Source: Parvibaculum sp.
Lineage (GTDB): Bacteria; Pseudomonadota; Alphaproteobacteria; Parvibaculales; Parvibaculaceae
Assembly: GCA_017642695.1 (NCBI GenBank)
Contig: JAEPQD010000002.1
Span: 310,001 to 374,000 of the forward strand
DNA length: 64,000 nucleotides
Reading direction: 5' to 3'
Every line of letters begins with the position of its first letter. The stretch's first letter is position 1. Positions 1 to 64,000 of the stretch are shown here, piece after piece. The notes beneath the pieces were generated by a model, which saw only the letters and a program-made list of their open reading frames with translations, ran no database searches and had not been told where the DNA came from. The position numbers and the translations under genes were made by a program.

Positions 1-508
1 CGGATGCGATCACATAAGTGAAGTGATCGACTACCTCGTTGCCAAAGCGGGCAGCCATAAGACGCTCCGCGAGCGCCATGCCGACGGCCGTCGAAATACC
101 CTGACCGAGCGGACCCGTCGTCGTTTCCACGCCTTCGGCGTGACCGTATTCGGGGTGACCGGCCGTGATCGAACCAAGCTGCCGGAAGTTCCGGATCTGT
201 TCGATCGTCATGTCTTCATAGCCGAGTAGATAGTTCACGGCATAGAGGAGCATCGAGCCATGACCCGCCGAGAGCACAAAGCGGTCACGGTCCGGCCACT
301 GGGGCTGGCGCGGGTCGATCTTGAGGAACTTCGTGAAAAGGACGGTGGCGATGTCGGCCGTACCCATCGGCATGCCGGGATGACCAGAGTTCGCCTTCTG
401 CACTGCGTCCATGGCGAGGGCCCGGATCGCATTTGCCATCGTGTCGTGAGAAGCGCCTGAAGCGGTTTGGGCCTTCTCGGCGACGGCGGATTTTTCAGTT
501 GGCGTCAT
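1..508 (-). CDS. tkt: Transketolase, N-terminal part (gene runs off the left edge)
   Basis: Thiamine-diphosphate enzyme of the non-oxidative pentose phosphate pathway, which moves two-carbon ketol units between sugar phosphates in the cytoplasm. Read on the minus strand from the ATG at 508, the product begins [14 protein letters not shown] and contains the family signatures [16 protein letters not shown] (substrate and cofactor pocket), [13 protein letters not shown] and [17 protein letters not shown] (ThDP/Mg binding). Only about 169 residues are in the window; the frame is still open at base 1. A tkt gene next to zapA is a usual alphaproteobacterial arrangement. Identity is secure; the C-terminal half cannot be assessed. 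Confidence 0.95.
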
Positions 509-833
509 GTGTCACTCTTTAGCCCAGGCGGGCGCTGAGCGGGCAGGAGATCGCGGGGTCTTCCGCGCCGGGGCAAAACCCGCGCTATGGCTCAAATCGG
601 GCCCTCCCGAGAGCGGCGCCACAATGACCACGGGACCCCCGGGAGTCAATGCCGGAATGGGCGTCCTCATGCCGATTCCGCGCATCTCCAATTGCCGATT
701 TGCAGGGCGGCGGGAAGGGCGTCGGCGCTGGCGCACGGGCAGCGGCGTTGACCTTATTTCCCGCTGCCGCCTATCTTGGCAAACAAGTGCCGCCGGCCGG
801 GATTGGCCGGGATAGACAAGCCCCGGAAAAAGA
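509..833. promoter_or_regulatory. Divergent intergenic region between tkt and the DUF4164 gene
   Basis: This 325-base gap separates two divergently oriented genes, so it should hold both promoters. I could not pick convincing -35/-10 pairs in this GC-rich DNA. No RNA gene, repeat or convincing small coding sequence was recognised here. Confidence 0.4.
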
Positions 834-1100
834 ATGAGCAAACTCGATTCGGCAATGGACCGCTTTTCAAGCGCCGTGGACAAGCTGGAAGCGACGATCA
901 ACCGGCAGGTGTTGCGGGCGCAGGCCGCGAAGCGCCTGCAGGAGGAAGTCGAAACGCTGAAGGAAGATCGGGCGGAACTGGCAGAAGAGCTCGATCAAAT
1001 CAAATCCGAGGCGCGGCGGCTCAACGAACTCAATGAGCGTGCCTCGGAGACGCTCGCCGATGCCATCGAGGGCATCAGGGAAGTGCTTGCAGAGGGCTGA
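834..1100 (+). CDS. DUF4164-type small coiled-coil protein
   Basis: An 88-residue protein, MSKLDSAMDRFSSAVDKLEA at its start, made almost entirely of charged heptad-like helix (leucine and alanine at a/d positions, Glu/Lys/Arg elsewhere). It has no signal peptide or membrane segment, so it is probably a cytoplasmic coiled coil. Small proteins of this kind (DUF4164) sit directly upstream of zapA in many alphaproteobacteria. The gap to zapA is 26 bases, so co-transcription is likely and a cell-division link is plausible but unproven. Family assignment rests on length, composition and position. Confidence 0.75.
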   Translation: MSKLDSAMDRFSSAVDKLEATINRQVLRAQAAKRLQEEVETLKEDRAELAEELDQIKSEARRLNELNERASETLADAIEGIREVLAEG

Positions 1101-1126
1101 GAACGTTCCGGTCCGGAAGGAAAACG

Positions 1127-1486
1127 ATGGGACAGGTCAAGGTATCGATCAACGACCGCTCCTACACCGTTGCTTGTGGCGATGGTGAGGAAGATCATGT
1201 GCGGGAACTCGCCAGCTATATCAACAAGCAGGTCATGGGGCTCGCGCAGGAAGTTGGGCAGGTCGGCGATGCCCGTCTATTGCTGATGGCGGGCCTTATG
1301 GTGGCGGATGAGCTTTCCGACGCTCTGCAGAAGACGAAGATGCTGGAGCAGGAAATCGACAATCTCAGCGGTTCCCGGGCCTCTGCCGTCGAAAGGACGC
1401 GCGAGGCGGAGGATTCCGTGGCCGATGTCCTGGACGATGCCGCCCGCCGTATCGAGGAACTTGCCCGGCGGATCGAGGCTGCGTGA
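1127..1486 (+). CDS. zapA: Cell division protein ZapA
   Basis: FtsZ-ring-associated protein of 119 residues that bundles FtsZ protofilaments in the cytoplasm. The N-terminal globular part reads MGQVKVSINDRSYTVACGDG followed by EEDHVRELASYINKQV, matching the ZapA fold, with the typical RLLLMAGLMVADEL segment in the middle and a long C-terminal coiled coil (about residues 70-119) used for dimer and tetramer formation. It lies behind the DUF4164 gene and ahead of the candidate 6S RNA and 5-formyl-THF cyclo-ligase gene, the classic zapA-ssrS-ygfA order. Confidence 0.93.
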   Translation: MGQVKVSINDRSYTVACGDGEEDHVRELASYINKQVMGLAQEVGQVGDARLLLMAGLMVADELSDALQKTKMLEQEIDNLSGSRASAVERTREAEDSVADVLDDAARRIEELARRIEAA

Positions 1487-1539
1487 GCGCCGATTGCAAG
1501 CTTTCACCCGCCCAGGCCTTGACCGGAGCGGCTGCAGGG

Positions 1540-1735
1540 GCAGATAGAATAGGGTCGGGTACTGCCCGGCACGTTAGGAACACATACTCTCGGGGCCTTA
1601 CGCTCCTCAAGGGAGCTGTCCCTGAGGGAGACCGTGGTCTCCTTCAAACGGCGCCCACCTACGTTAGTAGGTCTCCGAGGAACGACGTTCCGACGGCCGT
1701 GGCGGTCCCACGCCTTCATGCAGACGTACACAGCG
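1540..1735 (+). ncRNA. ssrS: Candidate 6S RNA (ssrS)
   Basis: The 250-base gap between zapA and the 5-formyl-THF cyclo-ligase gene is where 6S RNA is encoded in many proteobacteria. The segment is rich in self-complementary runs (for example AGGGAGCTGTCCCTGAGG near 1611-1628 and GGAGACCGTGGTCTCC near 1626-1641), which suits a long interrupted rod that mimics an open promoter and sequesters sigma70 RNA polymerase. Ends are approximate because I could not fold it. The call rests on synteny and secondary-structure potential, not on a covariance match. Confidence 0.55.
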
Positions 1736-1739
1736 TGTC

Positions 1740-2330
1740 ATGAGCGCCGACGCGAAGAACCATGCGCGCGCTGTTGCCCGCGAGCGCCGCGATGCTGCCC
1801 ATTTGGCTCTAGGGGTCGAGGGGGCATCCCGGATCGCAGATCATTTTCTTTCCGCAATTCCGCTTGAGCCGACAGATTGTATCGCGGGCTACGTCGCCTT
1901 CGGCAGCGAGGCCGATCCCTCCGAACTTCTCTCCCGTCTCTCTGTCGCGGGCTATTCCTGCGCCTTGCCGCGCGTTGCCGTCCGGAACCGACCGCTCACA
2001 TTCAAATGCTGGCGGCCGGGCGATCCACTGATCGGCGGGCTGCACGGGACCCGGGAACCCTTGCCGGATGCGCTGGATTGCCGCCCGGATATCGTGGTTG
2101 TGCCGTTGCTCGCTTTTGACGCCGAGGGGCGGCGGCTCGGCTATGGCGGCGGCTACTATGACCGTACGCTTGCCACGCTGCGGGCAGAAGGGCGGCGCAT
2201 TCTCGCTGTCGGGGTTGCCTTTTCTGCACAGGAAGCCCAAGACCTTCCCGAGGACAAATTCGACGAGCGGCTAGACTGGGTTGTGACGGAGGCAGACGCA
2301 CGACCGATTGGCAGCGCGGCCGGAAGGTGA
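1740..2330 (+). CDS. ygfA: 5-formyltetrahydrofolate cyclo-ligase
   Basis: Converts 5-formyltetrahydrofolate to 5,10-methenyl-THF using ATP, recycling folate in the cytoplasm. The 196-residue product carries the diagnostic C-terminal motif RRLGYGGGYYDRTLA (about residues 129-143), and an acidic VVPLLAFD segment just before it, as in the family. Length is normal. It overlaps the downstream YmdB-type gene or abuts it by a few bases, so the two are probably co-transcribed. The position after the candidate 6S RNA is conserved in proteobacteria. Confidence 0.93.
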   Translation: MSADAKNHARAVARERRDAAHLALGVEGASRIADHFLSAIPLEPTDCIAGYVAFGSEADPSELLSRLSVAGYSCALPRVAVRNRPLTFKCWRPGDPLIGGLHGTREPLPDALDCRPDIVVVPLLAFDAEGRRLGYGGGYYDRTLATLRAEGRRILAVGVAFSAQEAQDLPEDKFDERLDWVVTEADARPIGSAAGR

Positions 2331-2332
2331 AC

Positions 2333-3145
2333 ATGAGACTTTTGTTCATGGGCGACATTGTCGGACGGAGCGGGCGGGACGCACTCGTTGCAGAGCTGCC
2401 GTCACTCCGCCGTGAGCTGCAACTCGATTTCGTGGTCGTGAACGGCGAGAATGCGGCGGGCGGTTTCGGCATTACAGCGGCGATCTGCGACGATGTGTTC
2501 GATGCGGGCGCAGATGTCATCACGCTCGGCAACCACTCCTGGGATCAGCGGGAGGCGCTCGTCCATATCGAACGTGAGCCGCGCCTTGTCCGGCCGGTGA
2601 ACTATCCCGCAGGAACGCCAGGACGGGGTGCCGCACTCATCGAAGCGCAGTCCGGCGCACAGGTGCTTGTGGTGAACGCACTCGGGCGGGTTTTCATGGA
2701 AGCTCTCGATTGTCCGTTCGAGGCGATCGACCGGGAAGTTTCTGCCTGTCCGCTCGGCGAGGGCGCTGATGCGATCATCGTGGACATGCATGCAGAGGCG
2801 ACGTCCGAGAAAATGGCGATGGGGCATCATTGCGATGGCCGGGTGTCGCTTGTCGTCGGTACTCATAGCCATGTACCGACCGCCGATGCGCAGATATTGC
2901 CCGGCGGCACGGCCTACCAGACCGATGCCGGCATGTGCGGTGACTACAATTCCGTCATCGGCATGGACAAGGATGAACCCCTCAACCGCTTTGTCACCCG
3001 AATTCCGAGCGGCAGGTTCCAGCCTGCTCTCGGGCCTGCCACTCTTTGCGGCGTATTCATCGAGACCGACTCCACGGGACTCGCGGAGCGCATTGAGCCG
3101 GTCCGGATAGGCGGTCGCCTCAAACAGGTTCTGCCGGAGGTTTGA
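2333..3145 (+). CDS. YmdB-family metallophosphoesterase
   Basis: A 270-residue calcineurin-like phosphoesterase of the YmdB/TIGR00282 family; characterised members hydrolyse 2',3'-cyclic nucleotides. Metal-ligand motifs are visible in order: GD (D8), NGEN (E39, N40), GNHSWD (residues 66-71), then H-rich GHHCDGRVSLVVGTHSHVPT near residues 161-180. I chose the ATG at 2333 because AAGG lies just upstream and family members start with MRxLFxGD; a GTG at 2327 overlapping the previous stop is the alternative. Translational coupling to the upstream folate gene is likely. Confidence 0.88.
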   Translation: MRLLFMGDIVGRSGRDALVAELPSLRRELQLDFVVVNGENAAGGFGITAAICDDVFDAGADVITLGNHSWDQREALVHIEREPRLVRPVNYPAGTPGRGAALIEAQSGAQVLVVNALGRVFMEALDCPFEAIDREVSACPLGEGADAIIVDMHAEATSEKMAMGHHCDGRVSLVVGTHSHVPTADAQILPGGTAYQTDAGMCGDYNSVIGMDKDEPLNRFVTRIPSGRFQPALGPATLCGVFIETDSTGLAERIEPVRIGGRLKQVLPEV

Positions 3146-3150
3146 CGTTC

Positions 3151-4176
3151 ATGCGGATCGTCCTGGCCGGCAATTACAACGAGAAGCGCGCGGGAACGAA
3201 CTTCTATGCGACGGTCCGGAAACTGACGAACGGTTTCGTTCGGAACGGCCATCAGGTGATGGCGTTCAGCGATCGGGATGTGTCGCGGGAAGCCCACAGG
3301 TGGAGCCTTTTTCGTGGCGGCGACGCCTATGCGAACGCAAGGCTGATCGAGCTGTGTCATAATTTTCGGCCGGAACTTCTCGTCCTGTTTCATGCCGACA
3401 AAATTGAAAACGATACGGTGCGCGAAATTCGCGCTTCGTTACCCGGCCTCCAAGTGGCGGTAGTCAACCTCGATCCGATCTTTCTGCCCGAGAATCCTCC
3501 GCGCATCCGCCGCTTCGGTGAAGTTGCGGATGTCACCTTCATCACGACAGCGGGTGCGCATCTCGACGAATTTGTAACGCCAACGCACAGGCTGGCCTTC
3601 ATTCCCAATCCGGCGGACCCTTCGATCGAGACGCTGCAGTGTTTTGCACGGAGTGACCAGCCTCACGACTTCCTGTGCACCATCGGAACGGAACGCTCGA
3701 CCCCGTGGCGAGGGCAGATGATGCGGGACATAGAGGCCCGGGTGCCGGAAGCGCGCTATGCCTTCTACGGTCTCGAGGGGCGCCGTTATCTTCAGGGACA
3801 GGATTATTTCACTGCCATAGCTTCGGCGAAGATGGGACTCAACCTCAATCGTGCCGACGATCACTATCTCTATTCGTCGGACCGCTTCGCGCAATATGCG
3901 GGCAACGGGCTTCTTGTCTTTGTTGCGCGTTCGACCGGCTATGACGAAATCTTTTCCGACGATGAATTCGTCTTTTATCGAGACCTCGACGAGCTGGCGG
4001 ACAAATTGCGTCATTTTCTGAAGAACGATGGCGAGCGTCAGCGTATCGCGCGCAACGGACATGAGCGCTATCACGCTTTTTTCAGTGAGCGGCTTGTCGC
4101 GCGATATATCGAAGAAGTCATGTCGGGGGGCGCCTTCAGTGAGGCCTATGTCTGGCCGACCGTGCTTCACGGCTGA
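3151..4176 (+). CDS. CgeB-like glycosyltransferase family protein
   Basis: A 341-residue cytoplasmic protein starting MRIVLAGNYNEKRAGT. The C-terminal half has the GT-B layout of CgeB-like glycosyltransferases: AKMGLNLNRADDHYLYSSDRF followed by an AGNGLLVFV segment and a DLDELADKLRHFL helix, a pattern seen in glycosyltransferase group 1-2 proteins that bind a nucleotide sugar. Donor and acceptor cannot be read from the sequence. The ATG at 3151 is preferred because GGAGG (3136-3140) is well spaced, whereas a TTG at 3142 is too close. It nearly abuts the upstream phosphodiesterase gene. Confidence 0.7.
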   Translation: MRIVLAGNYNEKRAGTNFYATVRKLTNGFVRNGHQVMAFSDRDVSREAHRWSLFRGGDAYANARLIELCHNFRPELLVLFHADKIENDTVREIRASLPGLQVAVVNLDPIFLPENPPRIRRFGEVADVTFITTAGAHLDEFVTPTHRLAFIPNPADPSIETLQCFARSDQPHDFLCTIGTERSTPWRGQMMRDIEARVPEARYAFYGLEGRRYLQGQDYFTAIASAKMGLNLNRADDHYLYSSDRFAQYAGNGLLVFVARSTGYDEIFSDDEFVFYRDLDELADKLRHFLKNDGERQRIARNGHERYHAFFSERLVARYIEEVMSGGAFSEAYVWPTVLHG

Positions 4177-4457
4177 CAGATTCTTTGCGAGATCACTGCC
4201 CACCCTTGCGTTGTCGAGGCGGATGGGGACGAGGCGCCCTGCCCCGCGCAGGTTGTGCCGGCCGCGGCGGGTCGCGGGCCGTCGCCGGTTCGTGACCAAG
4301 CGTCTCTTTTTTAAATACACTTGATGTTTGTATTTTGTAATATATACACGTATTAGGTGTGTCTCGTTGTATCCAGCGCTGCTATGGATTTTGAAAAGGG
4401 TGCCTTCTATAAAGGCGCCGAATTTCAGCGGGTTTTCGACAAGCGCTCGGAGGCGGA

Positions 4458-5204
4458 ATGGCCGGCCACTCACAATTCAAGAACATCATGTACCGCAAGG
4501 GCGCGCAGGATAAGAAGCGCGCCAAGCTGTTCGCGAAACTGGCCAAGGAAATCACGGTGGCGGCCAAGATGGGTCTGCCCGATCCCGAGTACAATCCGCG
4601 ATTGCGGGCGGCAATCCAGGCAGCCCGCGCAGAGAACATGCCGAAAGACAATATCGAGCGCGCAATCAAGAAGAGCACGGATCAGGGCGGCGAGAACTAT
4701 GAGGAAGTCCGCTACGAAGGGTTCGGTGCAGGTGGGATTGGCGTCATCGTTGAAACACTGACCGACAACCGGAACCGCACTGCGGGCGAAGTGCGCGCCA
4801 TCTTCACCAAGAATGGCGGAAATCTCGGCGAGACGGGCGCTGTCTCGTTCATGTTCGACCGCCTTGGCCTCATCGAGTATCCGGCGGATGTGGCGACGGC
4901 CGATGAAATGCTCGAAGCAGCCATCGAAGCAGGCGCTGACGATTGTCAGTCGGGCGAGGAGGCGCACGAACTCTATTGTGCACCGGACGCGCTGCACGAG
5001 GTTTCGGGCGCGCTTGAGGCAAAATTCGGAGAGCCCCGGGCCGCGCGAATCGTCTGGAAGCCGCAGAACACCATCGCTCTCGACGACGAAAAGGCGGAGA
5101 CCGTCTTCAAGATGCTCGAAGCGCTGGACGACAACGACGATGTACAGCAGGTTTATGCGAACTTCGAGATGTCCGATTCGGTCCTGGAGAAGATGTCCGC
5201 CTGA
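4458..5204 (+). CDS. yebC: YebC/TACO1-family protein
   Basis: A 248-residue YebC-family protein starting [20 protein letters not shown], close to the family consensus MAGHSKWxNIxxRKxxQDxKR. The [19 protein letters not shown] and [19 protein letters not shown] segments are also typical. Family members have been described as transcriptional regulators and, more recently, as factors that relieve ribosome stalling on proline-rich stretches. It lies upstream of ruvCAB, the conserved arrangement. The 280-base gap before it contains an AT-rich stretch (about 4310-4350) that may hold its promoter. Confidence 0.93.
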
Positions 5205-5284
5205 CGCATTTCGCGGATATCGCGCTCTCGCCGGGCGGACATGAACCGGACGGGCGAGGCCCGTAACCAGGATGTTTCCCGCTC

Positions 5285-5809
5285 ATGCCGGCATCGCAGA
5301 GATATCTCGGCATCGATCCCGGCCTCACAGCTACGGGCTGGGGCGTGATCGGGATCAAGGGATCGAAGCTCACCCATATCGCTAACGGCACGATTGTATC
5401 GAATGCACGGTCCTGTCTTGCGGACCGTCTCGTGGAGATCGAAGCGGGGCTGGTCCAGGTGCTGGCCGCGTACGCACCGGATGCCGCTGCCGTTGAGCAG
5501 GCCTTCGTGGCGCGTGACGCATCCGCTGCACTCAAGCTCGGACAGGCGCGCGCCATCGCGCTTCTGGTTGCCGCGCGCGGTGGCCTTGCGGTCGCCGAAT
5601 ATGCCCCCAATCATGTGAAGAAATCAGTGGTTGGGGCAGGGCACGCCGACAAGGCCCAGATCAGGCTCATGGTCGAAATGCTGTTACCGGGTTCGAAGGC
5701 GGGTAGCGAGCACGCTGCCGATGCGCTTGCCATCGCCATCACCCATGCGCATTCCGGTGCGGCCAACGAACGCGTCGCGGCTGCCGTTGCACGGGCAGGG
5801 GCGGGCTGA
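5285..5809 (+). CDS. ruvC: Holliday junction resolvase RuvC
   Basis: Endonuclease that cuts four-way DNA junctions at the end of recombinational repair. The 174-residue product has the RNase H-like acidic residues: D11 in [15 protein letters not shown]71 in [10 protein letters not shown], and D146 in [13 protein letters not shown]. Length matches the family. The stop shares one base with the ruvA start, so the ruvC-ruvA-ruvB-ybgC genes form a tightly coupled unit. Its product acts on junctions held by RuvA and moved by RuvB. Confidence 0.96.
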
Positions 5810-6426
5810 TGATCGGCAAGCTCAAGGGTGTGCTCGATTCCACCGGCGATGACTGGGTCGTCGTCGATGTCGGCGGTGTCGGCTATCACGTCACCTGTTC
5901 ACGACGTACGCTCAGTGCGCTTCCTGCGCCCGGTGGTGCTGTCACTCTTTCCATCGAGACAAAAGTCAGCGACGAAGCGATCCGCCTGATCGGGTTCGAA
6001 AGCGACGTCGAGCGCGACTGGTTTCGTCTCCTGCTCGGTGTACAGGGCGTCGGGACCCGCGTTGCGCTTGGCGTGCTCGGGACGCTGGCGCCGGCCGATC
6101 TCGCCCGTGCCATCGCTCTCGACGACAAAAAGGCGGTGTCCTCTGCGCCGGGCGTGGGGCCTAAAGTAGCGGCACGCATCGTTGCCGAACTGAAAGACAA
6201 GGCGCCGGAGGGAGCATCTCTCGGCGCCGTTCTCGACATGCCTGTGAACGGGACAGCCGCATCGGGAGTGTCAGGCTCGATGCGCGACGCCGTTTCCGCC
6301 CTCGTCAATCTCGGCTATCCGCAGGCGCAGGCGTCTGGTGCCATTGCTGCGGCAGCAAAGACACTCGAGGAGGCGGCGACCGCCGAGCAACTCATCCGGC
6401 AAGGTCTGAAGGAGCTTGCACGATGA
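5809..6426 (+). CDS. ruvA: Holliday junction branch migration protein RuvA
   Basis: Tetrameric junction-binding subunit of the RuvAB branch-migration motor. The 205-residue product starts [20 protein letters not shown], the family N-terminal OB-fold, followed by the helix-hairpin-helix region [19 protein letters not shown] and [18 protein letters not shown] (about residues 77-135), and a C-terminal domain that contacts RuvB. The start shares a base with the ruvC stop and the stop overlaps the ruvB ATG by four bases, showing translational coupling. Confidence 0.96.
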
Positions 6427-7466
6427 CGGACAGGCTCGTCGGCGCGGCAAAACGAGAGGAAGACGAACTGGAGCGTACACTTCGGCCGCAGCTTCTCGCC
6501 GATTTCACGGGGCAGGCACGGGCGCGGGAAAATCTGGGTGTCTTCATCGAGGCCGCCCGTACGCGCGGCGAAGCGCTCGACCATGTACTCTTTGCAGGGC
6601 CTCCCGGGCTCGGCAAGACGACGCTGGCGCAGATTGTCGCGCGCGAACTCGGCGTCAATTTCCGCGCAACCTCCGGTCCTGTCATTTCGAAGGCAGGTGA
6701 CCTTGCCGCGCTCCTCACCAATCTCGAGCCGCGCGATGTGCTCTTCATCGACGAGATTCACCGGCTGTCGCCCGCCGTCGAGGAAATTCTTTATCCAGCG
6801 ATGGAAGACTTCCAGCTCGATCTCATCATCGGCGAGGGTCCGGGAGCGCGTTCCGTCCGCATTGAGCTTGCACCCTTCACGCTGATCGGCGCGACGACGC
6901 GAACGGGCCTGCTTACCACGCCGCTTCGCGACAGGTTCGGCATTCCGGTGCGTCTCAACTTCTACGAGATACCCGAACTCGAAAGCATCGTCCGGCGCGG
7001 TGCGGGTGTGCTTGGCATGTCGATGACGGCAGACGGTGCCCGCGAAATTGCCCGTCGCGCTCGAGGCACGCCCCGTGTGGCGGGGCGGTTGCTCCGCCGC
7101 GTGCGTGACTTTGCATCCGTCGATGGCGTGACCTCCATCGACGCGAAAGCCGCCGATCGGGCGTTGCAGCGGCTGGAGGTCGACGAACTCGGACTGGATG
7201 CGCTGGATCATCGTTATCTGCGCTGCATCGCGGTGAGCTTTTCAGGCGGGCCCGTGGGCGTCGAGACCGTTGCGGCGTCATTGTCGGAACCGCGTGATGC
7301 CATCGAGGAGATCATCGAGCCTTACCTTATTCAGCAGGGTCTCGTGAATCGGACGCCAAGGGGCCGCGTGCTCACTGCCGCTGCCTTCGCCCATATTGGT
7401 GTCGGCATGCCTGCCGCAGCAGCGGCAAACCAGCAGACGCTCTTCTCGGGCGAGGACGAGACATGA
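6423..7466 (+). CDS. ruvB: Holliday junction branch migration ATPase RuvB
   Basis: AAA+ motor that pumps DNA through RuvA-bound junctions. The 347-residue product shows Walker A GPPGLGKT (residues 59-66), Walker [10 protein letters not shown], the sensor-like [18 protein letters not shown] segment containing the arginine finger, and the C-terminal winged helix ([20 protein letters not shown]). Length matches the family. It overlaps ruvA by four bases at the start and ybgC by four bases at the end, so the unit is translated together. Confidence 0.97.
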
Positions 7467-7960
7467 GTTCGGGGGGCGGCACGTGGCCGGATCTCGCCGG
7501 CCGGATCGAAGACAAGGTCCACAAGCTTCCGATCCGCGTCTATTACGAGGATACGGATTTCTCCGGCATCGTTTACCACGCCAATTATCTGAAGTTCGCG
7601 GAACGCGGCCGGTCGGATTTCCTGCGGCTCGCAGGTGTGCACCATGCCGACCTCTTCGACGGGTCCGATCCCGTTGCTTTTGCCATCCACCGGATGGAAA
7701 TCGATTTCGTCCGGCCCGCCCGGATCGACGAGCGGCTTGAAGTCCATACACGCTACGTCCGGGCGAGCGGCGCTCGTATCGAGGCCGAGCAGATTATCTG
7801 GCGTCTGGCTCCGGACGGTGGCCCCGCGGACGAACTCTGGCGAGCGCAGGTCTTTGCCGCGGTGCTGGATACCGGCGGCCGGCCGCGCCGTCTGCCGGCC
7901 TCCGTGCGGGATGCGATGGCACCGCTCATCTCGCCGCGAGAGGCCGCCGGCGGAGCGTGA
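7463..7960 (+). CDS. ybgC: YbgC-type acyl-CoA thioesterase of the Tol-Pal cluster
   Basis: A 165-residue hotdog-fold thioesterase. The signature [19 protein letters not shown] (residues 27-45) contains the catalytic Asp at position 32. It has about 20 more N-terminal residues than E. coli YbgC before the RVYYEDTD core; the ATG at 7463 overlaps the ruvB stop by four bases, which supports this start. YbgC hydrolyses acyl-CoA thioesters and is the conserved first gene of the tol-pal region, here linking it to ruvCAB. A 236-base gap then separates it from tolQ. Confidence 0.92.
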
Positions 7961-8196
7961 CGTTTCTCCCGCCACGCTGTGCCCGGCCGGTCACACTCTT
8001 CCGCTAACCTCTTGAGTTGGCGTCCCGAATCCGGGTGCGCGCCACGGTAATGACATAATTGAAAGACTAACTTCGGCCTCAATTTGGGGGCACACATGCC
8101 GAGTGGGGCGCAAACGGGATTGGACCCGGCTGCGTTGAGCCGCGCCTGTCATGTGCCGCTCCCTGCATTGAGGTCGAGAGCACGGAGAGGCACTGA

Positions 8197-8922
8197 ATGG
8201 ATCCCGTCGCCACCCAACAGGTGATTACCGAAACCACGGTCGATGCCGTACCGCTGGACTTCTCCATATGGGGGTTGTTCCTGCGCGCGGACATCATCGT
8301 CAAGCTCGTCATGATGGGGCTGCTTTTCGCCTCCGTCTGGTCCTGGGCCATCATTTTCGACAAATGGTGGCGCTTTGCGCGGGTCGAGCGCCGCGCCGAC
8401 CAGTTCGAGCGTATCTTCTGGTCGGGCCGCTCGCTGGACGATCTCTACCAGGAAATGGGTCACCGCCCGCAGCATCCGCTTTCCGCGCTTTTCATCGCAG
8501 CGATGCGAGAATGGCGCCGCTCACAGGAAACCGTGGCGAGTTCCTTCGTCGGCCTCAAGGAACGGGTCGACAAGGTGATGCAGGTCACGATCAGCCGCGA
8601 GATGCTCAATCTCGAAAGCAGGCTCCTCTTTCTGGCAACCGTCGGCTCGGTTGCGCCCTTCATCGGCCTTTTCGGCACGGTCTGGGGCATCATGAACTCC
8701 TTCCAGTCGATCGCAATCAGCCGCGACACCAACCTTGCTGTCGTGGCACCGGGCATCGCCGAGGCGCTGTTTGCGACGGCGCTCGGCCTCGTCGCCGCCA
8801 TTCCGGCGGTGGTGGCGTACAACCGCTTCTCCAACCAGACCTCGCGTATCGGGGCACGAATGGAGAGCTTCGCGGACGAGTTCTCCGCGATCCTGTCGCG
8901 CCAGCTCGACGAGCGGAGCTGA
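8197..8922 (+). CDS. tolQ: Tol-Pal inner membrane proton-channel subunit TolQ
   Basis: A 241-residue MotA/TolQ/ExbB-family protein that, with TolR, uses the proton gradient to drive constriction of the outer membrane at division. Three membrane segments are visible: near residues 35-55 (IIVKLVMMGLLFASVWSWAI), 145-170 (LLFLATVGSVAPFIGLFGTV) and 185-210 (GIAEALFATALGLVAAIPAV). The GSVAPFIGLFGTVWGIM and EALFATALGLVAAIPA motifs are family hallmarks. tolR follows after three bases. Confidence 0.95.
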   Translation: MDPVATQQVITETTVDAVPLDFSIWGLFLRADIIVKLVMMGLLFASVWSWAIIFDKWWRFARVERRADQFERIFWSGRSLDDLYQEMGHRPQHPLSALFIAAMREWRRSQETVASSFVGLKERVDKVMQVTISREMLNLESRLLFLATVGSVAPFIGLFGTVWGIMNSFQSIAISRDTNLAVVAPGIAEALFATALGLVAAIPAVVAYNRFSNQTSRIGARMESFADEFSAILSRQLDERS

Positions 8923-8925
8923 GCC

Positions 8926-9384
8926 ATGGCGATGTCGGTGGGAAAAAAGGGCGGCGGGCGTGGCCGTTTTTCACGTCCACCCATGTCCGAGATCAACGTG
9001 ACCCCCGTTGTGGACGTGATGCTGGTGCTTCTGATCGTCTTCATGGTGGCTGCGCCGCTTCTGACCGTCGGTGTGCCGGTCGATCTGCCGAAGACACAGG
9101 CGGCGCCGATTTCAGGCGACACCGAGCCGCTCACCATCACGATCAACGGCAAGGGTGAAATCTACGTGCAGGAGACGCTGACGGAAGCGGACGCGCTCGT
9201 GCCGCAACTCACGGCGATTGCCGAGAATGGCTATGAGCAGCGCATCTTCGTTCGCGCCGACAATACGATCGCCTATGGCGAAGTGATGAACGTGATGGGC
9301 CGGCTGAGTGCGGCGGGGTTTTCGAAAGTTGCACTTGTAACCGAGACCGACACCGCGCCACCGGCCAAGCCGGGGGCCAACTAA
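8926..9384 (+). CDS. tolR: Tol-Pal system subunit TolR
   Basis: ExbD/TolR-family partner of TolQ, 152 residues, with one membrane helix near residues 27-47. The segment SEINVTPVVDVMLVLLIVFMV contains the proton-conducting Asp (VVDVMLVLL), and the periplasmic domain includes VRADNTIAYGEVMNVMGRLSAAGF, typical of the family. A basic, Gly-rich cytoplasmic N-terminus precedes the helix. It begins three bases after the tolQ stop and ends nine bases before tolA. Confidence 0.95.
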   Translation: MAMSVGKKGGGRGRFSRPPMSEINVTPVVDVMLVLLIVFMVAAPLLTVGVPVDLPKTQAAPISGDTEPLTITINGKGEIYVQETLTEADALVPQLTAIAENGYEQRIFVRADNTIAYGEVMNVMGRLSAAGFSKVALVTETDTAPPAKPGAN

Positions 9385-9393
9385 GCGGCGAGA

Positions 9394-10221
9394 ATGCGTA
9401 ATTCGGTTTATCTCTCGGCTGCTGCGCATGCTTCGGTCATCGTGCTTGCGCTCGTGGCCTTTCCGTCTCCCGAGGAGCTTCCCTCGGTACAGACGCGCGC
9501 CCCGTTTGTGGATCTCGTCACCGTCGACGAGATGACCAACATGATAAAGAAGCAGAAGGCCGAAAAGCCGAAGCCGGTGGAGAAGCCAGAACCGCCGAAG
9601 CCGCAGGAAGTGGAAAAGCCGGAACCGAAACCCGAGCCGGCGCCAACTCCTCCGGCGCCTGAGGAAAAGGCAGAGCCGCTTCCCGAAAAGAAGATCGAGA
9701 AGAAGGAAGAAAAGCCGAAACCCGTTGAGAAGAAGGTCGAAAAGCCGACTCCGCCCAAGAAGGAACCCGAGCGCAAGAAAACCTTCGATCCGAACCAGAT
9801 CGCGGCGCTTCTCGACAAGACGCCGGACGCCGCGCCGAAATCTGAACCGCAAGAAACGGTCGAAGAGGATTTCGATGCACCGGTCACGGACGATCCGACG
9901 GCGCGGTTGACGATGAGTGAAATAGATGCGTTCAAGACGCAGATGCGGAAATGCTGGAGTGTGCCAGCGGGTGCTCCGAACGCCGAACAACTTATCGTCA
10001 AGATCAAGGTTTATCTCAATCAAGACGGATCGCTTGCGGCGCCTCCGGAGTTGATGGACAGGGCGCAGATGCTGACCGGCGGAAGCTACTATCGGGCGGC
10101 AGCGGAGTCCGCAATGCGAGCGATCAGGATGTGTCAGCCGTTCAAGATGCCAGCTGACAAATACACAAGCTGGCGAGAATTGGACCTCAGGTTCGATCCA
10201 AGAGAAATGCTGGGCGGCTAG
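9394..10221 (+). CDS. tolA: TolA-like envelope-spanning protein
   Basis: Links the inner-membrane TolQR motor to TolB-Pal. The 275-residue product has a short N-terminal membrane segment ([18 protein letters not shown]), a long middle region of Lys/Pro/Glu repeats (about residues 50-135), and a small C-terminal domain ([20 protein letters not shown] and onward) characteristic of alphaproteobacterial TolA. The low-complexity middle should form an extended periplasmic arm. Sequence identity of TolA proteins is generally low, so position and architecture carry the call. Confidence 0.9.
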
Positions 10222-10243
10222 CCCGCTACCGGGAGAGAATACG

Positions 10244-11596
10244 ATGACGAAGTTTCAGGCGTTGCTTCAGGATATGGCTGGTCGAGGGTTTGTTGCCCGG
10301 GTCGCCACGGTGCTTGTGTTTGCCGTCCTTTTCGCCACGCCTGCGCGCGCGGCACTGCAAATCGACATCACAGACGGTAACGTTGACCCCCTGCCCATCG
10401 CGATTACCGATTTCGTTGGCGGCGAGGGTCAGGAAGCAAAAATCGGCGCGGATATTTCTTCCGTCATCAGCGACAATCTCGAACGCTCTGGCTTGTTCCG
10501 GCCCTTGCCGAAGGCCTCCTTCATCGAGAAGGTTTCCGACATCAACGTGCAGCCGCGCTTCGGCGACTGGCGCATCATCAATTCGCAGGCGCTCGTCACG
10601 GGCCAGGCACGCATGGAGTCCGATGGTCGGCTCCGCGTGGAATTCCGTCTCTGGGACGTCCTCGCCGAACAGCAAATGACCGGCCTTCAGTTCTTCACGA
10701 CGCCCGACAACTGGCGCCGCGTCGCGCATCTCATTTCGGACGCGATTTACAAACGGCTGACTGGTGAGGAGGGCTATTTCGATACGCGAATTGTGTATGT
10801 GTCCGAGACGGGGCCGAAGAACGCGCGCGTCAAGCGGCTCGCGATCATGGATCAGGACGGGCATAACCCGCGCATGCTGACCAACGGCAACGAGCTTGTG
10901 CTCACGCCGCGCTTCAGCCCGAATTCGCAGGAGATCACCTATCTCGCCTACCGCAACAACCAGCCCCGCGTCTACGTTCTCGACATCGAGACGGGTCAGC
11001 AGGAAGTCGTCGGCCAGTTCCCCGGCATGACCTTCGCACCGCGCTTCTCGCCGGACGGGCAGCGCATCATCATGAGCCTTCAGCGCGGCGGTAATTCCGA
11101 TATCTATACGATGGATCTGCGCAGCCGCCAGGTGACGCGCCTGACCAATACGGCCGCTATCGATACCGCACCGAGCTATTCGCCGGACGGCCGGGAAATC
11201 ACGTTCGAATCGGATCGCGGCGGTTCGCAGCAGATTTACGTCATGGATGCCGATGGGTCGAACCAGAGGCGGGTCAGTTTCGGGCAGGGCAGTTATGCGA
11301 CGCCTGTCTGGTCGCCGCGCGGCGACCTCATCGCCTTCACCAAGATCACCGGCGGCCGGTTTGTGATCGGGGTCATGCGCCCTGACGGTACCGGCGAGCG
11401 GATTTTGACTGAGGGCTACCACAATGAGGGACCGACCTGGGCACCGAATGGCCGCGTGCTGATGTTCTTCCGCGAAACCCGCGGCGCGCAGGGTGGGCCG
11501 AGCCTCTGGTCGGTCGACGTGACGGGCTACAATGAGCGACCGGTGCCAACGGCGACGATGGCGTCTGACCCTGCCTGGTCGCCCCGGATCCAATAG
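10244..11596 (+). CDS. tolB: Tol-Pal system beta-propeller protein TolB
   Basis: Periplasmic protein of 450 residues that interacts with Pal and TolA. A signal peptide ends at about residue 36 (ATPARA-A, followed by LQIDITDG). An N-terminal alpha/beta domain is followed by a propeller made of repeats such as [30 protein letters not shown] and [15 protein letters not shown], each carrying the xxSPDGxxIxF blade pattern. Length matches the family. It starts 22 bases after tolA and is followed by a 347-base gap before pal. Confidence 0.95.
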
Positions 11597-11943
11597 AGAC
11601 CATCAAGTATTCGGTGGCCTGTGTGAGCCGAACTGTTTGAAGGTTGATGTAAAAATGTCACGTCAATTTGGCCGAAAAGTCGCATGATATTTGTTGCTTC
11701 TTGCCTGATACTCAGGCAACCGCTAGTATGCTGTTGCGGTACAGCAACCCCAGCGTCGGCCAATTGCGGGCGACGTGTTCCGGGCCGGAACGATATCGGT
11801 ACGGGAAGGTTTTCTACACGGCACCACCTTCGGGTAAAGCGGGCAGTGCGCCTGTTTTACGGCGAGGGTTGCACGTGCAAGAGTGTCAATTCAATTGAGC
11901 GCTGAGGCGCCATGGCCGCTGAGATCAAAAGGAGATCACCCGA
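11597..11943 (+). promoter_or_regulatory. tolB-pal intergenic region
   Basis: A 347-base gap, unusually large inside a tol-pal cluster. It includes moderately AT-rich stretches (near 11640-11700) that could hold a separate pal promoter, and ends in a good ribosome-binding site, AAGGAG (11928-11933), before the pal ATG at 11944. I see no terminator after tolB, no RNA gene and no convincing coding sequence. Confidence 0.4.
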
Positions 11944-12441
11944 ATGAAGTCCCCGAACGCTGGCCTGCGGTTTGCCGCCGTGGCTGCTGCTTTCCTCATG
12001 CTTGCCGCTTGCTCCTCCAATGATGAGACCAGCGGTGCGCCCTCTTCCTCCACAGCCGGCCAGATTACGCCCGGCAGCACCGAAGACTTCGTTGCCAATG
12101 TCGGCGACCGCGTCTTCTTCGACACCGACAAGTCCTCGCTCAGCGATGAAGCCCGCGCGACGCTTCAGCGTCAGGCGGCCTGGATGCAGCTCTATCCGAA
12201 CCTGACCTTCACGGTTGAAGGACACGCCGACGAGCGCGGAACCCGTGAATACAACCTCGCGCTGGGTGGCCGCCGTGCCAACTCGGCGAAGGATTATCTT
12301 GTGAGCCTTGGCGTCGACGCCGGCCGTCTCAATACCGTGTCCTACGGCAAGGAGCGTCCCGTCTGCCTCGACTCGAACGAGAACTGCTGGGCCCAGAACC
12401 GTCGTGCCGTGACGGTTATTGTGTCCGGCGCCGCGAGCTGA
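11944..12441 (+). CDS. pal: Peptidoglycan-associated lipoprotein Pal
   Basis: Outer-membrane lipoprotein of 165 residues that binds peptidoglycan and TolB. The N-terminus has a signal sequence ending in the lipobox LAAC (Cys at about residue 23), followed by a Ser/Thr-rich linker. The C-terminal OmpA-like domain carries the diaminopimelate-binding pattern VEGHADERGTREYNLALGGR (about residues 92-111). AAGGAG lies upstream of the start. A strong terminator follows at 12479-12514. Confidence 0.96.
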   Translation: MKSPNAGLRFAAVAAAFLMLAACSSNDETSGAPSSSTAGQITPGSTEDFVANVGDRVFFDTDKSSLSDEARATLQRQAAWMQLYPNLTFTVEGHADERGTREYNLALGGRRANSAKDYLVSLGVDAGRLNTVSYGKERPVCLDSNENCWAQNRRAVTVIVSGAAS

Positions 12442-12478
12442 TCCGCGTTTCGCGAATCTGTCCTGCATGAGTTATTAA

Positions 12479-12514
12479 AGCGCTCTTCCGCCTTGCGCGG
12501 GAGGGCGCTTTTTT
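12479..12514 (+). terminator. Rho-independent terminator after pal
   Basis: A GC-rich hairpin whose arms are AGCGCTCTTCCGC and GCGGGAGGGCGCT (with G-T pairs) is followed by a run of six T residues. It lies 38 bases after the pal stop and before cpoB, so it should end transcription of the tol-pal genes, at least in part. Confidence 0.85.
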
Positions 12515-12613
12515 GACCATCCTTGCGGAACTCCACGACATGCCGGTGCCGCAATTTGGTCGTACTTGGCTCTAAGATATCGTCTCGTTTTGACATTCGG
12601 ACGGGAGGTTCGA

Positions 12614-13525
12614 TTGCGACATAATCGTCGCCCCAGCAACAGGGCTTTGGTGCTTGCCGTGCTTGCCGGTTTGCCGGTCGTTGGAGCCGGTGCCGCGTTT
12701 GCGCAGTCAGGCGATGGCGACATGCGTGCGATCGGCAACCGTCTCGACCGCATCGAAAATGAAATTTCCGACCTGCAGCGCCAGAGCTATGGGGGCGCTT
12801 CCTCCGGGTCGCCTGCCTCGCTGGATAGCGGTGCCGGTGCGGCCGATCTTCATTCGAGAGTGATACAGCTCGAAGAACAGGTACGCGAACTCAACGGCAG
12901 GGTCGAAGAGGCGAACCACCGCGCGGCGCAAGCCGAACGGCAGCTGGAGCTCTTCAAGAGCGATGTCGAACTCCGTTTTCAGGATATTCAGGGCGGGGGC
13001 GCGGCCTCTGCGGGCGGCGCACCGTCGGCAGCGTCCGGTGAAAACGATTCTGCATCCCGCACAGCACCGGCCGAAGGTACGCTTGGCAGCAGCACGCCAG
13101 CTGAAACTGCTGCCGCTACCGCACCTTCCGTGCTGCCGAACGGCACACCGGAGACGCAGTATGATTTCGCGATCGATCTCATGAAGCGCGGCCAGTACGA
13201 CCAGGCGCGGCAGGCTTTCCAGGAGTTCCTGCAGATTCACCCCAAGCACGAGCTTGCGGGGAATGCCCAGTACTGGTTGGGTGAGACCTATTACGCGCAA
13301 AACAACTACAAGCAGGCGGGTGATGCCTTTCTGACGGGCTACACGACCTATGCGTCGAGCAGCAAGGCGCCGGACAGCCTGCTGAAGCTCGGTATGAGCC
13401 TCGCCGCACTCGACAACAAGGATGCCGCCTGCACGGTCTGGGGCGAGCTTGGCTCGAAGTTCCCGCAGGCGTCGCCTTCCGTGGTCGCCCGTGCGCGACT
13501 CGAGCGCCAGAAGGCTGGCTGCTGA
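12614..13525 (+). CDS. cpoB: Cell division coordinator CpoB (YbgF)
   Basis: Periplasmic TPR protein that links Tol-Pal to peptidoglycan synthesis at the septum. I place the start at TTG 12614 because GGGAGG (12603-12608) is six bases upstream and the resulting 303-residue product begins with a normal signal peptide ending GAGAAFA-Q. A trimer-forming coiled coil follows (about residues 35-120), then a Ser/Ala/Pro-rich linker and C-terminal TPRs (YDFAIDLMKRGQYDQARQAF, QYWLGETYYAQNNYKQAGDAF). Last gene of the conserved tol-pal set. Confidence 0.92.
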   Translation: MRHNRRPSNRALVLAVLAGLPVVGAGAAFAQSGDGDMRAIGNRLDRIENEISDLQRQSYGGASSGSPASLDSGAGAADLHSRVIQLEEQVRELNGRVEEANHRAAQAERQLELFKSDVELRFQDIQGGGAASAGGAPSAASGENDSASRTAPAEGTLGSSTPAETAAATAPSVLPNGTPETQYDFAIDLMKRGQYDQARQAFQEFLQIHPKHELAGNAQYWLGETYYAQNNYKQAGDAFLTGYTTYASSSKAPDSLLKLGMSLAALDNKDAACTVWGELGSKFPQASPSVVARARLERQKAGC

Positions 13526-13551
13526 TCAACCGACAGTGAAGGGGAGCGGAG

Positions 13552-14937
13552 ATGAGCGCGCCGCACGGAACCGCGCGATCGGAAACCTCTCCCGTTACCG
13601 CGGCCGAGTTCGCTGCGTGTCTTGCCGCCTTCTCTCCCTCGAAGTCCCTTGCCGTGGCCTTTTCCGGCGGTCCGGATTCGCTCGCCCTCCTCATCCTTGC
13701 TGCGCAATGGGCACGCAGGCGCAAGGGCGTCTCCCTTCACGCCTTCACCGTGGATCACGGCTTGCGTGCGGCCTCCGCCGCCGAGGCAAAACAGGCTGCG
13801 GCACTCGCAAGGAGGCTCGGCGTTCCTCACCGGACTCTTCGCTGGGAAGGCATTAAACCCGCGAGCGGCATTCAGGCGGCGGCCCGCGATGCCCGTTACC
13901 AGCTTCTCCGCGACGCCTGCCAGGAGGTCGACGCGGGCGATCTTCTCGTTGCACATCATCTGGAAGATCAGGCGGAAACCTTTCTCTTGCGCCTTGCACG
14001 CGGAAGTGGGGTCGACGGGCTTGCCGCCATGCCGCCGGCAAGGAGGTTGGCTGAAGGAGGATCGCCGGTTCGTCTTCTCAGGCCGCTTCTCGGCATCAGC
14101 CAAAGCCGCCTCGCAGCGACGATTGCAAAGTCAGGTCTTGTGCCGATTCTCGACCCCAGCAATGAAGATGACCGGTTCGACCGGGTGAGGGCGCGCAAGG
14201 CGCTTGCGCTTCTCGCACCGCTCGGCCTCGATGCGGCGCGACTTGCACGGACGGCTGGACAGATGGCGCGGGCGCGTGAAGCGCTTGAAGCAGAGGCGGC
14301 CGCACTTCTCTCGACGCATGCCGTCCTATCCCCATTCGGTCACGTCGAGATGGAGCGCGGGCCACTTATCGCAGCGCCGCCGGAGACCGGACTGCGGGCG
14401 CTCGCAGTGCTTATTCGTATCGTCGGGGGCGCGGACTATGCGCCCCGCCTCGATGCCCTGGAGGCCGTCTACGCCGCCATAAGCGAGGGAACCCTTGGCC
14501 GCGGCCGTACGCTTGGCGGGGTCAAACTTGCCTTGAAGGGCCATATCGTTCTTGCCACCCGCGAGACCGCCGCCGCTAAGCGCGCCCCATCCTTTGTGCT
14601 GAAGACGGGGGAGGAAGGGCTCTGGGACGGGCGATTTCATATCCGCATTCGCAAGGCACCGCGCGGGACCCTGCTGGAGGTTCACGCGCTCGGAGAGGAA
14701 GGGCTCGCCGCGCTTAGGATGTCTGACGTGGTGCTCCCGGCCGTACCCGCTGCGATCCTTCAGACCCTTCCGGGTCTCTGGCGGGAGGGCGCGCTCGTGG
14801 GGGCGCCTCATTTGGGTACACTTGGGTGTGGGGTGGTAGCAGCTGTGTCGCTCCGCCGCATGGCTTGGCTAGAGCCTTCAAAAGCGCCTGAAAATGCCGA
14901 AAAGAAGGGCAATGAGCCGGGCGCTGGCACTTGGTAA
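13552..14937 (+). CDS. tilS: tRNA(Ile)-lysidine synthase TilS
   Basis: Modifies C34 of tRNA-Ile(CAU) to lysidine, changing its decoding from AUG to AUA. The 461-residue product carries the PP-loop motif FSGGPDSLALL (SGGPDS at residues 38-43) and the VDHGLRAASAAEA and HHLEDQAETFLLRLARGSG segments typical of the N-type ATP pyrophosphatase core. The C-terminal part is the less conserved tRNA-binding region. A GGGGAGCGGAG sequence lies just before the start. tilS followed by ftsH is a conserved bacterial pair. Confidence 0.94.
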   Translation: MSAPHGTARSETSPVTAAEFAACLAAFSPSKSLAVAFSGGPDSLALLILAAQWARRRKGVSLHAFTVDHGLRAASAAEAKQAAALARRLGVPHRTLRWEGIKPASGIQAAARDARYQLLRDACQEVDAGDLLVAHHLEDQAETFLLRLARGSGVDGLAAMPPARRLAEGGSPVRLLRPLLGISQSRLAATIAKSGLVPILDPSNEDDRFDRVRARKALALLAPLGLDAARLARTAGQMARAREALEAEAAALLSTHAVLSPFGHVEMERGPLIAAPPETGLRALAVLIRIVGGADYAPRLDALEAVYAAISEGTLGRGRTLGGVKLALKGHIVLATRETAAAKRAPSFVLKTGEEGLWDGRFHIRIRKAPRGTLLEVHALGEEGLAALRMSDVVLPAVPAAILQTLPGLWREGALVGAPHLGTLGCGVVAAVSLRRMAWLEPSKAPENAEKKGNEPGAGTW

Positions 14938-15068
14938 ACCTTTCTATGGTCACTATGTTCTTCTAGATTAGAAACAATCGAGAAGCGGGAGGCGGTCTGG
15001 CACGGCCCCTGCAAAGTGGCCCCGGCCAACGAAATGGCGCCGGTCGTCAGGTAAAAAGGTAAAAGCCC

Positions 15069-16988
<1,920 letters not shown>

Positions 16989-17010
16989 AACCCCACAACA
17001 TGAAGTTATG

Positions 17011-17038
17011 AGGGAAGGCTCCGGCCTTCCCTTTTTTT
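17011..17038 (+). terminator. Rho-independent terminator after ftsH
   Basis: A perfect hairpin with arms AGGGAAGGC and GCCTTCCCT around a four-base loop is followed by a run of seven T residues. It lies about 22 bases after the ftsH stop, ending the tilS-ftsH unit before the accessory amidohydrolase gene. Confidence 0.9.
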
Positions 17039-17067
17039 GGTTTTCAACGCCTATCTACGAGGTGGAT

Positions 17068-18519
17068 ATGAAGGTAGTGAAGTGGGGCGCTGGTGTTCTG
17101 GCGGCGGTTACCTGTGTCGTTCTTTTGGTCTGGTGGGCCATCCTGCCGCCCGCTCTTGATGTTCCGGGCGGCCGGGAACACATCATCTCCGGCGTCACCG
17201 TTATCAATCCGGGCATTGAGCGGCTGGTCAATCAAAGCATCATTATTCGGGACGGGCGCATCGAAGAAATCAGAGCGCGCATCGATAGCGATCCGGCGCC
17301 TGTTTGCGAGGGATGTTTCGCGCTGCCTGGTCTCATCGATGCGCATGTTCATACGCCTCCATCTTTCATTGTCGGCAATCAGCGGTTGTTCGCGCTGATG
17401 TATCTGCGGTACGGCGTGACGTCCGTGCGAGATGTCGGCCAGTCGGATGCGAGTGTCGTGGATTTCGCTGCCTCGTTGAACGATGGCCAGATCGTCGGGC
17501 CCTATATGTATCGTTGCGGCCCCGTTCTCGAGGGCTCGCCGCCAGGCTGGCCTGTCGCCAGGGTTGTCGATACCGCCGAAGCCGCTCGCAATGCGGTCAT
17601 GGAGTTCGCCGATCGAGGCGTTGACTGCATCAAGGTCTACAACGAGGTAAACGAGGAAAGCTTCAGGGCGATCAGAGCTGCGGCAGCGGAGCGCAATCTT
17701 CCGTTGATCGGGCATGTGCCCCATTCCGTGAAGCTTGGAATAGTCGAGAATTTCGAAATCCAGCACTTCACCGGCATTCCTTACCTTGCGTCGGCACGTC
17801 CCCCGATGGGGTGGGATTACCGCGACGAGGATATCGAGGCGATGTCCGATGCAGATATCGCTGCGCTCGGCGAAATTTTCATTGCCAATCGGCTGTCGAT
17901 CACGCCGACGCTCGCAAACCACACGCTGAGACTGACGGATTCGGACATCGAACGTTTTCCTCCCACGGCCGGGGCGGCGCACCTTCCCGCTTTCTGGACA
18001 GATTCCTGGAAGCTGGTCGCCGGGCATCCCCAAGGCGAAGAGGCCGTGATGCGCCGTATCGCCACTCAGCCTCGATACGACGCCATTGTCGCAGAATTGC
18101 ACAAGGCGGGCGTCGATGTGTTAGCGGGAACGGATACGCTCATGCCCTGGGTGGTCCCGGGCGAGTCTTTGCATCTTGAACTTGCACGGCTTGAAAAGGC
18201 GCTTGGCAGTCCCGAGGCGGCGCTGAAGGCGGCGACGGTGACAAGCGGGGCCCATATCGCCCCGGGGCAGATTGGGACTCTGCGGCCCGGAGCACGCGCG
18301 GACATCCTGGTCCTGCGTGATGATCCCACCGTCTCACTTTCGGCGTTGTCGGGATGGACGGTGGTGATCGCGAACGGACGCCGTTATGACAGGGAAACAG
18401 TCGACGGATGGCTTGCCCGCTACGACGCGCACTTCCACGGTGTGCTCTACAACACGGTTGTCAGTGGTCTGGTGTCGAGATTGGCGAAGCGTTTCTCGCA
18501 TCGCCATGCGGAAGACTGA
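17068..18519 (+). CDS. Membrane-anchored metal-dependent amidohydrolase
   Basis: A 483-residue amidohydrolase-superfamily protein (imidazolonepropionase/prolidase-like group). An N-terminal hydrophobic helix (residues 8-28, AGVLAAVTCVVLLVWWAIL) probably anchors it with the catalytic domain outside the cytoplasm. Metal ligands fit the family: DAHVH (H93, H95), a Lys in CIKVYNEVNE, His in LIGHVPHS and IQHFTG, and Asp in AGTDTLM. GAGGTGG precedes the ATG at 17068. The substrate cannot be told. It stands alone between the ftsH terminator and the convergent P450 gene, in a block inserted in the usual ftsH-folP neighbourhood. Confidence 0.8.
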   Translation: MKVVKWGAGVLAAVTCVVLLVWWAILPPALDVPGGREHIISGVTVINPGIERLVNQSIIIRDGRIEEIRARIDSDPAPVCEGCFALPGLIDAHVHTPPSFIVGNQRLFALMYLRYGVTSVRDVGQSDASVVDFAASLNDGQIVGPYMYRCGPVLEGSPPGWPVARVVDTAEAARNAVMEFADRGVDCIKVYNEVNEESFRAIRAAAAERNLPLIGHVPHSVKLGIVENFEIQHFTGIPYLASARPPMGWDYRDEDIEAMSDADIAALGEIFIANRLSITPTLANHTLRLTDSDIERFPPTAGAAHLPAFWTDSWKLVAGHPQGEEAVMRRIATQPRYDAIVAELHKAGVDVLAGTDTLMPWVVPGESLHLELARLEKALGSPEAALKAATVTSGAHIAPGQIGTLRPGARADILVLRDDPTVSLSALSGWTVVIANGRRYDRETVDGWLARYDAHFHGVLYNTVVSGLVSRLAKRFSHRHAED

Positions 18520-18545
18520 CCTGAAAGCCTGCTTTCGCGGAAACT

Positions 18546-18571
18546 AGGGGAGGCTCCTTCGGGCCTCCCCT
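18546..18571. terminator. Hairpin between convergent amidohydrolase and P450 genes
   Basis: Inverted repeat with arms AGGGGAGGC and GCCTCCCCT around an eight-base loop, located between two convergent genes. It lacks a clear T-run on either strand, so it is a weak or factor-assisted terminator at best. Its core resembles the terminator after the ferredoxin gene (20030-20059). Confidence 0.55.
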
Positions 18572-18636
18572 GTCCATGTTCGGTGTCTCCCGACGCCGCT
18601 CACTTCGACATATTCGCCGAGAGACGTGTTGTCTCT

Positions 18637-19890
18637 TCAGGCGTGGAGCCGCACCGGCATGTAGGAATAGCCGCGCACGAAATTCGAGCGTACGCGTTCG
18701 GGTTCCTTCAGCACTTCGATATGGGAGAAGCGGGCGAGGATTTCCTCCCAGAGAATCTTCAACTGCATCTCCGCCAGCCGGTTTCCGACGCAGCGATGGA
18801 CGCCGAAGCCGAAGGAGAGGTGCTGGCGCGGTCGGGCGCGGTCGATGATGAGCTCATTCGGCCGCTCGATCATGTCCTCGTCGCGGTTGCCCGACAGGTA
18901 CCACATCACCACCTTGTCGCCCTTGCGGATCGTCTTGCCGCCGACTTCATGATCCTCGAGCGCCGTGCGGCGCATATGGGCGAGCGGCGTCTGCCAGCGG
19001 ATTACCTCCGGCACCATGCTGTCGATGAGCGCATGGTTGGCTTTCAGCTTTTCGAATTCCTTCGGGAAGCGATTGAGTGCCAGCACGCTGCCCGTCATCG
19101 AGTTGCGTGTCGTGTCATTACCCCCGACGATCAGCAACAGAATGTTACCGAGGAACTCTTCCGGCGGCATGTTCCGCGTCGCCGGCGAGTGCGCGAGCAT
19201 CGAGATCAGGTCGTTGCCCGGTTCCTTCTTGTTGACGCGTTCGTTCCACAGCGTCATGAAGCTCGCCGCACATTCCTGCAGTTCCTTCGAGCGCTGTTCC
19301 CAGCTGTCGATGATGCCGCTGCCCGGTTCTGCCGTAGTGACGTCCGACCAGCGCGTCAACCTGCGGCGCTCCTCGAACGGGAAATCGAAAAGTGTCGCCA
19401 GCATCTGCGTCGTCAGTTCGATGGAAACGTTGTCCACCCAGTCAAACTCTTCACCGACCGGCAGTCGGTCGAGAATGTTCTGCATCCGCTCGCGAATGGT
19501 CTTCTCCAGCACCATGAGGTTGCTTGGCGCGACGATGGGGCTCACCGTCTTGCGCTGGGCGTCGTGCTCCGGCGGGTCCATGGTGATGAAGCTGCGGAGC
19601 GGCAGGCCTTCGCTGCGCACATTGTTGTCGTCGATGATGATGCCGCCGACGCCCGCTTCCGAGGAGAACACCTGGTGGTTCGTGTCTACCGCCATGATGT
19701 CCTTGTACTTGGTGATCGACCAGTAGGGACCGTAGGCGCTTTCCGCGCAGTAATGCACGGGATCTTCCTCGCGCAGCCTCGTGAAGTAGTCGCCCACCGT
19801 GTCGTTCACGAAGAGATCCGGATTGCTCACGTCGATCTTGTCGAGGGGAACGGACAGGGCAGGGTTCGCTTCAAGCGTCGCAATGCTCAT
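18637..19890 (-). CDS. Cytochrome P450, CYP153-type alkane hydroxylase (copy 1)
   Basis: A 417-residue soluble bacterial P450. The I-helix oxygen-activation motif GGNDTT is at 256-261, the K-helix ExxR (EVIR) at 295-298, and the haem loop [18 protein letters not shown] has the axial Cys at 367. These sequences, with [15 protein letters not shown] and the [10 protein letters not shown] helix, resemble CYP153 enzymes that hydroxylate terminal carbons of alkanes using ferredoxin electrons. I start at 19890 because GGGAGAGAGAA precedes that ATG; an in-frame ATG at 19917 is possible. It is a close paralogue of the P450 at 20420-21685 and seems to have its own promoter, since a terminator lies upstream. 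Confidence 0.9.
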
Positions 19891-20029
19891 TTCTCTCTCC
19901 CACAGACTTTTCGTCATTGTTCTTGGCTTCCATTAGCGCCGCTCCGGAGGTCCTATGTCAATACGGGGTTCGTAGGCGTGCAACGCATTTTCACTGGATC
20001 CGGGTGGTCGGAATGCGTAGTGCGGAAGC

Positions 20030-20059
20030 AAAAAGGGAGGCTCCTTAGAGCCTCCCTTT
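20030..20059 (-). terminator. Rho-independent terminator after the ferredoxin gene
   Basis: Read on the minus strand, the arms GGGAGGCTC and GAGCCTCCC enclose a four-base loop and are followed by five or more T residues. It lies 26 bases past the ferredoxin stop and so separates the P450-ferredoxin unit from the second P450 gene. Confidence 0.85.
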
Positions 20060-20085
20060 CCTCTGTCCGGCGTCTCCCGATGCCG

Positions 20086-20409
20086 TCAGTGCTGCTTCTC
20101 CGGCAGCTTCAGAACCAGTCCGTCCAGCGCGTCGTCTAGCTTGATCTGACAAGCGAGGCGGCTGTTGTCCTGCACGTCCTCGGCGAATTCGAGCATGCTC
20201 TGTTCCAGGCCTTCCGCGGCCTTGCCGGTCTTCTCGATCCAGCCCGGATCGACATAGACATGGCAGGTCGCGCAGGCGGCCGCGCCGCCGCAATCGCCGT
20301 CGATACCGGGAATGCCGTTCTTCACCGCGACTTCCATCGCGTTGAAGCCCGCATCGGTCTCGACGAGATATTCCGTGCCGTTCGCTTCGACATATTTGAT
20401 GTGCAGCAT
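20086..20409 (-). CDS. [2Fe-2S] ferredoxin, putidaredoxin-like
   Basis: A 107-residue electron carrier. Cluster ligands fit the adrenodoxin/putidaredoxin pattern: C40, C46 and C49 in DCGGAAACATCHVYVD, and C87 in RLACQIKLDDALDGL. These are the usual redox partners of class I bacterial P450s and take electrons from an NADH-dependent reductase, which is not in this window. The start at 20409 follows GAGGAAACG. It is 10 bases downstream of the P450 copy 2 stop, so the two are co-transcribed; the second P450 lies beyond a terminator. Confidence 0.93.
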   Translation of the reverse strand: MLHIKYVEANGTEYLVETDAGFNAMEVAVKNGIPGIDGDCGGAAACATCHVYVDPGWIEKTGKAAEGLEQSMLEFAEDVQDNSRLACQIKLDDALDGLVLKLPEKQH

Positions 20410-20419
20410 GGCCGTTTCC

Positions 20420-21685
20420 TCAGGCGTGAAGGCGAACGGGGAGGGAGGCATAACCCCGCACGAAGTTGGAGCGCACGCGCACGGGATCTCCCGTTACCTC
20501 GATGCGCGAGAAGCGCTTCAGGATTTCTTCCCACAGAATCTTCAACTGCATTTCCGCAAGCCGGTTGCCGACGCAGCGGTGAATGCCGAAGCCGAAGGAA
20601 AGATGCTGGCGCGGCCGCTCTCGATCGATGATGAATGCTTCCGGCCGGTCGATCGCCGTATCGTCGCGATTGCCGGAGACATACCACATCACCACCTTGT
20701 CGCCCTTGCGGATGGTCTTGCCGCCAAGTTCCGCATCGGCGACGGCCGTACGGCGCATGTGGGAGAGAGGTGTCTGCCAGCGTATGATTTCCGGCACCAT
20801 GCTGTCGATCAGCGTGGGATTGGCTTTCAGCTTCGCAAATTCGGCCGGGTTCTGGTGCAGCGCAAGCACGCCACCCGTCATCGAGTTGCGAGTCGTATCG
20901 TTGCCGCCCACGATCAGCAGCACGACGTTGCCGAGATAGTTCTCTGCCGTCATGTTCCGCGTCGCTGGCGAGTGAGCAAGCATGGAAATCAGGTCCGAGC
21001 CTGGATCGCTGTTGACGCGCTCGTTCCATAGCCGCTGGAAGTAGTTCGCGCATTCCATCAATTCGCTGTTGCGTTGCTCCCAGCTGTCGATGATGCCGCT
21101 GCCCGGCTCTGCGACGGTCACATCCGACCAGCGCGTGAGCTTGCGGCGATCCTCGAAGGGAAAGTCGAACAACGTTGCGAGCATTTGCGTCGTCAGCTCG
21201 ATAGACACGGCGGGCACCCAGTCGAACTCCTCTCCGACAGGCAGACCGTCGAGAACGCGGCCCACGCGTTCCCGGATCGTGCCCTCGAGTTTCGCGAGGT
21301 TTGCGGGCGCAACGATTGGGCTCACGGCCTTGCGCTGCTCGTCGTGCTGCGGTGGGTCCATGCCGATGAAGTTCGGCAGGTCGATGCCGCCGCCGCCGCT
21401 CTTCTGGATATTGTCGTCAATCAGGATGCCGCCAAGACCGGCATCGGAGGAGAACACCTGATGGTTCGTGTCGACCGCCATGATGTCCTTGTAGGTCGTG
21501 ATCGACCAATAGGGGCCGTAGGCGCTTTCGGCGCAGTAGTGCACGGGATCTTCGCGGCGCAGGCGGGCAAAATATTCGCCCTCGACATTGCGCTCGAAAA
21601 GCTCGGCCCGGCTTACGTCGATCCGGTCGAGAGGGAGGCTCTCGGCCTCCGTGGCAGCGGCTGTCGCTGACGCAAGTGCGGTCAT
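20420..21685 (-). CDS. Cytochrome P450, CYP153-type alkane hydroxylase (copy 2)
   Basis: A 421-residue P450 highly similar along its whole length to the copy at 18637-19890; for example [20 protein letters not shown] and [20 protein letters not shown] occur in both. The haem Cys is at about residue 371 in [18 protein letters not shown], and the GGNDTT and EIIR motifs are intact. It begins at 21685 after a GGGGAGGAA sequence. It is the first gene after the TetR-type operators at 21719-21758 and leads a P450-ferredoxin operon. CYP153 assignment implies terminal alkane oxidation; the real substrate is inferred. Confidence 0.9.
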
Positions 21686-21718
21686 GGCGGTTCCTCCCCG
21701 GTATGGCCGTTTCTCACT

Positions 21719-21736
21719 ATTGAGTAATATATCAAT
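21719..21736. promoter_or_regulatory. TetR operator candidate 1 (dyad)
   Basis: ATTGAGTAATATATCAAT is an imperfect palindrome with ATTGA/TCAAT ends, in the AT-rich divergent region between the P450 and tetR genes. A second dyad with the same ends lies 22 bases away centre to centre (two helical turns). Such paired dyads are typical TetR-family sites. Confidence 0.6.
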
Positions 21737-21740
21737 AGCA

Positions 21741-21758
21741 ATTGAGCAAAGAGTCAAT
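21741..21758. promoter_or_regulatory. TetR operator candidate 2 (dyad)
   Basis: ATTGAGCAAAGAGTCAAT has the same ATTGA/TCAAT half-sites and the same 8-base centre length as the dyad at 21719-21736. Its location between divergent genes suggests that the TetR regulator controls the P450-ferredoxin operon and possibly itself. Confidence 0.6.
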
Positions 21759-21856
21759 ATGGAGCAAAACGACCTATATGCGGCAAGCGCATTTCCGCTG
21801 GATTTCTCTATACTTGGCCCCCGCCAAATCGACGATTCCCGAAAGGCCGATACCAC

Positions 21857-22492
21857 GTGATTGCTGTCAAAACCGCTCGTACCCGACTCACGCCCGAGGC
21901 CCGCCGCGCCCAGCTTCTCGAATGCGCGCTTGCTGCCTTTGCGGAGCACGGGGTCGCACGGGCAACACACAGCCATGTGGCGGAGCGGGCGGGCGTCTCG
22001 GTTCCAGCGGTCCATTCCTATTTCCGCACGCGCGACGATCTCGTCGCCGCCGTTCTCGGCATGGTCGAGGCCTATCTGCTCGATGTCGTTCCGAACTCGC
22101 TCGGGGGACGGAAGAGTGTGGCGGAAGCGCTGAAGACGCTTGCCGTCCGCTTTGCCGCCGCCGCGCGCGAGGACCCGGACATGATCAAGGTCTGGCTCGA
22201 CTGGAGCACCGGCGTGCGCGCCAACGTCTGGCCGCAATACATGGAACTTCTCGAAAAGCTGCATCGTATAGCGCAGCGGGTCTTTTCGAGGGGCAAGCGC
22301 GAGGGAGTGCTGCCCGCTAGCCTTAACGTGAAGGCCGCCGCGCGGCTCTATCTCGGTGGTGGGCACACGCTCGCGCTCATGCAGTTCGCCGATACGAGCG
22401 AAAGCGAAGTCGAGGCACTGATCGCGCTCATCGTCACCAGCATCATGGCGAAGGCGCCGGACACGCCGCTCCCCGAGGTGGCGCGAGGTTAG
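21857..22492 (+). CDS. TetR/AcrR-family transcriptional regulator
   Basis: A 211-residue regulator. The N-terminal helix-turn-helix is clear: [17 protein letters not shown], then [20 protein letters not shown] and [11 protein letters not shown] (about residues 17-66). The C-terminal ligand domain is not recognisably matched to a ligand. The only sensible start is GTG at 21857, without a strong ribosome-binding site. It is divergent from the CYP153-ferredoxin operon with two dyads between them, so it most likely represses that operon until a hydrocarbon-derived ligand binds. folP begins four bases after its stop. Confidence 0.88.
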
Positions 22493-22496
22493 GCTC

Positions 22497-23315
22497 ATGA
22501 GCGACCGCCCCCTCATCTTCGGCATCGTCAACATCACGCCGGATTCGTTTTCCGATGGCGGCAAGTATTTCGCCGCCGACGCCGCTATCGCCCATGCGCG
22601 TGCGCTGGTGACAGAAGGCGCCGATGTGATCGATCTCGGCCCCGCCTCGTCCAACCCCGATGCCGAGCCCGTTTCCCCGGAAGAGGAGATCCGCCGCCTC
22701 GCCCCCGTCATGGAAGCGCTCGATGCGGATGACATTCCCCTCTCCGTCGACAGCTTCCGGAGCGAGACACAGGCTTTCGCGCTTGCGCATGGCGCGCGCT
22801 ATCTGAACGACATCCAGGGGTTCGCGGACGAAGGCTTCTACCCCGCGCTCGCTGCCTCGGATGCCGGGCTCGTTCTGATGCATTCGATCCAGCGGAAGGG
22901 GAATGCCGATCGGCGCGCGACGCCCGCTGGCGACATCGTCGACACGATCTGCGTCTTCTTCGCGGAGCGGATCGCGGCGCTTGAGGCGGCGGGGATCTCC
23001 CGCTCTCGCCTCATCCTCGATCCCGGCATGGGCTTCTTCCTCGGGCCGAAGCCCGAGACCTCCTTCGAGGTCCTTTCCCGGATCGGCGAGATCGAGGCCC
23101 GGTTCGGCCTCCCGGTCTTCATTTCCGTCTCCCGGAAGTCCTTCCTGCGGGCCGTCACGGGTCGGGCACCGGGCGAGGCGGCCGCCGCCACGCTGGCGGC
23201 GGAACTCCTCGCTGCCCTCCGGGGTGCCGCCTTTATCCGTACCCATGAACCGGGTCCGCTCAAGGATGCTCTCGCCGTCGCGACCCGTTTCGGCACGCCC
23301 AACGCCCGGAACTGA
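22497..23315 (+). CDS. folP: Dihydropteroate synthase (folP-like, altered pABA loop)
   Basis: A 272-residue TIM-barrel enzyme that joins 6-hydroxymethyl-dihydropterin diphosphate to p-aminobenzoate; the target of sulfonamides. Matches: [14 protein letters not shown] (residues 9-22), [19 protein letters not shown], and [13 protein letters not shown]. Two places differ from the usual family: the loop normally ESTRPG reads ASSNPD (residues 50-55), replacing the conserved Arg by Asn, and the C-terminal RxHD reads RTHE. It sits between tetR (4-base gap) and glmM, the normal folP-glmM position. Either a divergent true DHPS or a related pterin enzyme. Confidence 0.82.
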
Positions 23316-23479
23316 AAGATTTGGCAAGAAAACTTTAACTGCAATGGGCGCATGAATCCTATATTCGCCACATATCGAATGTACGGAAGTTAACGGGGCG
23401 CATGCCGGGGCCATGGGGGCATTTTTGGCAGGCCGACGTGAGACACAAACCGAGACAGGGCGCGAGGACCGTTCAATTC

Positions 23480-24826
23480 ATGGCCCGCAAATATTTCGGC
23501 ACTGACGGTATCAGGGGAACCGCCAATAGCGGACACATGACCGCGGAGACGGCGCTTCGCGTCGGCATGGCAGCCGGGCGCGTCTTTCGTCGCGGCGAGC
23601 ATCGTCATCGTGTCGTGATCGGCAAGGATACGCGTCTTTCTGGTTACATGCTCGAACCCGCGCTTACCGCCGGCTTCACCTCGATGGGCATGGATGTCTT
23701 TCTGTTCGGTCCGCTGCCAACACCTGCCGTCGCCATGCTTACCCGCTCGCTTCGCGCCGATCTCGGCGTGATGATCTCGGCGTCGCACAACTCCTTCCAG
23801 GATAACGGCATCAAGCTTTTCGGTCCGGACGGCTTCAAACTGTCGGATGAGGTGGAGCTTGCGATCGAGCATCACATGGACAACGGCCTTGCCGACAATC
23901 TCGCGGGCCCGCGCGAACTCGGCCGTGCGAAACGCATCGACGATGCGCAGGCGCGCTATATCGAACACGTAAAGCACACTTTCCCGAAGCAGCAGACGCT
24001 TGAGGGGCTGCGCATCGTTATCGATTGCGCGAACGGCGCCGCCTACAAGGTTGCCCCTGCCGTCCTATGGGAACTCGGCGCCGAAGTCGTGACCGTGGGC
24101 GCCGAACCGAACGGCTACAACATCAACGAGGAATGCGGTTCGACATCGCCCGAACGCATGTGCGCAACGGTGCGTGAGCGCCGGGCTGACATCGGTATTG
24201 CGCTCGACGGCGATGCCGACCGTGTCATCATTGCCGATGAGCGCGGCAAGATTGTCGACGGCGACCAGATCATGGGATTGATCGCGCGCCACTGGAAAGA
24301 CATGGGTACATTGTCGGCGCCCGGCATCGTCGCGACGGTCATGTCCAATCTCGGCCTTGAACGCTATCTCAAAGACCTCGATCTCGAACTCGTGCGTACG
24401 CAGGTCGGCGACCGCTACGTCGTGGAGCACATGCGTCAGCATGGCTTCAATGTCGGCGGCGAACAGTCCGGTCACATCGTGCTCAAGGATTTCTCGTCCA
24501 CCGGCGACGGCCTCATCGCCGCGCTGCAGGTTCTTGCCGTCCTCAAGACGAGTGACAAGCCGGTGAGCGAACTCACCCATGTCTTCGATCCGCTGCCGCA
24601 ACTCCTGAAGAACGTCCGCTTCAAGAAGGGCGAGCCCCTGAAGGACAAGGACGTGCAGGAAGCGATCCGCGAAGGCGAGAGCCGTCTCGGCGCCGCCGGC
24701 CGCCTTGTCATCCGGAAGTCGGGCACCGAGCCCCTGATCCGCGTGATGGCCGAGGGCGATGACGAAAAGCTCGTTACCGCGGTCGTCAATGACATCGCCG
24801 CTGTCATCGAGCACAACGCGGCCTGA
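23480..24826 (+). CDS. glmM: Phosphoglucosamine mutase GlmM
   Basis: Interconverts glucosamine-6-phosphate and glucosamine-1-phosphate for peptidoglycan and lipopolysaccharide precursors. The 448-residue product starts [16 protein letters not shown]. The phosphoserine is S102 in [17 protein letters not shown], the metal loop is [13 protein letters not shown], and the sugar loop and phosphate loop GGEQSGHIV and [15 protein letters not shown] are present. I start at 23480, since this fits the family N-terminus; an in-frame ATG 26 codons upstream would add an atypical extension. It follows folP by 164 bases, as in many bacteria. Confidence 0.96.
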
Positions 24827-24836
24827 TCGTTTTTCG

Positions 24837-25223
24837 TCAGGGTGCGTAGCTCGAACGGGCCTTCACGCCCCAGTGACCGTTCTCCAGCGTGACCACATAG
24901 ATCGAATCGAAGTGGCCGATCAGGCTGCCGTCGGCGCGGTAGCGTGCGAAGCGGGTGTCGAAATGTACCTTGTCGTCGCCCGCATGGATCACCTCGCGCC
25001 GTTCCCAGGCCGAGTGATCCCATTCCGCCAATGCGCCGCGCGTGAACATGTCGGCCGGGTGCCAGCCCGGCTTGTCGATGATCGCAAGTGTGCCGGAAGC
25101 GAGCCGCACGCTCGGAAAGTTGAAGGTCGCTTCCCAGGCCTTCACGTCGCGCGCGTTGAACGCGACCATGAAGTCGTCGAGGCATTTCTCCGCCCCGGCA
25201 ATGGCGTCCGCATGTCCGGTCAT
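24837..25223 (-). CDS. NTF2-like/SnoaL-like small protein
   Basis: A 128-residue protein with the cone-shaped NTF2-like pattern: an N-terminal helix with AIAGAEKCLDDFMVAFNARDVKAWEA, then strands ending RYRADGSLIGHFDSIYVVTLENGHWGVKARS. Such proteins may be enzymes, small-ligand binders or of unknown role; catalytic residues cannot be assigned. There is no signal peptide. It is convergent with glmM (10-base gap) and divergent from thiD, and its upstream sequence GGGGGAGGAGA is a good ribosome-binding site. Confidence 0.72.
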   Translation of the reverse strand: MTGHADAIAGAEKCLDDFMVAFNARDVKAWEATFNFPSVRLASGTLAIIDKPGWHPADMFTRGALAEWDHSAWERREVIHAGDDKVHFDTRFARYRADGSLIGHFDSIYVVTLENGHWGVKARSSYAP

Positions 25224-25270
25224 GGCCTTTGTCTCCTCCCCCTGATATGTGATTTCCTATCCCTCCACGC

Positions 25271-26104
25271 ATGGAAGAGAAACGCAAGATGGGGAACGGA
25301 AAACAGGGCCGCGTGCTGATCGTCGCAGGTTCGGATTCTGGCGGCGGCGCGGGCATCCAGGCAGACATCAAGAGCGTCACCGCCATGGGTGGCTTCGCCA
25401 TGACCGCCGTCACCGCCATCACGGTGCAGAACACGCTTGGCGTTTCGGCCATTCACGAAGTGCCGCTCGACATCGTGGTCGGGCAGATGCGCGCCGTGCT
25501 CGAAGATCTCGGCGCCGATGCGGTAAAGACCGGCATGCTCCACAATGCGGAGATCGTGGAAGCCGTTGCGGAGGAACTGTCGCGCGAGGAAAGCGCGCCT
25601 CTTCTCGTCGCCGATCCCGTCATGATCGCGAAGGGCGGTGCGTCCCTACTGGAGGACTCGGCTGTTTCCGCGCTCAAGGAAGTCCTCATTCCGCTGTCGG
25701 CGCTCGTCACACCGAATGTTCCCGAAGCGGAGGTCCTGACGGGCCGAAAGATCGTCGACGTGGAAGGGCAGAAGGGGGCGGCGGACGCACTGCTGGGCCT
25801 CGGTGCGGAGGCGGTGCTCGTGAAAGGCGGCCATCTCTCTGGCGATCTCATTTTCGATGTGCTCGCCACGCAGGAAACGATCCAGGTCTTTTCCTCGCCG
25901 CGCATCGATACGCGCCACACGCATGGCACGGGTTGCACGCTCGCCTCCGCCATCGCGGCGCTGCTCGCACAGGGAATCGAACTCACGGCGGCGGTCGCTG
26001 CCGCGCGAGACTATGTGCATGAAGCGATCCGTACCGCGCCCGGCTTCGGCAAGGGCCACGGGCCGCTCAATTTCCTTGCGGTGGTTGATGACGGCGAGAT
26101 CTAG
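25271..26104 (+). CDS. thiD: Bifunctional hydroxymethylpyrimidine kinase/phosphomethylpyrimidine kinase ThiD
   Basis: Ribokinase-fold kinase that phosphorylates HMP and HMP-P in thiamine biosynthesis and salvage. The 277-residue product shows VAGSDSGGGAGIQADIKS near residues 18-35, KTGMLHNAEIVE, VADPVMIAKGG, TPNVPEAEVLTG, VKGGHL and the C-terminal anion-hole motif THGTGCTLASAIAA, all typical of ThiD. A second in-frame ATG at 25289 with GGAAGAG upstream may be the true start. thiC, which makes HMP-P, is also in this window (43.5 kb). Its stop overlaps the convergent GNAT gene. Confidence 0.94.
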   Translation: MEEKRKMGNGKQGRVLIVAGSDSGGGAGIQADIKSVTAMGGFAMTAVTAITVQNTLGVSAIHEVPLDIVVGQMRAVLEDLGADAVKTGMLHNAEIVEAVAEELSREESAPLLVADPVMIAKGGASLLEDSAVSALKEVLIPLSALVTPNVPEAEVLTGRKIVDVEGQKGAADALLGLGAEAVLVKGGHLSGDLIFDVLATQETIQVFSSPRIDTRHTHGTGCTLASAIAALLAQGIELTAAVAAARDYVHEAIRTAPGFGKGHGPLNFLAVVDDGEI

Positions 26105-26571
26105 AAGCTCAGTTCAAGCACCGGCAGTTTCCGCCCGGGGATCGAGCCAGACGGCGCTTCGCCGCACAGGCTGAAGCCCTCGCGCTCGTAGAAGGAAGCG
26201 GCGTTCGGATCGGCCTCGACATGGACGAGGCGGATACCGTGGCGGCGGGCATGGGTGAGCATGTCTTCCATCAGCCGGTGGGCGATGCCTTGGCCCATGA
26301 AGCGCGGTGCGACGAACAGATCTTCTACGTCGGCGGCACCGCCTTCGGCATTCATCGCCGAGAAGCCGGCGATCTCGCCGCCCACCTGGGCCACGCGAAT
26401 GCGATAGCGGCCCATCTTCGCAAGCGTGATCGTCAACTCCTTGCGGCAGCTTTCCATGAAGTCGTCATCGTAGCCCCAATAGGCTTTCGCCTCGAGCGCG
26501 ATCTCGGTGAGCGCGTCCGTTTCGTCGGGCAGGGCAGGGCGGATAAGCAGGGAAGCGGTATGCGGGGTCAT
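26101..26571 (-). CDS. GNAT-family N-acetyltransferase
   Basis: A 156-residue acetyltransferase. The acetyl-CoA binding motif A is visible as VEDLFVAPRFMGQGIAHRLMEDML (residues about 83-106; core RFMGQGIA), followed by VEADPNAASFYEREGFSLCGE, the usual C-terminal beta-bulge region with YEREGF. The substrate is unknown. It is convergent with thiD and their stop codons overlap by four bases (CTAG). No neighbour points to a specific role. Confidence 0.85.
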   Translation of the reverse strand: MTPHTASLLIRPALPDETDALTEIALEAKAYWGYDDDFMESCRKELTITLAKMGRYRIRVAQVGGEIAGFSAMNAEGGAADVEDLFVAPRFMGQGIAHRLMEDMLTHARRHGIRLVHVEADPNAASFYEREGFSLCGEAPSGSIPGRKLPVLELSF

Positions 26572-26653
26572 GGCCGGTCCTCCTCTGAGAGGCGAAGCCT
26601 AGCACAGCTGCGAGGCCCGTGAAGAGATGCGATTCGGATTCCGCTGAGACGGC

Positions 26654-28084
26654 TCACGCAGGCACGGCAATCCCGATGTGGGATTCGGAAAGAAGCGCGG
26701 CGATGGTGTCGAGGCCGCGTTGCAGCTCGTCGCGTGTCTGCGGCTGGCCGATCGCGAGGCGCACATGGCGCGAGGCGCGGTCGGTGCGCCCTACCATGAA
26801 GTCCTCACCGGCGGCGATGGCGACGCCGCGCGTCCGCGCTGCTTCCACGAAGGCATGCGCGCGCCAGCTTTGCGGCAGTTCGATCCAGACATAAAGCGAG
26901 GCGGGATGCGCGGTCATCTTCTGTCCGTGCAATGCCCGCGCCGTCATACGGTGCCGCGCTTCCATCTCGGCGGTGATGCGGTCGCGGACCGCTGCAGCAT
27001 CGCCCGTTTCGATGAGGTGCGTTGCGAGGTCCGCCATCAGCGGCGGCACGGTCTGCCCCTGTCCGTGCTGGATTGCGCGGGCGCGCTCGAAAAGCGCGGG
27101 CGGCGGCTTCAGGAAGCCGACGCGGAGTCCGCAGCCGACCGACTTCGCGAGGCTCGTCGCAAGGAAGGTGATGTCCGGTGCGAAATGCGCAATCGGCAAG
27201 GGCCGGTCCGAGACCAGCTTGCCATAGATGTCGTCCTCGATGATGGCGAAGTCGCCAGCGCGCGCGATCCCGGCGATCTGCTGCCGCCGTGCCTCGCTCA
27301 TGATCGCGCTGGTCGGGTTCTGCAGCGTCGGCACGACGAAGAGCGCCGCCGGGTTCTGCTCCCGCGCCGCGCGTTCGAGCGCTTCCGGCACCAATCCTTC
27401 CTCGTCGATATCGACGGGCGCGACGCGACGCCCCATCAGTGCGGCCTGCTGCACCATCGCGTGATAGGTGAGTTCTTCCGTGAGGATCAGGTCTCCCGGT
27501 TCCGTTGCGGTGAGGATCGCGGTGAGGATCGCCTGCTGCGTGCCCGAGCAGACGAGGAGTTCCTCTGCTTTCGGCGCAAAGCCGTCATGGGCGAGCCAGT
27601 CCGCCGCCGCCTGCCGGTGGCGCGCCTCGCCGCCGGGCGCCAGATAGGTGTTGAAAGGCGAGGGGCGGTTTCGTTCTGGTTCTTCCGCGAGGAGTGCCGC
27701 CATGGCCGCGCCCGCAATCTCCGTCTGCCCGGCAGGCGGGGCGAGCGCCGCTTTCATCGCGGCTTCGGTTGCCTCCGGCAGCGTCAGGAAGGCGGCGGAG
27801 CCCACCCCCGTGCCGTTCCGCGTGTGGACGCCGCCGCCCAGCACATAAGTGCCACGGCCGACTTCGCCCGCCACCTCGCCCCGGCTCGCCGCCAGCGCAT
27901 AGGCGCGCGATACCGTGCCGACCGTCACGCCGAGCGCATAGGCGAGGTCGCGGAGCGGCGGCAGCTTGGTGCCGGGCGCGACGGTGCCCATCTTCACCGC
28001 ATCGCGCAGTGCATCGGCGATGGCGCGGTAGCGTGGGCCCCGGCGGGCGGCGATGTCCGAGGGGTCGAACGGCGAAATTGTCAT
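26654..28084 (-). CDS. MocR/PdxR-type GntR regulator with aminotransferase domain
   Basis: A 476-residue transcription factor made of an N-terminal GntR winged helix (YRAIADALRDAVKMGTVAPG, LPPLRDLAYALGVTVGTVSR; residues about 15-65) and a C-terminal fold-type I aminotransferase-like domain. The PLP lysine is probably in FLATSLAKSVGCGLRVGFL, and the VPTLQNPTSAIMSE and IIEDDIYG segments fit PLP enzymes. MocR members sense PLP-linked metabolites and often control a divergent gene, here phzF-like. The start at 28084 (MTISPFDP) is preferred over an upstream in-frame ATG at 28126. Confidence 0.9.
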   Translation of the reverse strand: MTISPFDPSDIAARRGPRYRAIADALRDAVKMGTVAPGTKLPPLRDLAYALGVTVGTVSRAYALAASRGEVAGEVGRGTYVLGGGVHTRNGTGVGSAAFLTLPEATEAAMKAALAPPAGQTEIAGAAMAALLAEEPERNRPSPFNTYLAPGGEARHRQAAADWLAHDGFAPKAEELLVCSGTQQAILTAILTATEPGDLILTEELTYHAMVQQAALMGRRVAPVDIDEEGLVPEALERAAREQNPAALFVVPTLQNPTSAIMSEARRQQIAGIARAGDFAIIEDDIYGKLVSDRPLPIAHFAPDITFLATSLAKSVGCGLRVGFLKPPPALFERARAIQHGQGQTVPPLMADLATHLIETGDAAAVRDRITAEMEARHRMTARALHGQKMTAHPASLYVWIELPQSWRAHAFVEAARTRGVAIAAGEDFMVGRTDRASRHVRLAIGQPQTRDELQRGLDTIAALLSESHIGIAVPA

Positions 28085-28217
28085 GGGTACAATAAACTCA
28101 TTGAATCCGTTTCTGTAGTCAATCATGTTCCGAAAACGATGACAATATGCTCCTGAGTGTCGAATTTCGGGGCGCTCTGGAAGAAATGTACCGATACAAT
28201 ATGTGCCGGAGGTGACA
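28085..28217. promoter_or_regulatory. Divergent mocR-phzF control region
   Basis: A 133-base AT-richer gap between divergent genes. TACAATA occurs twice in the same orientation (28088-28094 and 28195-28201), and the second copy is part of a small palindrome, TGTACCGATACA (28187-28198). The copies could be a -10 element and a MocR direct-repeat site; neither is proven. A strong ribosome-binding site, GGAGGTG, sits at 28208-28214 for phzF. Confidence 0.4.
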
Positions 28218-29009
28218 ATGAAGGCGGTTCTCTACCAGGTCGATGCATTCGCGGATCGTGTCTTCGAGGGCAATCCGGCGGCCATCGTGCCGCTCGAGAC
28301 CTGGCCCTCGGACGACGTCATGCAGGCGATCGCGGCGGAGAACAATCTCGCCGAGACGGCCTTCTTCGCTCCCGAAGGCGAGGGCTACCGGCTCCGCTGG
28401 TTCACGCCCACCGTCGAGGTCGATCTCTGCGGTCATGCGACGCTCGCCTCCGCCCATGTCCTCTTCAGCCATCTCGGCTATGCGAAGCCCGAAATTCGTT
28501 TCGAGACGCGCAGCGGTACGCTCGTCGTCAAGCGCGAAGGCGACAGGCTGGCGATGGATTTCCCCGCCGCGAAGCCGAAGCCCTACCCAGCGCCCGAGGG
28601 TGTTGCAGAGGCGCTCGGCGCGAAGCCGCTCGTCTGGCTCAAGACCTCGAACCTCATGGCTGTCTTCGACAGCGCGGAAGAAGTCGTCGCCCTGAAGCCC
28701 GACTTTCCCGCGCTTGGCCGTCTGCTCGCGCCGCTCAATGCCGGGCTCATTGCGACAGCGCCGGGAACGGATGGCATCGATTTCGTCTCGCGCTTCTTCG
28801 CTCCCTCCCACGGGATCGACGAGGACCCGGTGACGGGTTCGGCACATTGCACCTCCGTTCCCTACTGGGCGAAGAAGCTCGGTAGGAGCGATCTCGTTGC
28901 GCGGCAGGTGTCGAAACGCGGCGGCACACTCTGGTGCAGCGATACCGGCGATCGGGTCGTCATTCGCGGCCGCGCCGCGGACTACATGAAAGCCGAAATC
29001 TCCTTCTGA
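28218..29009 (+). CDS. PhzF-family isomerase-like protein
   Basis: A 263-residue member of the PhzF/diaminopimelate-epimerase-like fold. The start MKAVLYQVDAFADRVFEGNPAAIV, the NNLAETAFF segment with the family's catalytic Glu, WFTPTVEVDLCGHATLASAHVLF, and the second-half DEDPVTGSAHCTSVPYWAKKLG all match. PhzF itself isomerises a phenazine precursor, but most homologues, including this one, have unknown substrates and no phenazine genes are nearby. GGAGGTG precedes the ATG. It is divergent from the MocR regulator and followed by a LysE exporter after 31 bases. Confidence 0.88.
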   Translation: MKAVLYQVDAFADRVFEGNPAAIVPLETWPSDDVMQAIAAENNLAETAFFAPEGEGYRLRWFTPTVEVDLCGHATLASAHVLFSHLGYAKPEIRFETRSGTLVVKREGDRLAMDFPAAKPKPYPAPEGVAEALGAKPLVWLKTSNLMAVFDSAEEVVALKPDFPALGRLLAPLNAGLIATAPGTDGIDFVSRFFAPSHGIDEDPVTGSAHCTSVPYWAKKLGRSDLVARQVSKRGGTLWCSDTGDRVVIRGRAADYMKAEISF

Positions 29010-29040
29010 GTTTTCCTTTCCTTTTCATGGCAGTGCCGTC

Positions 29041-29634
29041 ATGCCCTTCGAAGCCCTTGCGCTTGGCGCGCTCTTCATTGCGACCATGAGTTTCACGCCC
29101 GGTCCGGCGAACTTGAGTCTTCTCTCGGTTGGGGCCTCCATCGGGCTCGGCCGCGCGCTTCCTTATCTCCTCGGCGTCTGGGTTGGTGGCCTTTTCGTCA
29201 TCGTTGCAGGCGCGGCGGGTCTCGGTGCGCTTTTCCTCGCGCTGCCGGAAGCCTTTCTCGCACTCAAGTTTATCGGTTTCGCCTATATCTGCTGGCTCGC
29301 CTGGACGCTCGCGCGGGCAGGCTTCGGCGGTCCTGCGCTCGATGTCGCGCCGTCCTTCTGGGTGGGCGTCGGGCTCCATCCGGTGAATCCCAAGGCCTAT
29401 GTCCAGTGCGTCATGGTCTTCTCGGCTTTCGTCTCGCCGGACGCGCCCTATCTGCCGCAGGCGGTCATTCTCGCCTTGCTCTGTCTCGTGCTGATGATGA
29501 TGGCGACATCGCTCTGGGGACTCGGCGGCGATGCGATCCGTCTTTTCGTCCGCGATACCCGGATCATGCGCGCGGTCGCGGTCGGCGCTTCGGCGCTCAT
29601 GGTGGTGAGCGTCGGCGCGGCGCTGGTGCTCTAG
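29041..29634 (+). CDS. LysE/RhtB-family amino-acid exporter
   Basis: A 197-residue inner-membrane protein with about six hydrophobic segments. The N-terminal pattern ATMSFTPGPANLSLLSVGAS (residues 14-33) is the LysE/RhtB family signature, and FWVGVGLHPVNPKAYVQCVMVF is the second conserved loop. Family members export amino acids or derivatives. It follows phzF by 31 bases, probably in one operon under the MocR regulator, suggesting modification and export of an amino-acid-like compound. Its stop overlaps the convergent EamA gene by four bases. Confidence 0.87.
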   Translation: MPFEALALGALFIATMSFTPGPANLSLLSVGASIGLGRALPYLLGVWVGGLFVIVAGAAGLGALFLALPEAFLALKFIGFAYICWLAWTLARAGFGGPALDVAPSFWVGVGLHPVNPKAYVQCVMVFSAFVSPDAPYLPQAVILALLCLVLMMMATSLWGLGGDAIRLFVRDTRIMRAVAVGASALMVVSVGAALVL

Positions 29635-30524
29635 TCCGTCGCCCGCCGCCATTCGCTGATCGCGATGCCGGCGAGAATGAGCGCGAGGCCCGTCAGCACA
29701 CGGAGCTTCAACTCCTCACCGAAGACGAGGAAGCCCGCCACCGCCGCGAAGACGGGGACGAGATAGTTGGTGAGCGACACGAAAGTCGGACCGGCCTTGT
29801 CGATGAGACGGAAGAAGAGGAGGGCGGCCAGACCTGTCGAGAAGATGCCGAGTCCTGCCACGCCGAGAAGGGAGACCTCGCTTGCGTCCGCAAGAGCGGC
29901 AGGCGGTGTCGCCGTGCTCGCCATTGCCGTTCCGATCAGCGCACCCGCCAGCATCACGCCGGAGGACTTCGCGATGAGCGGCATGTCTGGCGCGCGCCGC
30001 GCCATGACATTGTTGCAGGCGAAGAAAAAGGCGCCGGCGAGCACGGCGAATTGTCCGTAAAGCCTGTCGCCGCCTGCGGTCAGATCGGCAAGCGCGCCCG
30101 GTCCGATCACGATGACGAGCCCCGCGAAGCCGATTGCGAAGCCCGCGATCCGCATCGGCGTGATCCGCTCCTCCGGTACGAAGAACCGCGCGATGGCGAG
30201 CGTGGCGAGTGGCGTGAAGCCGATCAGGATGCCCGCCAGTGCGGACGAGATGTGCTGCTGTCCCCAGCTGATAACGAAGAACGGTGCGATATTGCCGACA
30301 AGCGCCAGCGCCACGAGCCAGCCCCAAGCTTCGCTCCCCAGCGCGAGGCTCCGGCGCATCGCGAGAGTGAGGGGCAGGAGCAGAGCCGCCGCGGTGAGCA
30401 GCCGCCCGGCCATGGTCCATTCCGGCGCCACGGTCTCGACCGCGAGTTTGGCGAAGACGAAGGCGGAGCCCCAGAGCGCGACCAGAAGGCCCAGCATGAG
30501 CCAGTGTGACAATCGGTGGGGCAA
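29631..30524 (-). CDS. EamA/DMT-family transporter
   Basis: A 297-residue inner-membrane protein with ten predicted hydrophobic helices in two homologous EamA halves. Typical segments are LMLGLLVALWGSAFVFAKLAV near the start and TNYLVPVFAAVAGFLVFGEEL near the end, the latter holding the conserved Pro/Glu pattern of the drug/metabolite transporter superfamily. The substrate is unknown. It ends on the opposite strand of the LysE exporter with a four-base overlap of stops (CTAG). Confidence 0.87.
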   Translation of the reverse strand: MPHRLSHWLMLGLLVALWGSAFVFAKLAVETVAPEWTMAGRLLTAAALLLPLTLAMRRSLALGSEAWGWLVALALVGNIAPFFVISWGQQHISSALAGILIGFTPLATLAIARFFVPEERITPMRIAGFAIGFAGLVIVIGPGALADLTAGGDRLYGQFAVLAGAFFFACNNVMARRAPDMPLIAKSSGVMLAGALIGTAMASTATPPAALADASEVSLLGVAGLGIFSTGLAALLFFRLIDKAGPTFVSLTNYLVPVFAAVAGFLVFGEELKLRVLTGLALILAGIAISEWRRATD

Positions 30525-30654
30525 GGCGATTCCCGGGAATGGTTCTTGTGGCTCTGCGTCCTACCACACTCAATGCCGCGGAATCCTGCGGGTTCCGCGC
30601 AATGCGATTTTCCGCCACAGGGCTGTCATTTGACTTGGCCCGGGCAGAAGCATA

Positions 30655-30709
30655 TACGCAGCGGCGGGACACCCCTCCCCACCGAGGGGCAGCTATCTGA
30701 AAGGGTAGG
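30655..30709 (+). promoter_or_regulatory. serC leader: Possible structured serC leader
   Basis: A hairpin with arms CCCCTC (30672-30677) and GAGGGG (30684-30689) lies directly upstream of the serC ribosome-binding site AAGGGTAGG (30701-30709). A conserved serC RNA motif is known upstream of serC in Alphaproteobacteria; position and hairpin make this a candidate, but I could not check the consensus or fold it. Confidence 0.35.
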
Positions 30710-30715
30710 TTGCAA

Positions 30716-31891
30716 ATGACCGCCAATGAGCGTCCGGCTGTGCGTCCGGCCAATCCGCACTTCTCTTCCGGCCCCTGCGCCAAGCGCCCCGGCTGGACCG
30801 TCAAAAATCTCGAAAACGCGCTTGTCGGGCGCAGCCACCGGTCGAAACCGGGCAAGGCGCGCCTCGTCGATGCGATTGAAAAGACCCGTTCGGTTCTCGG
30901 CGTGCCCGCCGACTACCGTATCGGTATCGTGCCCGCCTCCGACACGGGTGCCGTCGAAATGGCACTCTGGTCGATGCTCGGCGCACGCGGCGTCGACATG
31001 CTCGCCTGGGAAAGCTTCGGCGAAGGCTGGGTCACGGATGTCGTCAAACAACTGAAGCTCAAGGATGCGCGCATCCTGAAGGCGCCCTATGGCGAACTTC
31101 CCGATCTCGCCGAGGTGAACTTCGACAATGACGTCGTCTTCACCTGGAACGGCACGACCTCCGGCGTTCGCGTACCGGACGGCAAGTGGATCCCGGACGA
31201 CCGCAAGGGCCTCACCATCTGCGACGCGACGTCTGCCGCCTTTGCGCAGGATCTCGCCTGGCCGAAGCTCGATGTCGTCACCTTCTCCTGGCAGAAGGCG
31301 CTCGGTGGCGAAGCGGCGCATGGCGTCCTGATCCTTTCTCCCCGCGCCGTCGAACGGCTGGAGAGCTACACCCCCGCCTGGCCGCTGCCGAAGATCTTCC
31401 GCATGACCAAGGGCGGCAAGCTCAACGAAGGCATCTTCAAGGGCGAGACGATCAACACGCCGTCCATGATCTGCGTCGAGGACTATCTCGATGCGCTGAA
31501 CTGGGCGGACAGCATCGGCGGCCTGAAGTCGCTCATCGGCCGTGCGGACGCGAATTCTGCCGTCATCGCCGAATGGGTCGGCCGTACGCCCTGGGCCGAG
31601 TTTCTCGCCGCGAAGATCGAGAACCGCTCCAACACGTCCGTCTGCCTCAAGATCGTCGACGAACGTGTCACCGCCCTCTCGGAAGACGATCAGGTCGCTT
31701 TCGCCAAGAAGATCGCCGACCTTCTCGACAAGGAAGGGGTCGCCAACGACATCGCCGGATATCGCGATGCTCCGGCGGGCTTGCGCATCTGGGCGGGCGC
31801 GACGGTCGAAGCGACCGACATGCGCGCGCTCATGCCCTGGCTCGACTGGGCCTTCGCGGAAGCCATCGCCTCGCTCAAGGCGGCAGCGTAG
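30716..31891 (+). CDS. serC: Phosphoserine aminotransferase SerC
   Basis: PLP enzyme that converts 3-phosphohydroxypyruvate to phosphoserine, and also acts in pyridoxine synthesis in many bacteria. The 391-residue product belongs to the alphaproteobacterial SerC type: [12 protein letters not shown] near the start, [20 protein letters not shown], and the PLP lysine in [16 protein letters not shown] start at the ATG at 30716 after AAGGGTAGG rather than the TTG at 30710. serA follows after 83 bases, giving the normal serC-serA order of alphaproteobacteria. Confidence 0.94.
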
Positions 31892-31974
31892 CAGTCCTTT
31901 CATTCGTTTTTTCGGTCCTGACCCGGCGGGCATCGCGCCCCGCCGTCAGGCACCTATCCAACCAGGAGGCATGA

Positions 31975-33552
31975 ATGCCCAAGGTTCTGATTTCCGACAA
32001 GCTCTCTCCCGCCGCCGTCCAGATCTTCAAGGATCGCGGCCTCGAGGTCGATGTGAAGACCGGTCTCGACCGCGACGAACTCATCAAGATCATCGGCGAG
32101 TATGACGGCCTTGCGATCCGCTCGGCCACCAAGGTGACGCCACCCGTTCTCGAAGCGGCGAAGAAACTGAAAGTCGTCGGCCGTGCCGGTATCGGCGTCG
32201 ACAATGTCGATCTTCCCGCCGCAACGGCCGCCGGCGTCATCGTCATGAACACGCCCTTCGGCAACTCGATCACGACCGCCGAACACGCGATCGCCATGAT
32301 GCTCTCGCTCGCGCGTGACATTCCGCAGGCAAACGCCTCCACTCATGCGGGCAAGTGGGAAAAATCGAAATTCATGGGCGTCGAAGTCACGGGCAAGGTG
32401 CTCGGCGTCATCGGCTGCGGCAATATCGGCTCCATCGTCGCCGATCGCGGCCTCGGCTTGCGCATGAAGGTCATCGCCTTCGACCCCTTCCTCACGCCCG
32501 AACGTGCGCAGGACATCGGTGTCGAGAAAGTCGATCTCGACGAGCTTCTGAAGCGCGCGGATTTCATCACGCTGCACACGCCGCTCACCGACAAGACGCG
32601 CAACATCCTGAACGCGGAAAACCTCGCCAAGTGCAAGAAGGGCGTCCGCATCGTCAATTGCGCGCGCGGCGGCCTCATCGTCGAAGCCGATCTCAAGGCT
32701 GCCATCGAAAGCGGTCATGTTGCGGGTGCGGCGCTCGACGTCTTCGAGGAAGAACCGGCGAAGGAGAATCCGCTGTTCGGCATGGAGCAGGTCATCTGCA
32801 CGCCGCATCTTGGCGCCTCCACATCGGAAGCGCAGGAAAACGTCGCGCTGCAGGTTGCCGAGCAGATGGCCGACTATCTCCTCAATGGCGCGATCACGAA
32901 TTCGATCAACGTGCCGGCCGTCTCGGCGGAAGAAGCGCCGAAGCTCACGCCCTTCCTCACGCTTGCGCGTCAGCTCGGTTCCTTCGCCGGCCAGCTGACC
33001 GAGAGCGGCATTTCCGCCGTCACCGTCGAGTATGCGGGTGACGTCGCGGAGATGAACACGCGTGTGCTGACGAATGCCGCGCTCACCGGCCTCCTCAAGC
33101 CGCAGCTCGAGGACGTGAACATGGTCTCGGCGCCGGTCATCGCCAAGGAGCGCGACATCAAGGTTTCGGAAGTGAAGCGCGAGCAGCAGGGCGCCTATGA
33201 AACCTATATCCGCATCGTCGTGAAGACGGAGCGGCAGGAGCGTTCGGTCGCCGGTACCGTCTTTTCGGGTGGGTTGCCGCGCATCATTCAGATCAAGGGC
33301 GTCAACATGGAAGCGGCGCTCGGCCCGCACATGCTCTATGTCACCAACCAGGACAAGCCGGGCTTCATCGGTGCGCTCGGATCGACGCTCGGCAAGGCCG
33401 GCATCAACATCGCGAACTTCAATCTCGGCCGCGAAGCGGCGGGCGGCGATGCGATCTGCCTCATCGAAGTCGATGCCGATGTTCCCGCCGATACGCTTGC
33501 CGAGATCCAGGCCCTGCCGCATGTCGTGCAGGTGAAAGCGCTCAGCTTCTGA
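31975..33552 (+). CDS. serA: D-3-phosphoglycerate dehydrogenase SerA
   Basis: First enzyme of serine biosynthesis, oxidising 3-phosphoglycerate with NAD+. The 525-residue long form has the substrate and nucleotide domains (VVGRAGIGVDNVDLPAAT, VLGVIGCGNIGSIVADRG, then the INxARGG-type segment IVNCARGGLIVEADL and the CTPHLGASTSEAQENVALQ catalytic His loop), an intervening ASB domain, and a C-terminal ACT domain (about residues 455-525, starting MLYVTNQDKPGFIGALGSTL) that usually gives serine feedback control. A terminator follows at 33577-33608. Confidence 0.96.
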   Translation: MPKVLISDKLSPAAVQIFKDRGLEVDVKTGLDRDELIKIIGEYDGLAIRSATKVTPPVLEAAKKLKVVGRAGIGVDNVDLPAATAAGVIVMNTPFGNSITTAEHAIAMMLSLARDIPQANASTHAGKWEKSKFMGVEVTGKVLGVIGCGNIGSIVADRGLGLRMKVIAFDPFLTPERAQDIGVEKVDLDELLKRADFITLHTPLTDKTRNILNAENLAKCKKGVRIVNCARGGLIVEADLKAAIESGHVAGAALDVFEEEPAKENPLFGMEQVICTPHLGASTSEAQENVALQVAEQMADYLLNGAITNSINVPAVSAEEAPKLTPFLTLARQLGSFAGQLTESGISAVTVEYAGDVAEMNTRVLTNAALTGLLKPQLEDVNMVSAPVIAKERDIKVSEVKREQQGAYETYIRIVVKTERQERSVAGTVFSGGLPRIIQIKGVNMEAALGPHMLYVTNQDKPGFIGALGSTLGKAGINIANFNLGREAAGGDAICLIEVDADVPADTLAEIQALPHVVQVKALSF

Positions 33553-33576
33553 TTGATCCGTCCACGATGCTGTTAT

Positions 33577-33608
33577 GCGGCGGGCCTTCGGGCCCGCCGT
33601 TTTATTTT
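33577..33608 (+). terminator. Rho-independent terminator after serA
   Basis: A perfect hairpin with arms GGCGGGCC and GGCCCGCC around the stable tetraloop TTCG is followed by TTTTATTTT. It ends the serC-serA unit 25 bases after the serA stop. Confidence 0.92.
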
Positions 33609-33700
33609 GCGGGTTCGAACTTCGTGGTACAGTCCCTGCCGGGCGAGAGACGGCGCGCCGGAATGCGCGCCAGATCGTTGGAGTGTGCCGGGGGTGGCGA

Positions 33701-34189
33701 ATGGAAAGTCCGTTCATGGACGCGCGTCTGGCGCGTCTTTTTTCCTATTGGCGGGGCAAGAGAGGCAATCGTCCGGCACCCGCGCGCCATAATATCGAGC
33801 CCTCCGAGATCGCTCCGCTGCTGCCGATTGTCCATCTGATCGACGTTCACGAAGATCCGCTCGCCTTTCGTCACCGGCTTGTCGGCACGGAACTGGTCGA
33901 AAAGCTGGGCCGCGACGTCACCGGCAAGTGGGTCGACGAGGAAATCTATGGCTGCATGGCGCAACAGATATTCGATGGTCTCGCCGCTGTCGCCTGGGAG
34001 GTTCGTCCCTATCGGCGGCTTGCCCGGCTTGACTGGTTCACACGGCCCTGGCTCGCGATGGAAGCCCTCGAAATGCCGCTTCTCGACGATGAGGGCCGCG
34101 TCAGCACGATCCTGCGTGGCGCAAGCCACTTCACCGTCGGCGCCGACTGGGGCGTTGCCGGCCGCATGAGCTGGCCTGTCGCCGTATAG
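33701..34189 (+). CDS. PAS_5-type sensor-like protein (copy 1)
   Basis: A 162-residue protein with no signal peptide or membrane helix. Segments LARLFSYWRGKRGNRPAPAR, LPIVHLIDVHEDPLAFRHRLVGT and RPYRRLARLDWFTRPWLAMEALEMPLLDDEGRV resemble the PAS_5 (formerly DUF1488-like) single-domain proteins common in alphaproteobacteria. There is no output domain, so it may sense a ligand or act by protein contact. GGGGGTGGC precedes the ATG at 33701. The next gene (34278-34775) is a clear tandem paralogue. Function unknown. Confidence 0.72.
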   Translation: MESPFMDARLARLFSYWRGKRGNRPAPARHNIEPSEIAPLLPIVHLIDVHEDPLAFRHRLVGTELVEKLGRDVTGKWVDEEIYGCMAQQIFDGLAAVAWEVRPYRRLARLDWFTRPWLAMEALEMPLLDDEGRVSTILRGASHFTVGADWGVAGRMSWPVAV

Positions 34190-34277
34190 CCGTGGTCTCG
34201 TCGGTGGTACGGTAACGTCTCCTTAACCATGCCCAGCGGAGACTTTCCCTCTGTATCGGGTAGTGCCGGGGGGCGGG

Positions 34278-34775
34278 ATGGACGAGGGGGATACCGGGTT
34301 TCGCGACCCGAGGCTTGAGAAGCTCTATGCCTATTGGCGGAACAAGAAAGGCGAGAGGTTCGCGCCGTCGCGCGCCGATCTTCTGCCCTCGGAGATCAAG
34401 CCCTATCTGCCGGTCATCAATCTGATCGATGTGCGTCGGGAACCCCTCGGTTTCCGGCATCGTCTCGTCGGGACCGAGATCGTCGAACGGCTCGGCCGCG
34501 ACGCGACGGGCTGCTGGGTCAACGCCGCGCTGTACGGTCCTGCCTTGGAAGATGTCTTCGAGGGTTTGCGTGCCGTTACGGAAGAAGTGCGGCCCTATCG
34601 CCGTCTCACCCGTCTGGACTGGCATGTGCGGCCCTGGCTCTCGATGGAATCGCTGGAACTTCCGCTTCTCGGCGATGACGGCGCGGTCAATATGATCCTG
34701 CGCGCGGCGAGCTATTTCACGGACAAGGAGTCGGCGAGCCGGGCGAGATGTCTCGTCTGGCCGCTCGCGGCCTGA
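34278..34775 (+). CDS. PAS_5-type sensor-like protein (copy 2, paralogue)
   Basis: A 165-residue protein that lines up end to end with the gene just upstream: RLEKLYAYWRNKKGERFAPSR, LPVINLIDVRREPLGFRHRLVGT, GRDATGCWVN and RPYRRLTRLDWHVRPWLSMESLELPLLGDDG correspond to segments of copy 1. It therefore arose by tandem duplication. It is a stand-alone PAS-like domain without an effector module. The ATG at 34278 follows a G-rich ribosome-binding site (GGGGGGCGGG); an in-frame GTG at 34263 is less likely. Confidence 0.72.
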   Translation: MDEGDTGFRDPRLEKLYAYWRNKKGERFAPSRADLLPSEIKPYLPVINLIDVRREPLGFRHRLVGTEIVERLGRDATGCWVNAALYGPALEDVFEGLRAVTEEVRPYRRLTRLDWHVRPWLSMESLELPLLGDDGAVNMILRAASYFTDKESASRARCLVWPLAA

Positions 34776-34782
34776 TCGGCTT

Positions 34783-35436
34783 CTAGTTCCCTGTCTTGCA
34801 GGAGGGAATTTTCAGCCCCGGCGGCAGGATCGTGTTTTCGTCGCCGCAGGCCGTGGCGAGCTGCTTGTTGGTGAGGCCCTTCGAACGCGTGAAATCCGCG
34901 CCGGAAAAATCGGCGCCCGCGATGTTCACGCGGGAAAGATAGGCGTGACGAAAGACGGTGCCGCGCGCCGTAACGCCCGCGAAATTCGTTCCCTCGACAT
35001 ATTCGAGCATGCGCAGATTCGCACCCGACAGGTTCGCGCCGGTGAAGTCCGCGCCCGCCATGCGCACCGCGTCGAGCCGCGCATAGGCCAGGTTCGCGTT
35101 TCGGAGCGACGCGCCGGTGAGCACCGCGCCGGCCATGTTGGTGCGCGAGAGATCGGCGCCGTCGAGATTGGCCCGGTTCAGGTGAATGCCGGTGAGTTCC
35201 GCGCCGTTGACGTCCGCGCCTTTCAGGTTCGCGCCCTGGAAGGCCGCGAGGCGCAGGAACTGACCGCCGAAATTCGCGCCCGCGAGGTCGCAGCGCTCGC
35301 AATTCAGAATCGTCTTGAACTGGACGGCGACCATCTCGGCAACGCGCTTCTGGACATCGGGCGAGGGCGATGCGTGGAGAAGCCCCAGCGGAACGAGGCA
35401 GGCAAGCGCCGCTAGGGCAAGTTTCGTGTACGTCAT
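34783..35436 (-). CDS. Exported pentapeptide-repeat protein
   Basis: A 217-residue protein with an N-terminal signal peptide (MTYTKLALAALACLVPLGLLHA) and a long run of pentapeptide repeats of the A(D/N)LxX type: GANLKGADVNGAELTGIHL, RANLDGADLSRTNMAGAVL, GANLSGANLRMLEYVEG and later copies, about residues 45-190. Such repeats form a right-handed quadrilateral beta helix. Export to the periplasm argues against a gyrase-protecting (Qnr-like) role. Its start overlaps the OsmC gene stop by four bases, so it is co-transcribed downstream of osmC on the minus strand. Confidence 0.83.
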   Translation of the reverse strand: MTYTKLALAALACLVPLGLLHASPSPDVQKRVAEMVAVQFKTILNCERCDLAGANFGGQFLRLAAFQGANLKGADVNGAELTGIHLNRANLDGADLSRTNMAGAVLTGASLRNANLAYARLDAVRMAGADFTGANLSGANLRMLEYVEGTNFAGVTARGTVFRHAYLSRVNIAGADFSGADFTRSKGLTNKQLATACGDENTILPPGLKIPSCKTGN

Positions 35437-35822
35437 TCGAATTTCGTCCTGATCGGCGTGCCGCGCTTCAGCGTCTTGGTCACGGGCGTTTTTTCGATGA
35501 TGTCGCGGATACGCTCCATCTGTTCCTCGCTCATCGTCTCGCTGAAGGATATCACGCGGTCGATCGTTTCGTTTCCTTCCTGGTCGCGCTTGAATTTCAG
35601 ATCGGCCGTGATGGTGCCGAGTTCCCAGCCCTTCCGGTCGGCATACATTCTGAGCGTCGCCGAGGAGCAGGCCGCGAGCGAGGCAAGAAGGAGTTCGTAA
35701 GGCGCGGGTCCCTTGTCGGTGCCGTGATTGTTCGCCGGTTCGTCCGCCGTCAGGCGGTGCTGGCGGGCTTCCATTTCCTGGAACATGCCCGCCTTGCTCA
35801 CGAGATGTATGCTGGTCGCCAT
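35433..35822 (-). CDS. OsmC-family peroxide-detoxification-type protein
   Basis: A 129-residue OsmC/YhfA-type protein. The GPAPYELLLASLAACSSATLRMYADRKGW segment (about residues 37-65) carries the second conserved Cys of the family, and NNHGTDKGPAPYE matches typical OsmC entry sequences. The usual first Cys is not evident, so it may belong to the YhfA-like group without peroxidase activity. It lies between pirin (5-base gap) and the pentapeptide-repeat gene (4-base overlap), so the three genes probably form one minus-strand operon. Confidence 0.85.
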   Translation of the reverse strand: MATSIHLVSKAGMFQEMEARQHRLTADEPANNHGTDKGPAPYELLLASLAACSSATLRMYADRKGWELGTITADLKFKRDQEGNETIDRVISFSETMSEEQMERIRDIIEKTPVTKTLKRGTPIRTKFE

Positions 35823-35826
35823 CGGA

Positions 35827-36744
35827 TCAACGCTCCGGAAGGGGGATGAATTCGGTTTCGCCGGGCACGTCCCTGAAACGCTTCTGCACCCAGTCTTCCT
35901 TCGCCTGTTCGATGCGCTCCCTGCTCGACGAGACGAAGTTCCACCAGATATAGCGCGATCCTTCCATCGCCGCGCCGCCCAGCAGCATCATGCGCGTGGA
36001 CGCCGCCGCCTTCACGGTGATGCGGTCGCCCGGCCGGAAGATCAGCAGTTGCGGGCCCTCGAAGGTGTCGCCCGCAATCTCCACCGCGCCTTCCGCGACA
36101 TAGATCGCGCGCTCCTCGTAATCCGTGTCGAGCGGCACACTCTTGCCGGTTTCGAGTGCCACATCGGCATAGAACCAGTCGGAAAGGGTTTTCACCGGCG
36201 AGCGCTTGCCGAAGACGTCGCCCGCGATCACGCGCGCCGTCACACCGTCATCCCTGACGAGGGGCAGGTCGGCTTCCGGATAATGCTGGAAGCCCGGATC
36301 GGTTTCCTCCAGCGCCTTCGGCAGCGCCACCCAGCTCTGCATCCCGTAGAGCTGCTGCCCGCTCTTCCGCTCGGCGTCGGGCGTCCGCTCCGAATGCGCG
36401 ATGCCTCGCCCCGCCGTCATCAGGTTCATCGCGCCGGGCAGGATTTCGAGCGCATTGCCCTCGCTGTCGCGATGCATGATGGCGCCCTTGAAGAGATAGG
36501 TGACGGTCGAGAGGCCGATATGCGGGTGCGGGCGCACATCCATGCCGATGCCGGCCGGCATCGCAGCCGGTCCCATCTGGTCGAGAAAGATGAAGGGCCC
36601 CACCATCTGCCGCTTCGCCTGCGGCAGCGCGCGGCGCACCTCGAAATTGCCGATGTCGCGGGCGCGCGGCACGACGGCGAGCTCGAGCGCATCGCAGGAT
36701 TTCCGGTCTCCGGCCACGGGGTCCTTGTCGGGCATCCAGCTCAT
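35827..36744 (-). CDS. Pirin family protein
   Basis: A 305-residue bicupin. The N-terminal cupin shows FIFLDQMGPAAMPAGIGMDVRPHPHIGLSTVTYLF and HRDSEGN..LEILPGAMNLMTAGRGIAHSE; the His and Glu residues in HPHIG and AHSERT are the metal-binding set. The C-terminal domain is the usual pirin cupin (GDVFGKRSPVKT, YVAEGAVEIAGD). Bacterial pirins may be quercetin dioxygenase-like or regulatory. It starts MSWMPDKD at 36744 and leads the pirin-osmC-pentapeptide operon. Confidence 0.9.
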   Translation of the reverse strand: MSWMPDKDPVAGDRKSCDALELAVVPRARDIGNFEVRRALPQAKRQMVGPFIFLDQMGPAAMPAGIGMDVRPHPHIGLSTVTYLFKGAIMHRDSEGNALEILPGAMNLMTAGRGIAHSERTPDAERKSGQQLYGMQSWVALPKALEETDPGFQHYPEADLPLVRDDGVTARVIAGDVFGKRSPVKTLSDWFYADVALETGKSVPLDTDYEERAIYVAEGAVEIAGDTFEGPQLLIFRPGDRITVKAAASTRMMLLGGAAMEGSRYIWWNFVSSSRERIEQAKEDWVQKRFRDVPGETEFIPLPER

Positions 36745-36877
36745 TCATGCGCTCCTGTCCGGATGTTTGGGCTCCGCCGATTATACGTCGGCCCGCCTTC
36801 CGGTCTTGTACGAAATCGTTAGACCTCGTGCGGAGTTGGGCTAGAGTTTCAGGGGTTCTGCAGCCAAAGGGGGGTAC

Positions 36878-38002
36878 ATGCGGCGCGAACTTCTTCTGTG
36901 CGCGGTTCTTCTGCTCACGTCGCTACAGGCCTGCGAGCCGCCACGCCGCGTTGCGGCGACCGGCGTCAATCCCGGCGTTACGTCGGACAACCTCGCCGTC
37001 GTCATTGCGGACATACAGAGCGCGGAGGCGCGCGCCCGGGAAGGAGACGCTTCCGGCATCCGCTCCCTGCCGCACAATATCGACGTCCTGACGCGTGCTA
37101 TAGAGGGCGGTACGGTTGAGGGCGATGCTCTTCTGACGCTTCGCCATTATCGCGCCTTCGCCCGGCAGATGCTCAATCGTTTCAACGATCTGATGGACCT
37201 GCCTGTCGACCGTCCCGTTGCCGAAGCCGCCGTGGCCGACTATCTCGCGATCGCGGAAGCCGCGGGCGACGATCCGGCGAAACAGAAGCTCAAGGCGCAC
37301 GCGATCTACGGCGCAGGACAGGTCACCGCAACGCAACTCGGCAACGAGGTGCAGGGCTACCGGTATTTCCGGCAATGCTCCGACATGAAGCAGGCCGGAT
37401 GCCAGAACGTCGTCGCGTATGCGATGATCTACGGGCATGCCGGAATCGAACAGGACCTGAACGGGGCGCTCGCCCTGCACAAGGCCGTTTACGACACCGG
37501 CATCACCTATACATGTGCGGGGAGCTTCTCCGCCCGGTCCATCGCCTATATCGTCCACTTCACGGATGCGCGGCTCGATGGCCGGACGGGACTCGACTGG
37601 CTGCGCCGGTCAATGACCCTTGCCGATCAGGTGAAGTCGCAGGCCAACGGCGTTGACCTTTGCGCGGGTGAGTCGGTGCGAGTCGACGAATATCTGATGC
37701 GCCTTCAGGCGGGCGAGAGGCAGGACAGCCTCATCTCCGGGTATCTGGAGGAAAACGAGGTGCTGCCGCCCGTCGTGGCGCAGTACCTGCTTGGCAAGAT
37801 CGGCGACGCGACCTTCACCAAAGAGCTCCGAAAGATGGACAGGCCCAGCGCCAGATGCGCCTATGCCTTCATCGGTGCGTGGAAGTCGTCGATCGAGCGC
37901 AAAGCGGCATCGGTGCGCACCTATTCTTCCATGCTGAAGGAACTGCCTGACGAGACGTCATGTGCCTCCAATATTGTTTTTGTGGAGCGGTTCGCTCGCT
38001 GA
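36878..38002 (+). CDS. Predicted lipoprotein, unknown function (paralogue A)
   Basis: A 374-residue protein with signal sequence MRRELLLCAVLLLTSLQAC and a lipobox LQAC (Cys 19). The rest is alpha-helical and repeat-like, with possible Sel1/TPR character: GYRYFRQCSDMKQAGCQNVVA, LNGALALHKAVYDTG, and TGLDWLRRSMTLADQ. Conserved Cys residues recur (CSDMKQAGCQN, CAGSF, CAYAFIGAW). It is clearly homologous along its length to the next gene (38019-39146), 17 bases downstream. Probably outer-membrane anchored; function unknown. Confidence 0.78.
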   Translation: MRRELLLCAVLLLTSLQACEPPRRVAATGVNPGVTSDNLAVVIADIQSAEARAREGDASGIRSLPHNIDVLTRAIEGGTVEGDALLTLRHYRAFARQMLNRFNDLMDLPVDRPVAEAAVADYLAIAEAAGDDPAKQKLKAHAIYGAGQVTATQLGNEVQGYRYFRQCSDMKQAGCQNVVAYAMIYGHAGIEQDLNGALALHKAVYDTGITYTCAGSFSARSIAYIVHFTDARLDGRTGLDWLRRSMTLADQVKSQANGVDLCAGESVRVDEYLMRLQAGERQDSLISGYLEENEVLPPVVAQYLLGKIGDATFTKELRKMDRPSARCAYAFIGAWKSSIERKAASVRTYSSMLKELPDETSCASNIVFVERFAR

Positions 38003-38018
38003 GCGGCCTGATCGAACA

Positions 38019-39146
38019 ATGAAGAATATCGTATTCCTTCTCGCCGCCGCCCTGATGGTCCTTCCGTCCTGCGCGGCGCCGCCCCGTTCTGCGGCCACCG
38101 CTTCGTCCGCTGCCGTTTCCGAGAATCTCGCCGTGATCATTGCCGACGTCGAAAGCGCGGCAAGCCGCATTTCGGCGGGTGACATCGGTGCTGCGCGGAC
38201 GCTTCCGCGCGATATCGACGTGCTGTCAGGCGCAATCGATGGCGGGAAGCTCGATGCGCATGGCCTCATGGTTGCGCGCCACTATCGCGGTCAGGCGCGC
38301 TATTTGCTGAGCAGCCTCAATCAGGCGCTCGGTTTCCCGGCGGACCGGCAGATGGCCGGCGCCGCCCTTGCCGATTTCGAGGCGGTGGCGAACGCGCCGG
38401 GTCAGGAGAATGCGGAGCTTCGCCGGGATTCGCTCTTCTATGCGGGCTATGTGGTGATGAACGAGCTCGGCGAGCCGGCCCGTAGCGTCACCTATTTTCA
38501 ACGTTGCGCGGACATGAAGCAGCCGGGCTGCCAGAACATCATCGCGAGCGCGAAGATCGGCGGCTCTATCGGCGTGAAGAAGGATTTGCCCGGCGCCGTG
38601 GCGCTACATCAGGAGGCTTATGCAACGGGCCTCGACTATGGCTGCTCCGGCACACACTCCGCCTATTCGCTTGCCCGTGTCGCGCATTTCATGGGGACGA
38701 AGGCCGAGGGCCGTTCCGCTCTCGACTGGCTGAGGCGCGCCCACCGGCTGGCCGATCAGGCGAAGGTTCGCGCGCAGACCGGAGACGTCTGCGGCGGCAG
38801 TTTCATGTCGGCCTATGAATATCTCTTCCGGCTTGAGAAGGGAGAGAGGAAGCCAGCGCTTCTCGATCAGGTGGTGGCCGGCATCGAAGACAGCCAGTTG
38901 CCGAAACCCCTGGATCGCATGCAGGTCTATCTCGGGGGACGAAGCGACTACAAGGCTTTCCGGGCGAGCATTGACGAGGTTCGCGATGCACATTCGCGTT
39001 GTGAATATGCCTTTGTCGGGCTCTGGTATGCCGCCCTCTCGAACCAGAAGACGGCGGCGCGATCCTTCCGCGAAATCCTGCAAAGGGACGGCCAGGACAC
39101 GACCTGCGCCGAAAACCTTGCCTATTCGGCCAGGTATCTGCGCTGA
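38019..39146 (+). CDS. Predicted lipoprotein, unknown function (paralogue B)
   Basis: A 375-residue lipoprotein starting MKNIVFLLAAALMVLPSC (lipobox LPSC, Cys 18). It aligns throughout with the upstream gene: SENLAVIIADVESA versus SDNLAVVIADIQSA, TYFQRCADMKQPGCQNIIA versus RYFRQCSDMKQAGCQNVVA, SALDWLRRAHRLADQ versus TGLDWLRRSMTLADQ. The start at 38019 gives a proper signal peptide. The repeated YF-C-DMK-GC motif resembles helical-repeat (Sel1-like) proteins. A terminator follows at 39201. Confidence 0.78.
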   Translation: MKNIVFLLAAALMVLPSCAAPPRSAATASSAAVSENLAVIIADVESAASRISAGDIGAARTLPRDIDVLSGAIDGGKLDAHGLMVARHYRGQARYLLSSLNQALGFPADRQMAGAALADFEAVANAPGQENAELRRDSLFYAGYVVMNELGEPARSVTYFQRCADMKQPGCQNIIASAKIGGSIGVKKDLPGAVALHQEAYATGLDYGCSGTHSAYSLARVAHFMGTKAEGRSALDWLRRAHRLADQAKVRAQTGDVCGGSFMSAYEYLFRLEKGERKPALLDQVVAGIEDSQLPKPLDRMQVYLGGRSDYKAFRASIDEVRDAHSRCEYAFVGLWYAALSNQKTAARSFREILQRDGQDTTCAENLAYSARYLR

Positions 39147-39200
39147 GGCCGCGGCCCCTAAACCCCTTCCCATCCGCGCCCTGATCGGATAGACAATGCC

Positions 39201-39233
39201 AAAGCCCCCGGCCCAAAAGGCCAAGGGGGCTTT
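39201..39233 (+). terminator. Hairpin terminator after the paralogous lipoprotein pair
   Basis: Inverted repeat with arms AAAGCCCCC and GGGGGCTTT, extended by inner GGCC/GGCC pairing. The T-run after it is short (TTT inside the arm, then CGG), so termination may be moderate. It lies 55 bases after the lipoprotein stop and upstream of purA. Confidence 0.75.
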
Positions 39234-39301
39234 CGGCTTGTCTGGGGGTCCGCTTGAGTGCTGGACCGGGGCAGGCGCTTAACTCTAAGGCATTGAATCG
39301 A

Positions 39302-40594
39302 ATGGCAAATGTGGCGGTAGTCGGCTCCCAGTGGGGAGACGAGGGCAAGGGCAAGATCGTGGACTGGCTGTCGGAGCGTGCCGATGTCGTGGTGCGCTTC
39401 CAGGGCGGGCATAATGCGGGCCATACGCTCGTCATCGACGGCGTCACCTACAAGCTCTCGCTGCTGCCATCGGGCATCGTGCGCAAGGGCAAGCTCTCCA
39501 TCCTCGGCAACGGCGTCGTGCTCGATCCCTGGGCCTTCGCGAAGGAAGTGGACGAGATCGCCTCCAAGGGCGTGAAGGTCACGCCCGAGAACCTGAAGAT
39601 CGCCGAGAACGCCGTTCTGATCCTTCCCGTCCACCGCGAACTCGACGAGATGCGCGAAGGCTCGAATTCCGGCGTCAAGATCGGCACCACCAAGCGCGGC
39701 ATCGGCCCGGCCTATGAAGACAAGGCCGGCCGCCGTGCGATCCGCGTGATCGACCTTGCCGACCCGTCGACGCTGCCGATCAAGGTCGAGGGGCTGCTCG
39801 CGCATCACAACGCGATCCGCCGCGGCAACAATCTGGAGGAACTCGCACCGGGCCCCATCGTCGAGGCGCTGAAGGAGATCGCGCCGCGTGTGCTGCCTTA
39901 CGTCGCGCCGGTCTGGCGCGTGCTCGACGAGGCGAAGCGCAACGGCCACCGCATCCTGTTCGAGGGCGCGCAGGGCACCATGCTCGATGTCGATCACGGC
40001 ACCTATCCCTTCGTCACCTCCTCCAACACGGTGGCGGGGCAGGCGGCGGGCGGCTCCGGCGTCGGCCCGGGCGCCATCGGCTATGTCCTCGGCATCACCA
40101 AGGCCTACACGACGCGCGTCGGCGAGGGCCCGTTCCCGACCGAGCTCACCGACGAGACGGGTCAGCGGCTCGGCGAGCGCGGCCACGAGTTCGGCACCGT
40201 CACGGGCCGCAAGCGCCGTTGCGGCTGGTTCGATGCGGTCATGGTCCGTCAGGCGATCAAGACCGGCGGCATCACCGGCATCGCGCTGACGAAGCTCGAT
40301 GTGCTGGACGGTTTCGACGAGATCAAGGTCTGCACGGCCTATGAGGTCGATGGGCAAAGGCTCGATCACTTCCCGGCGGGCATGGATGCGCAGAAGAAGG
40401 TCAAGCCGATCTACGAAACGCTCGAGGGCTGGCAGGACAGCACGCAGGGTGCGCGTTCCTGGGCGCAGCTTCCCGCCGCCGCCGTCAAGTATGTTCGCTA
40501 TGTGGAAGAACTGATCGAGGCGCCCGTCGCGCTTCTCTCCACCTCGCCCGACCGCGAGGACACGATCCTGATGACCGATCCCTTCGCGGATTGA
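39302..40594 (+). CDS. purA: Adenylosuccinate synthetase (housekeeping)
   Basis: GTP-dependent condensation of IMP with aspartate to adenylosuccinate, the first step from IMP to AMP. The 430-residue product has [18 protein letters not shown] with the catalytic D13 and [12 protein letters not shown] with H41, plus [38 protein letters not shown] and the [11 protein letters not shown] loop. All expected residues are present. It starts at 39302; longer in-frame starts lack family support. It is the reference copy against which the altered PurA-like domain at 57.6-58.8 kb stands out. Confidence 0.97.
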
Positions 40595-40654
40595 GCCTTC
40601 CGGTTTCGAGTGAGCTGTTCTGAAACGGGACCACCGGTGGTGGTAATTGTCGGT

Positions 40655-41104
40655 CTATTGTGGCGTCTTCTTGCTCGCTGCCTTTGCCGGCACGTCGGGG
40701 CAGAGGCTTTTCGTCATGGTACTCGTGCCCTCCGGCACCGGGTCCCTGAAGAACTTGAACTTCATCAAATGGGTTCCCGCACGATCCCGGCCGTTGAGAT
40801 ACTCGTTCCCCTGAGCCGCGGCATAGCCGTTTTCTTCCTTGTAGAGCCAGGCGCGGCAGGCGATGACCATCATCACTTCTCCCGCCGTCAGATGCGTCGA
40901 CCCGATGCCTATGAAGGCCACTTGATCGTCGTTCAAGGGAAGGACGATGACATCGTCGACACCGGTAAATCCCGATGCGGGAGGGTTGACGGGTGGAATC
41001 TCCGACGTGCTTTCCTGTGCCCGGGCAGTGGAGAAGAAGGTTTGAGGCAAGGCTATTGTGGCGACGGCAATGCCCGTGCAGATGATGAGTTGATGCAAAT
41101 TCAT
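40655..41104 (-). CDS. Small exported protein of unknown function
   Basis: A 149-residue protein with an N-terminal signal peptide (MNLHQLIICTGIAVATIALPQTFFSTARA, cleavage about residue 29). The mature part contains FTGVDDVIVLPLNDDQVAFIGIGSTHLTAGEVMMVIACRAWLYKEE; no domain was recognised. GGGGGAAC lies just before the start. It sits alone between purA and the MAPEG genes; a bidirectional hairpin at 41186-41217 separates it from the MAPEG gene. Confidence 0.65.
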   Translation of the reverse strand: MNLHQLIICTGIAVATIALPQTFFSTARAQESTSEIPPVNPPASGFTGVDDVIVLPLNDDQVAFIGIGSTHLTAGEVMMVIACRAWLYKEENGYAAAQGNEYLNGRDRAGTHLMKFKFFRDPVPEGTSTMTKSLCPDVPAKAASKKTPQ

Positions 41105-41185
41105 GCTGTTCCCCCGTTGCCTTCCGCCGTCCCCCTTTGGCGGCTTCCCCGCTTCAAGTCTCTCTGTTTTCAGGACGGGGACCAA

Positions 41186-41217
41186 GAAAAAAGCGCCGGT
41201 GTTTCCACCGGCGCTTC
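41186..41217 (-). terminator. Rho-independent terminator after the first MAPEG gene
   Basis: Read on the minus strand, the arms AAGCGCCGGTG and CACCGGCGCTT form an 11-bp stem around a four-base loop and are followed by six T residues. It lies 22 bases past the stop of the MAPEG gene at 41239-41643. Confidence 0.9.
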
Positions 41218-41238
41218 TTCGTTTCGACCGTTTGGTTT

Positions 41239-41643
41239 CTACATCTGGCTTTGCAGCAGCGCGATGAAGACCATCGCATAGCCGACCACGCCCGCGAACC
41301 AGGCGATGGTGCGGATGCCCGCCACCGTGATGCCCGCCACATAGATGATCGCGTAGAGCACGCGGGCGACGATGAAGATTTCCGCGCCGAGCACGCTCAG
41401 CGACGAACTCGCCCCCGCCATCACCAGCGGGATCGCGAAGCAGGCATAGATCAGCAGGTTTTCGAGATGGTTCAGATAGGCGCGACGCGCGCGCGCGCCC
41501 CATCCCGTCGTTGTGGCTGCCTGGTCGCGATTGCCGATGCCCCAGCCCATGCCCATCGCTGACACGTTGGCGTTGGCCGAAAGCACGATCAGTATGAAAA
41601 GAAGCAAGCCGCCCCATACGAGCGACCACATTTCCACAGACAT
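41239..41643 (-). CDS. MAPEG-family membrane protein (copy 1)
   Basis: A 134-residue integral membrane protein with four hydrophobic helices. RRAYLNHLENLLIYACFAIPL near the middle and ARVLYAIIYVAG near the third helix match the MAPEG (membrane-associated eicosanoid/glutathione metabolism) pattern, in which RxxxNHLENL-like helices line the active site. Eukaryotic members are glutathione transferases; bacterial substrates are unknown. A second MAPEG gene lies 121 bases upstream (41765-42181), and a third is at 61.3 kb. Confidence 0.83.
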   Translation of the reverse strand: MSVEMWSLVWGGLLLFILIVLSANANVSAMGMGWGIGNRDQAATTTGWGARARRAYLNHLENLLIYACFAIPLVMAGASSSLSVLGAEIFIVARVLYAIIYVAGITVAGIRTIAWFAGVVGYAMVFIALLQSQM

Positions 41644-41764
41644 GGGTTTCCTCCCCTATTGGTTGCCACCGGCGGGAAGCTTAGGCCCGATTCGCGCGGT
41701 CTGCCACGCGGAACTTCGTCCGTAGGCTGAATCGAATCAAGTCTCGCTCACATAGGCGATTCGG

Positions 41765-42181
41765 TCATTCCATCAGGACAGTGAGGAGTGCCCGGTCGAA
41801 CAGCGGCACCATGCAGAGCACGATGCCTATGGTCGCTATCTGCCAGATGAAGGTGCGGACCCAGGGCAGCCCCGCCGCATAGGCGGGGAGATAGGCGAGC
41901 CGTCCCCAGAAATAGACCTGCGCGCCGATCTCGCTCCACTGGTTCGAGCGTTCCGTCGCATAGACGGCGAGCACAACCGCGGCAAAGATCGGGAATGTTT
42001 CGAGGAAGTTCCGGAGCGCGCGCTCCATCCGTCCGGCCAGGCCGGTCGCAGGCCGGTGCTCGTCCCGCGCGCCGACCGTATAGGAATTTCCTTCCTGCAC
42101 CTTGTAGGCGAAGCTCTGCGCGCCCACCTGCACGAGCCCGAGCACGGCGGCCCAGAACAGCATGGCGATTTCGACGGTCAT
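41765..42181 (-). CDS. MAPEG-family membrane protein (copy 2)
   Basis: A 138-residue membrane protein with the MAPEG layout: an N-terminal helix (MLFWAAVLGLVQVGAQSFAY), GRMERALRNFLETFPIFAAVVLAVYA for the second, YFWGRLAYLPAYAAGLPWVRT for the third, and a final helix. RALRNFLETFP corresponds to the family signature RAxxNxxExxP. It is adjacent to the nitronate monooxygenase gene (23 bases), possibly one transcript. Confidence 0.83.
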   Translation of the reverse strand: MTVEIAMLFWAAVLGLVQVGAQSFAYKVQEGNSYTVGARDEHRPATGLAGRMERALRNFLETFPIFAAVVLAVYATERSNQWSEIGAQVYFWGRLAYLPAYAAGLPWVRTFIWQIATIGIVLCMVPLFDRALLTVLME

Positions 42182-42204
42182 CGACGTTCCCCCGGATTGT
42201 TGAC

Positions 42205-43269
42205 CTACCGCCCGAGCAGTCTATACGCCTCCTCCATCAGCCGCACCGTCTTCTCCGCGGCCGGTTCCGCTTTCGAGAGCCGCGCCGCCTGCCCGGACCA
42301 GAGCTGCATGAATTCTGCGCGCTCCTGTTTCGCGCCTGCCGAGGTGAGTGGCGCGATCATCGGACGCTGTGCGGGGAAGGGCGCGGCGGCGTCCTCGTGC
42401 CAGCGCATCTCCTCCGTCAGCCTGTTGCGGATTGCGCGCGCCGGGCGTCCGGAAAAGATCTTCGTCACCACGGTCGAATGGTCGGATGCCTCGAGAAGCG
42501 CCTTGCGGTGAACCGGATGCACCTTTGCTTCGGGGCAGGCGAGATAGGCCGTGCCGAGCTGCACGCCCGCCGCGCCCAGCATGAAGGCCGCCGCGATCCC
42601 GCGCGCATCGCCAATGCCGCCCGCCGCGATCACGGGCACGCTCACCGCGTCCACCACCTGCGGCACCAGTGCCATCGTGCCCACCGTTCCAAGATCGACA
42701 TGATCGAGAAACGTGCCGCGATGGCCGCCCGCCTCGTGGCCCTGCGCGATGATGGCGTCGGCGCCGCCCGATTCCAGTGCGCGGGCTTCCGCCGCCGTCG
42801 TCGCGCTGCCGATCACAGCGATCTCTGCCTCCTTAAGCCGCTCCACAATGGCAGGCGCCGGCAACCCGAAATGGAAGCTCGCCACGCGCGGGCGCAACTC
42901 GAGTAACACTTCCAGCATCTCTTCGTTGAAGGCCGGTGCGGGTACCGAGGGCGGCGGCACGTCGCCGAGGCCAAATTCGTTGAAGTAACCCGAGAGCGCC
43001 TTCTGCATCGGCTTCGCGTCGTAGCCCGCGACATCCGGCTCGTGATGGACAAAGAAATTGAGGTTGAAGCTCTTGTTGGTGAGGGCGCGGACCGCCTTGG
43101 TCTCCTGGCGCAAATCCGCCGCGCTCATCATGGCGGAACCGAGCGCGCCGAGGCCGCCTGCATTCGAGACCGCAGCCGCCAGTTCCGGCGTCGAGGCGCC
43201 GGCCATGGGGGCCAGCAGGATCGGAAGGTCGGTGCCCGTAAGCCCGGTCAGGGCAGCGGTCTTGTTCAT
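42205..43269 (-). CDS. Nitronate monooxygenase family protein (2-nitropropane dioxygenase type)
   Basis: A 354-residue FMN-binding TIM-barrel enzyme. Family segments: PILLAPMAGASTPELAAAVSNAGGLGALGS at the N-terminus, GADAIIAQGHEAGGHRG (the active-site region), and PVIAAGGIGDARGIAAAFMLGAAGVQLGTAYLACPEA (phosphate-binding part). Enzymes of this type oxidise propionate 3-nitronate and other nitronates, but many members have unknown substrates. The start at 43269 gives MNKTAALTGL. It precedes a MAPEG gene by 23 bases. Confidence 0.9.
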   Translation of the reverse strand: MNKTAALTGLTGTDLPILLAPMAGASTPELAAAVSNAGGLGALGSAMMSAADLRQETKAVRALTNKSFNLNFFVHHEPDVAGYDAKPMQKALSGYFNEFGLGDVPPPSVPAPAFNEEMLEVLLELRPRVASFHFGLPAPAIVERLKEAEIAVIGSATTAAEARALESGGADAIIAQGHEAGGHRGTFLDHVDLGTVGTMALVPQVVDAVSVPVIAAGGIGDARGIAAAFMLGAAGVQLGTAYLACPEAKVHPVHRKALLEASDHSTVVTKIFSGRPARAIRNRLTEEMRWHEDAAAPFPAQRPMIAPLTSAGAKQERAEFMQLWSGQAARLSKAEPAAEKTVRLMEEAYRLLGR

Positions 43270-43335
43270 GTCGTCTCTCCCTGATTTCGCCCCCGGTTGC
43301 CCTTTACCTCAAACGCGCGAAGGTCCACACTCGCT

Positions 43336-45396
<2,061 letters not shown>

Positions 45397-45402
45397 GGCG
45401 AA

Positions 45403-45430
45403 GCCCCGCCCGCTGTCATGCGGGCGGGGC
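45403..45430. terminator. Strong hairpin between convergent thiC and outer-membrane protein genes
   Basis: An 11-bp GC stem (GCCCCGCCCGC / GCGGGCGGGGC) around a six-base loop, placed in the 42-base gap between convergent genes. Neither side has a strong T-run, so it is an intrinsic-like or attenuating element serving both strands. Confidence 0.7.
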
Positions 45431-45438
45431 GCATCTGC

Positions 45439-46119
45439 TCAGAGCAGTCCGCCGAGCATAATCTGGATGGTGAAGCCGAATTCGACGCCCGTCTGGTCGA
45501 TATTGTAATCGCCGGACGCGCCGCCATCGAGGTTCGCACCGATCTTGCCGTAATCGACATAGCGGGTCATCAGGACCGCTTCGAGGTTCTGCACGATCGG
45601 TGTCTTGATGCCGCCGCCGAGATTGTAGGCATAGGCGTCCGTGGACTTGGTGCCCGTCACCACGCCATCGGTCACGCTGAAGTCGTGGCGGAAGCCGCCA
45701 TAGCCGCCGCCGATGAAGAGGGCCGTGCCCTCGCGCAGTTCCGGCACCTCGATGTCGAGCCAGAGATTGACGAATCCGCCGATCATGTCGTCATTCGCGT
45801 AGTAGGGCGGCGCGAGAGAGAAAGTCTCGTATTTCGCCGTCTGCGGCATGACGAATTCGAGTTCGCCGCGCAGGCTCAGTCGCTCGCCGAGCGAAACGAG
45901 GTTGCCGATGCCGGCCACCGCCCGGAAGGCGAGCGCGGTGGTGTCATCCGAGTCGACATTCGAGAACGCGCCAAGCGTATTGAAGCCGCCGGAGTCGCCC
46001 GACAGCGCCATGTAGGAGCCGCCGATACCGATATAGGGTTCGATGCCTTCCGCCTGCGCGGCGGTCGCCGCGAAGCATCCTGCCGCCAGCACAGCGGCGG
46101 CCAGAGTCCGAGTTGTCAT
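45439..46119 (-). CDS. Outer-membrane beta-barrel protein
   Basis: A 226-residue protein with signal peptide ending near TAAQA-EGIEPY (start MTTRTLAAAVLAAGC at 46119). The mature part alternates polar/hydrophobic strands rich in Gly and Tyr (PYIGIGGSYMALSG, AYAYNLGGGIKTPIV, EAVLMTRYVDYGKIG, GVEFGFTIQIMLGGLL) and closes with a membrane-facing strand, typical of small porin-like OmpW/OmpA-type barrels. It is convergent with thiC across a hairpin. Family not named precisely. Confidence 0.75.
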   Translation of the reverse strand: MTTRTLAAAVLAAGCFAATAAQAEGIEPYIGIGGSYMALSGDSGGFNTLGAFSNVDSDDTTALAFRAVAGIGNLVSLGERLSLRGELEFVMPQTAKYETFSLAPPYYANDDMIGGFVNLWLDIEVPELREGTALFIGGGYGGFRHDFSVTDGVVTGTKSTDAYAYNLGGGIKTPIVQNLEAVLMTRYVDYGKIGANLDGGASGDYNIDQTGVEFGFTIQIMLGGLL

Positions 46120-46370
46120 TTTGAGAATCCCCAACTGTGGAAGCCTTCCTTCCGCCCATGGCACCCGGCACACACCCAAGCCCGCCGGGTGCCTCACTCA
46201 CACACTAGCCGAATCCCGCAAAACTTGTATCTGAATTCTAACGTACACTGATCGTTGTATGGCGGTTGCCGCCTTTCCCCCACATCGGGCGGAAAGGCCC
46301 ATGTTCATAAGGTGTTAGATGGGGAAAGGCCGATTTTGGTGTATAGTTCCGGTCTCGTTCCGGAGCCGCC

Positions 46371-46745
46371 ATGACCGACCAAGCCATCGCCATTCCCGTT
46401 CTCGCCTCGCTCGATCTCGCGCAGTCGAAGCATTTCTACGAGGAGAAGCTCGGCTTCCGGGCCGAGCTCTTCGGCGACTACATGATCGCGAAGCGCGACG
46501 GCATGGAGATCCATTTCTGGCTCGCGGATGATCGCATCTATCCCGAAGGTACCTCCTGCTACATAAGGGGCGGCCAGGTGCCCGCGCTCTACGAGGAGCT
46601 CTCGAAAAAGGGCATCGGCGCAAACCCCATCGACGGCGAACGCATCTCGGATTTCGAGGTCCGGCCCTGGGGCATGAAGGAATTCTATGTCTGGGACCCG
46701 CATGGCAACCTGCTGAAGTTCGGCTGCGCCCCTGAGGAGATATAG
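46371..46745 (+). CDS. VOC-superfamily (glyoxalase/bleomycin-resistance-like) protein
   Basis: A 124-residue protein of two beta-alpha-beta-beta-beta modules: IPVLASLDLAQSKHFYEEKLGFRAEL at the start and EFYVWDPHGNLLKFG at the end. This is the fold of bleomycin-binding and glyoxalase-like proteins, often metal-binding or ligand-sequestering. Its active substrate is not visible. The mug-like gene follows after 12 bases, so the two may be co-transcribed. Confidence 0.87.
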   Translation: MTDQAIAIPVLASLDLAQSKHFYEEKLGFRAELFGDYMIAKRDGMEIHFWLADDRIYPEGTSCYIRGGQVPALYEELSKKGIGANPIDGERISDFEVRPWGMKEFYVWDPHGNLLKFGCAPEEI

Positions 46746-46757
46746 GGAAGAGGTCCG

Positions 46758-47288
46758 ATGGGTTTCCGCCGCAACACGAGGGGCGAGAAGCTGCCCGATG
46801 TGCTCGTTCCGGGTCTCGATGTCGTCTTTGTCGGCACCGCCCCGTCGCGCCGCTCGGCCGCGCTCGGCGCCTATTACGCCCATCCCGGCAACCGCTTCTG
46901 GCAGACGCTCTTTGAGACCGGCATCACGCCGCGCCTCTACGAGCCGCATGAGTATCCGCAACTCATCCATCTCGGCATCGGCTTCACCGACATGGCGAAG
47001 CGCGCCTCCGGCATGGACCACGAGATCGATCCCGAGTTCTACGAAGTGACACGTTTCGAGGAGGAGATGCGCCGCTGCCGTCCGCGCGCCGTCGCCTTCA
47101 CCTCGAAGAAGGCGGCGAGCGTCTGGATGGGCGTGCCGACCGCCCGCATTCAGTACGGGCATCAGCCGCGCCATTCCGACTTTCCGGAAGTCTTCGTGCT
47201 CTCCTCGCCGTCGGGCGCGGGGCGGCGAAGCTGGAACATCGCGCCGTGGCAGGAACTCGCGCGGTTTCTGGGGCGGGCGAAGGTCTAG
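46758..47288 (+). CDS. Mismatch-specific uracil/thymine DNA glycosylase-like protein
   Basis: A 176-residue protein of the uracil-DNA glycosylase superfamily, closest in pattern to Mug-type enzymes: DVVFVGTAPSRRSAALGAYYAHPGNRFWQTLFETG (residues 21-55) and a C-terminal VFVLSSPSGAGRRSW. In Mug the residue before Pro in motif 1 is the catalytic Asn; here it is Ala (A28 in GTAPS), so it may belong to a family-6-like or otherwise altered group with weak or different activity. It overlaps the convergent D-aminoacylase gene by four bases at its end. Confidence 0.75.
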   Translation: MGFRRNTRGEKLPDVLVPGLDVVFVGTAPSRRSAALGAYYAHPGNRFWQTLFETGITPRLYEPHEYPQLIHLGIGFTDMAKRASGMDHEIDPEFYEVTRFEEEMRRCRPRAVAFTSKKAASVWMGVPTARIQYGHQPRHSDFPEVFVLSSPSGAGRRSWNIAPWQELARFLGRAKV

Positions 47289-49012
47289 GCCGCCTTCCCC
47301 TGCGGTCCGCGGATGAGCTTGCCCGGCAGTTCGCCCGTCGGCTTGTCGTTCTCCGAGACGACGGTGCCGGAAAGGATCGTCGCGCGGTAGCCCGTCGCGC
47401 CCTGCCAGAGGCGGCGTCCGCCGGCGGGGAGGTCGAACACCATCACCGGCTGCGGCATCGACAGCTTCTCGAAGTCGATCACGTTCACATCGGCCTTCAT
47501 GCCCGGTGCGAGCACGCCCCGGTCGTAAAGCCCGTATTGCTCTGCCGTGTCCTTTGTCTGGATGCGGACGACCTCCTCGATGGGGAGTTTCGCGCCCCGT
47601 GTCCGGTCGCGCGCCCAATGCGTCAGCATGAAGGTCGGCGTGCCGCCGTCGCAGATCGCGCCGACATGGGCGCCGCCGTCGGCAAGGCTGATGCCCGTCT
47701 GCGGGTGGCGCAGCGTTTCCTCGATGGCGGTGTAGTCGCCCGTCGAATAGCCGAAAAGCGGGAAGTAGATGAGCGCCTGCCCGCCGTTCAGCATCATCGC
47801 GTCATAGGCGGCTTCGGCCGGCGTCTTGCCGGCGCGCTTCGCCACGGCGGCAATCGAGTCGTCGGGGGAGGGCTCGTAATTCTCCTTCTCTCCCATCGGG
47901 TACATCTTGTGGAAGGAGGTCGTGATGAACTGGCCGAAGGCGCCGAGCTTGTCGACGTTCTTGCCGCCCGTGATTTCCGCGCGCACCTTCGGGTCCTTCA
48001 GCTTCTCGATCCGCTCGGCGAACGGCATCTCGGCATAGGGCCGGTATTCCGGGAAGCCGATGAAGGGATGAACGGATGTCTGCCAGCCCATCAGCAGGCC
48101 CACCGGCCGTCCCGAATGCTGGCCGCGGATATTCGTCACGCCTTGCGCCCGCGCCTCATCGAGATGCGCGAGCATCTTCCTGTAAAGGTCCGGCGCTTCG
48201 TCGATCTGCTGCACCTGGAAGGTGACCATGCGCCCGGTCTCCTTCGCCATTTTCAGCATCCAGTCGAATTCCTTTTCCATCTCGCGATGCGTCGCCGCGA
48301 TCTGGAAAACACCGCTCCCATGCGCCTTCAGCGCGTCCGCGATGCCGAAGAGTTCGTCGTTGGCGGCGAGCGTGCCCGGCACCGGATCGCCCTTCAGCGT
48401 GTTGTGGAGGTCGGTCCGCGAGGTCGAGAAGCCGAGCGCGCCCGCCTGCATCGCCTCATAGGTCAGGTCGCGCATGCGGGCGATGTCGTCCGGCGTCGCC
48501 GGTTCGTTGTCGATGCCGCGCGCGCCCATCACATAGACGCGCAGCGCGCAATGCGGCATCTGCGTGCCGATGTCGGCGGCATAGCGGCGCTTGTCCAGCG
48601 CGTCGAGAAATTCCGGGAAGCTCTCCCATTCCCATTTGATGCCCTCATGCATCGCCGCGCCGGGAATGTCCTCCACCGCCTCCATGAGGTCGATGAGCTC
48701 GTTTCGCGCCTCGGGCTTCACCGGCGCGAAGCCGACGCCGCAATTGCCCATGACGACCGTCGTCACGCCATGCTGCGAGGAGGGCGTGAGGTAGGGGTCC
48801 CAGGTCGCCTGCGCGTCGTAATGGGTGTGGATGTCGACGAAGCCGGGCGTCACGAGGAGGCCCTTCGCGTCGATCTCGCGCTTGCCCTTGCCCTCGACCT
48901 TGCCCACAGCCGTGATGGTGCCGCCGTCGATGGCGACGTCGCCGGTGAAGGGCTTTGCGCCCGTGCCGTCCACGATGGTGCCGCCGCGGATCACGAGGTC
49001 ATGCTCGGCCAT
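47285..49012 (-). CDS. N-acyl-D-amino-acid deacylase (D-aminoacylase) family amidohydrolase
   Basis: A 575-residue metal-dependent amidohydrolase. H62 and H64 are in VTPGFVDIHTHYDAQATWDP, followed by GVTTVVMGNCGVGFAPVKP with the Cys that marks the D-aminoacylase group, and ISLADGGAHVGAICDGG in the late part. The start at 49012 (MAEHDLVIRGGTIVDGTGAK) follows AGGGAGA and fits the family; an in-frame ATG 22 codons upstream is less likely. Substrate not proven. It ends convergent with the glycosylase-like gene with a four-base overlap. Confidence 0.87.
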   Translation of the reverse strand: MAEHDLVIRGGTIVDGTGAKPFTGDVAIDGGTITAVGKVEGKGKREIDAKGLLVTPGFVDIHTHYDAQATWDPYLTPSSQHGVTTVVMGNCGVGFAPVKPEARNELIDLMEAVEDIPGAAMHEGIKWEWESFPEFLDALDKRRYAADIGTQMPHCALRVYVMGARGIDNEPATPDDIARMRDLTYEAMQAGALGFSTSRTDLHNTLKGDPVPGTLAANDELFGIADALKAHGSGVFQIAATHREMEKEFDWMLKMAKETGRMVTFQVQQIDEAPDLYRKMLAHLDEARAQGVTNIRGQHSGRPVGLLMGWQTSVHPFIGFPEYRPYAEMPFAERIEKLKDPKVRAEITGGKNVDKLGAFGQFITTSFHKMYPMGEKENYEPSPDDSIAAVAKRAGKTPAEAAYDAMMLNGGQALIYFPLFGYSTGDYTAIEETLRHPQTGISLADGGAHVGAICDGGTPTFMLTHWARDRTRGAKLPIEEVVRIQTKDTAEQYGLYDRGVLAPGMKADVNVIDFEKLSMPQPVMVFDLPAGGRRLWQGATGYRATILSGTVVSENDKPTGELPGKLIRGPQGKAA

Positions 49013-49170
49013 GCGCGAATTCTCCCTGAATTTCCTGTTCTTTCCGCGCAGTTTGCCTTGGGGCTGCCGCGAGGGCAAGGGAGGGCAGGGCGGCGGATGG
49101 AGCGATCCCGCGCCCCGGGCGTTATGTGAAGACCCGCGCGGGAAGTGCGGGCCGTTTCGCGGGGGAACGA

Positions 49171-50724
49171 ATGAACCGTCCGGGCGCGCTGCCGCTTGTC
49201 CTTGCCTTTTCGCTGCTGTTCGGTGCCTGCGCGTCGGTGCGCCACGATCCCGCGCTCGCGCCCGGCGCCGCCCTTGCCGAACCGGAGGAGACCGCGCTCT
49301 GGCACGCGCTGGTGCCGCCGGAGGAAGAGGCGCAGGGCCATTCCGGTTTCTTCTTCCTCGAGGGCGGGCAGGACGCCTATGAGACGCGTCTGCTGGCCAT
49401 CGAATCTGCCGCGCGCACCATCGACCTGCAATATTACATCTGGGATTTCGACGGCAGCGGCCGCGCGATCAGTGAGGCGCTGTTCCGCGCGGCGGAGCGC
49501 GGCGTCCATGTCCGTGCCCTGGTTGACGGCTATCTGATCGACAACAGCGCCGAGCCGCTGAAGCGGATCGTGCAGCACCCGAACATCGAGGTGCGCATCT
49601 ACAATGCCTTCCGCACCTCCTTCTATCCGAGCTACCTGCGCTACGGCGAGCTCATCCTCGACTTTCCGCGCCTCAACCAGCGCATGCACAACAAGATCAT
49701 CGCGGTCGACAACACCGTCGCCATCATCGGCGGGCGCAACGTGAACGACACCTATTTCGCGCTCGACGAGGAGCATTATTTCCTCGACCGCGACGTCGTC
49801 ATCGCCGGCCCGATAACGAAGGACGTCTCGGCGAGCTTCGACGCCTTCTGGAACAGCCCCTATGCGGTACCCGTCAGCGCGTTCGTGGAAGACGAGGTCG
49901 TGCCGTTCAGTTTCGCGACCGTCTGGAACGAGATCTTCGCCTATGACATGGAGGCCTTTCCGCTGCCGCGCCGCATCGAGGTCATGGAACTCGCGGAGAA
50001 ATATGTCGCGCTTCAGCGGCGCTTCGTCTGGGCGCCGGCTTCGCTGGTGCTCTCCGCGCCCGGCCCCGTCTTTGAGGATGTCGACATACCGGCGAAACGG
50101 CAGATCGAGACGGTGCTCCTCTCGCGGATCGCCAGGGCGGATGAGGAAGTCCTGATCCAGAATCCCTATGTGATGATGACGCCGGAGCGCGAGGCCGTTC
50201 TCGCGGCGGCGGGCAGGCGCGGTGTCCGTCTCGCGCTTCACACAAATTCGCTCGCCTCGCATGATTCCGCGCTCGTCCATTACGGCTTCGTGCGCGACCG
50301 GGAGCGGTTCCTCGGAAGCGGCGTCGCCCTCTACGAGTCGAAGCCCCGCCCGGAAAGCAGCAGGCACATGCCGGGCCCGGGCGTCGTGCCGGAGCGGACC
50401 ACGCTCCATTCGAAGACCCTCGTCTTCGACCGCCGCTACGTTCTTGTCGGCTCGTTCAATCTCGATCCCCGCTCGATCCGCTACAATTCCGAGATCGGCG
50501 TCCTGATCGACAGTCCGGCGCTCGCCGCGCGCGTCGCCGACGCCATCGAGGCCGATCTCGCCCCCGCGAACAGCTGGCAGATCCTCATGGAAGAGGGCGA
50601 GATCGTCTGGCTGGACGAGGGCGCGGAGCCGCCCATCCGCCATGAAACCGAGCCGGAAACGGATTTTTTCCAGCGGATTCCCGTCTGGCTCGGCTATGTG
50701 CTGCCCGTCGACCATCTGCTCTGA
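49171..50724 (+). CDS. Phospholipase D / cardiolipin synthase-like lipoprotein
   Basis: A 517-residue PLD-superfamily protein with two HKD motifs: MHNKIIAVDNTVAIIGGRN (H173, K175, D180) and LHSKTLVFDRRYVLVGSFN (H413, K415, D420). The N-terminus is a signal sequence with lipobox FGAC (Cys 20), predicting a lipid-anchored envelope protein that makes or remodels phospholipids, as in ClsC-type enzymes. The start at 49171 follows GGGGGAA; a GTG at 49126 would give an unusual longer leader. Confidence 0.9.
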   Translation: MNRPGALPLVLAFSLLFGACASVRHDPALAPGAALAEPEETALWHALVPPEEEAQGHSGFFFLEGGQDAYETRLLAIESAARTIDLQYYIWDFDGSGRAISEALFRAAERGVHVRALVDGYLIDNSAEPLKRIVQHPNIEVRIYNAFRTSFYPSYLRYGELILDFPRLNQRMHNKIIAVDNTVAIIGGRNVNDTYFALDEEHYFLDRDVVIAGPITKDVSASFDAFWNSPYAVPVSAFVEDEVVPFSFATVWNEIFAYDMEAFPLPRRIEVMELAEKYVALQRRFVWAPASLVLSAPGPVFEDVDIPAKRQIETVLLSRIARADEEVLIQNPYVMMTPEREAVLAAAGRRGVRLALHTNSLASHDSALVHYGFVRDRERFLGSGVALYESKPRPESSRHMPGPGVVPERTTLHSKTLVFDRRYVLVGSFNLDPRSIRYNSEIGVLIDSPALAARVADAIEADLAPANSWQILMEEGEIVWLDEGAEPPIRHETEPETDFFQRIPVWLGYVLPVDHLL

Positions 50725-50821
50725 GCCCCGTTCTCGCGCAGACGTGAAGGCTGACAGGGCTTTTCGCGGGGCGTAGGCTTGCCTACATCAGGGACAAGCG
50801 CTCAGAGAAGGAGGCCGCCCC

Positions 50822-51481
50822 ATGTTCAATCTCCGCCGCAAGACCGAAATGCCCGCGCCCGGCGACGCGCTGCCCGGCCGCGATTTCGAGATTCCGACCG
50901 CGTCGAAGCATTTCGTGAACGGCGCGGACCTGAAGGGGCCTTATCCGCAAGGCATGGAGACGGCGATCTTCGGCCTCGGCTGTTTCTGGGGCGCGGAGCG
51001 GAAGTTCTGGCAGCTGCCCGGCGTCCATGTGACGGCGGTGGGCTATGCGGGCGGCATGACGCCGAACCCCACTTACGAGGAAGTCTGTTCCGGCCGCACC
51101 GGGCACAACGAGGTCGTGCTCGTCGTCTACGATCCGAAGAAGGTTTCCTACGAGACGCTGCTCAAGACCTTCTGGGAAAGTCATGACCCGACGCAGGGCA
51201 TGCGCCAGGGCAACGATGTCGGCACGCAGTACCGCTCGGGCATCTATGTCACGAGCCCCGCGCAGAGGAAGCTCGCCGAGGACGCGAAGGCGATGTACGA
51301 GGCCGAGCTCGCGAAACAGGGTTACGGCGGCATCACCACCGAAATCCTCGACGCGCCCGCCTTCTACTTCGCCGAGGACTACCACCAGCAATATCTCGCG
51401 AAGAACCCGGCCGGCTATTGCGGCCTCGGCGGCACCGGCGTTTCCTGCCCGATAGGGACCGGCGTCAGCGCGGCGGAATAG
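50822..51481 (+). CDS. msrA: Peptide-methionine (S)-S-oxide reductase MsrA
   Basis: Repairs oxidised methionine in proteins by reducing the S-sulfoxide. The 219-residue product carries [18 protein letters not shown] with the catalytic C54, the substrate-binding TGHNEVV, and the recycling region near the C-terminus ([13 protein letters not shown], with two Cys). Length is normal. AAGGAGG lies upstream. The AT-richer TIR-like gene starts four bases after its stop, so that insert may ride on msrA transcription. Confidence 0.95.
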
Positions 51482-51485
51482 AAGA

Positions 51486-52775
51486 GTGAAGATTTTTTGG
51501 TCTTGGCAATCGGATACGCCCGGGAAAACCGGGCGTTTCTTTGTTCGCGAGGCGATTGAGGACGCGATAGCCAAGCTAAAGTCAGAGGACACAGAGGTTG
51601 TCGAGCCCACAGCTGCGACGAACAGAGCGGACTTGCACCTTGATCATGACCGACAAGGGGTGCCGGGCAGCCCGGATTTGGCATCTACCATTCTTGCCAA
51701 GATAGATGCCGCAGTAGTTGTTATTGCTGATGTTACGCCGGTCGGTCAGTCGGCAGTAGCAAAAGGAGTGCCTCCTAAGAAACTAATAAACTCGAATGTG
51801 GCAATCGAGCTTGGATATGCGCTTGGCGTGCACTCGAGTGAGCATTTGTTGATGGTGCTTAATGAACATTACGGAGGGCGGGATGATCTTCCATTTGATC
51901 TTAAGCACAAAGCCGGCCCAGTCATCTATACCTTGGCACCCGACGCAGAAGCAGAAGAAATTCGTGCGGAGAGAAAGAGACTTGCCGACAAGTTCGTGAA
52001 TGCGCTTCGGCCTTACCTAGAAGCACTGACCGAAGATCCGGTCGAGGTAGTAAGACAACCTGCTAAGGGAAGCGCTGCAACTTGGGCTGAAGACTCCGAG
52101 GTGCTGCTCACTATCGGTGATTCTTTTGACAAATTAGGGTTTGTTCTTCCTGCTTCGCCACTTCTTTACCTCCGGGTGGCACCACTTAGGTTACGGAGTG
52201 CTCCTTTGTCCCGGACTGCGATGGGGGCCGCAGTACGTGAAATCTCCACGTTTGGTCGCGGAGGTGGGATGAATGGACAAAACATTTATGGTGCCGTTCA
52301 TCTGAATCCGTTTGGGAGCCCTGTCGCCGGGGGAGCAACGCAGAAGTCTGCTTCGGCGGTGCAAATTTTCTCTAGTGGAGAGATATGGGGAGCGAACTAT
52401 GAGTACGTTCGGGGTGCCCCCATTCAAGGCGATTTATTGTGTATGCCAACACAAGCCATTGAGCGGTTATTCAGAGAACGTTTGGTTGAGTATCTGTCGG
52501 CAGCGAAAGAAAAACTAGGAGTTGAAGGGCCTTATTGGGTGAAGGCCGGAGCCGAAGGAATTGGCGGTTACTATCTCGCGATGCCGCAAGAGTTTGACCC
52601 GATGCACTGGGGGCCGATCCATGACAACCAATTTAGTGTTGAGGGCACCGTCAGTAATCATTCTGATCAGTCGGGAACTAATCAGTTTTTGCTCAGGGTG
52701 TTTGAGAAAATATTTGATCTGACCGGATATCAACGTCCGAAGCGGCTCTACAATTTTCCTGAAGCTGACGAATAG
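51486..52775 (+). CDS. AT-richer gene: TIR/deoxyribosyltransferase-like domain protein, putative defence effector
   Basis: A 429-residue protein starting (GTG) [20 protein letters not shown]. Residues 1-150 match a Rossmann-like domain family known by SWQSD (6-10), [12 protein letters not shown] (55-66), IADV, and [13 protein letters not shown] (102-114, E108), which recalls the NAD/nucleoside-hydrolysing fold of TIR and nucleoside deoxyribosyltransferase proteins, where a Glu in an ELGYA-like motif is catalytic. The C-terminal 250 residues are unassigned. Base composition is visibly more AT-rich than its neighbours, so it was probably acquired. Defence role is inferred. Confidence 0.65.
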
Positions 52776-52791
52776 ATATTGGCGCGCCGCC

Positions 52792-53922
52792 TCAATCCGG
52801 CAGGTTGCCGCCTTCGGGGTGCGGCCCGGGCAGCGGGCGGCCGTCGATGAAGATCGAGAATTTGCGTAAACCTTCGATCTGCGCGAAGCAGGTGTTCATC
52901 ATCACGAGGATGGGCACCGCCAGCACCGCGCCGATCACGCCCCACATCCAGCCCCAGAAGACGATGGAGAGGAACACCACTGCCGCGTTCAGCGTGTGGC
53001 GGCGGCCGAGGATCGAGGGCGTCACGAATTGCGACTCGATCAGGTTCCAGAAGAAGTAGATCGCGGGCGCCATCAGCGCCTGGCCGAGATCGTCGAAGGC
53101 GATGAAGCCGACAAAGCCCGTCAGGATCATGCCCGCCGCCGCGCCCGCATAGGGGATGAAGTTGAGGAGCGCCGCCGCCACGCCCCAGAGCGCCGCGTTC
53201 GGCAGGCCGATCGCCCAGAGCGAGGTGCCGATGGCGACGCCGAGGCCCGCATTGATCAGCGAGATCGAGAGCAGGTAGGTCGAGATTTCGCGCTCCATGC
53301 TGCGGAGGATGCGCCGCGCCTTTTCCTTGTCGGTCAGGCGCTTTGCCGAGCGGATGATGCGGTCGCGCAGGAGCTCGCCGGTCGCCAGCAGGAAATAGAG
53401 CAGCACGATGAAGATGAGGAACGACGCGCCCTTCTGGCCCGCGGCTTCCATCGCCTGTTCGATCAGCCCCGGCTCCTTCATCACCACGGCCTGCGGTTCG
53501 GGGCCGCCATTGGTGATCTCCTCCACCTGCTTGGAGGCCTTGCGCATCGCCGCGACGGGCTTCGAGATCTCGCTCGATTTCCGCTCGAGCTGTTCCAGCG
53601 CGGCGGGGATGCGGCCGGTCCATTTCGCGGCGGGCTCGGCGAGCGCCCAGGCCGCGCCGGCGAGCGCGCCCACGATCAGCGCGACGATGATGGCGGCCGA
53701 CGCCGCCTCCGGCAGGAAGCGGAAGGGAATGGCGCGCATCAGCGGCATGAAGATGAAGCTCGCCACCACCGCCGCCACGATGGGCGCGACGAGGTTCTGC
53801 GCGAGAAAGGCCGTGTAGAGGATGGCGAGAATGGCCAGAATGGCGAGCGAGGTCTCCGCCCGCATGACGCGCGTGCGGATGCTGCGGCCGCCGGAGCGCT
53901 CCGTATCCGGATGATCTGTCAA
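52792..53922 (-). CDS. AI-2E family (PerM-like) transporter
   Basis: A 376-residue inner-membrane protein with about eight hydrophobic segments. TSLAILAILAILYTAFLAQNLVAPIVAAV opens the membrane part, and IVLLYFLLATGELLRD, LLNFIPYAGAAAGMILTGFV and LIESQFVTPSILGRRHTLNAAVVFLSIVFWGWMWGVIGAVLAVPI are family signatures. Members export or exchange autoinducer-2 or act as ion transporters; the ligand here is unknown. I place the start at TTG 53922; the inner ATG at 53865 is an alternative. The 5' side holds the repeat at 54090-54310. Confidence 0.85.
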   Translation of the reverse strand: MTDHPDTERSGGRSIRTRVMRAETSLAILAILAILYTAFLAQNLVAPIVAAVVASFIFMPLMRAIPFRFLPEAASAAIIVALIVGALAGAAWALAEPAAKWTGRIPAALEQLERKSSEISKPVAAMRKASKQVEEITNGGPEPQAVVMKEPGLIEQAMEAAGQKGASFLIFIVLLYFLLATGELLRDRIIRSAKRLTDKEKARRILRSMEREISTYLLSISLINAGLGVAIGTSLWAIGLPNAALWGVAAALLNFIPYAGAAAGMILTGFVGFIAFDDLGQALMAPAIYFFWNLIESQFVTPSILGRRHTLNAAVVFLSIVFWGWMWGVIGAVLAVPILVMMNTCFAQIEGLRKFSIFIDGRPLPGPHPEGGNLPD

Positions 53923-54089
53923 GGTCTTGTGCCCGGCATGTGGTCCACGAAGTCGCCTCCGGCCCTCTGGCTGTGACCGGAAGACCCGGTTGCACTGCTT
54001 CAACGGATAGGCCGCGCAAGGGTTCCGCAATGCCGGAAACCCGCTCGCAATCCCGCTTGCCGCGCTCGCCGGCAGGAAAGGGGGTTTCA

Positions 54090-54310
54090 CGCAGAGGCGC
54101 AGAGAAGGTTTGGCACACGGAGACATGGAGACACGGAGAAGAGAATGTGTTTTCACGCGGAGGCGCGAAGAGGGGGAAGGGAAGAATGGGAATGGCGCTT
54201 CGCGCCGATGAACCTTCGCGCCGCAGGCGCAATCCAATCTTCTCTTCTCCGTGTCTCCGTGTCTCCGTGTGAAAACACATTCTCTTCTCTGCGGCTCTGC
54301 GCCTCTGCGT
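54090..54310. repeat. Modular inverted repeat between the AI-2E and rpoH genes
   Basis: The segment 54115-54144, with its three CGGAGACA-like units, and 54241-54270 are reverse complements at 29 of 30 positions. Nearby, AGAGAATGTGTTTTCAC (left, about 54140-54156) matches the reverse of a right-hand copy near 54270-54287, and the ACGCAGAGGCGCAGAG module flanks both sides (54090 and about 54295-54310). Module order differs between the arms, so it is a permuted, palindromic repeat, possibly a mobile or structural element with no coding content. Confidence 0.7.
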
Positions 54311-54334
54311 GCCCAATCTTTCTTTGGCTAGAAC

Positions 54335-54363
54335 AAAAAAGGCCGCCCCGGTTGGAGCGGCCC
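54335..54363 (-). terminator. Rho-independent terminator after rpoH
   Basis: Read on the minus strand, the complementary arms GGCCGCTCC and GGGGCGGCC enclose a four-base loop and are followed by six T residues. It lies 27 bases past the rpoH stop. Confidence 0.88.
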
Positions 54364-54389
54364 TTTCGATCTGGTGTCCCGGAAAAGCC

Positions 54390-55322
54390 TCAGAAATCCG
54401 CCAGCGCCTCGCGCCGCTGGTCGGCCTGTTCGCGCATGGCGTTCTTCATCGCCTTTTGCAGCTTCTCGAAGGCGCGCACCTCGATCTGGCGCACACGCTC
54501 GCGGCTGATGCCGTATTCCTGGGAGAGGTCTTCCAGCGTCGCCGGTTCGTCCTTCAGGCGGCGCTCCGTCAGGATGTGCATTTCGCGCTCGTTCAGCGTT
54601 TCCATGGCGGCCGCCAGCATTTCGCGGCGGAGCTCCATCTCCTCGCTTTCGCCGAGCGTGGCTTCCTGGTCGGCGGCGTCGTCGACCAGCCAGTCCTGCC
54701 ACTCGCCGCTTTCGGAATCCTGCCGCAGCGGCGCGTTCAGCGAGTTGTCGGGCCCTGCCATGCGCCGGTTCATGGAGATCACCTCGTCCTCGGTCACGCC
54801 GAGCCGTTCGGAAATCTCCTTCACCTGTTCGGGGTGGAGGTCGCCATCCTCGATCGCCTGGATCTGGCCCTTCACCTTGCGCAAGTTGAAGAAGAGCTTC
54901 TTCTGCGCGGCGGTCGTGCCCATCTTCACCAGCGACCATGAGCGCAGGATGTATTCCTGGATCGAGGCGCGGATCCACCACATGGCATAGGTCGCGAGCC
55001 GGAAGCCTTTCTCCGGCTCGAAGCGCTTCACGGCCTGCATCAGGCCGACATTGCCTTCGGAAATCACCTCGCCGATGGGCAGCCCGTAGCCGCGATAGCC
55101 CATGGCGATCTTCGCCACGAGGCGCAGATGGCTCGTCACCAGCTGGTGCGCGGCCTCCGTGTCCTCATGTTCCTTCCAGCGCTTCGCCAGCATGTATTCC
55201 TGCTGCGGCTCCAGCATCGGGAACTTGCGGATTTCCTGCAGGTAGCGCGACAGCGACCCTTCCGGGTTCGGCGCGGGCGCCAGCAGCTTCGAGGCGGGCT
55301 TTGCAGTCTTTGCTTCGGCCAT
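54390..55322 (-). CDS. rpoH: RNA polymerase sigma-32 factor RpoH
   Basis: Heat-shock sigma factor, 310 residues. Region 2 contains EGNVGLMQAVKRFEPEKGFRLATYAMWWIRASIQEYI (about residues 80-120), the RpoH box AAQKKLFFNLRKVK (about 133-146) distinguishes it from RpoD/RpoE, and the region 4 helix-turn-helix ends LSQEYGISRERVRQIEVRAFEKLQKAM. In alphaproteobacteria it controls heat shock and oxidative responses, and is degraded by FtsH, whose gene is at 15.1 kb. The start at 55322 (MAEAKTAKP) is preferred. It is divergent from the foreign three-gene island. Confidence 0.95.
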   Translation of the reverse strand: MAEAKTAKPASKLLAPAPNPEGSLSRYLQEIRKFPMLEPQQEYMLAKRWKEHEDTEAAHQLVTSHLRLVAKIAMGYRGYGLPIGEVISEGNVGLMQAVKRFEPEKGFRLATYAMWWIRASIQEYILRSWSLVKMGTTAAQKKLFFNLRKVKGQIQAIEDGDLHPEQVKEISERLGVTEDEVISMNRRMAGPDNSLNAPLRQDSESGEWQDWLVDDAADQEATLGESEEMELRREMLAAAMETLNEREMHILTERRLKDEPATLEDLSQEYGISRERVRQIEVRAFEKLQKAMKNAMREQADQRREALADF

Positions 55323-55736
55323 GAAAGACCCCCAATCCGGCCCTGGGGCGCTCCCGGGGAAAGCCCCCGGAGCCCCAAACGGGCCCGTTCGTACCATATC
55401 CGGCCCCTTCCCGGGGCCCCGCCGGTGAAATACCCGACGAACTCACTCAGGCTATCAGACACCCAAACGCGGGCAGAATCATGACGGTTTCCGCCAGAAC
55501 CCGGGCGCGAAATGTCGCAGAAGGCGGCGCGAATGCCCCACCGCAAGCCTATATGGGCGCGGGGAGCCGGGAGTTAAAGAGCGGGCGCTATGGAAGAAGA
55601 GTTCCACTATAGATAATTTCGAGTAATTCTAAAGATTGACTAGGGTGTATTAAACACTCAATTGTGTGTGTAAATTTGAGACAAGTGGTTTTGAGAGCGG
55701 TGCTGGTGGGTCGAAACAAAGAAACTGCCCTCCTGA
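55323..55736. promoter_or_regulatory. rpoH upstream region and left border of the foreign island
   Basis: This 414-base gap between divergent genes begins GC-rich (rpoH side, to about 55590) and turns sharply AT-rich at about 55595-55680, marking the left border of the acquired block. It should hold the rpoH promoter and one for the island. A short palindrome, GGTGTATTAAACACT, lies at about 55645-55658. No integrase, tRNA or direct repeat was seen at this edge. Confidence 0.45.
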
Positions 55737-56510
55737 GTGTTCTCCAGCGCCGTGTTCAGCGATCTCGAACTTATCCCTGAGGCTTCCGTGGGAATACTTG
55801 AAGACGCCGGCATTGAAGCGGTCCGTCACTACGCGCCACTGCACTATCTTCCGTTTATTGCGCGATCCCGTCTCTTGATGTGCAAACCAGCACTACGTGC
55901 TCAAGGCTTTGCGCCTTCGCACCTGCGCTCGATGTCGAGCAAGCACGATCGGAAGCGCGGGTTTGGCGAATACGCCTTCTTAACTCTCGACAGGTCCGCG
56001 CGCATCTTGGCGGCGAAGCTCGATGCGGGTTTTCCTCATTGTGCGATCGAAGTGCCAGCTTCTGCTTTCGAAACGCTGGAGTTCCACTTGTGCCGCTACA
56101 ACGTAGCGATGACCCGCTATCTCAAGCGTGGGAACAGGCACGGATTCCCTGAGTCGGACGTAAACGGTAGATATTACGGCGATAAGCAGATTCCAATCGC
56201 CAAAGTGGCTAAGGACAAGGCGGCGATGCTCGCTCATCATCTTCCTCTTGGAACGATGATTGAGGTCCTGGTCCCTGGAAACCTTCCTCTCACTGACGAA
56301 GTGAAAGTGCTCTGTTACTCCAAACAGGACGCGCAGATTGCGCAACGTGTTCTGGGGGCATTGACTGTCCCGTGGGAGGTCGATGTAATCGATCCGCCTA
56401 CGGTATATAACCGAGATGCGGATTATGCGTCCGCAGTTGAGAACTTTGTTTCTGTTGCATTGCGTGATCCCGACTGGAAAGGAAACGGTCTTGAATTTGA
56501 TCGGGTGTGA
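55737..56510 (+). CDS. DarT-like (DUF4433-type) ADP-ribosyltransferase candidate
   Basis: A 257-residue protein; the GTG at 55737 is the longest start, GTG 55752 an alternative; neither has a clear ribosome-binding site. HYAPLHYLPFIARSRLL (residues 31-47) recalls the N-terminal H-x-[TA]-x-x-x-NLxxI NAD-binding entry of DarT, and IEVLVPGNLPLTDEVKVL (175-192, E176) resembles the DarT segment that carries the catalytic Glu. DarT enzymes add ADP-ribose to single-stranded DNA bases in toxin-antitoxin and phage-defence systems. No DarG macrodomain antitoxin is nearby. It overlaps the next gene by four bases at most. Fold assignment is by eye. Confidence 0.5.
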   Translation: MFSSAVFSDLELIPEASVGILEDAGIEAVRHYAPLHYLPFIARSRLLMCKPALRAQGFAPSHLRSMSSKHDRKRGFGEYAFLTLDRSARILAAKLDAGFPHCAIEVPASAFETLEFHLCRYNVAMTRYLKRGNRHGFPESDVNGRYYGDKQIPIAKVAKDKAAMLAHHLPLGTMIEVLVPGNLPLTDEVKVLCYSKQDAQIAQRVLGALTVPWEVDVIDPPTVYNRDADYASAVENFVSVALRDPDWKGNGLEFDRV

Positions 56511-56512
56511 GC

Positions 56513-57064
56513 ATGCAGTTGCTACTTTTGATGAGTGGTCCCGTCGCTGTTGGTAAGTCCGGGGTGGCTCGACAACTTGTTTCTGACCATGGATTTCAGC
56601 GCATCGGAACAGGCGACTTGCTTCGGGTGCATTTAGAGAAAGAGGGGTTGTCAAAAAGCAGAACTGACCTCCAGGGACTGGGTGACCGTTTCGACGAAGA
56701 GACGGATTTTTATTGGGTGGTTCAGAGAGCTGATGAAGCAATCGCAGCACTTGAAGCGCAGCAAGTCTGGATTCTTGATGCGGTGAGAAAGAAGCGGCAG
56801 GTCGAGCATTTTAGAAAAAAGTTCGGCGACTCAGTTGTGCATGTGCACTTCGTTGCTCCGGAGGAAGTGCTCAGAGAAAGGTATGAGCAGCGACTAGCTG
56901 CAGGTGGAGAGTATGTGGGGAATACCACTTACGAAGAGGCAATCCGCCACCCCAACGAAATTGCGGCCCGGAGCTTGGAGGAATTAGCTGATTACGTTGT
57001 CGATTTGACGACCATGATGCCGCTCGAAGCAGCGGCTCATGTCGCTCGCCTTACAAAGGGGTAA
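56513..57064 (+). CDS. P-loop nucleotide/nucleoside kinase-like protein of the island
   Basis: A 183-residue protein. Walker A is GPVAVGKS (residues 9-16); the following RIGTGDLLRVHL segment resembles the NMP-binding entry of adenylate-kinase-like enzymes, and ILDAVRKKRQVEHF with D89 plays the Walker B-like role. A late segment, VLRERYEQRLAAGGEY, fits the lid/base region. It is paralogous to the N-terminal domain of the next gene (shared D-x-VR, FR and HVHF pattern). Start at ATG 56513 or GTG 56507 overlapping the previous stop. Likely a small nucleotide kinase; substrate unknown. Confidence 0.7.
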   Translation: MQLLLLMSGPVAVGKSGVARQLVSDHGFQRIGTGDLLRVHLEKEGLSKSRTDLQGLGDRFDEETDFYWVVQRADEAIAALEAQQVWILDAVRKKRQVEHFRKKFGDSVVHVHFVAPEEVLRERYEQRLAAGGEYVGNTTYEEAIRHPNEIAARSLEELADYVVDLTTMMPLEAAAHVARLTKG

Positions 57065-57070
57065 GAACGT

Positions 57071-58804
57071 ATGCGTCAGATCGTTCTAATTTCAGGACAT
57101 ATTTGTGTTGGCAAGTCCAGCTTAGCCAAAAGTCTAGAGAAACGATTTGGGTACCACCTGATCAGATCAAGTGGCGCAATTAAAGAGCTGAAGCGTGAAC
57201 GACCCTCCCTTGGCCGGCTTGAATTGCAGGACGCAGGTGACGAGCTAGACAGGGACTCAAATCACAAATGGTTGCTGGACTTCGTCATTGAACAGATGAA
57301 ATCAGTCGATCCCTCTCGTCCCGTTGTCGTCGATAACGTAAGAAACAGCACACAGCTTCGCGCTTTTCGCGAACAGCACGATTTTGAAACAATCCATGTG
57401 CACCTGTATGCGAACAACGAAATACTAGAGGCACGCTACGCTGCCAAGCAGGGGGAAAATCCTAAAGAAAAGGACATTGCTTATCCGGATGCAGACCTAA
57501 TTAAAAACGAAGATGAGATCCGGTATTTCCAGAATGACGCAGACGTACGAATCTTTACTGGCCGCTCTGATCAGGAGGATGTGCTCGTTCGTGTTGCAGC
57601 GCATCTTGGCCTGTATCCTCCCGGGGACATAAGAACCGTAGACGTCATAGTTGGCGGTCAATATGGAAGCGAAGGCAAGGGACACGTGGCTGGATATTTG
57701 GCGCGCGAGTATGACGTGTTGGTTCGCGTCGGGGGGCCAAACGCAGGTCATACCGTTTCAAGTGCTCTAGGTGTAATTACGTACCACCAACTTCCTTCGG
57801 GAGCTGAAGATACAGATGCAAAGCTTCTGCTGGGACCGGGGATGACGATAAGGGTTCCAGCTCTTCTCAAAGAAATAGAATTAAGGAAGGTCACTCCCGA
57901 ACGACTCTTCATTGACCCTCAAGCAATGATCATTGAGCAGGAAGACATTGAGGAAGAGCAAGCTCTGGTCAAAGGCATCTCTTCAACGGGGCAAGGTGGC
58001 GGAGCGGCTGCGGCTCGGCGGATAATGGGTCGTAACCCGGATCGCCGGGGCAGCTGTCTTTTTGGAAAGACTCCTCCGAGAGTCCGGTTGGCGCGAGATG
58101 TGGAGGAGCTAAGACCGTACGTGGGAGAAGGCCCGATTTACAGAGGGTCGACGGTTGCTAGGTTGGAAGAAGCATACCGTCGAGGAGACTCGATCCTGCT
58201 AGAAGGGACCCAAGGTAGTGGGCTCAGTTTATTTCACGGGTTGTATCCGCACGTCACTTCACGTGACACTAATGTTGCAGGTTGTTTGGCGGAAGCGGGA
58301 ATATCGCCCAGTCGTGTTCGTAAAATTCTGATGGTCGTTAGGTACACTCCGATCAGAGTTGCCAATTCAGTGAATGGGAATACCTCGGGCCTGTTAAAGC
58401 ATGAGGTGACGTTCGAGGAAGTTGCTGACCAGGCAGGAATAGACGCAAATGAAGTGAAAGAATCTGAGAAAACATCAACGACACGCCGAGATCGACGGGT
58501 CGGTTGGTTTGAATGGGAGCAGTTTAGAAAGGCATGTGCCCTGAACGCTCCAACGGATATTGTTCTAACCTTTGCCGACTATATTTCCGCAGAAAACCGC
58601 TCTGCGAGAAGATTCGATCAGCTTCCAGGTAAGACGATCAAATTCATTGAAGAGTTGGAGACCGTTGCGCAGGCACCGGTTTCGTTAGTGAATATTCGAT
58701 TTCCGAGAGAGGCCAGCGAGCGCTTCGATTTGAGAACGCTTATAGATCGACGAAATTGGACTACGCAAAAAAGATTGAAGGAAGCAGCAAGCTTTATGCG
58801 GTGA
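57071..58804 (+). CDS. Fused nucleotide kinase - PurZ-like adenylosuccinate synthetase
   Basis: A 577-residue fusion. Residues 1-185 are a P-loop kinase (GHICVGKSS 9-17; VVDNVRN with D88). Residues about 190-577 are an adenylosuccinate-synthetase fold: GGQYGSEGKGH (196-205), GGPNAGHT with H227, STGQGGGAAAARR, EGTQGS, VTSRDTN and RRDRRVGW correspond to PurA landmarks. The catalytic Asp of PurA (D13 in the window's own purA) is S200, and the Arg in TTxRG is Gln, as reported for phage PurZ, which couples dGMP to aspartate. It therefore may use a (d)GMP-like nucleotide rather than IMP. GGGG at 57058-57061 precedes the ATG. AT-richer than its host. Confidence 0.75.
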   Translation: MRQIVLISGHICVGKSSLAKSLEKRFGYHLIRSSGAIKELKRERPSLGRLELQDAGDELDRDSNHKWLLDFVIEQMKSVDPSRPVVVDNVRNSTQLRAFREQHDFETIHVHLYANNEILEARYAAKQGENPKEKDIAYPDADLIKNEDEIRYFQNDADVRIFTGRSDQEDVLVRVAAHLGLYPPGDIRTVDVIVGGQYGSEGKGHVAGYLAREYDVLVRVGGPNAGHTVSSALGVITYHQLPSGAEDTDAKLLLGPGMTIRVPALLKEIELRKVTPERLFIDPQAMIIEQEDIEEEQALVKGISSTGQGGGAAAARRIMGRNPDRRGSCLFGKTPPRVRLARDVEELRPYVGEGPIYRGSTVARLEEAYRRGDSILLEGTQGSGLSLFHGLYPHVTSRDTNVAGCLAEAGISPSRVRKILMVVRYTPIRVANSVNGNTSGLLKHEVTFEEVADQAGIDANEVKESEKTSTTRRDRRVGWFEWEQFRKACALNAPTDIVLTFADYISAENRSARRFDQLPGKTIKFIEELETVAQAPVSLVNIRFPREASERFDLRTLIDRRNWTTQKRLKEAASFMR

Positions 58805-58831
58805 AAGAGCTTCGATAGACTGACTCCTTAG

Positions 58832-59917
58832 TCACCCCCCCAACTCCCGCACCAGCTCCCTCATGTCCTCCGGCAACGGAGCATCGAAGCTCATCTTCTC
58901 TCCCGTCACCGGGTGCTCGAACCCTAAGTGATGCGCATGGAGCGCCTGCCGTCCGAGTCGTGTCAGCGCGGCCCGTGCGCCGTCGCTCAGTTTTGTGGCG
59001 CGGCTTTTCATGCCGGTGCCGTAGGTCGGGTCGCCCAATAGCGGATGTCCGAGCGCCGTCATGTGGACGCGGATCTGGTGCGTGCGGCCCGTCTCCAGCC
59101 GGCATTCGATTTCCGCGACGAGGCCGCCGGCGAATTCCCGCTTTACCGTGTAATGCGTGATCGCGCGGCGCCCGCTCGTCACGTCGTCGCCGTCCTCGTC
59201 GAGCCGCGTCTTCAGCGCCGCCATCTTCGAGCGGTTGTGGGACGAGCGCGCGATGTTCGCGTCGATGGTGCCGCGCTTCTTCGCGGGCGCGCCCCAGGTG
59301 AGCGCCGTATAGGCCCGCGTGAGCTTGCCGTCGCGGCCATGCGCGGCGAACTGCGCCGCGAGCCCGCGATGCGCGCGGTCCGTCTTCGCGACCACCATCA
59401 GCCCGCTCGTCTCCTTGTCCAGCCGGTGGACGATGCCCGGCCGCCGCTCGCCGCCGATGCCCGACAGCGTCGCCCCGCAATGCGCGACAAGCGCGTTGAC
59501 GAGCGTCATGTCGGGGTTGCCCGGCGCGGGATGGACGACGAGCCCCGCCGGCTTCATCACCACGATCAGCTCCGCGTCCTCGTAGACGACGTCGAGCGGG
59601 ATCGCCTGCCCCGCGGGGCGCGCGGGCGCGGGCGGCGGCACCGTCACTTCGATGCGCTCGCCGGGCTTCACGCGGTAGGCGGGGTCTGCCGCCGGGCGCG
59701 GCCGCGTCTCGCCCACCAGCGTCACGCGGCCTTCCTCGATCAGCTGCTTCACACGCGCGCGCGACAGCACCTCGCCCGCGCTCTCGCCGGATGCGCCTTC
59801 AACCTTGCGGGAGAGCGCCTCCGTGAGATACTTGTCGAGCCGCGCGCCGCCTTCGTCGCTGCCGACGGTGAGCGCATGGGTCTTTTCAGGGGAAGCATCG
59901 GGGGCAATCGGCATCAT
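58832..59917 (-). CDS. rluD: 23S rRNA pseudouridine(1911/1915/1917) synthase RluD-type
   Basis: A 361-residue RluA/RluD-family enzyme that converts uridines in helix 69 of 23S rRNA to pseudouridine. The N-terminal S4-like RNA-binding domain (ARLDKYLTEAL, SRARVKQLIEEGRVTL) precedes the catalytic core, whose Asp is in GIVHRLDKETSGLMVVAKT; ECRLETGRTHQIRVHMTALGHPLLGD is the other conserved block. Start at 59917 (MMPIAPDA). rluD followed by rpoH is a common alphaproteobacterial order, here interrupted by the foreign island. Confidence 0.94.
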   Translation of the reverse strand: MMPIAPDASPEKTHALTVGSDEGGARLDKYLTEALSRKVEGASGESAGEVLSRARVKQLIEEGRVTLVGETRPRPAADPAYRVKPGERIEVTVPPPAPARPAGQAIPLDVVYEDAELIVVMKPAGLVVHPAPGNPDMTLVNALVAHCGATLSGIGGERRPGIVHRLDKETSGLMVVAKTDRAHRGLAAQFAAHGRDGKLTRAYTALTWGAPAKKRGTIDANIARSSHNRSKMAALKTRLDEDGDDVTSGRRAITHYTVKREFAGGLVAEIECRLETGRTHQIRVHMTALGHPLLGDPTYGTGMKSRATKLSDGARAALTRLGRQALHAHHLGFEHPVTGEKMSFDAPLPEDMRELVRELGG

Positions 59918-60323
59918 GGCCAATGATACAACATCCGCTTCCGATGCGTCTCCCGGGACGTCCGGCGCCGCGCCCGAGCCCACGGGCATGAACACGCCCG
60001 CAAACATCCGCCGGCTGAAATTCGTCGTCGCGGGGCTCGGCGCCGTCCTCGTGCTCGGCTTTGCGGTCATCGTCGCCGTCATCATCCAGCGGGCCAGCAA
60101 CATGGGCGAGCGCCGGGCCGCCCTGCCCGCCGGTCATTTCGGCGTTTCCCGCGTCGGCATCGCGCCGGGCGAAACCGTCCGCTCCGTCACGCTCGGCGAT
60201 GGCCGCCTCGCGATCCATGTCGGCAGCGACAGCGCCGAAGCCGTCATCCTGATCGACCCGAAGACCGGCGAGGAACTCGGCCGGGTCCTGCTCGCGCCCA
60301 TGTCGGATTTCGCGGCGCGCTGA
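59916..60323 (+). CDS. DUF6476-type small membrane protein
   Basis: A 135-residue protein with an unstructured Ser/Thr/Pro-rich N-terminus and one membrane helix (about residues 34-55, KFVVAGLGAVLVLGFAVIVAVIIQ). The C-terminal part, LPAGHFGVSRVGIAPGETVRSVTLGDGRLAIHVGSD..AVILIDPKTGEELGRVLL, resembles the small DUF6476 proteins found divergent from rluD in many alphaproteobacteria. The start ATG 59916-59918 overlaps the rluD start on the other strand. Role unknown. Confidence 0.75.
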   Translation: MANDTTSASDASPGTSGAAPEPTGMNTPANIRRLKFVVAGLGAVLVLGFAVIVAVIIQRASNMGERRAALPAGHFGVSRVGIAPGETVRSVTLGDGRLAIHVGSDSAEAVILIDPKTGEELGRVLLAPMSDFAAR

Positions 60324-61206
60324 CGCGCGGCTGGAGGCACTGGGTCTCGTCCCACCCGCCCACCTTGGCGGCTTGTCCGCCAAGGCGAACAAGATGGGGG
60401 GCGGGGGAGGCGGCATGCGCAGGAGCCCCCGCCCGAAACCTGCTTCGCTGACGCTCGCAACTTTCGACCCTCCCAAGGGGAGCGTGGTCGCCAAAAACCG
60501 GGGACAAGTTTTTTCGTCCACGGCACCCGAAAGTGCACCGAAGACACGGGGACATCTTTTTCGCGGCCTCACCCAACCCTCCGGTGTCATCCCGGCGAAA
60601 GCCGGGAACCATGGGCGGTGCGTCCCATGTGACGGTCTCGTGACAGTTCGGTGACGGTCCGCCGGGGATAAGCCGGGCGCGCGCCGATTCCGCCCGTGCG
60701 GTCAGGGCGTTAGGGGCGGGGACAAGTGTTATCCCCGGCCATTGTGACGGTCCGCGCACGCAAAAAACGTCGCGTGGGGCCAATTGCCCTGTGATTTCAA
60801 CGATTTATCGGGGAGGGGAGGGTGCCGCCGGCGCCGGGGGAGGAGGGAGGATGGCGCCGGCGGCAATCTGAAAGCTACCAGTCGGGGAGGAGGTCGACCG
60901 GCGTTTCGTGAGACAAATATCGCCCTCGAATGACAGTTTGTCAATTGGGTTTTTGTTGCGTTGCAAAAATGTAATTCAGTCTGGGATGCGTGTGGGTTGC
61001 AGTATAACCCATTGATATCATTAGTGAGAATCTTGAAAATGCGGAGCGGTAGAGCGCGAAAAACCCCCAGGTGCGGTCGAATGACGCAGTGCGGGGTGCT
61101 GTTTTTAGGGGCTGTGCCCTAGGCGCAACGGTCGCTTCCGGCGGCCTCTCACGATTGCCCTTGCGCCGCTTTCCAAGCCGTCATAGAAGGAGCGCCGCAC
61201 TGGTCC
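60324..61206. other. Large non-coding stretch with hairpins upstream of tRNA-Glu
   Basis: About 880 bases with no convincing gene. Visible items are a short hairpin TCCCGGC-GAAA-GCCGGGA (60590-60607), which resembles dispersed palindromes of alphaproteobacteria, and a perfect GC-rich inverted repeat at 60823-60865. From about 60900 to 61050 the DNA becomes AT-rich, possibly a promoter for the tRNA. No RNA gene other than the tRNA was recognised. Confidence 0.5.
60823..60865. repeat. Perfect 13-bp inverted repeat with G-run loop
   Basis: TGCCGCCGGCGCC (60823-60835) and GGCGCCGGCGGCA (60853-60865) are exact reverse complements, separated by a 17-base purine-rich loop, GGGGGAGGAGGGAGGAT, whose G-runs could form a G-quadruplex. 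It lies in a gene-free stretch and has no T-run, so it is not a plain terminator. Confidence 0.75.
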
Positions 61207-61282
61207 GTCCCCTTCGTCTAGCGGTCCAGGACGTCGCCCTCTCACGGCGAAAACAGGGGTTCGAGTCCCCTAGGGGACGCCA
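61207..61282 (+). tRNA. tRNA-Glu (anticodon CTC)
   Basis: Acceptor arms GTCCCCT and AGGGGAC pair, followed by an encoded CCA tail. The anticodon stem TCGCC/GGCGA holds loop CTCTCAC with anticodon CTC at its centre, and the T arm AGGGG-TTCGAGT-CCCCT is intact. It reads GAG codons for glutamate. The neighbouring DNA shows no integrase or truncated tRNA copy. Confidence 0.95.
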
Positions 61283-61313
61283 GTTCTTTCAATAAAATCA
61301 ATCGCTTGTGGCG

Positions 61314-61724
61314 TCAGAGGTAGGCGTTGACCGCCTGTATCGCGAGCGCGATCAGGGCGCCGGCCCACAGCACCACCGTCGCCACGAGGCCGATGGTGAA
61401 GCCGGTCGAGCGGTTCAGCGCGGCGGCATAGTAGCCGCGGGCGTAAACCACTCTGCCGATTGGATAAATCAGGCCGATCGCTGCCGCCCAGAGGTCGCCC
61501 AGCGTCAGCGCGAAGAGCCACAGCGCCGGCAGGAAGATCAGCAGGTTCTCGGCCGTGTTGCCCTGAACCCTCAGTACACGGAGGAAATCGTCCGGCCCGT
61601 CCATGCGCGGCGCCGGAATCCCGTGTGTTGCCCGTGCCTTGCCGACCTTGAAGGCCATCCAGAAATAAACGATGAGCGTCAGAAGCGTGACCAGGCCGGT
61701 CAGCGGATAAGCGAATGGAGTCAT
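61314..61724 (-). CDS. MAPEG-family membrane protein (copy 3)
   Basis: A 136-residue integral membrane protein with four helices. RVQGNTAENLLIFLPALWLFALTLG and YPIGRVVYARGYYAAALNRSTGFTIG match the MAPEG pattern of an N-x-x-E/N helix and a YxxR turn. Start at 61724 (MTPFAYPLTG). It is only loosely similar to the two MAPEG proteins at 41.2-42.2 kb. Substrate unknown. Confidence 0.82.
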   Translation of the reverse strand: MTPFAYPLTGLVTLLTLIVYFWMAFKVGKARATHGIPAPRMDGPDDFLRVLRVQGNTAENLLIFLPALWLFALTLGDLWAAAIGLIYPIGRVVYARGYYAAALNRSTGFTIGLVATVVLWAGALIALAIQAVNAYL

Positions 61725-61803
61725 GATGGTCTCCCCGATGCGTTGTCCGCACAAAGAAGATCAGCTTGCCGTGATTCCGGCAATGAAAAGAAGAGGTTGC
61801 CCG

Positions 61804-62634
61804 TCAGGGCGAGACGCCGGCCTCGAGCGCGCGGATGCGCTCCATCAGCGCCTTGTCGCCGATATGGCTGTCGCTTGCCTGGGCCGTGCCGGTGCGGCCG
61901 TCCCTGCTGCGCTCGCCCGGCGCGGGGGTCTCGTCCGCCTCATCGTCCGGCGGCGTTTCGTCTTCACTTTCAAAGGCTTCCGGGTTGTCCAGGCCCATCG
62001 CATCGAGCCGGGCGAGCGAGGCCTTCACCTCCGCCAGCGTGCGCGCATCGGCCGCCGCGTCGTCCTCCAGGTCCCGGTCGGCGGGATAGGGCTCAAGTAC
62101 CTGTACCGCCTCGCCTTTCGACGGTTCCAGGGGCGGCGCCGGGACGCGGGCGGGCTGTTCTGTCCGGGCGGTCTCGTCGTGCCGCGCCTCGTTCGTGATC
62201 GCCGTCTCGAGACCATCGAGCGCGCGCCGCACCGCCGCCAGCCGTTCCGCGCGCTCCGTGGCGGCGCTTTCGATGTCGCCGCGCAGCGTCGAGAGTTCGG
62301 CCTTGAGCCGCTTCACCTCGTTCGCCAGGTCCTTGTTTTCACTGGCAAGTTTCGCATTCGCGTTGGCCAGTTCCTCGTTTGCGCCGGCGAATTCCCGGTG
62401 CTCGGCGCGCAGCGTTTCGAGCTCGGCCTGCAGCGGCGCCCGCTCGCGCTCCTGCCGGCTCAGCAGCTCGTCCATTTCCCTGGTTTTGGCCGCTTTTTCG
62501 GCTTCGTCCCCGTCGCCGGCCAGCTGCAGCGTCGTCACCCTCACGGCCCGGCGCCAGACGAACTGCGCCGCGATGATCGCGAACAGCGTCGCAACCAGAA
62601 AGCCAAGCGCCATCAGCATCAGGCTCTCGATCAT
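61804..62634 (-). CDS. Membrane-anchored coiled-coil protein, unknown function
   Basis: A 276-residue protein with one N-terminal membrane helix (MIESLMLMALGFLVATLFAIIAAQFVWRR) followed by a long coiled coil (about residues 45-145, with LETLRAEHREFAGANEELANANAKLASENKDLANEVKRLKAEL) and an acidic, Pro-rich C-terminal tail that is probably disordered. Such topology suits a scaffold facing the cytoplasm. Not recognised as a named family. It lies between the MAPEG and EipA-like genes. Confidence 0.65.
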   Translation of the reverse strand: MIESLMLMALGFLVATLFAIIAAQFVWRRAVRVTTLQLAGDGDEAEKAAKTREMDELLSRQERERAPLQAELETLRAEHREFAGANEELANANAKLASENKDLANEVKRLKAELSTLRGDIESAATERAERLAAVRRALDGLETAITNEARHDETARTEQPARVPAPPLEPSKGEAVQVLEPYPADRDLEDDAAADARTLAEVKASLARLDAMGLDNPEAFESEDETPPDDEADETPAPGERSRDGRTGTAQASDSHIGDKALMERIRALEAGVSP

Positions 62635-62734
62635 GGGGTCCCCGCACCGTTCAGAAGCTGCGCCAGACTGCCAGAAAAGGCGCTGACCTTCCACCGCGCG
62701 GCGGGGCCGCGCGGGCTTTTCGGCGAGGGCTGCG

Positions 62735-63349
62735 TCAGAACGGCAACCATTCCCGCGACTTCGTGTATTTCAGGTAGCCGACCGAGGCGCCGAGCCGGAG
62801 GCCGACGCCGGAGCGCATCGGCGCCAGCACCACATCGTCGCGCTGCTGGTAGTTGATGCCGATACCGCCCACCAGATAGGCGCTGCCTTCCACGCCCGGA
62901 TAGCGGCGATAGATCGTCTCGCCGTCCGGCAGGTTGTAGACCAGCGTGAAGACCTTGACCGCGTTGCCGCCGAAATCCCATCCGGCGCTCGGGCCCTGCC
63001 AGAAGACCTTCTTGCGCGTGCCCTCCTTCATCACCAGTTCGCCCTGCCCATAGCGCAGGCCAACAACGAAGGCGCCGCTTGCCTCCTCGCCCTTGATATA
63101 GGCGTTGGGTTCGCCGTATTCCTCGAAAATGCTGTGAACGGCATCCGCCAGCCCTTCCGAAACGGCACCGAAGAAATCGCCTGCTTCCTTGACGATTTCG
63201 TCTTCCTTGTAGGTGTCGCCGGATTGCCCGTTCGACTGGGCCATGGCAGGGGCAGCGGCAAAGGTCAGCATCGCAAGCGCCGCGAAGGCCCATGCGGCCC
63301 CGCGCATTGCATTGAATTTATCCCCTGTCCGGATATTCGTGCCCATCAT
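62735..63349 (-). CDS. EipA-like (DUF1134) envelope protein
   Basis: A 204-residue exported protein. The N-terminus (start 63349, MMGTNIRTGDKF) ends in a signal peptide, FAALAMLTFAAAPAMAQ. The mature domain, EAGDFFGAVSEGLADAVHSIFEEYGEPNAYIKGEEASGAFVVGLRYGQGEL and YLVGGIGINYQQRDDVVLAPMRSGVGLRLGASVGYLKYTKS, matches the DUF1134 family, of which Brucella EipA is needed for cell-envelope integrity and is found in the periplasm. AAGGAACGAAGG lies upstream. Confidence 0.85.
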   Translation of the reverse strand: MMGTNIRTGDKFNAMRGAAWAFAALAMLTFAAAPAMAQSNGQSGDTYKEDEIVKEAGDFFGAVSEGLADAVHSIFEEYGEPNAYIKGEEASGAFVVGLRYGQGELVMKEGTRKKVFWQGPSAGWDFGGNAVKVFTLVYNLPDGETIYRRYPGVEGSAYLVGGIGINYQQRDDVVLAPMRSGVGLRLGASVGYLKYTKSREWLPF

Positions 63350-63493
63350 GCCTTCGTTCCTTCTGGTAGCTGCGCGGATGCGCCATCGAATCGCCGCCAA
63401 TCGGTGTCAAAGTCTATAGTAGAATCACAACGATCGAGGCACGGCCATAGTGACGGGACAGCATGGCGAAACGGTGACCGGAAGAGGGCAGCG

Positions 63494-64000
63494 ATGCTGG
63501 TCCGGCGAAAGGATTCTGGGCGCGTGCTGAAATCCTGGAAGGGCCGAATTCTACTCTTCTTCTGCGCTTTCCTGCTGCTGGCGGGCGGAGCGGCCGTCTA
63601 TGTCTGGCAGCAGCGCGCGCCTCTCGCGGAAGAGATGATTGGACGCGTGCTGGCGGAGCGCGGGATCGCGCCCGTTTCCTTTCGTGTTTCGTTCATCGGG
63701 CTGCGGAGCATCACTCTCACGGACATCGTTATCGGTCCCGAGTCGTCACCGGATTTGGCTGCCGACAAGGTGGTGGTCTCCTATTCGCTCGGCGAACTCC
63801 TGTCGGGCAATGTGCAATCCATCAGCGTCGGCGAGGCGCGCGCCCGCGTTCGTTTTTCCGGGGAGGGCATCTCAATCGGTGCGCTCGACCCGCTGCTCGA
63901 AGGTGAAGGCGGTGGCGGTCCGCTCCGGTTGCCCTTGATCGATGTCGAACACGTTGTCATCGACGTGGAGACGCCACGCGGAAATGCCGTTCTGGCGGGG
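63494..64000 (+). CDS. YdbH-like AsmA-superfamily protein, N-terminal part (runs off the right edge)
   Basis: At least 169 residues, open at the window end. It starts MLVRRKDSGRVLKSWKGR, then a single membrane helix (about 18-40, ILLFFCAFLLLAGGAAVYVW), then a periplasmic stretch with strand-rich text: RGIAPVSFRVSFIGLRSITLTDIVIGPE and ADKVVVSYSLGELLSGNVQSISVGEARARV. This is the style of YdbH/TamB/AsmA-like proteins that bridge the envelope and move lipids. The function of this copy is inferred from its N-terminus only. Confidence 0.65.
   Translation, partial: MLVRRKDSGRVLKSWKGRILLFFCAFLLLAGGAAVYVWQQRAPLAEEMIGRVLAERGIAPVSFRVSFIGLRSITLTDIVIGPESSPDLAADKVVVSYSLGELLSGNVQSISVGEARARVRFSGEGISIGALDPLLEGEGGGGPLRLPLIDVEHVVIDVETPRGNAVLAG

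Follow-up and report, generated by a model that had tools for sequence, protein, structure and literature searches.

A kinase-PurZ-like fusion beside a DarT-like gene in a Parvibaculum insertion slot: a candidate anti-phage operon

The three-gene operon and its kinase-synthetase fusion

The window, meaning the whole 64,000-nucleotide stretch of the Parvibaculum sp. contig that was analysed, contains an operon of three forward-strand genes, with open reading frames (ORFs) as called by a simple longest-ORF script. The first gene (55737..56510, + strand) encodes a DarT-fold ADP-ribosyltransferase-like protein of 257 residues as called, whose homologues begin near residue 18. The DarT fold was found by a fold test; the protein has no family match in Pfam (E up to 1) or in PHROGs, NCBIfam and PADLOC (E up to 0.1), some or all of which perhaps have no DarT model, and no relatives of its family were found in plasmids or viral contigs. 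The second gene (56507..57064, + strand), which overlaps the first by 4 nt and ends 6 nt before the third, encodes a stand-alone P-loop nucleotide kinase of 185 residues. The third gene (57071..58804, + strand) is an open ORF of 577 residues with an ATG start, in which a P-loop nucleotide kinase (residues 1 to about 189; Pfam AAA_18 at residues 5-134, 2.3e-10) is followed by an adenylosuccinate-synthetase-like domain (residues about 190-577; Pfam Adenylsucc_synt, 2.6e-48 over two stretches, the best being 192-318). The stand-alone kinase is homologous to the N-terminal domain of the fusion (hhalign, 100%, 7e-59). A DarT-fold ADP-ribosyltransferase-like protein, a P-loop kinase and a second kinase fused to a PurZ-type synthetase are all present by sequence or model. 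Kinase activity is not certain, because a similar P-loop domain sits in the model of the anti-phage dCTP deaminase, which itself matches the kinase domain weakly (E 1.6e-5). The profiles built from relatives detected no macrodomain partner and no HD or MazG-like partner in the window.

Within the synthetase domain, residues 195-204 read GGQYGSEGKG, and Ser200 of this motif, encoded by the codon AGC at 57668..57670 (+ strand), aligns with the catalytic Asp13 of Escherichia coli PurA. The genome also encodes an ordinary PurA outside the cassette (39302..40594, + strand) that keeps the Asp. A preliminary description of this DNA had reported both this replacement and the joining of a kinase to a chromosomal PurZ-type synthetase; the first is confirmed by the codon and the alignment, the second by the Pfam domains and the active-site residues. 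The same description pointed to Gln in place of Arg131, which is indeed what the window copy has, but the residue proves not to be diagnostic, as other fusions carry Gln, Ser, Lys, Arg or Met there.

Active site and family placement of the synthetase domain

The Ser for Asp replacement is a property of the family. All 85 fusion proteins that show a Q-type motif (73 genome loci, 8 plasmid, 3 viral and 1 from the window) have Ser at the Asp13 place, as do seven further fusion loci whose motif Gln differs, while one locus (L069) is a broken frame without the motif; in nine aligned fusions, a subset of the 85, the motif Ser is invariant. These counts are partly biased because one of the two genome-scan patterns includes the Ser, the other being VGGPNAGH. 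Ser is nevertheless found in every fusion recovered free of that bias, that is, in the eight plasmid fusions obtained by tblastn, the seven variant loci that only VGGPNAGH could find and two loci from a profile search. The Ser is thus neither a sequencing slip nor a feature of one degenerate copy.

The other active-site positions were read from an alignment of 84 fusion rows, the second fusion copy of locus L052, one of the 85, having been dropped by its label; that locus, in an archaeal metagenome-assembled genome, holds two convergent fusion genes. Position 131 varies (Gln in 45 rows, Ser in 29, Lys in 7, Arg in 2 and Met in 1) and is Gln in PurZ of phage phiVC8 and Ser both in PurZ of phage S-2L and in an archaeal PurA that keeps Asp13, so that on these alignments Gln at 131 is weaker evidence than Ser at 13. 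Lys16, Asn38, His41 and Gln224 are kept in 84/84 fusions, and this conservation suggests that the synthetase domain is a working enzyme. No aligned counterpart of Arg143, the residue that PurA contributes across the subunit interface, was found in the 84 rows. The window copy shares Ser128 and Thr298 with phage PurZ, position 298 being the PurA-like Gly rather than Thr in 15 of the 84. At position 303 the window copy and 58 of the 84 rows retain the Arg that touches the ribose side in PurA; Asp333, also PurA-like, is found in the window copy and in 83 of the 84. Given these two residues, the substrate of the window enzyme may be a ribo- or a deoxynucleotide and the phosphate donor ATP or GTP. 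Position 331 is Phe in 82 of the 84, as is the adenine-stacking Phe of S-2L PurZ. The S-2L enzyme acts on dGMP, and its corresponding Ser lies beside the 2-amino group of the base at 3.7 Å, beyond hydrogen-bonding distance, where it is described as a presumed aid to specificity (PMC8342488). Based on the S-2L-like Ser and Phe331, a 2-amino purine is the likely substrate of the fusion synthetase; with Arg303 kept, the (d)GMP-type substrate predicted in the preliminary description is a conjecture as far as ribose or deoxyribose is concerned.

We built an unrooted tree of 71 proteins, in which 33 of 33 fusions lie on one side of a branch with support of 100/100 and seven of seven PurA rows lie on one side of another at 100/99. 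The PurZ proteins of phiVC8, S-2L and SH-Ab group together, apart from the fusions, with support of 100/100, and that of Arthrobacter phage HunterDalle falls among the viral unfused rows. The preliminary description took loss of the Asp for the known mark of PurZ, and this agrees with the change from Asp to Ser given for 100% of 147 phage PurZ sequences in PMC12884076. It does not follow that the fusion belongs to phage PurZ: it misses the NCBIfam PurZ cut-off (NF038379, 202.3 vs 300 bits) and forms a clade of its own, and is therefore PurZ-like by active site yet outside phage PurZ. Compared with succino-2-amino-dAMP synthetase (PurZ) of phiVC8, S-2L and SH-Ab 15497 and with the HunterDalle type, the fusion shares Ser at 13, the window copy Ser128 and Thr298 as well, and the window Phe331 stands at the base-stacking place as it does in phiVC8, S-2L and SH-Ab. 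The fusion differs in its motif, which is GSEGKG rather than GSTGKG (phiVC8, S-2L and SH-Ab) or GSEAKG (HunterDalle), and in being a separate, kinase-fused and cellular clade that lies beside an ADP-ribosyltransferase-like gene rather than among phage replication genes. Beside this family we observed, on a Sinorhizobium medicae plasmid (L007:7995-9035, + strand), an unfused Ser-type PurZ-like protein that belongs to a different cellular PurZ-like module and has genes for an HD/YfbR-like, a ThiF-like and a weakly dCTP-deaminase-like protein nearby.

The relation to PurA is likewise one of family only. The fusion resembles bacterial and archaeal PurA at the family level and in most active-site residues but lacks the catalytic Asp, and its best sequence matches in the PDB are archaeal PurA structures (5k7x/2d7u). 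That the protein is simply a PurA paralogue, still converting IMP to adenylosuccinate, would fit its Pfam Adenylsucc_synt matches, but we consider this highly improbable: Asp13 is lost in every readable fusion copy, none of the five PurA equivalog cut-offs of the NCBIfam list is reached (the best being PRK04293 with 244.9 vs 368 bits; TIGR00184 gives 174.9 vs 395.55), the fusions form a separate clade, and a full-length ordinary PurA was found in 44 of the 46 fusion-bearing genomes searched (8/8 and 36/38; no such match in G083 and G087), so that the fusion is not the housekeeping enzyme. An ordinary PurA or a sequencing slip was accordingly rejected as an identity for the gene. The alignment and phylogeny that had been suggested as a check place the fusions outside the PurA clade with the Ser kept, and not as a PurA that has lost one residue.

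The fusion is sparse and widely scattered. A species-genome scan gave 414 relatives, the best 80 of which were the loci analysed; tblastn added eight plasmid records with a full-length fusion at about 40% identity (Rhizobium, Agrobacterium, Sinorhizobium and Methylobacterium), and the profile search gave two new fusion loci and a third match, G393, that appears to be the contig of L012. Of 398 genomes sampled from the phylum, the profile search found the fusion in four, its own among them; of 27 genomes in the genus, one has the kinase domain of the fusion. By tree labels, some of them from metagenome assemblies, the clade has members in Pseudomonadota, Acidobacteriota, Planctomycetota, Verrucomicrobiota, Chloroflexota, Actinomycetota, Myxococcota, Synergistota and Bacteroidota and in archaea; one Pseudomonas putida assembly holds two fusion loci (L023 and L027). 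Among viral contigs, three of the best 80 of 211 relatives match the whole fusion, so that the family does at times travel in viral or mis-binned contigs; P0001 alone as the query of a viral scan gave no match, and in a phage collection none of 218 matching records covers 80% of the fusion query. Phage cargo or a prophage remnant was rejected as an identity for the cassette, there being no phage gene recognisable by eye among the ORFs of 50000-64000 and no full-length fusion in the phage collection.

Insertion slot and defence neighbours

The GC content is 51.6% in the cassette and 62.6% in the window as a whole, and the 3 kb of the window that are poorest in GC (51.3%, beginning at 55601) overlap the cassette. 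The cassette is flanked by ORFs taken by eye as rpoH (54390-55397) and rluD (58832-60103). In eight sister genomes, picked for assembly quality, the gap between these two genes is 144-179 bp in three, where the slot is empty, and 2.9-4.1 kb in five, and each of the five holds a different cargo, namely a HEC-07 candidate; a PDC-S31 candidate with an unmatched gene; a NaeI-type restriction enzyme with a C5 methylase; SLATT and PCTIR (PDC-S35) proteins; and a HipA-like protein with weak PADLOC matches only. The rpoH-rluD slot (55397-58832 in the window; L202-L208 in the sisters) is thus an insertion hotspot for defence genes and candidate defence genes. One hotspot protein of 496 residues (L203:1435-2925, - strand) has no Pfam or PADLOC match and is a possible new defence gene. 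Elsewhere in the window, the ORF at 51486-52775 (429 residues) is a second low-GC gene, about 50-53% vs about 65% around it, which matches nucleoside deoxyribosyltransferase weakly (E 0.004) and the TIR domain of CAP12/PCTIR more weakly still (E 0.11) and has no PADLOC match; possibly it is another horizontally acquired conflict gene.

The surroundings of the relatives were compared with controls by taking the four longest non-module ORFs of 120-900 residues from 20 of the 80 loci, the controls being stretches at arbitrary round coordinates in the same 20 genomes. The 80 flank ORFs matched 312 PADLOC families at E 1e-10 or better and the 80 control ORFs 26, these being counts of families and not of proteins, inflated by redundant type I restriction-modification models. 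The annotated neighbours of the plasmid fusions include AbiE, SIR2, AbiJ-like proteins and UvrD/AAA pairs. These defence neighbours bear on a further explanation, in which the operon would serve secondary or salvage metabolism by a purine-analogue route like that of a Rhizobium leguminosarum deazapurine cluster with a PurA-like gene. The cluster in question lies on a plasmid (L008:4410-16285) and comprises folE, queC, queE, 6-carboxytetrahydropterin synthase, IMP dehydrogenase and purB genes and a gene for a short PurA-like protein, and it is the company of PurA-like and PurB genes with those for FolE, QueC, QueE and 6-carboxytetrahydropterin synthase that lends the explanation some weight. 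However, the PurA-like protein of L008 keeps Asp13 and falls on the PurA side of the tree, and the fusion loci keep a DarT-like or DUF7002 partner and defence neighbours instead, so that we regard a salvage role as very unlikely; identity with the deazapurine cluster was rejected, the enzyme being a different one with its Asp kept.

We tentatively propose, at a little short of even confidence, that the genes at 55737-58804 form a horizontally moved conflict operon, most likely anti-phage, that couples a base-modified purine nucleotide to a DarT-like effector.

Partner genes and the proposed function

Among the best 80 of the 414 relatives, with partners counted as profile matches anywhere in the fetched locus, DUF7002 occurs in 74 and a DarT-like protein in 6, and no locus has both or neither. 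With the six DarT-like loci placed at random among the 80, the chance that they are exactly the six that are devoid of DUF7002 is 3e-9 if kinship among loci is ignored. In 73 of its 74 loci DUF7002 is no more than 400 nt away from the fusion ORF, and in 72 the two share a strand. Profile comparison, made twice, detected no sequence kinship between DUF7002 and the DarT-like protein, and a sequence search of the PDB with DUF7002 gave no convincing match (best E 0.014); from the look of its motifs and its strict exchange with the DarT-like gene, our guess is that DUF7002 is an ADP-ribosyltransferase.

A partner so constant allows for a different division of labour, which we take as the main rival to the modified-nucleotide reading. 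Specifically, the kinase-PurZ protein might be chiefly an antitoxin or sensor that binds (d)GMP or NTP and holds the ADP-ribosyltransferase, a change of the nucleotide pool upon infection would free the toxin, and synthesis would be secondary or lost. The presence of DUF7002 or the DarT-like protein in 80/80 loci and the tight, toxin-antitoxin-like gene order in 73 of the 74 DUF7002 loci (both among the best 80 of 414) are what such a metabolic guard would give, as is the weak match of the kinase domains to the anti-phage dCTP deaminase model; moreover, an antitoxin-like macrodomain partner is found in only 44 of the 80, so that the other loci need another restraint. On the other hand, Lys16, Asn38, His41 and Gln224, kept throughout the 84 rows, suggest a working enzyme, and DUF7002 stands apart from any nearby fusion in 2 of 10 plasmids, and overall we hold the guard to be unlikely. 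The two plasmids are of Streptomyces (L236:6001-6645) and Caballeronia (L237:6001-6642), where no fusion is annotated within 6 kb of DUF7002.

The macrodomain partner is a protease-macrodomain protein, present in 44 of the best 80 of 414 relatives and no farther than 400 nt away in 38, whose matches are strong in 41 loci and weak in L016, L037 and L039, which perhaps encode other proteases. The N-terminal region of the protein has matches to Peptidase_M78 in Pfam and to CapP in PADLOC; the macrodomain that forms the C-terminal region is closest to PDB entries 2afc, 2fg1 (BT1257) and 5e3b (4e-47 to 5e-45), the last of which is SCO6735, reported to remove the thymidine ADP-ribose made by DarT (PMC9411070). 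This gives a likeness to DarTG, in the DarT fold of the first gene and in the SCO6735/BT1257-type macrodomain of those relatives. The window operon differs from DarTG in having no DarG, a DarT-like protein with no family-model match and, as the constant partner, the kind of enzyme that modifies purine nucleotides.

The remaining partners among the best 80 of 414 relatives are the second kinase (34/80), a Nudix protein (12/80) and a MazG/PRA-PH-like protein (5/80). All eight fusion plasmid loci and two further loci encode an HD/YfbR-like protein and a 455-residue protein, the HD type being found in none of those 80 genome loci. The 455-residue partner, C25 (L002-L006, L009-L011, L233 and L235), has by eye the look of an ATP-grasp/PEP-synthase-type fold, and a Pfam search with one member gave no match. 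The Nudix, MazG-like and HD partners recall DatZ and MazZ, the helpers of phages with 2-aminoadenine (Z) in their DNA (PMC8342488). They also suggest a base swap, in which dZTP would enter DNA and the ADP-ribosyltransferase would distinguish DNA rich in Z from DNA poor in it, or phage replication would be poisoned by the Z nucleotide itself. The MazG-like or HD partners of some relatives parallel the phage Z-clusters, and datZ-mazZ-purZ expressed in E. coli is described as putting 2-aminoadenine into host DNA with toxic effect (PMC8342488). But the MazG-like partner is confined to 5 of the best 80 of 414 loci and the profiles found neither it nor an HD partner in the window, which leaves the base swap improbable.

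The essence of the modified-nucleotide reading is that the synthetase would join aspartate to a 2-amino purine mononucleotide, GMP or, more likely, dGMP from DNA broken down by the phage, to give N6-succino-2-amino-(d)AMP, which the cellular PurB could convert to the 2-aminoadenine nucleotide. Phosphorylation of a mononucleotide by the kinase domains would lead towards the di- or triphosphate. The base-modified nucleotide would then most likely signal infection, and so release or aim the ADP-ribosyltransferase. In the relatives that have them, the Nudix, MazG-like or HD hydrolases might provide dGMP or remove the signal, and reversal or restraint of ADP-ribosylation might fall to the protease-macrodomain protein. 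We read the product as a signal because the DarT-like effector is encoded close to the synthetase and because this reading unites the parts of the operon; that the window operon itself has no macrodomain partner, hydrolase or PurB counts against it, as do the DUF7002 genes with no fusion nearby on two plasmids, the failure to detect kinship between DUF7002 and the DarT-like protein, and the weak or missing PADLOC matches of the HipA-like and 496-residue hotspot proteins. The fullest form of the idea, a widespread cellular immune system in which the PurZ-type enzyme and the kinases turn phage-freed dGMP into a 2-aminoadenine (or succino-2-aminoadenine) nucleotide that activates the DarT-like ADP-ribosyltransferase as a signal or poison, we put forward as a possibility, and a rather doubtful one.

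By analogy, the closest described logic is that of the dITP-signalling system Kongming, where a deoxynucleotide is modified in its base, phosphorylated and linked to an NAD-using effector (PMC12948488). The likeness is one of described logic only, since the window has a PurZ-type synthetase with built-in kinases, not KomA and a phage kinase, and a DarT-like protein, not KomBC. In the anti-phage dCTP deaminase, too, a nucleotide-modifying enzyme carries a P-loop domain, but there the modifying domain is a deaminase, not a PurA-fold synthetase.

A search of open-licence full texts found no description of such a system. PMC12884076 describes PurZ-type enzymes from phages, with four archaeal PurZ-group sequences as basal relatives; its sampling took in at most two PurA homologues from each phylum of prokaryotes, and no words beginning 'kinase' occur in its available text. 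PMC13092281 presents other nucleotide-modifying defence candidates, and the word 'adenylosuccinate' is absent from its available text and from that of PMC9503650. Single members of the family may already have been seen, because a note in the phiVC8 record likens its PurZ to a Solibacter protein.

Judged from sequence, these DUF7002- or DarT-linked kinase-PurZ partnerships, spread over several phyla of bacteria and found in some archaea as well, have the appearance of an anti-phage system that has so far gone undescribed. That the active-site change of PurZ exists in a cellular clade bears directly on the question of where phages got PurZ. If our proposal is true, modified purine nucleotides would belong to bacterial immunity, and the Z-DNA chemistry of phages would find its counterpart, and perhaps its origin, in the immunity of cells.
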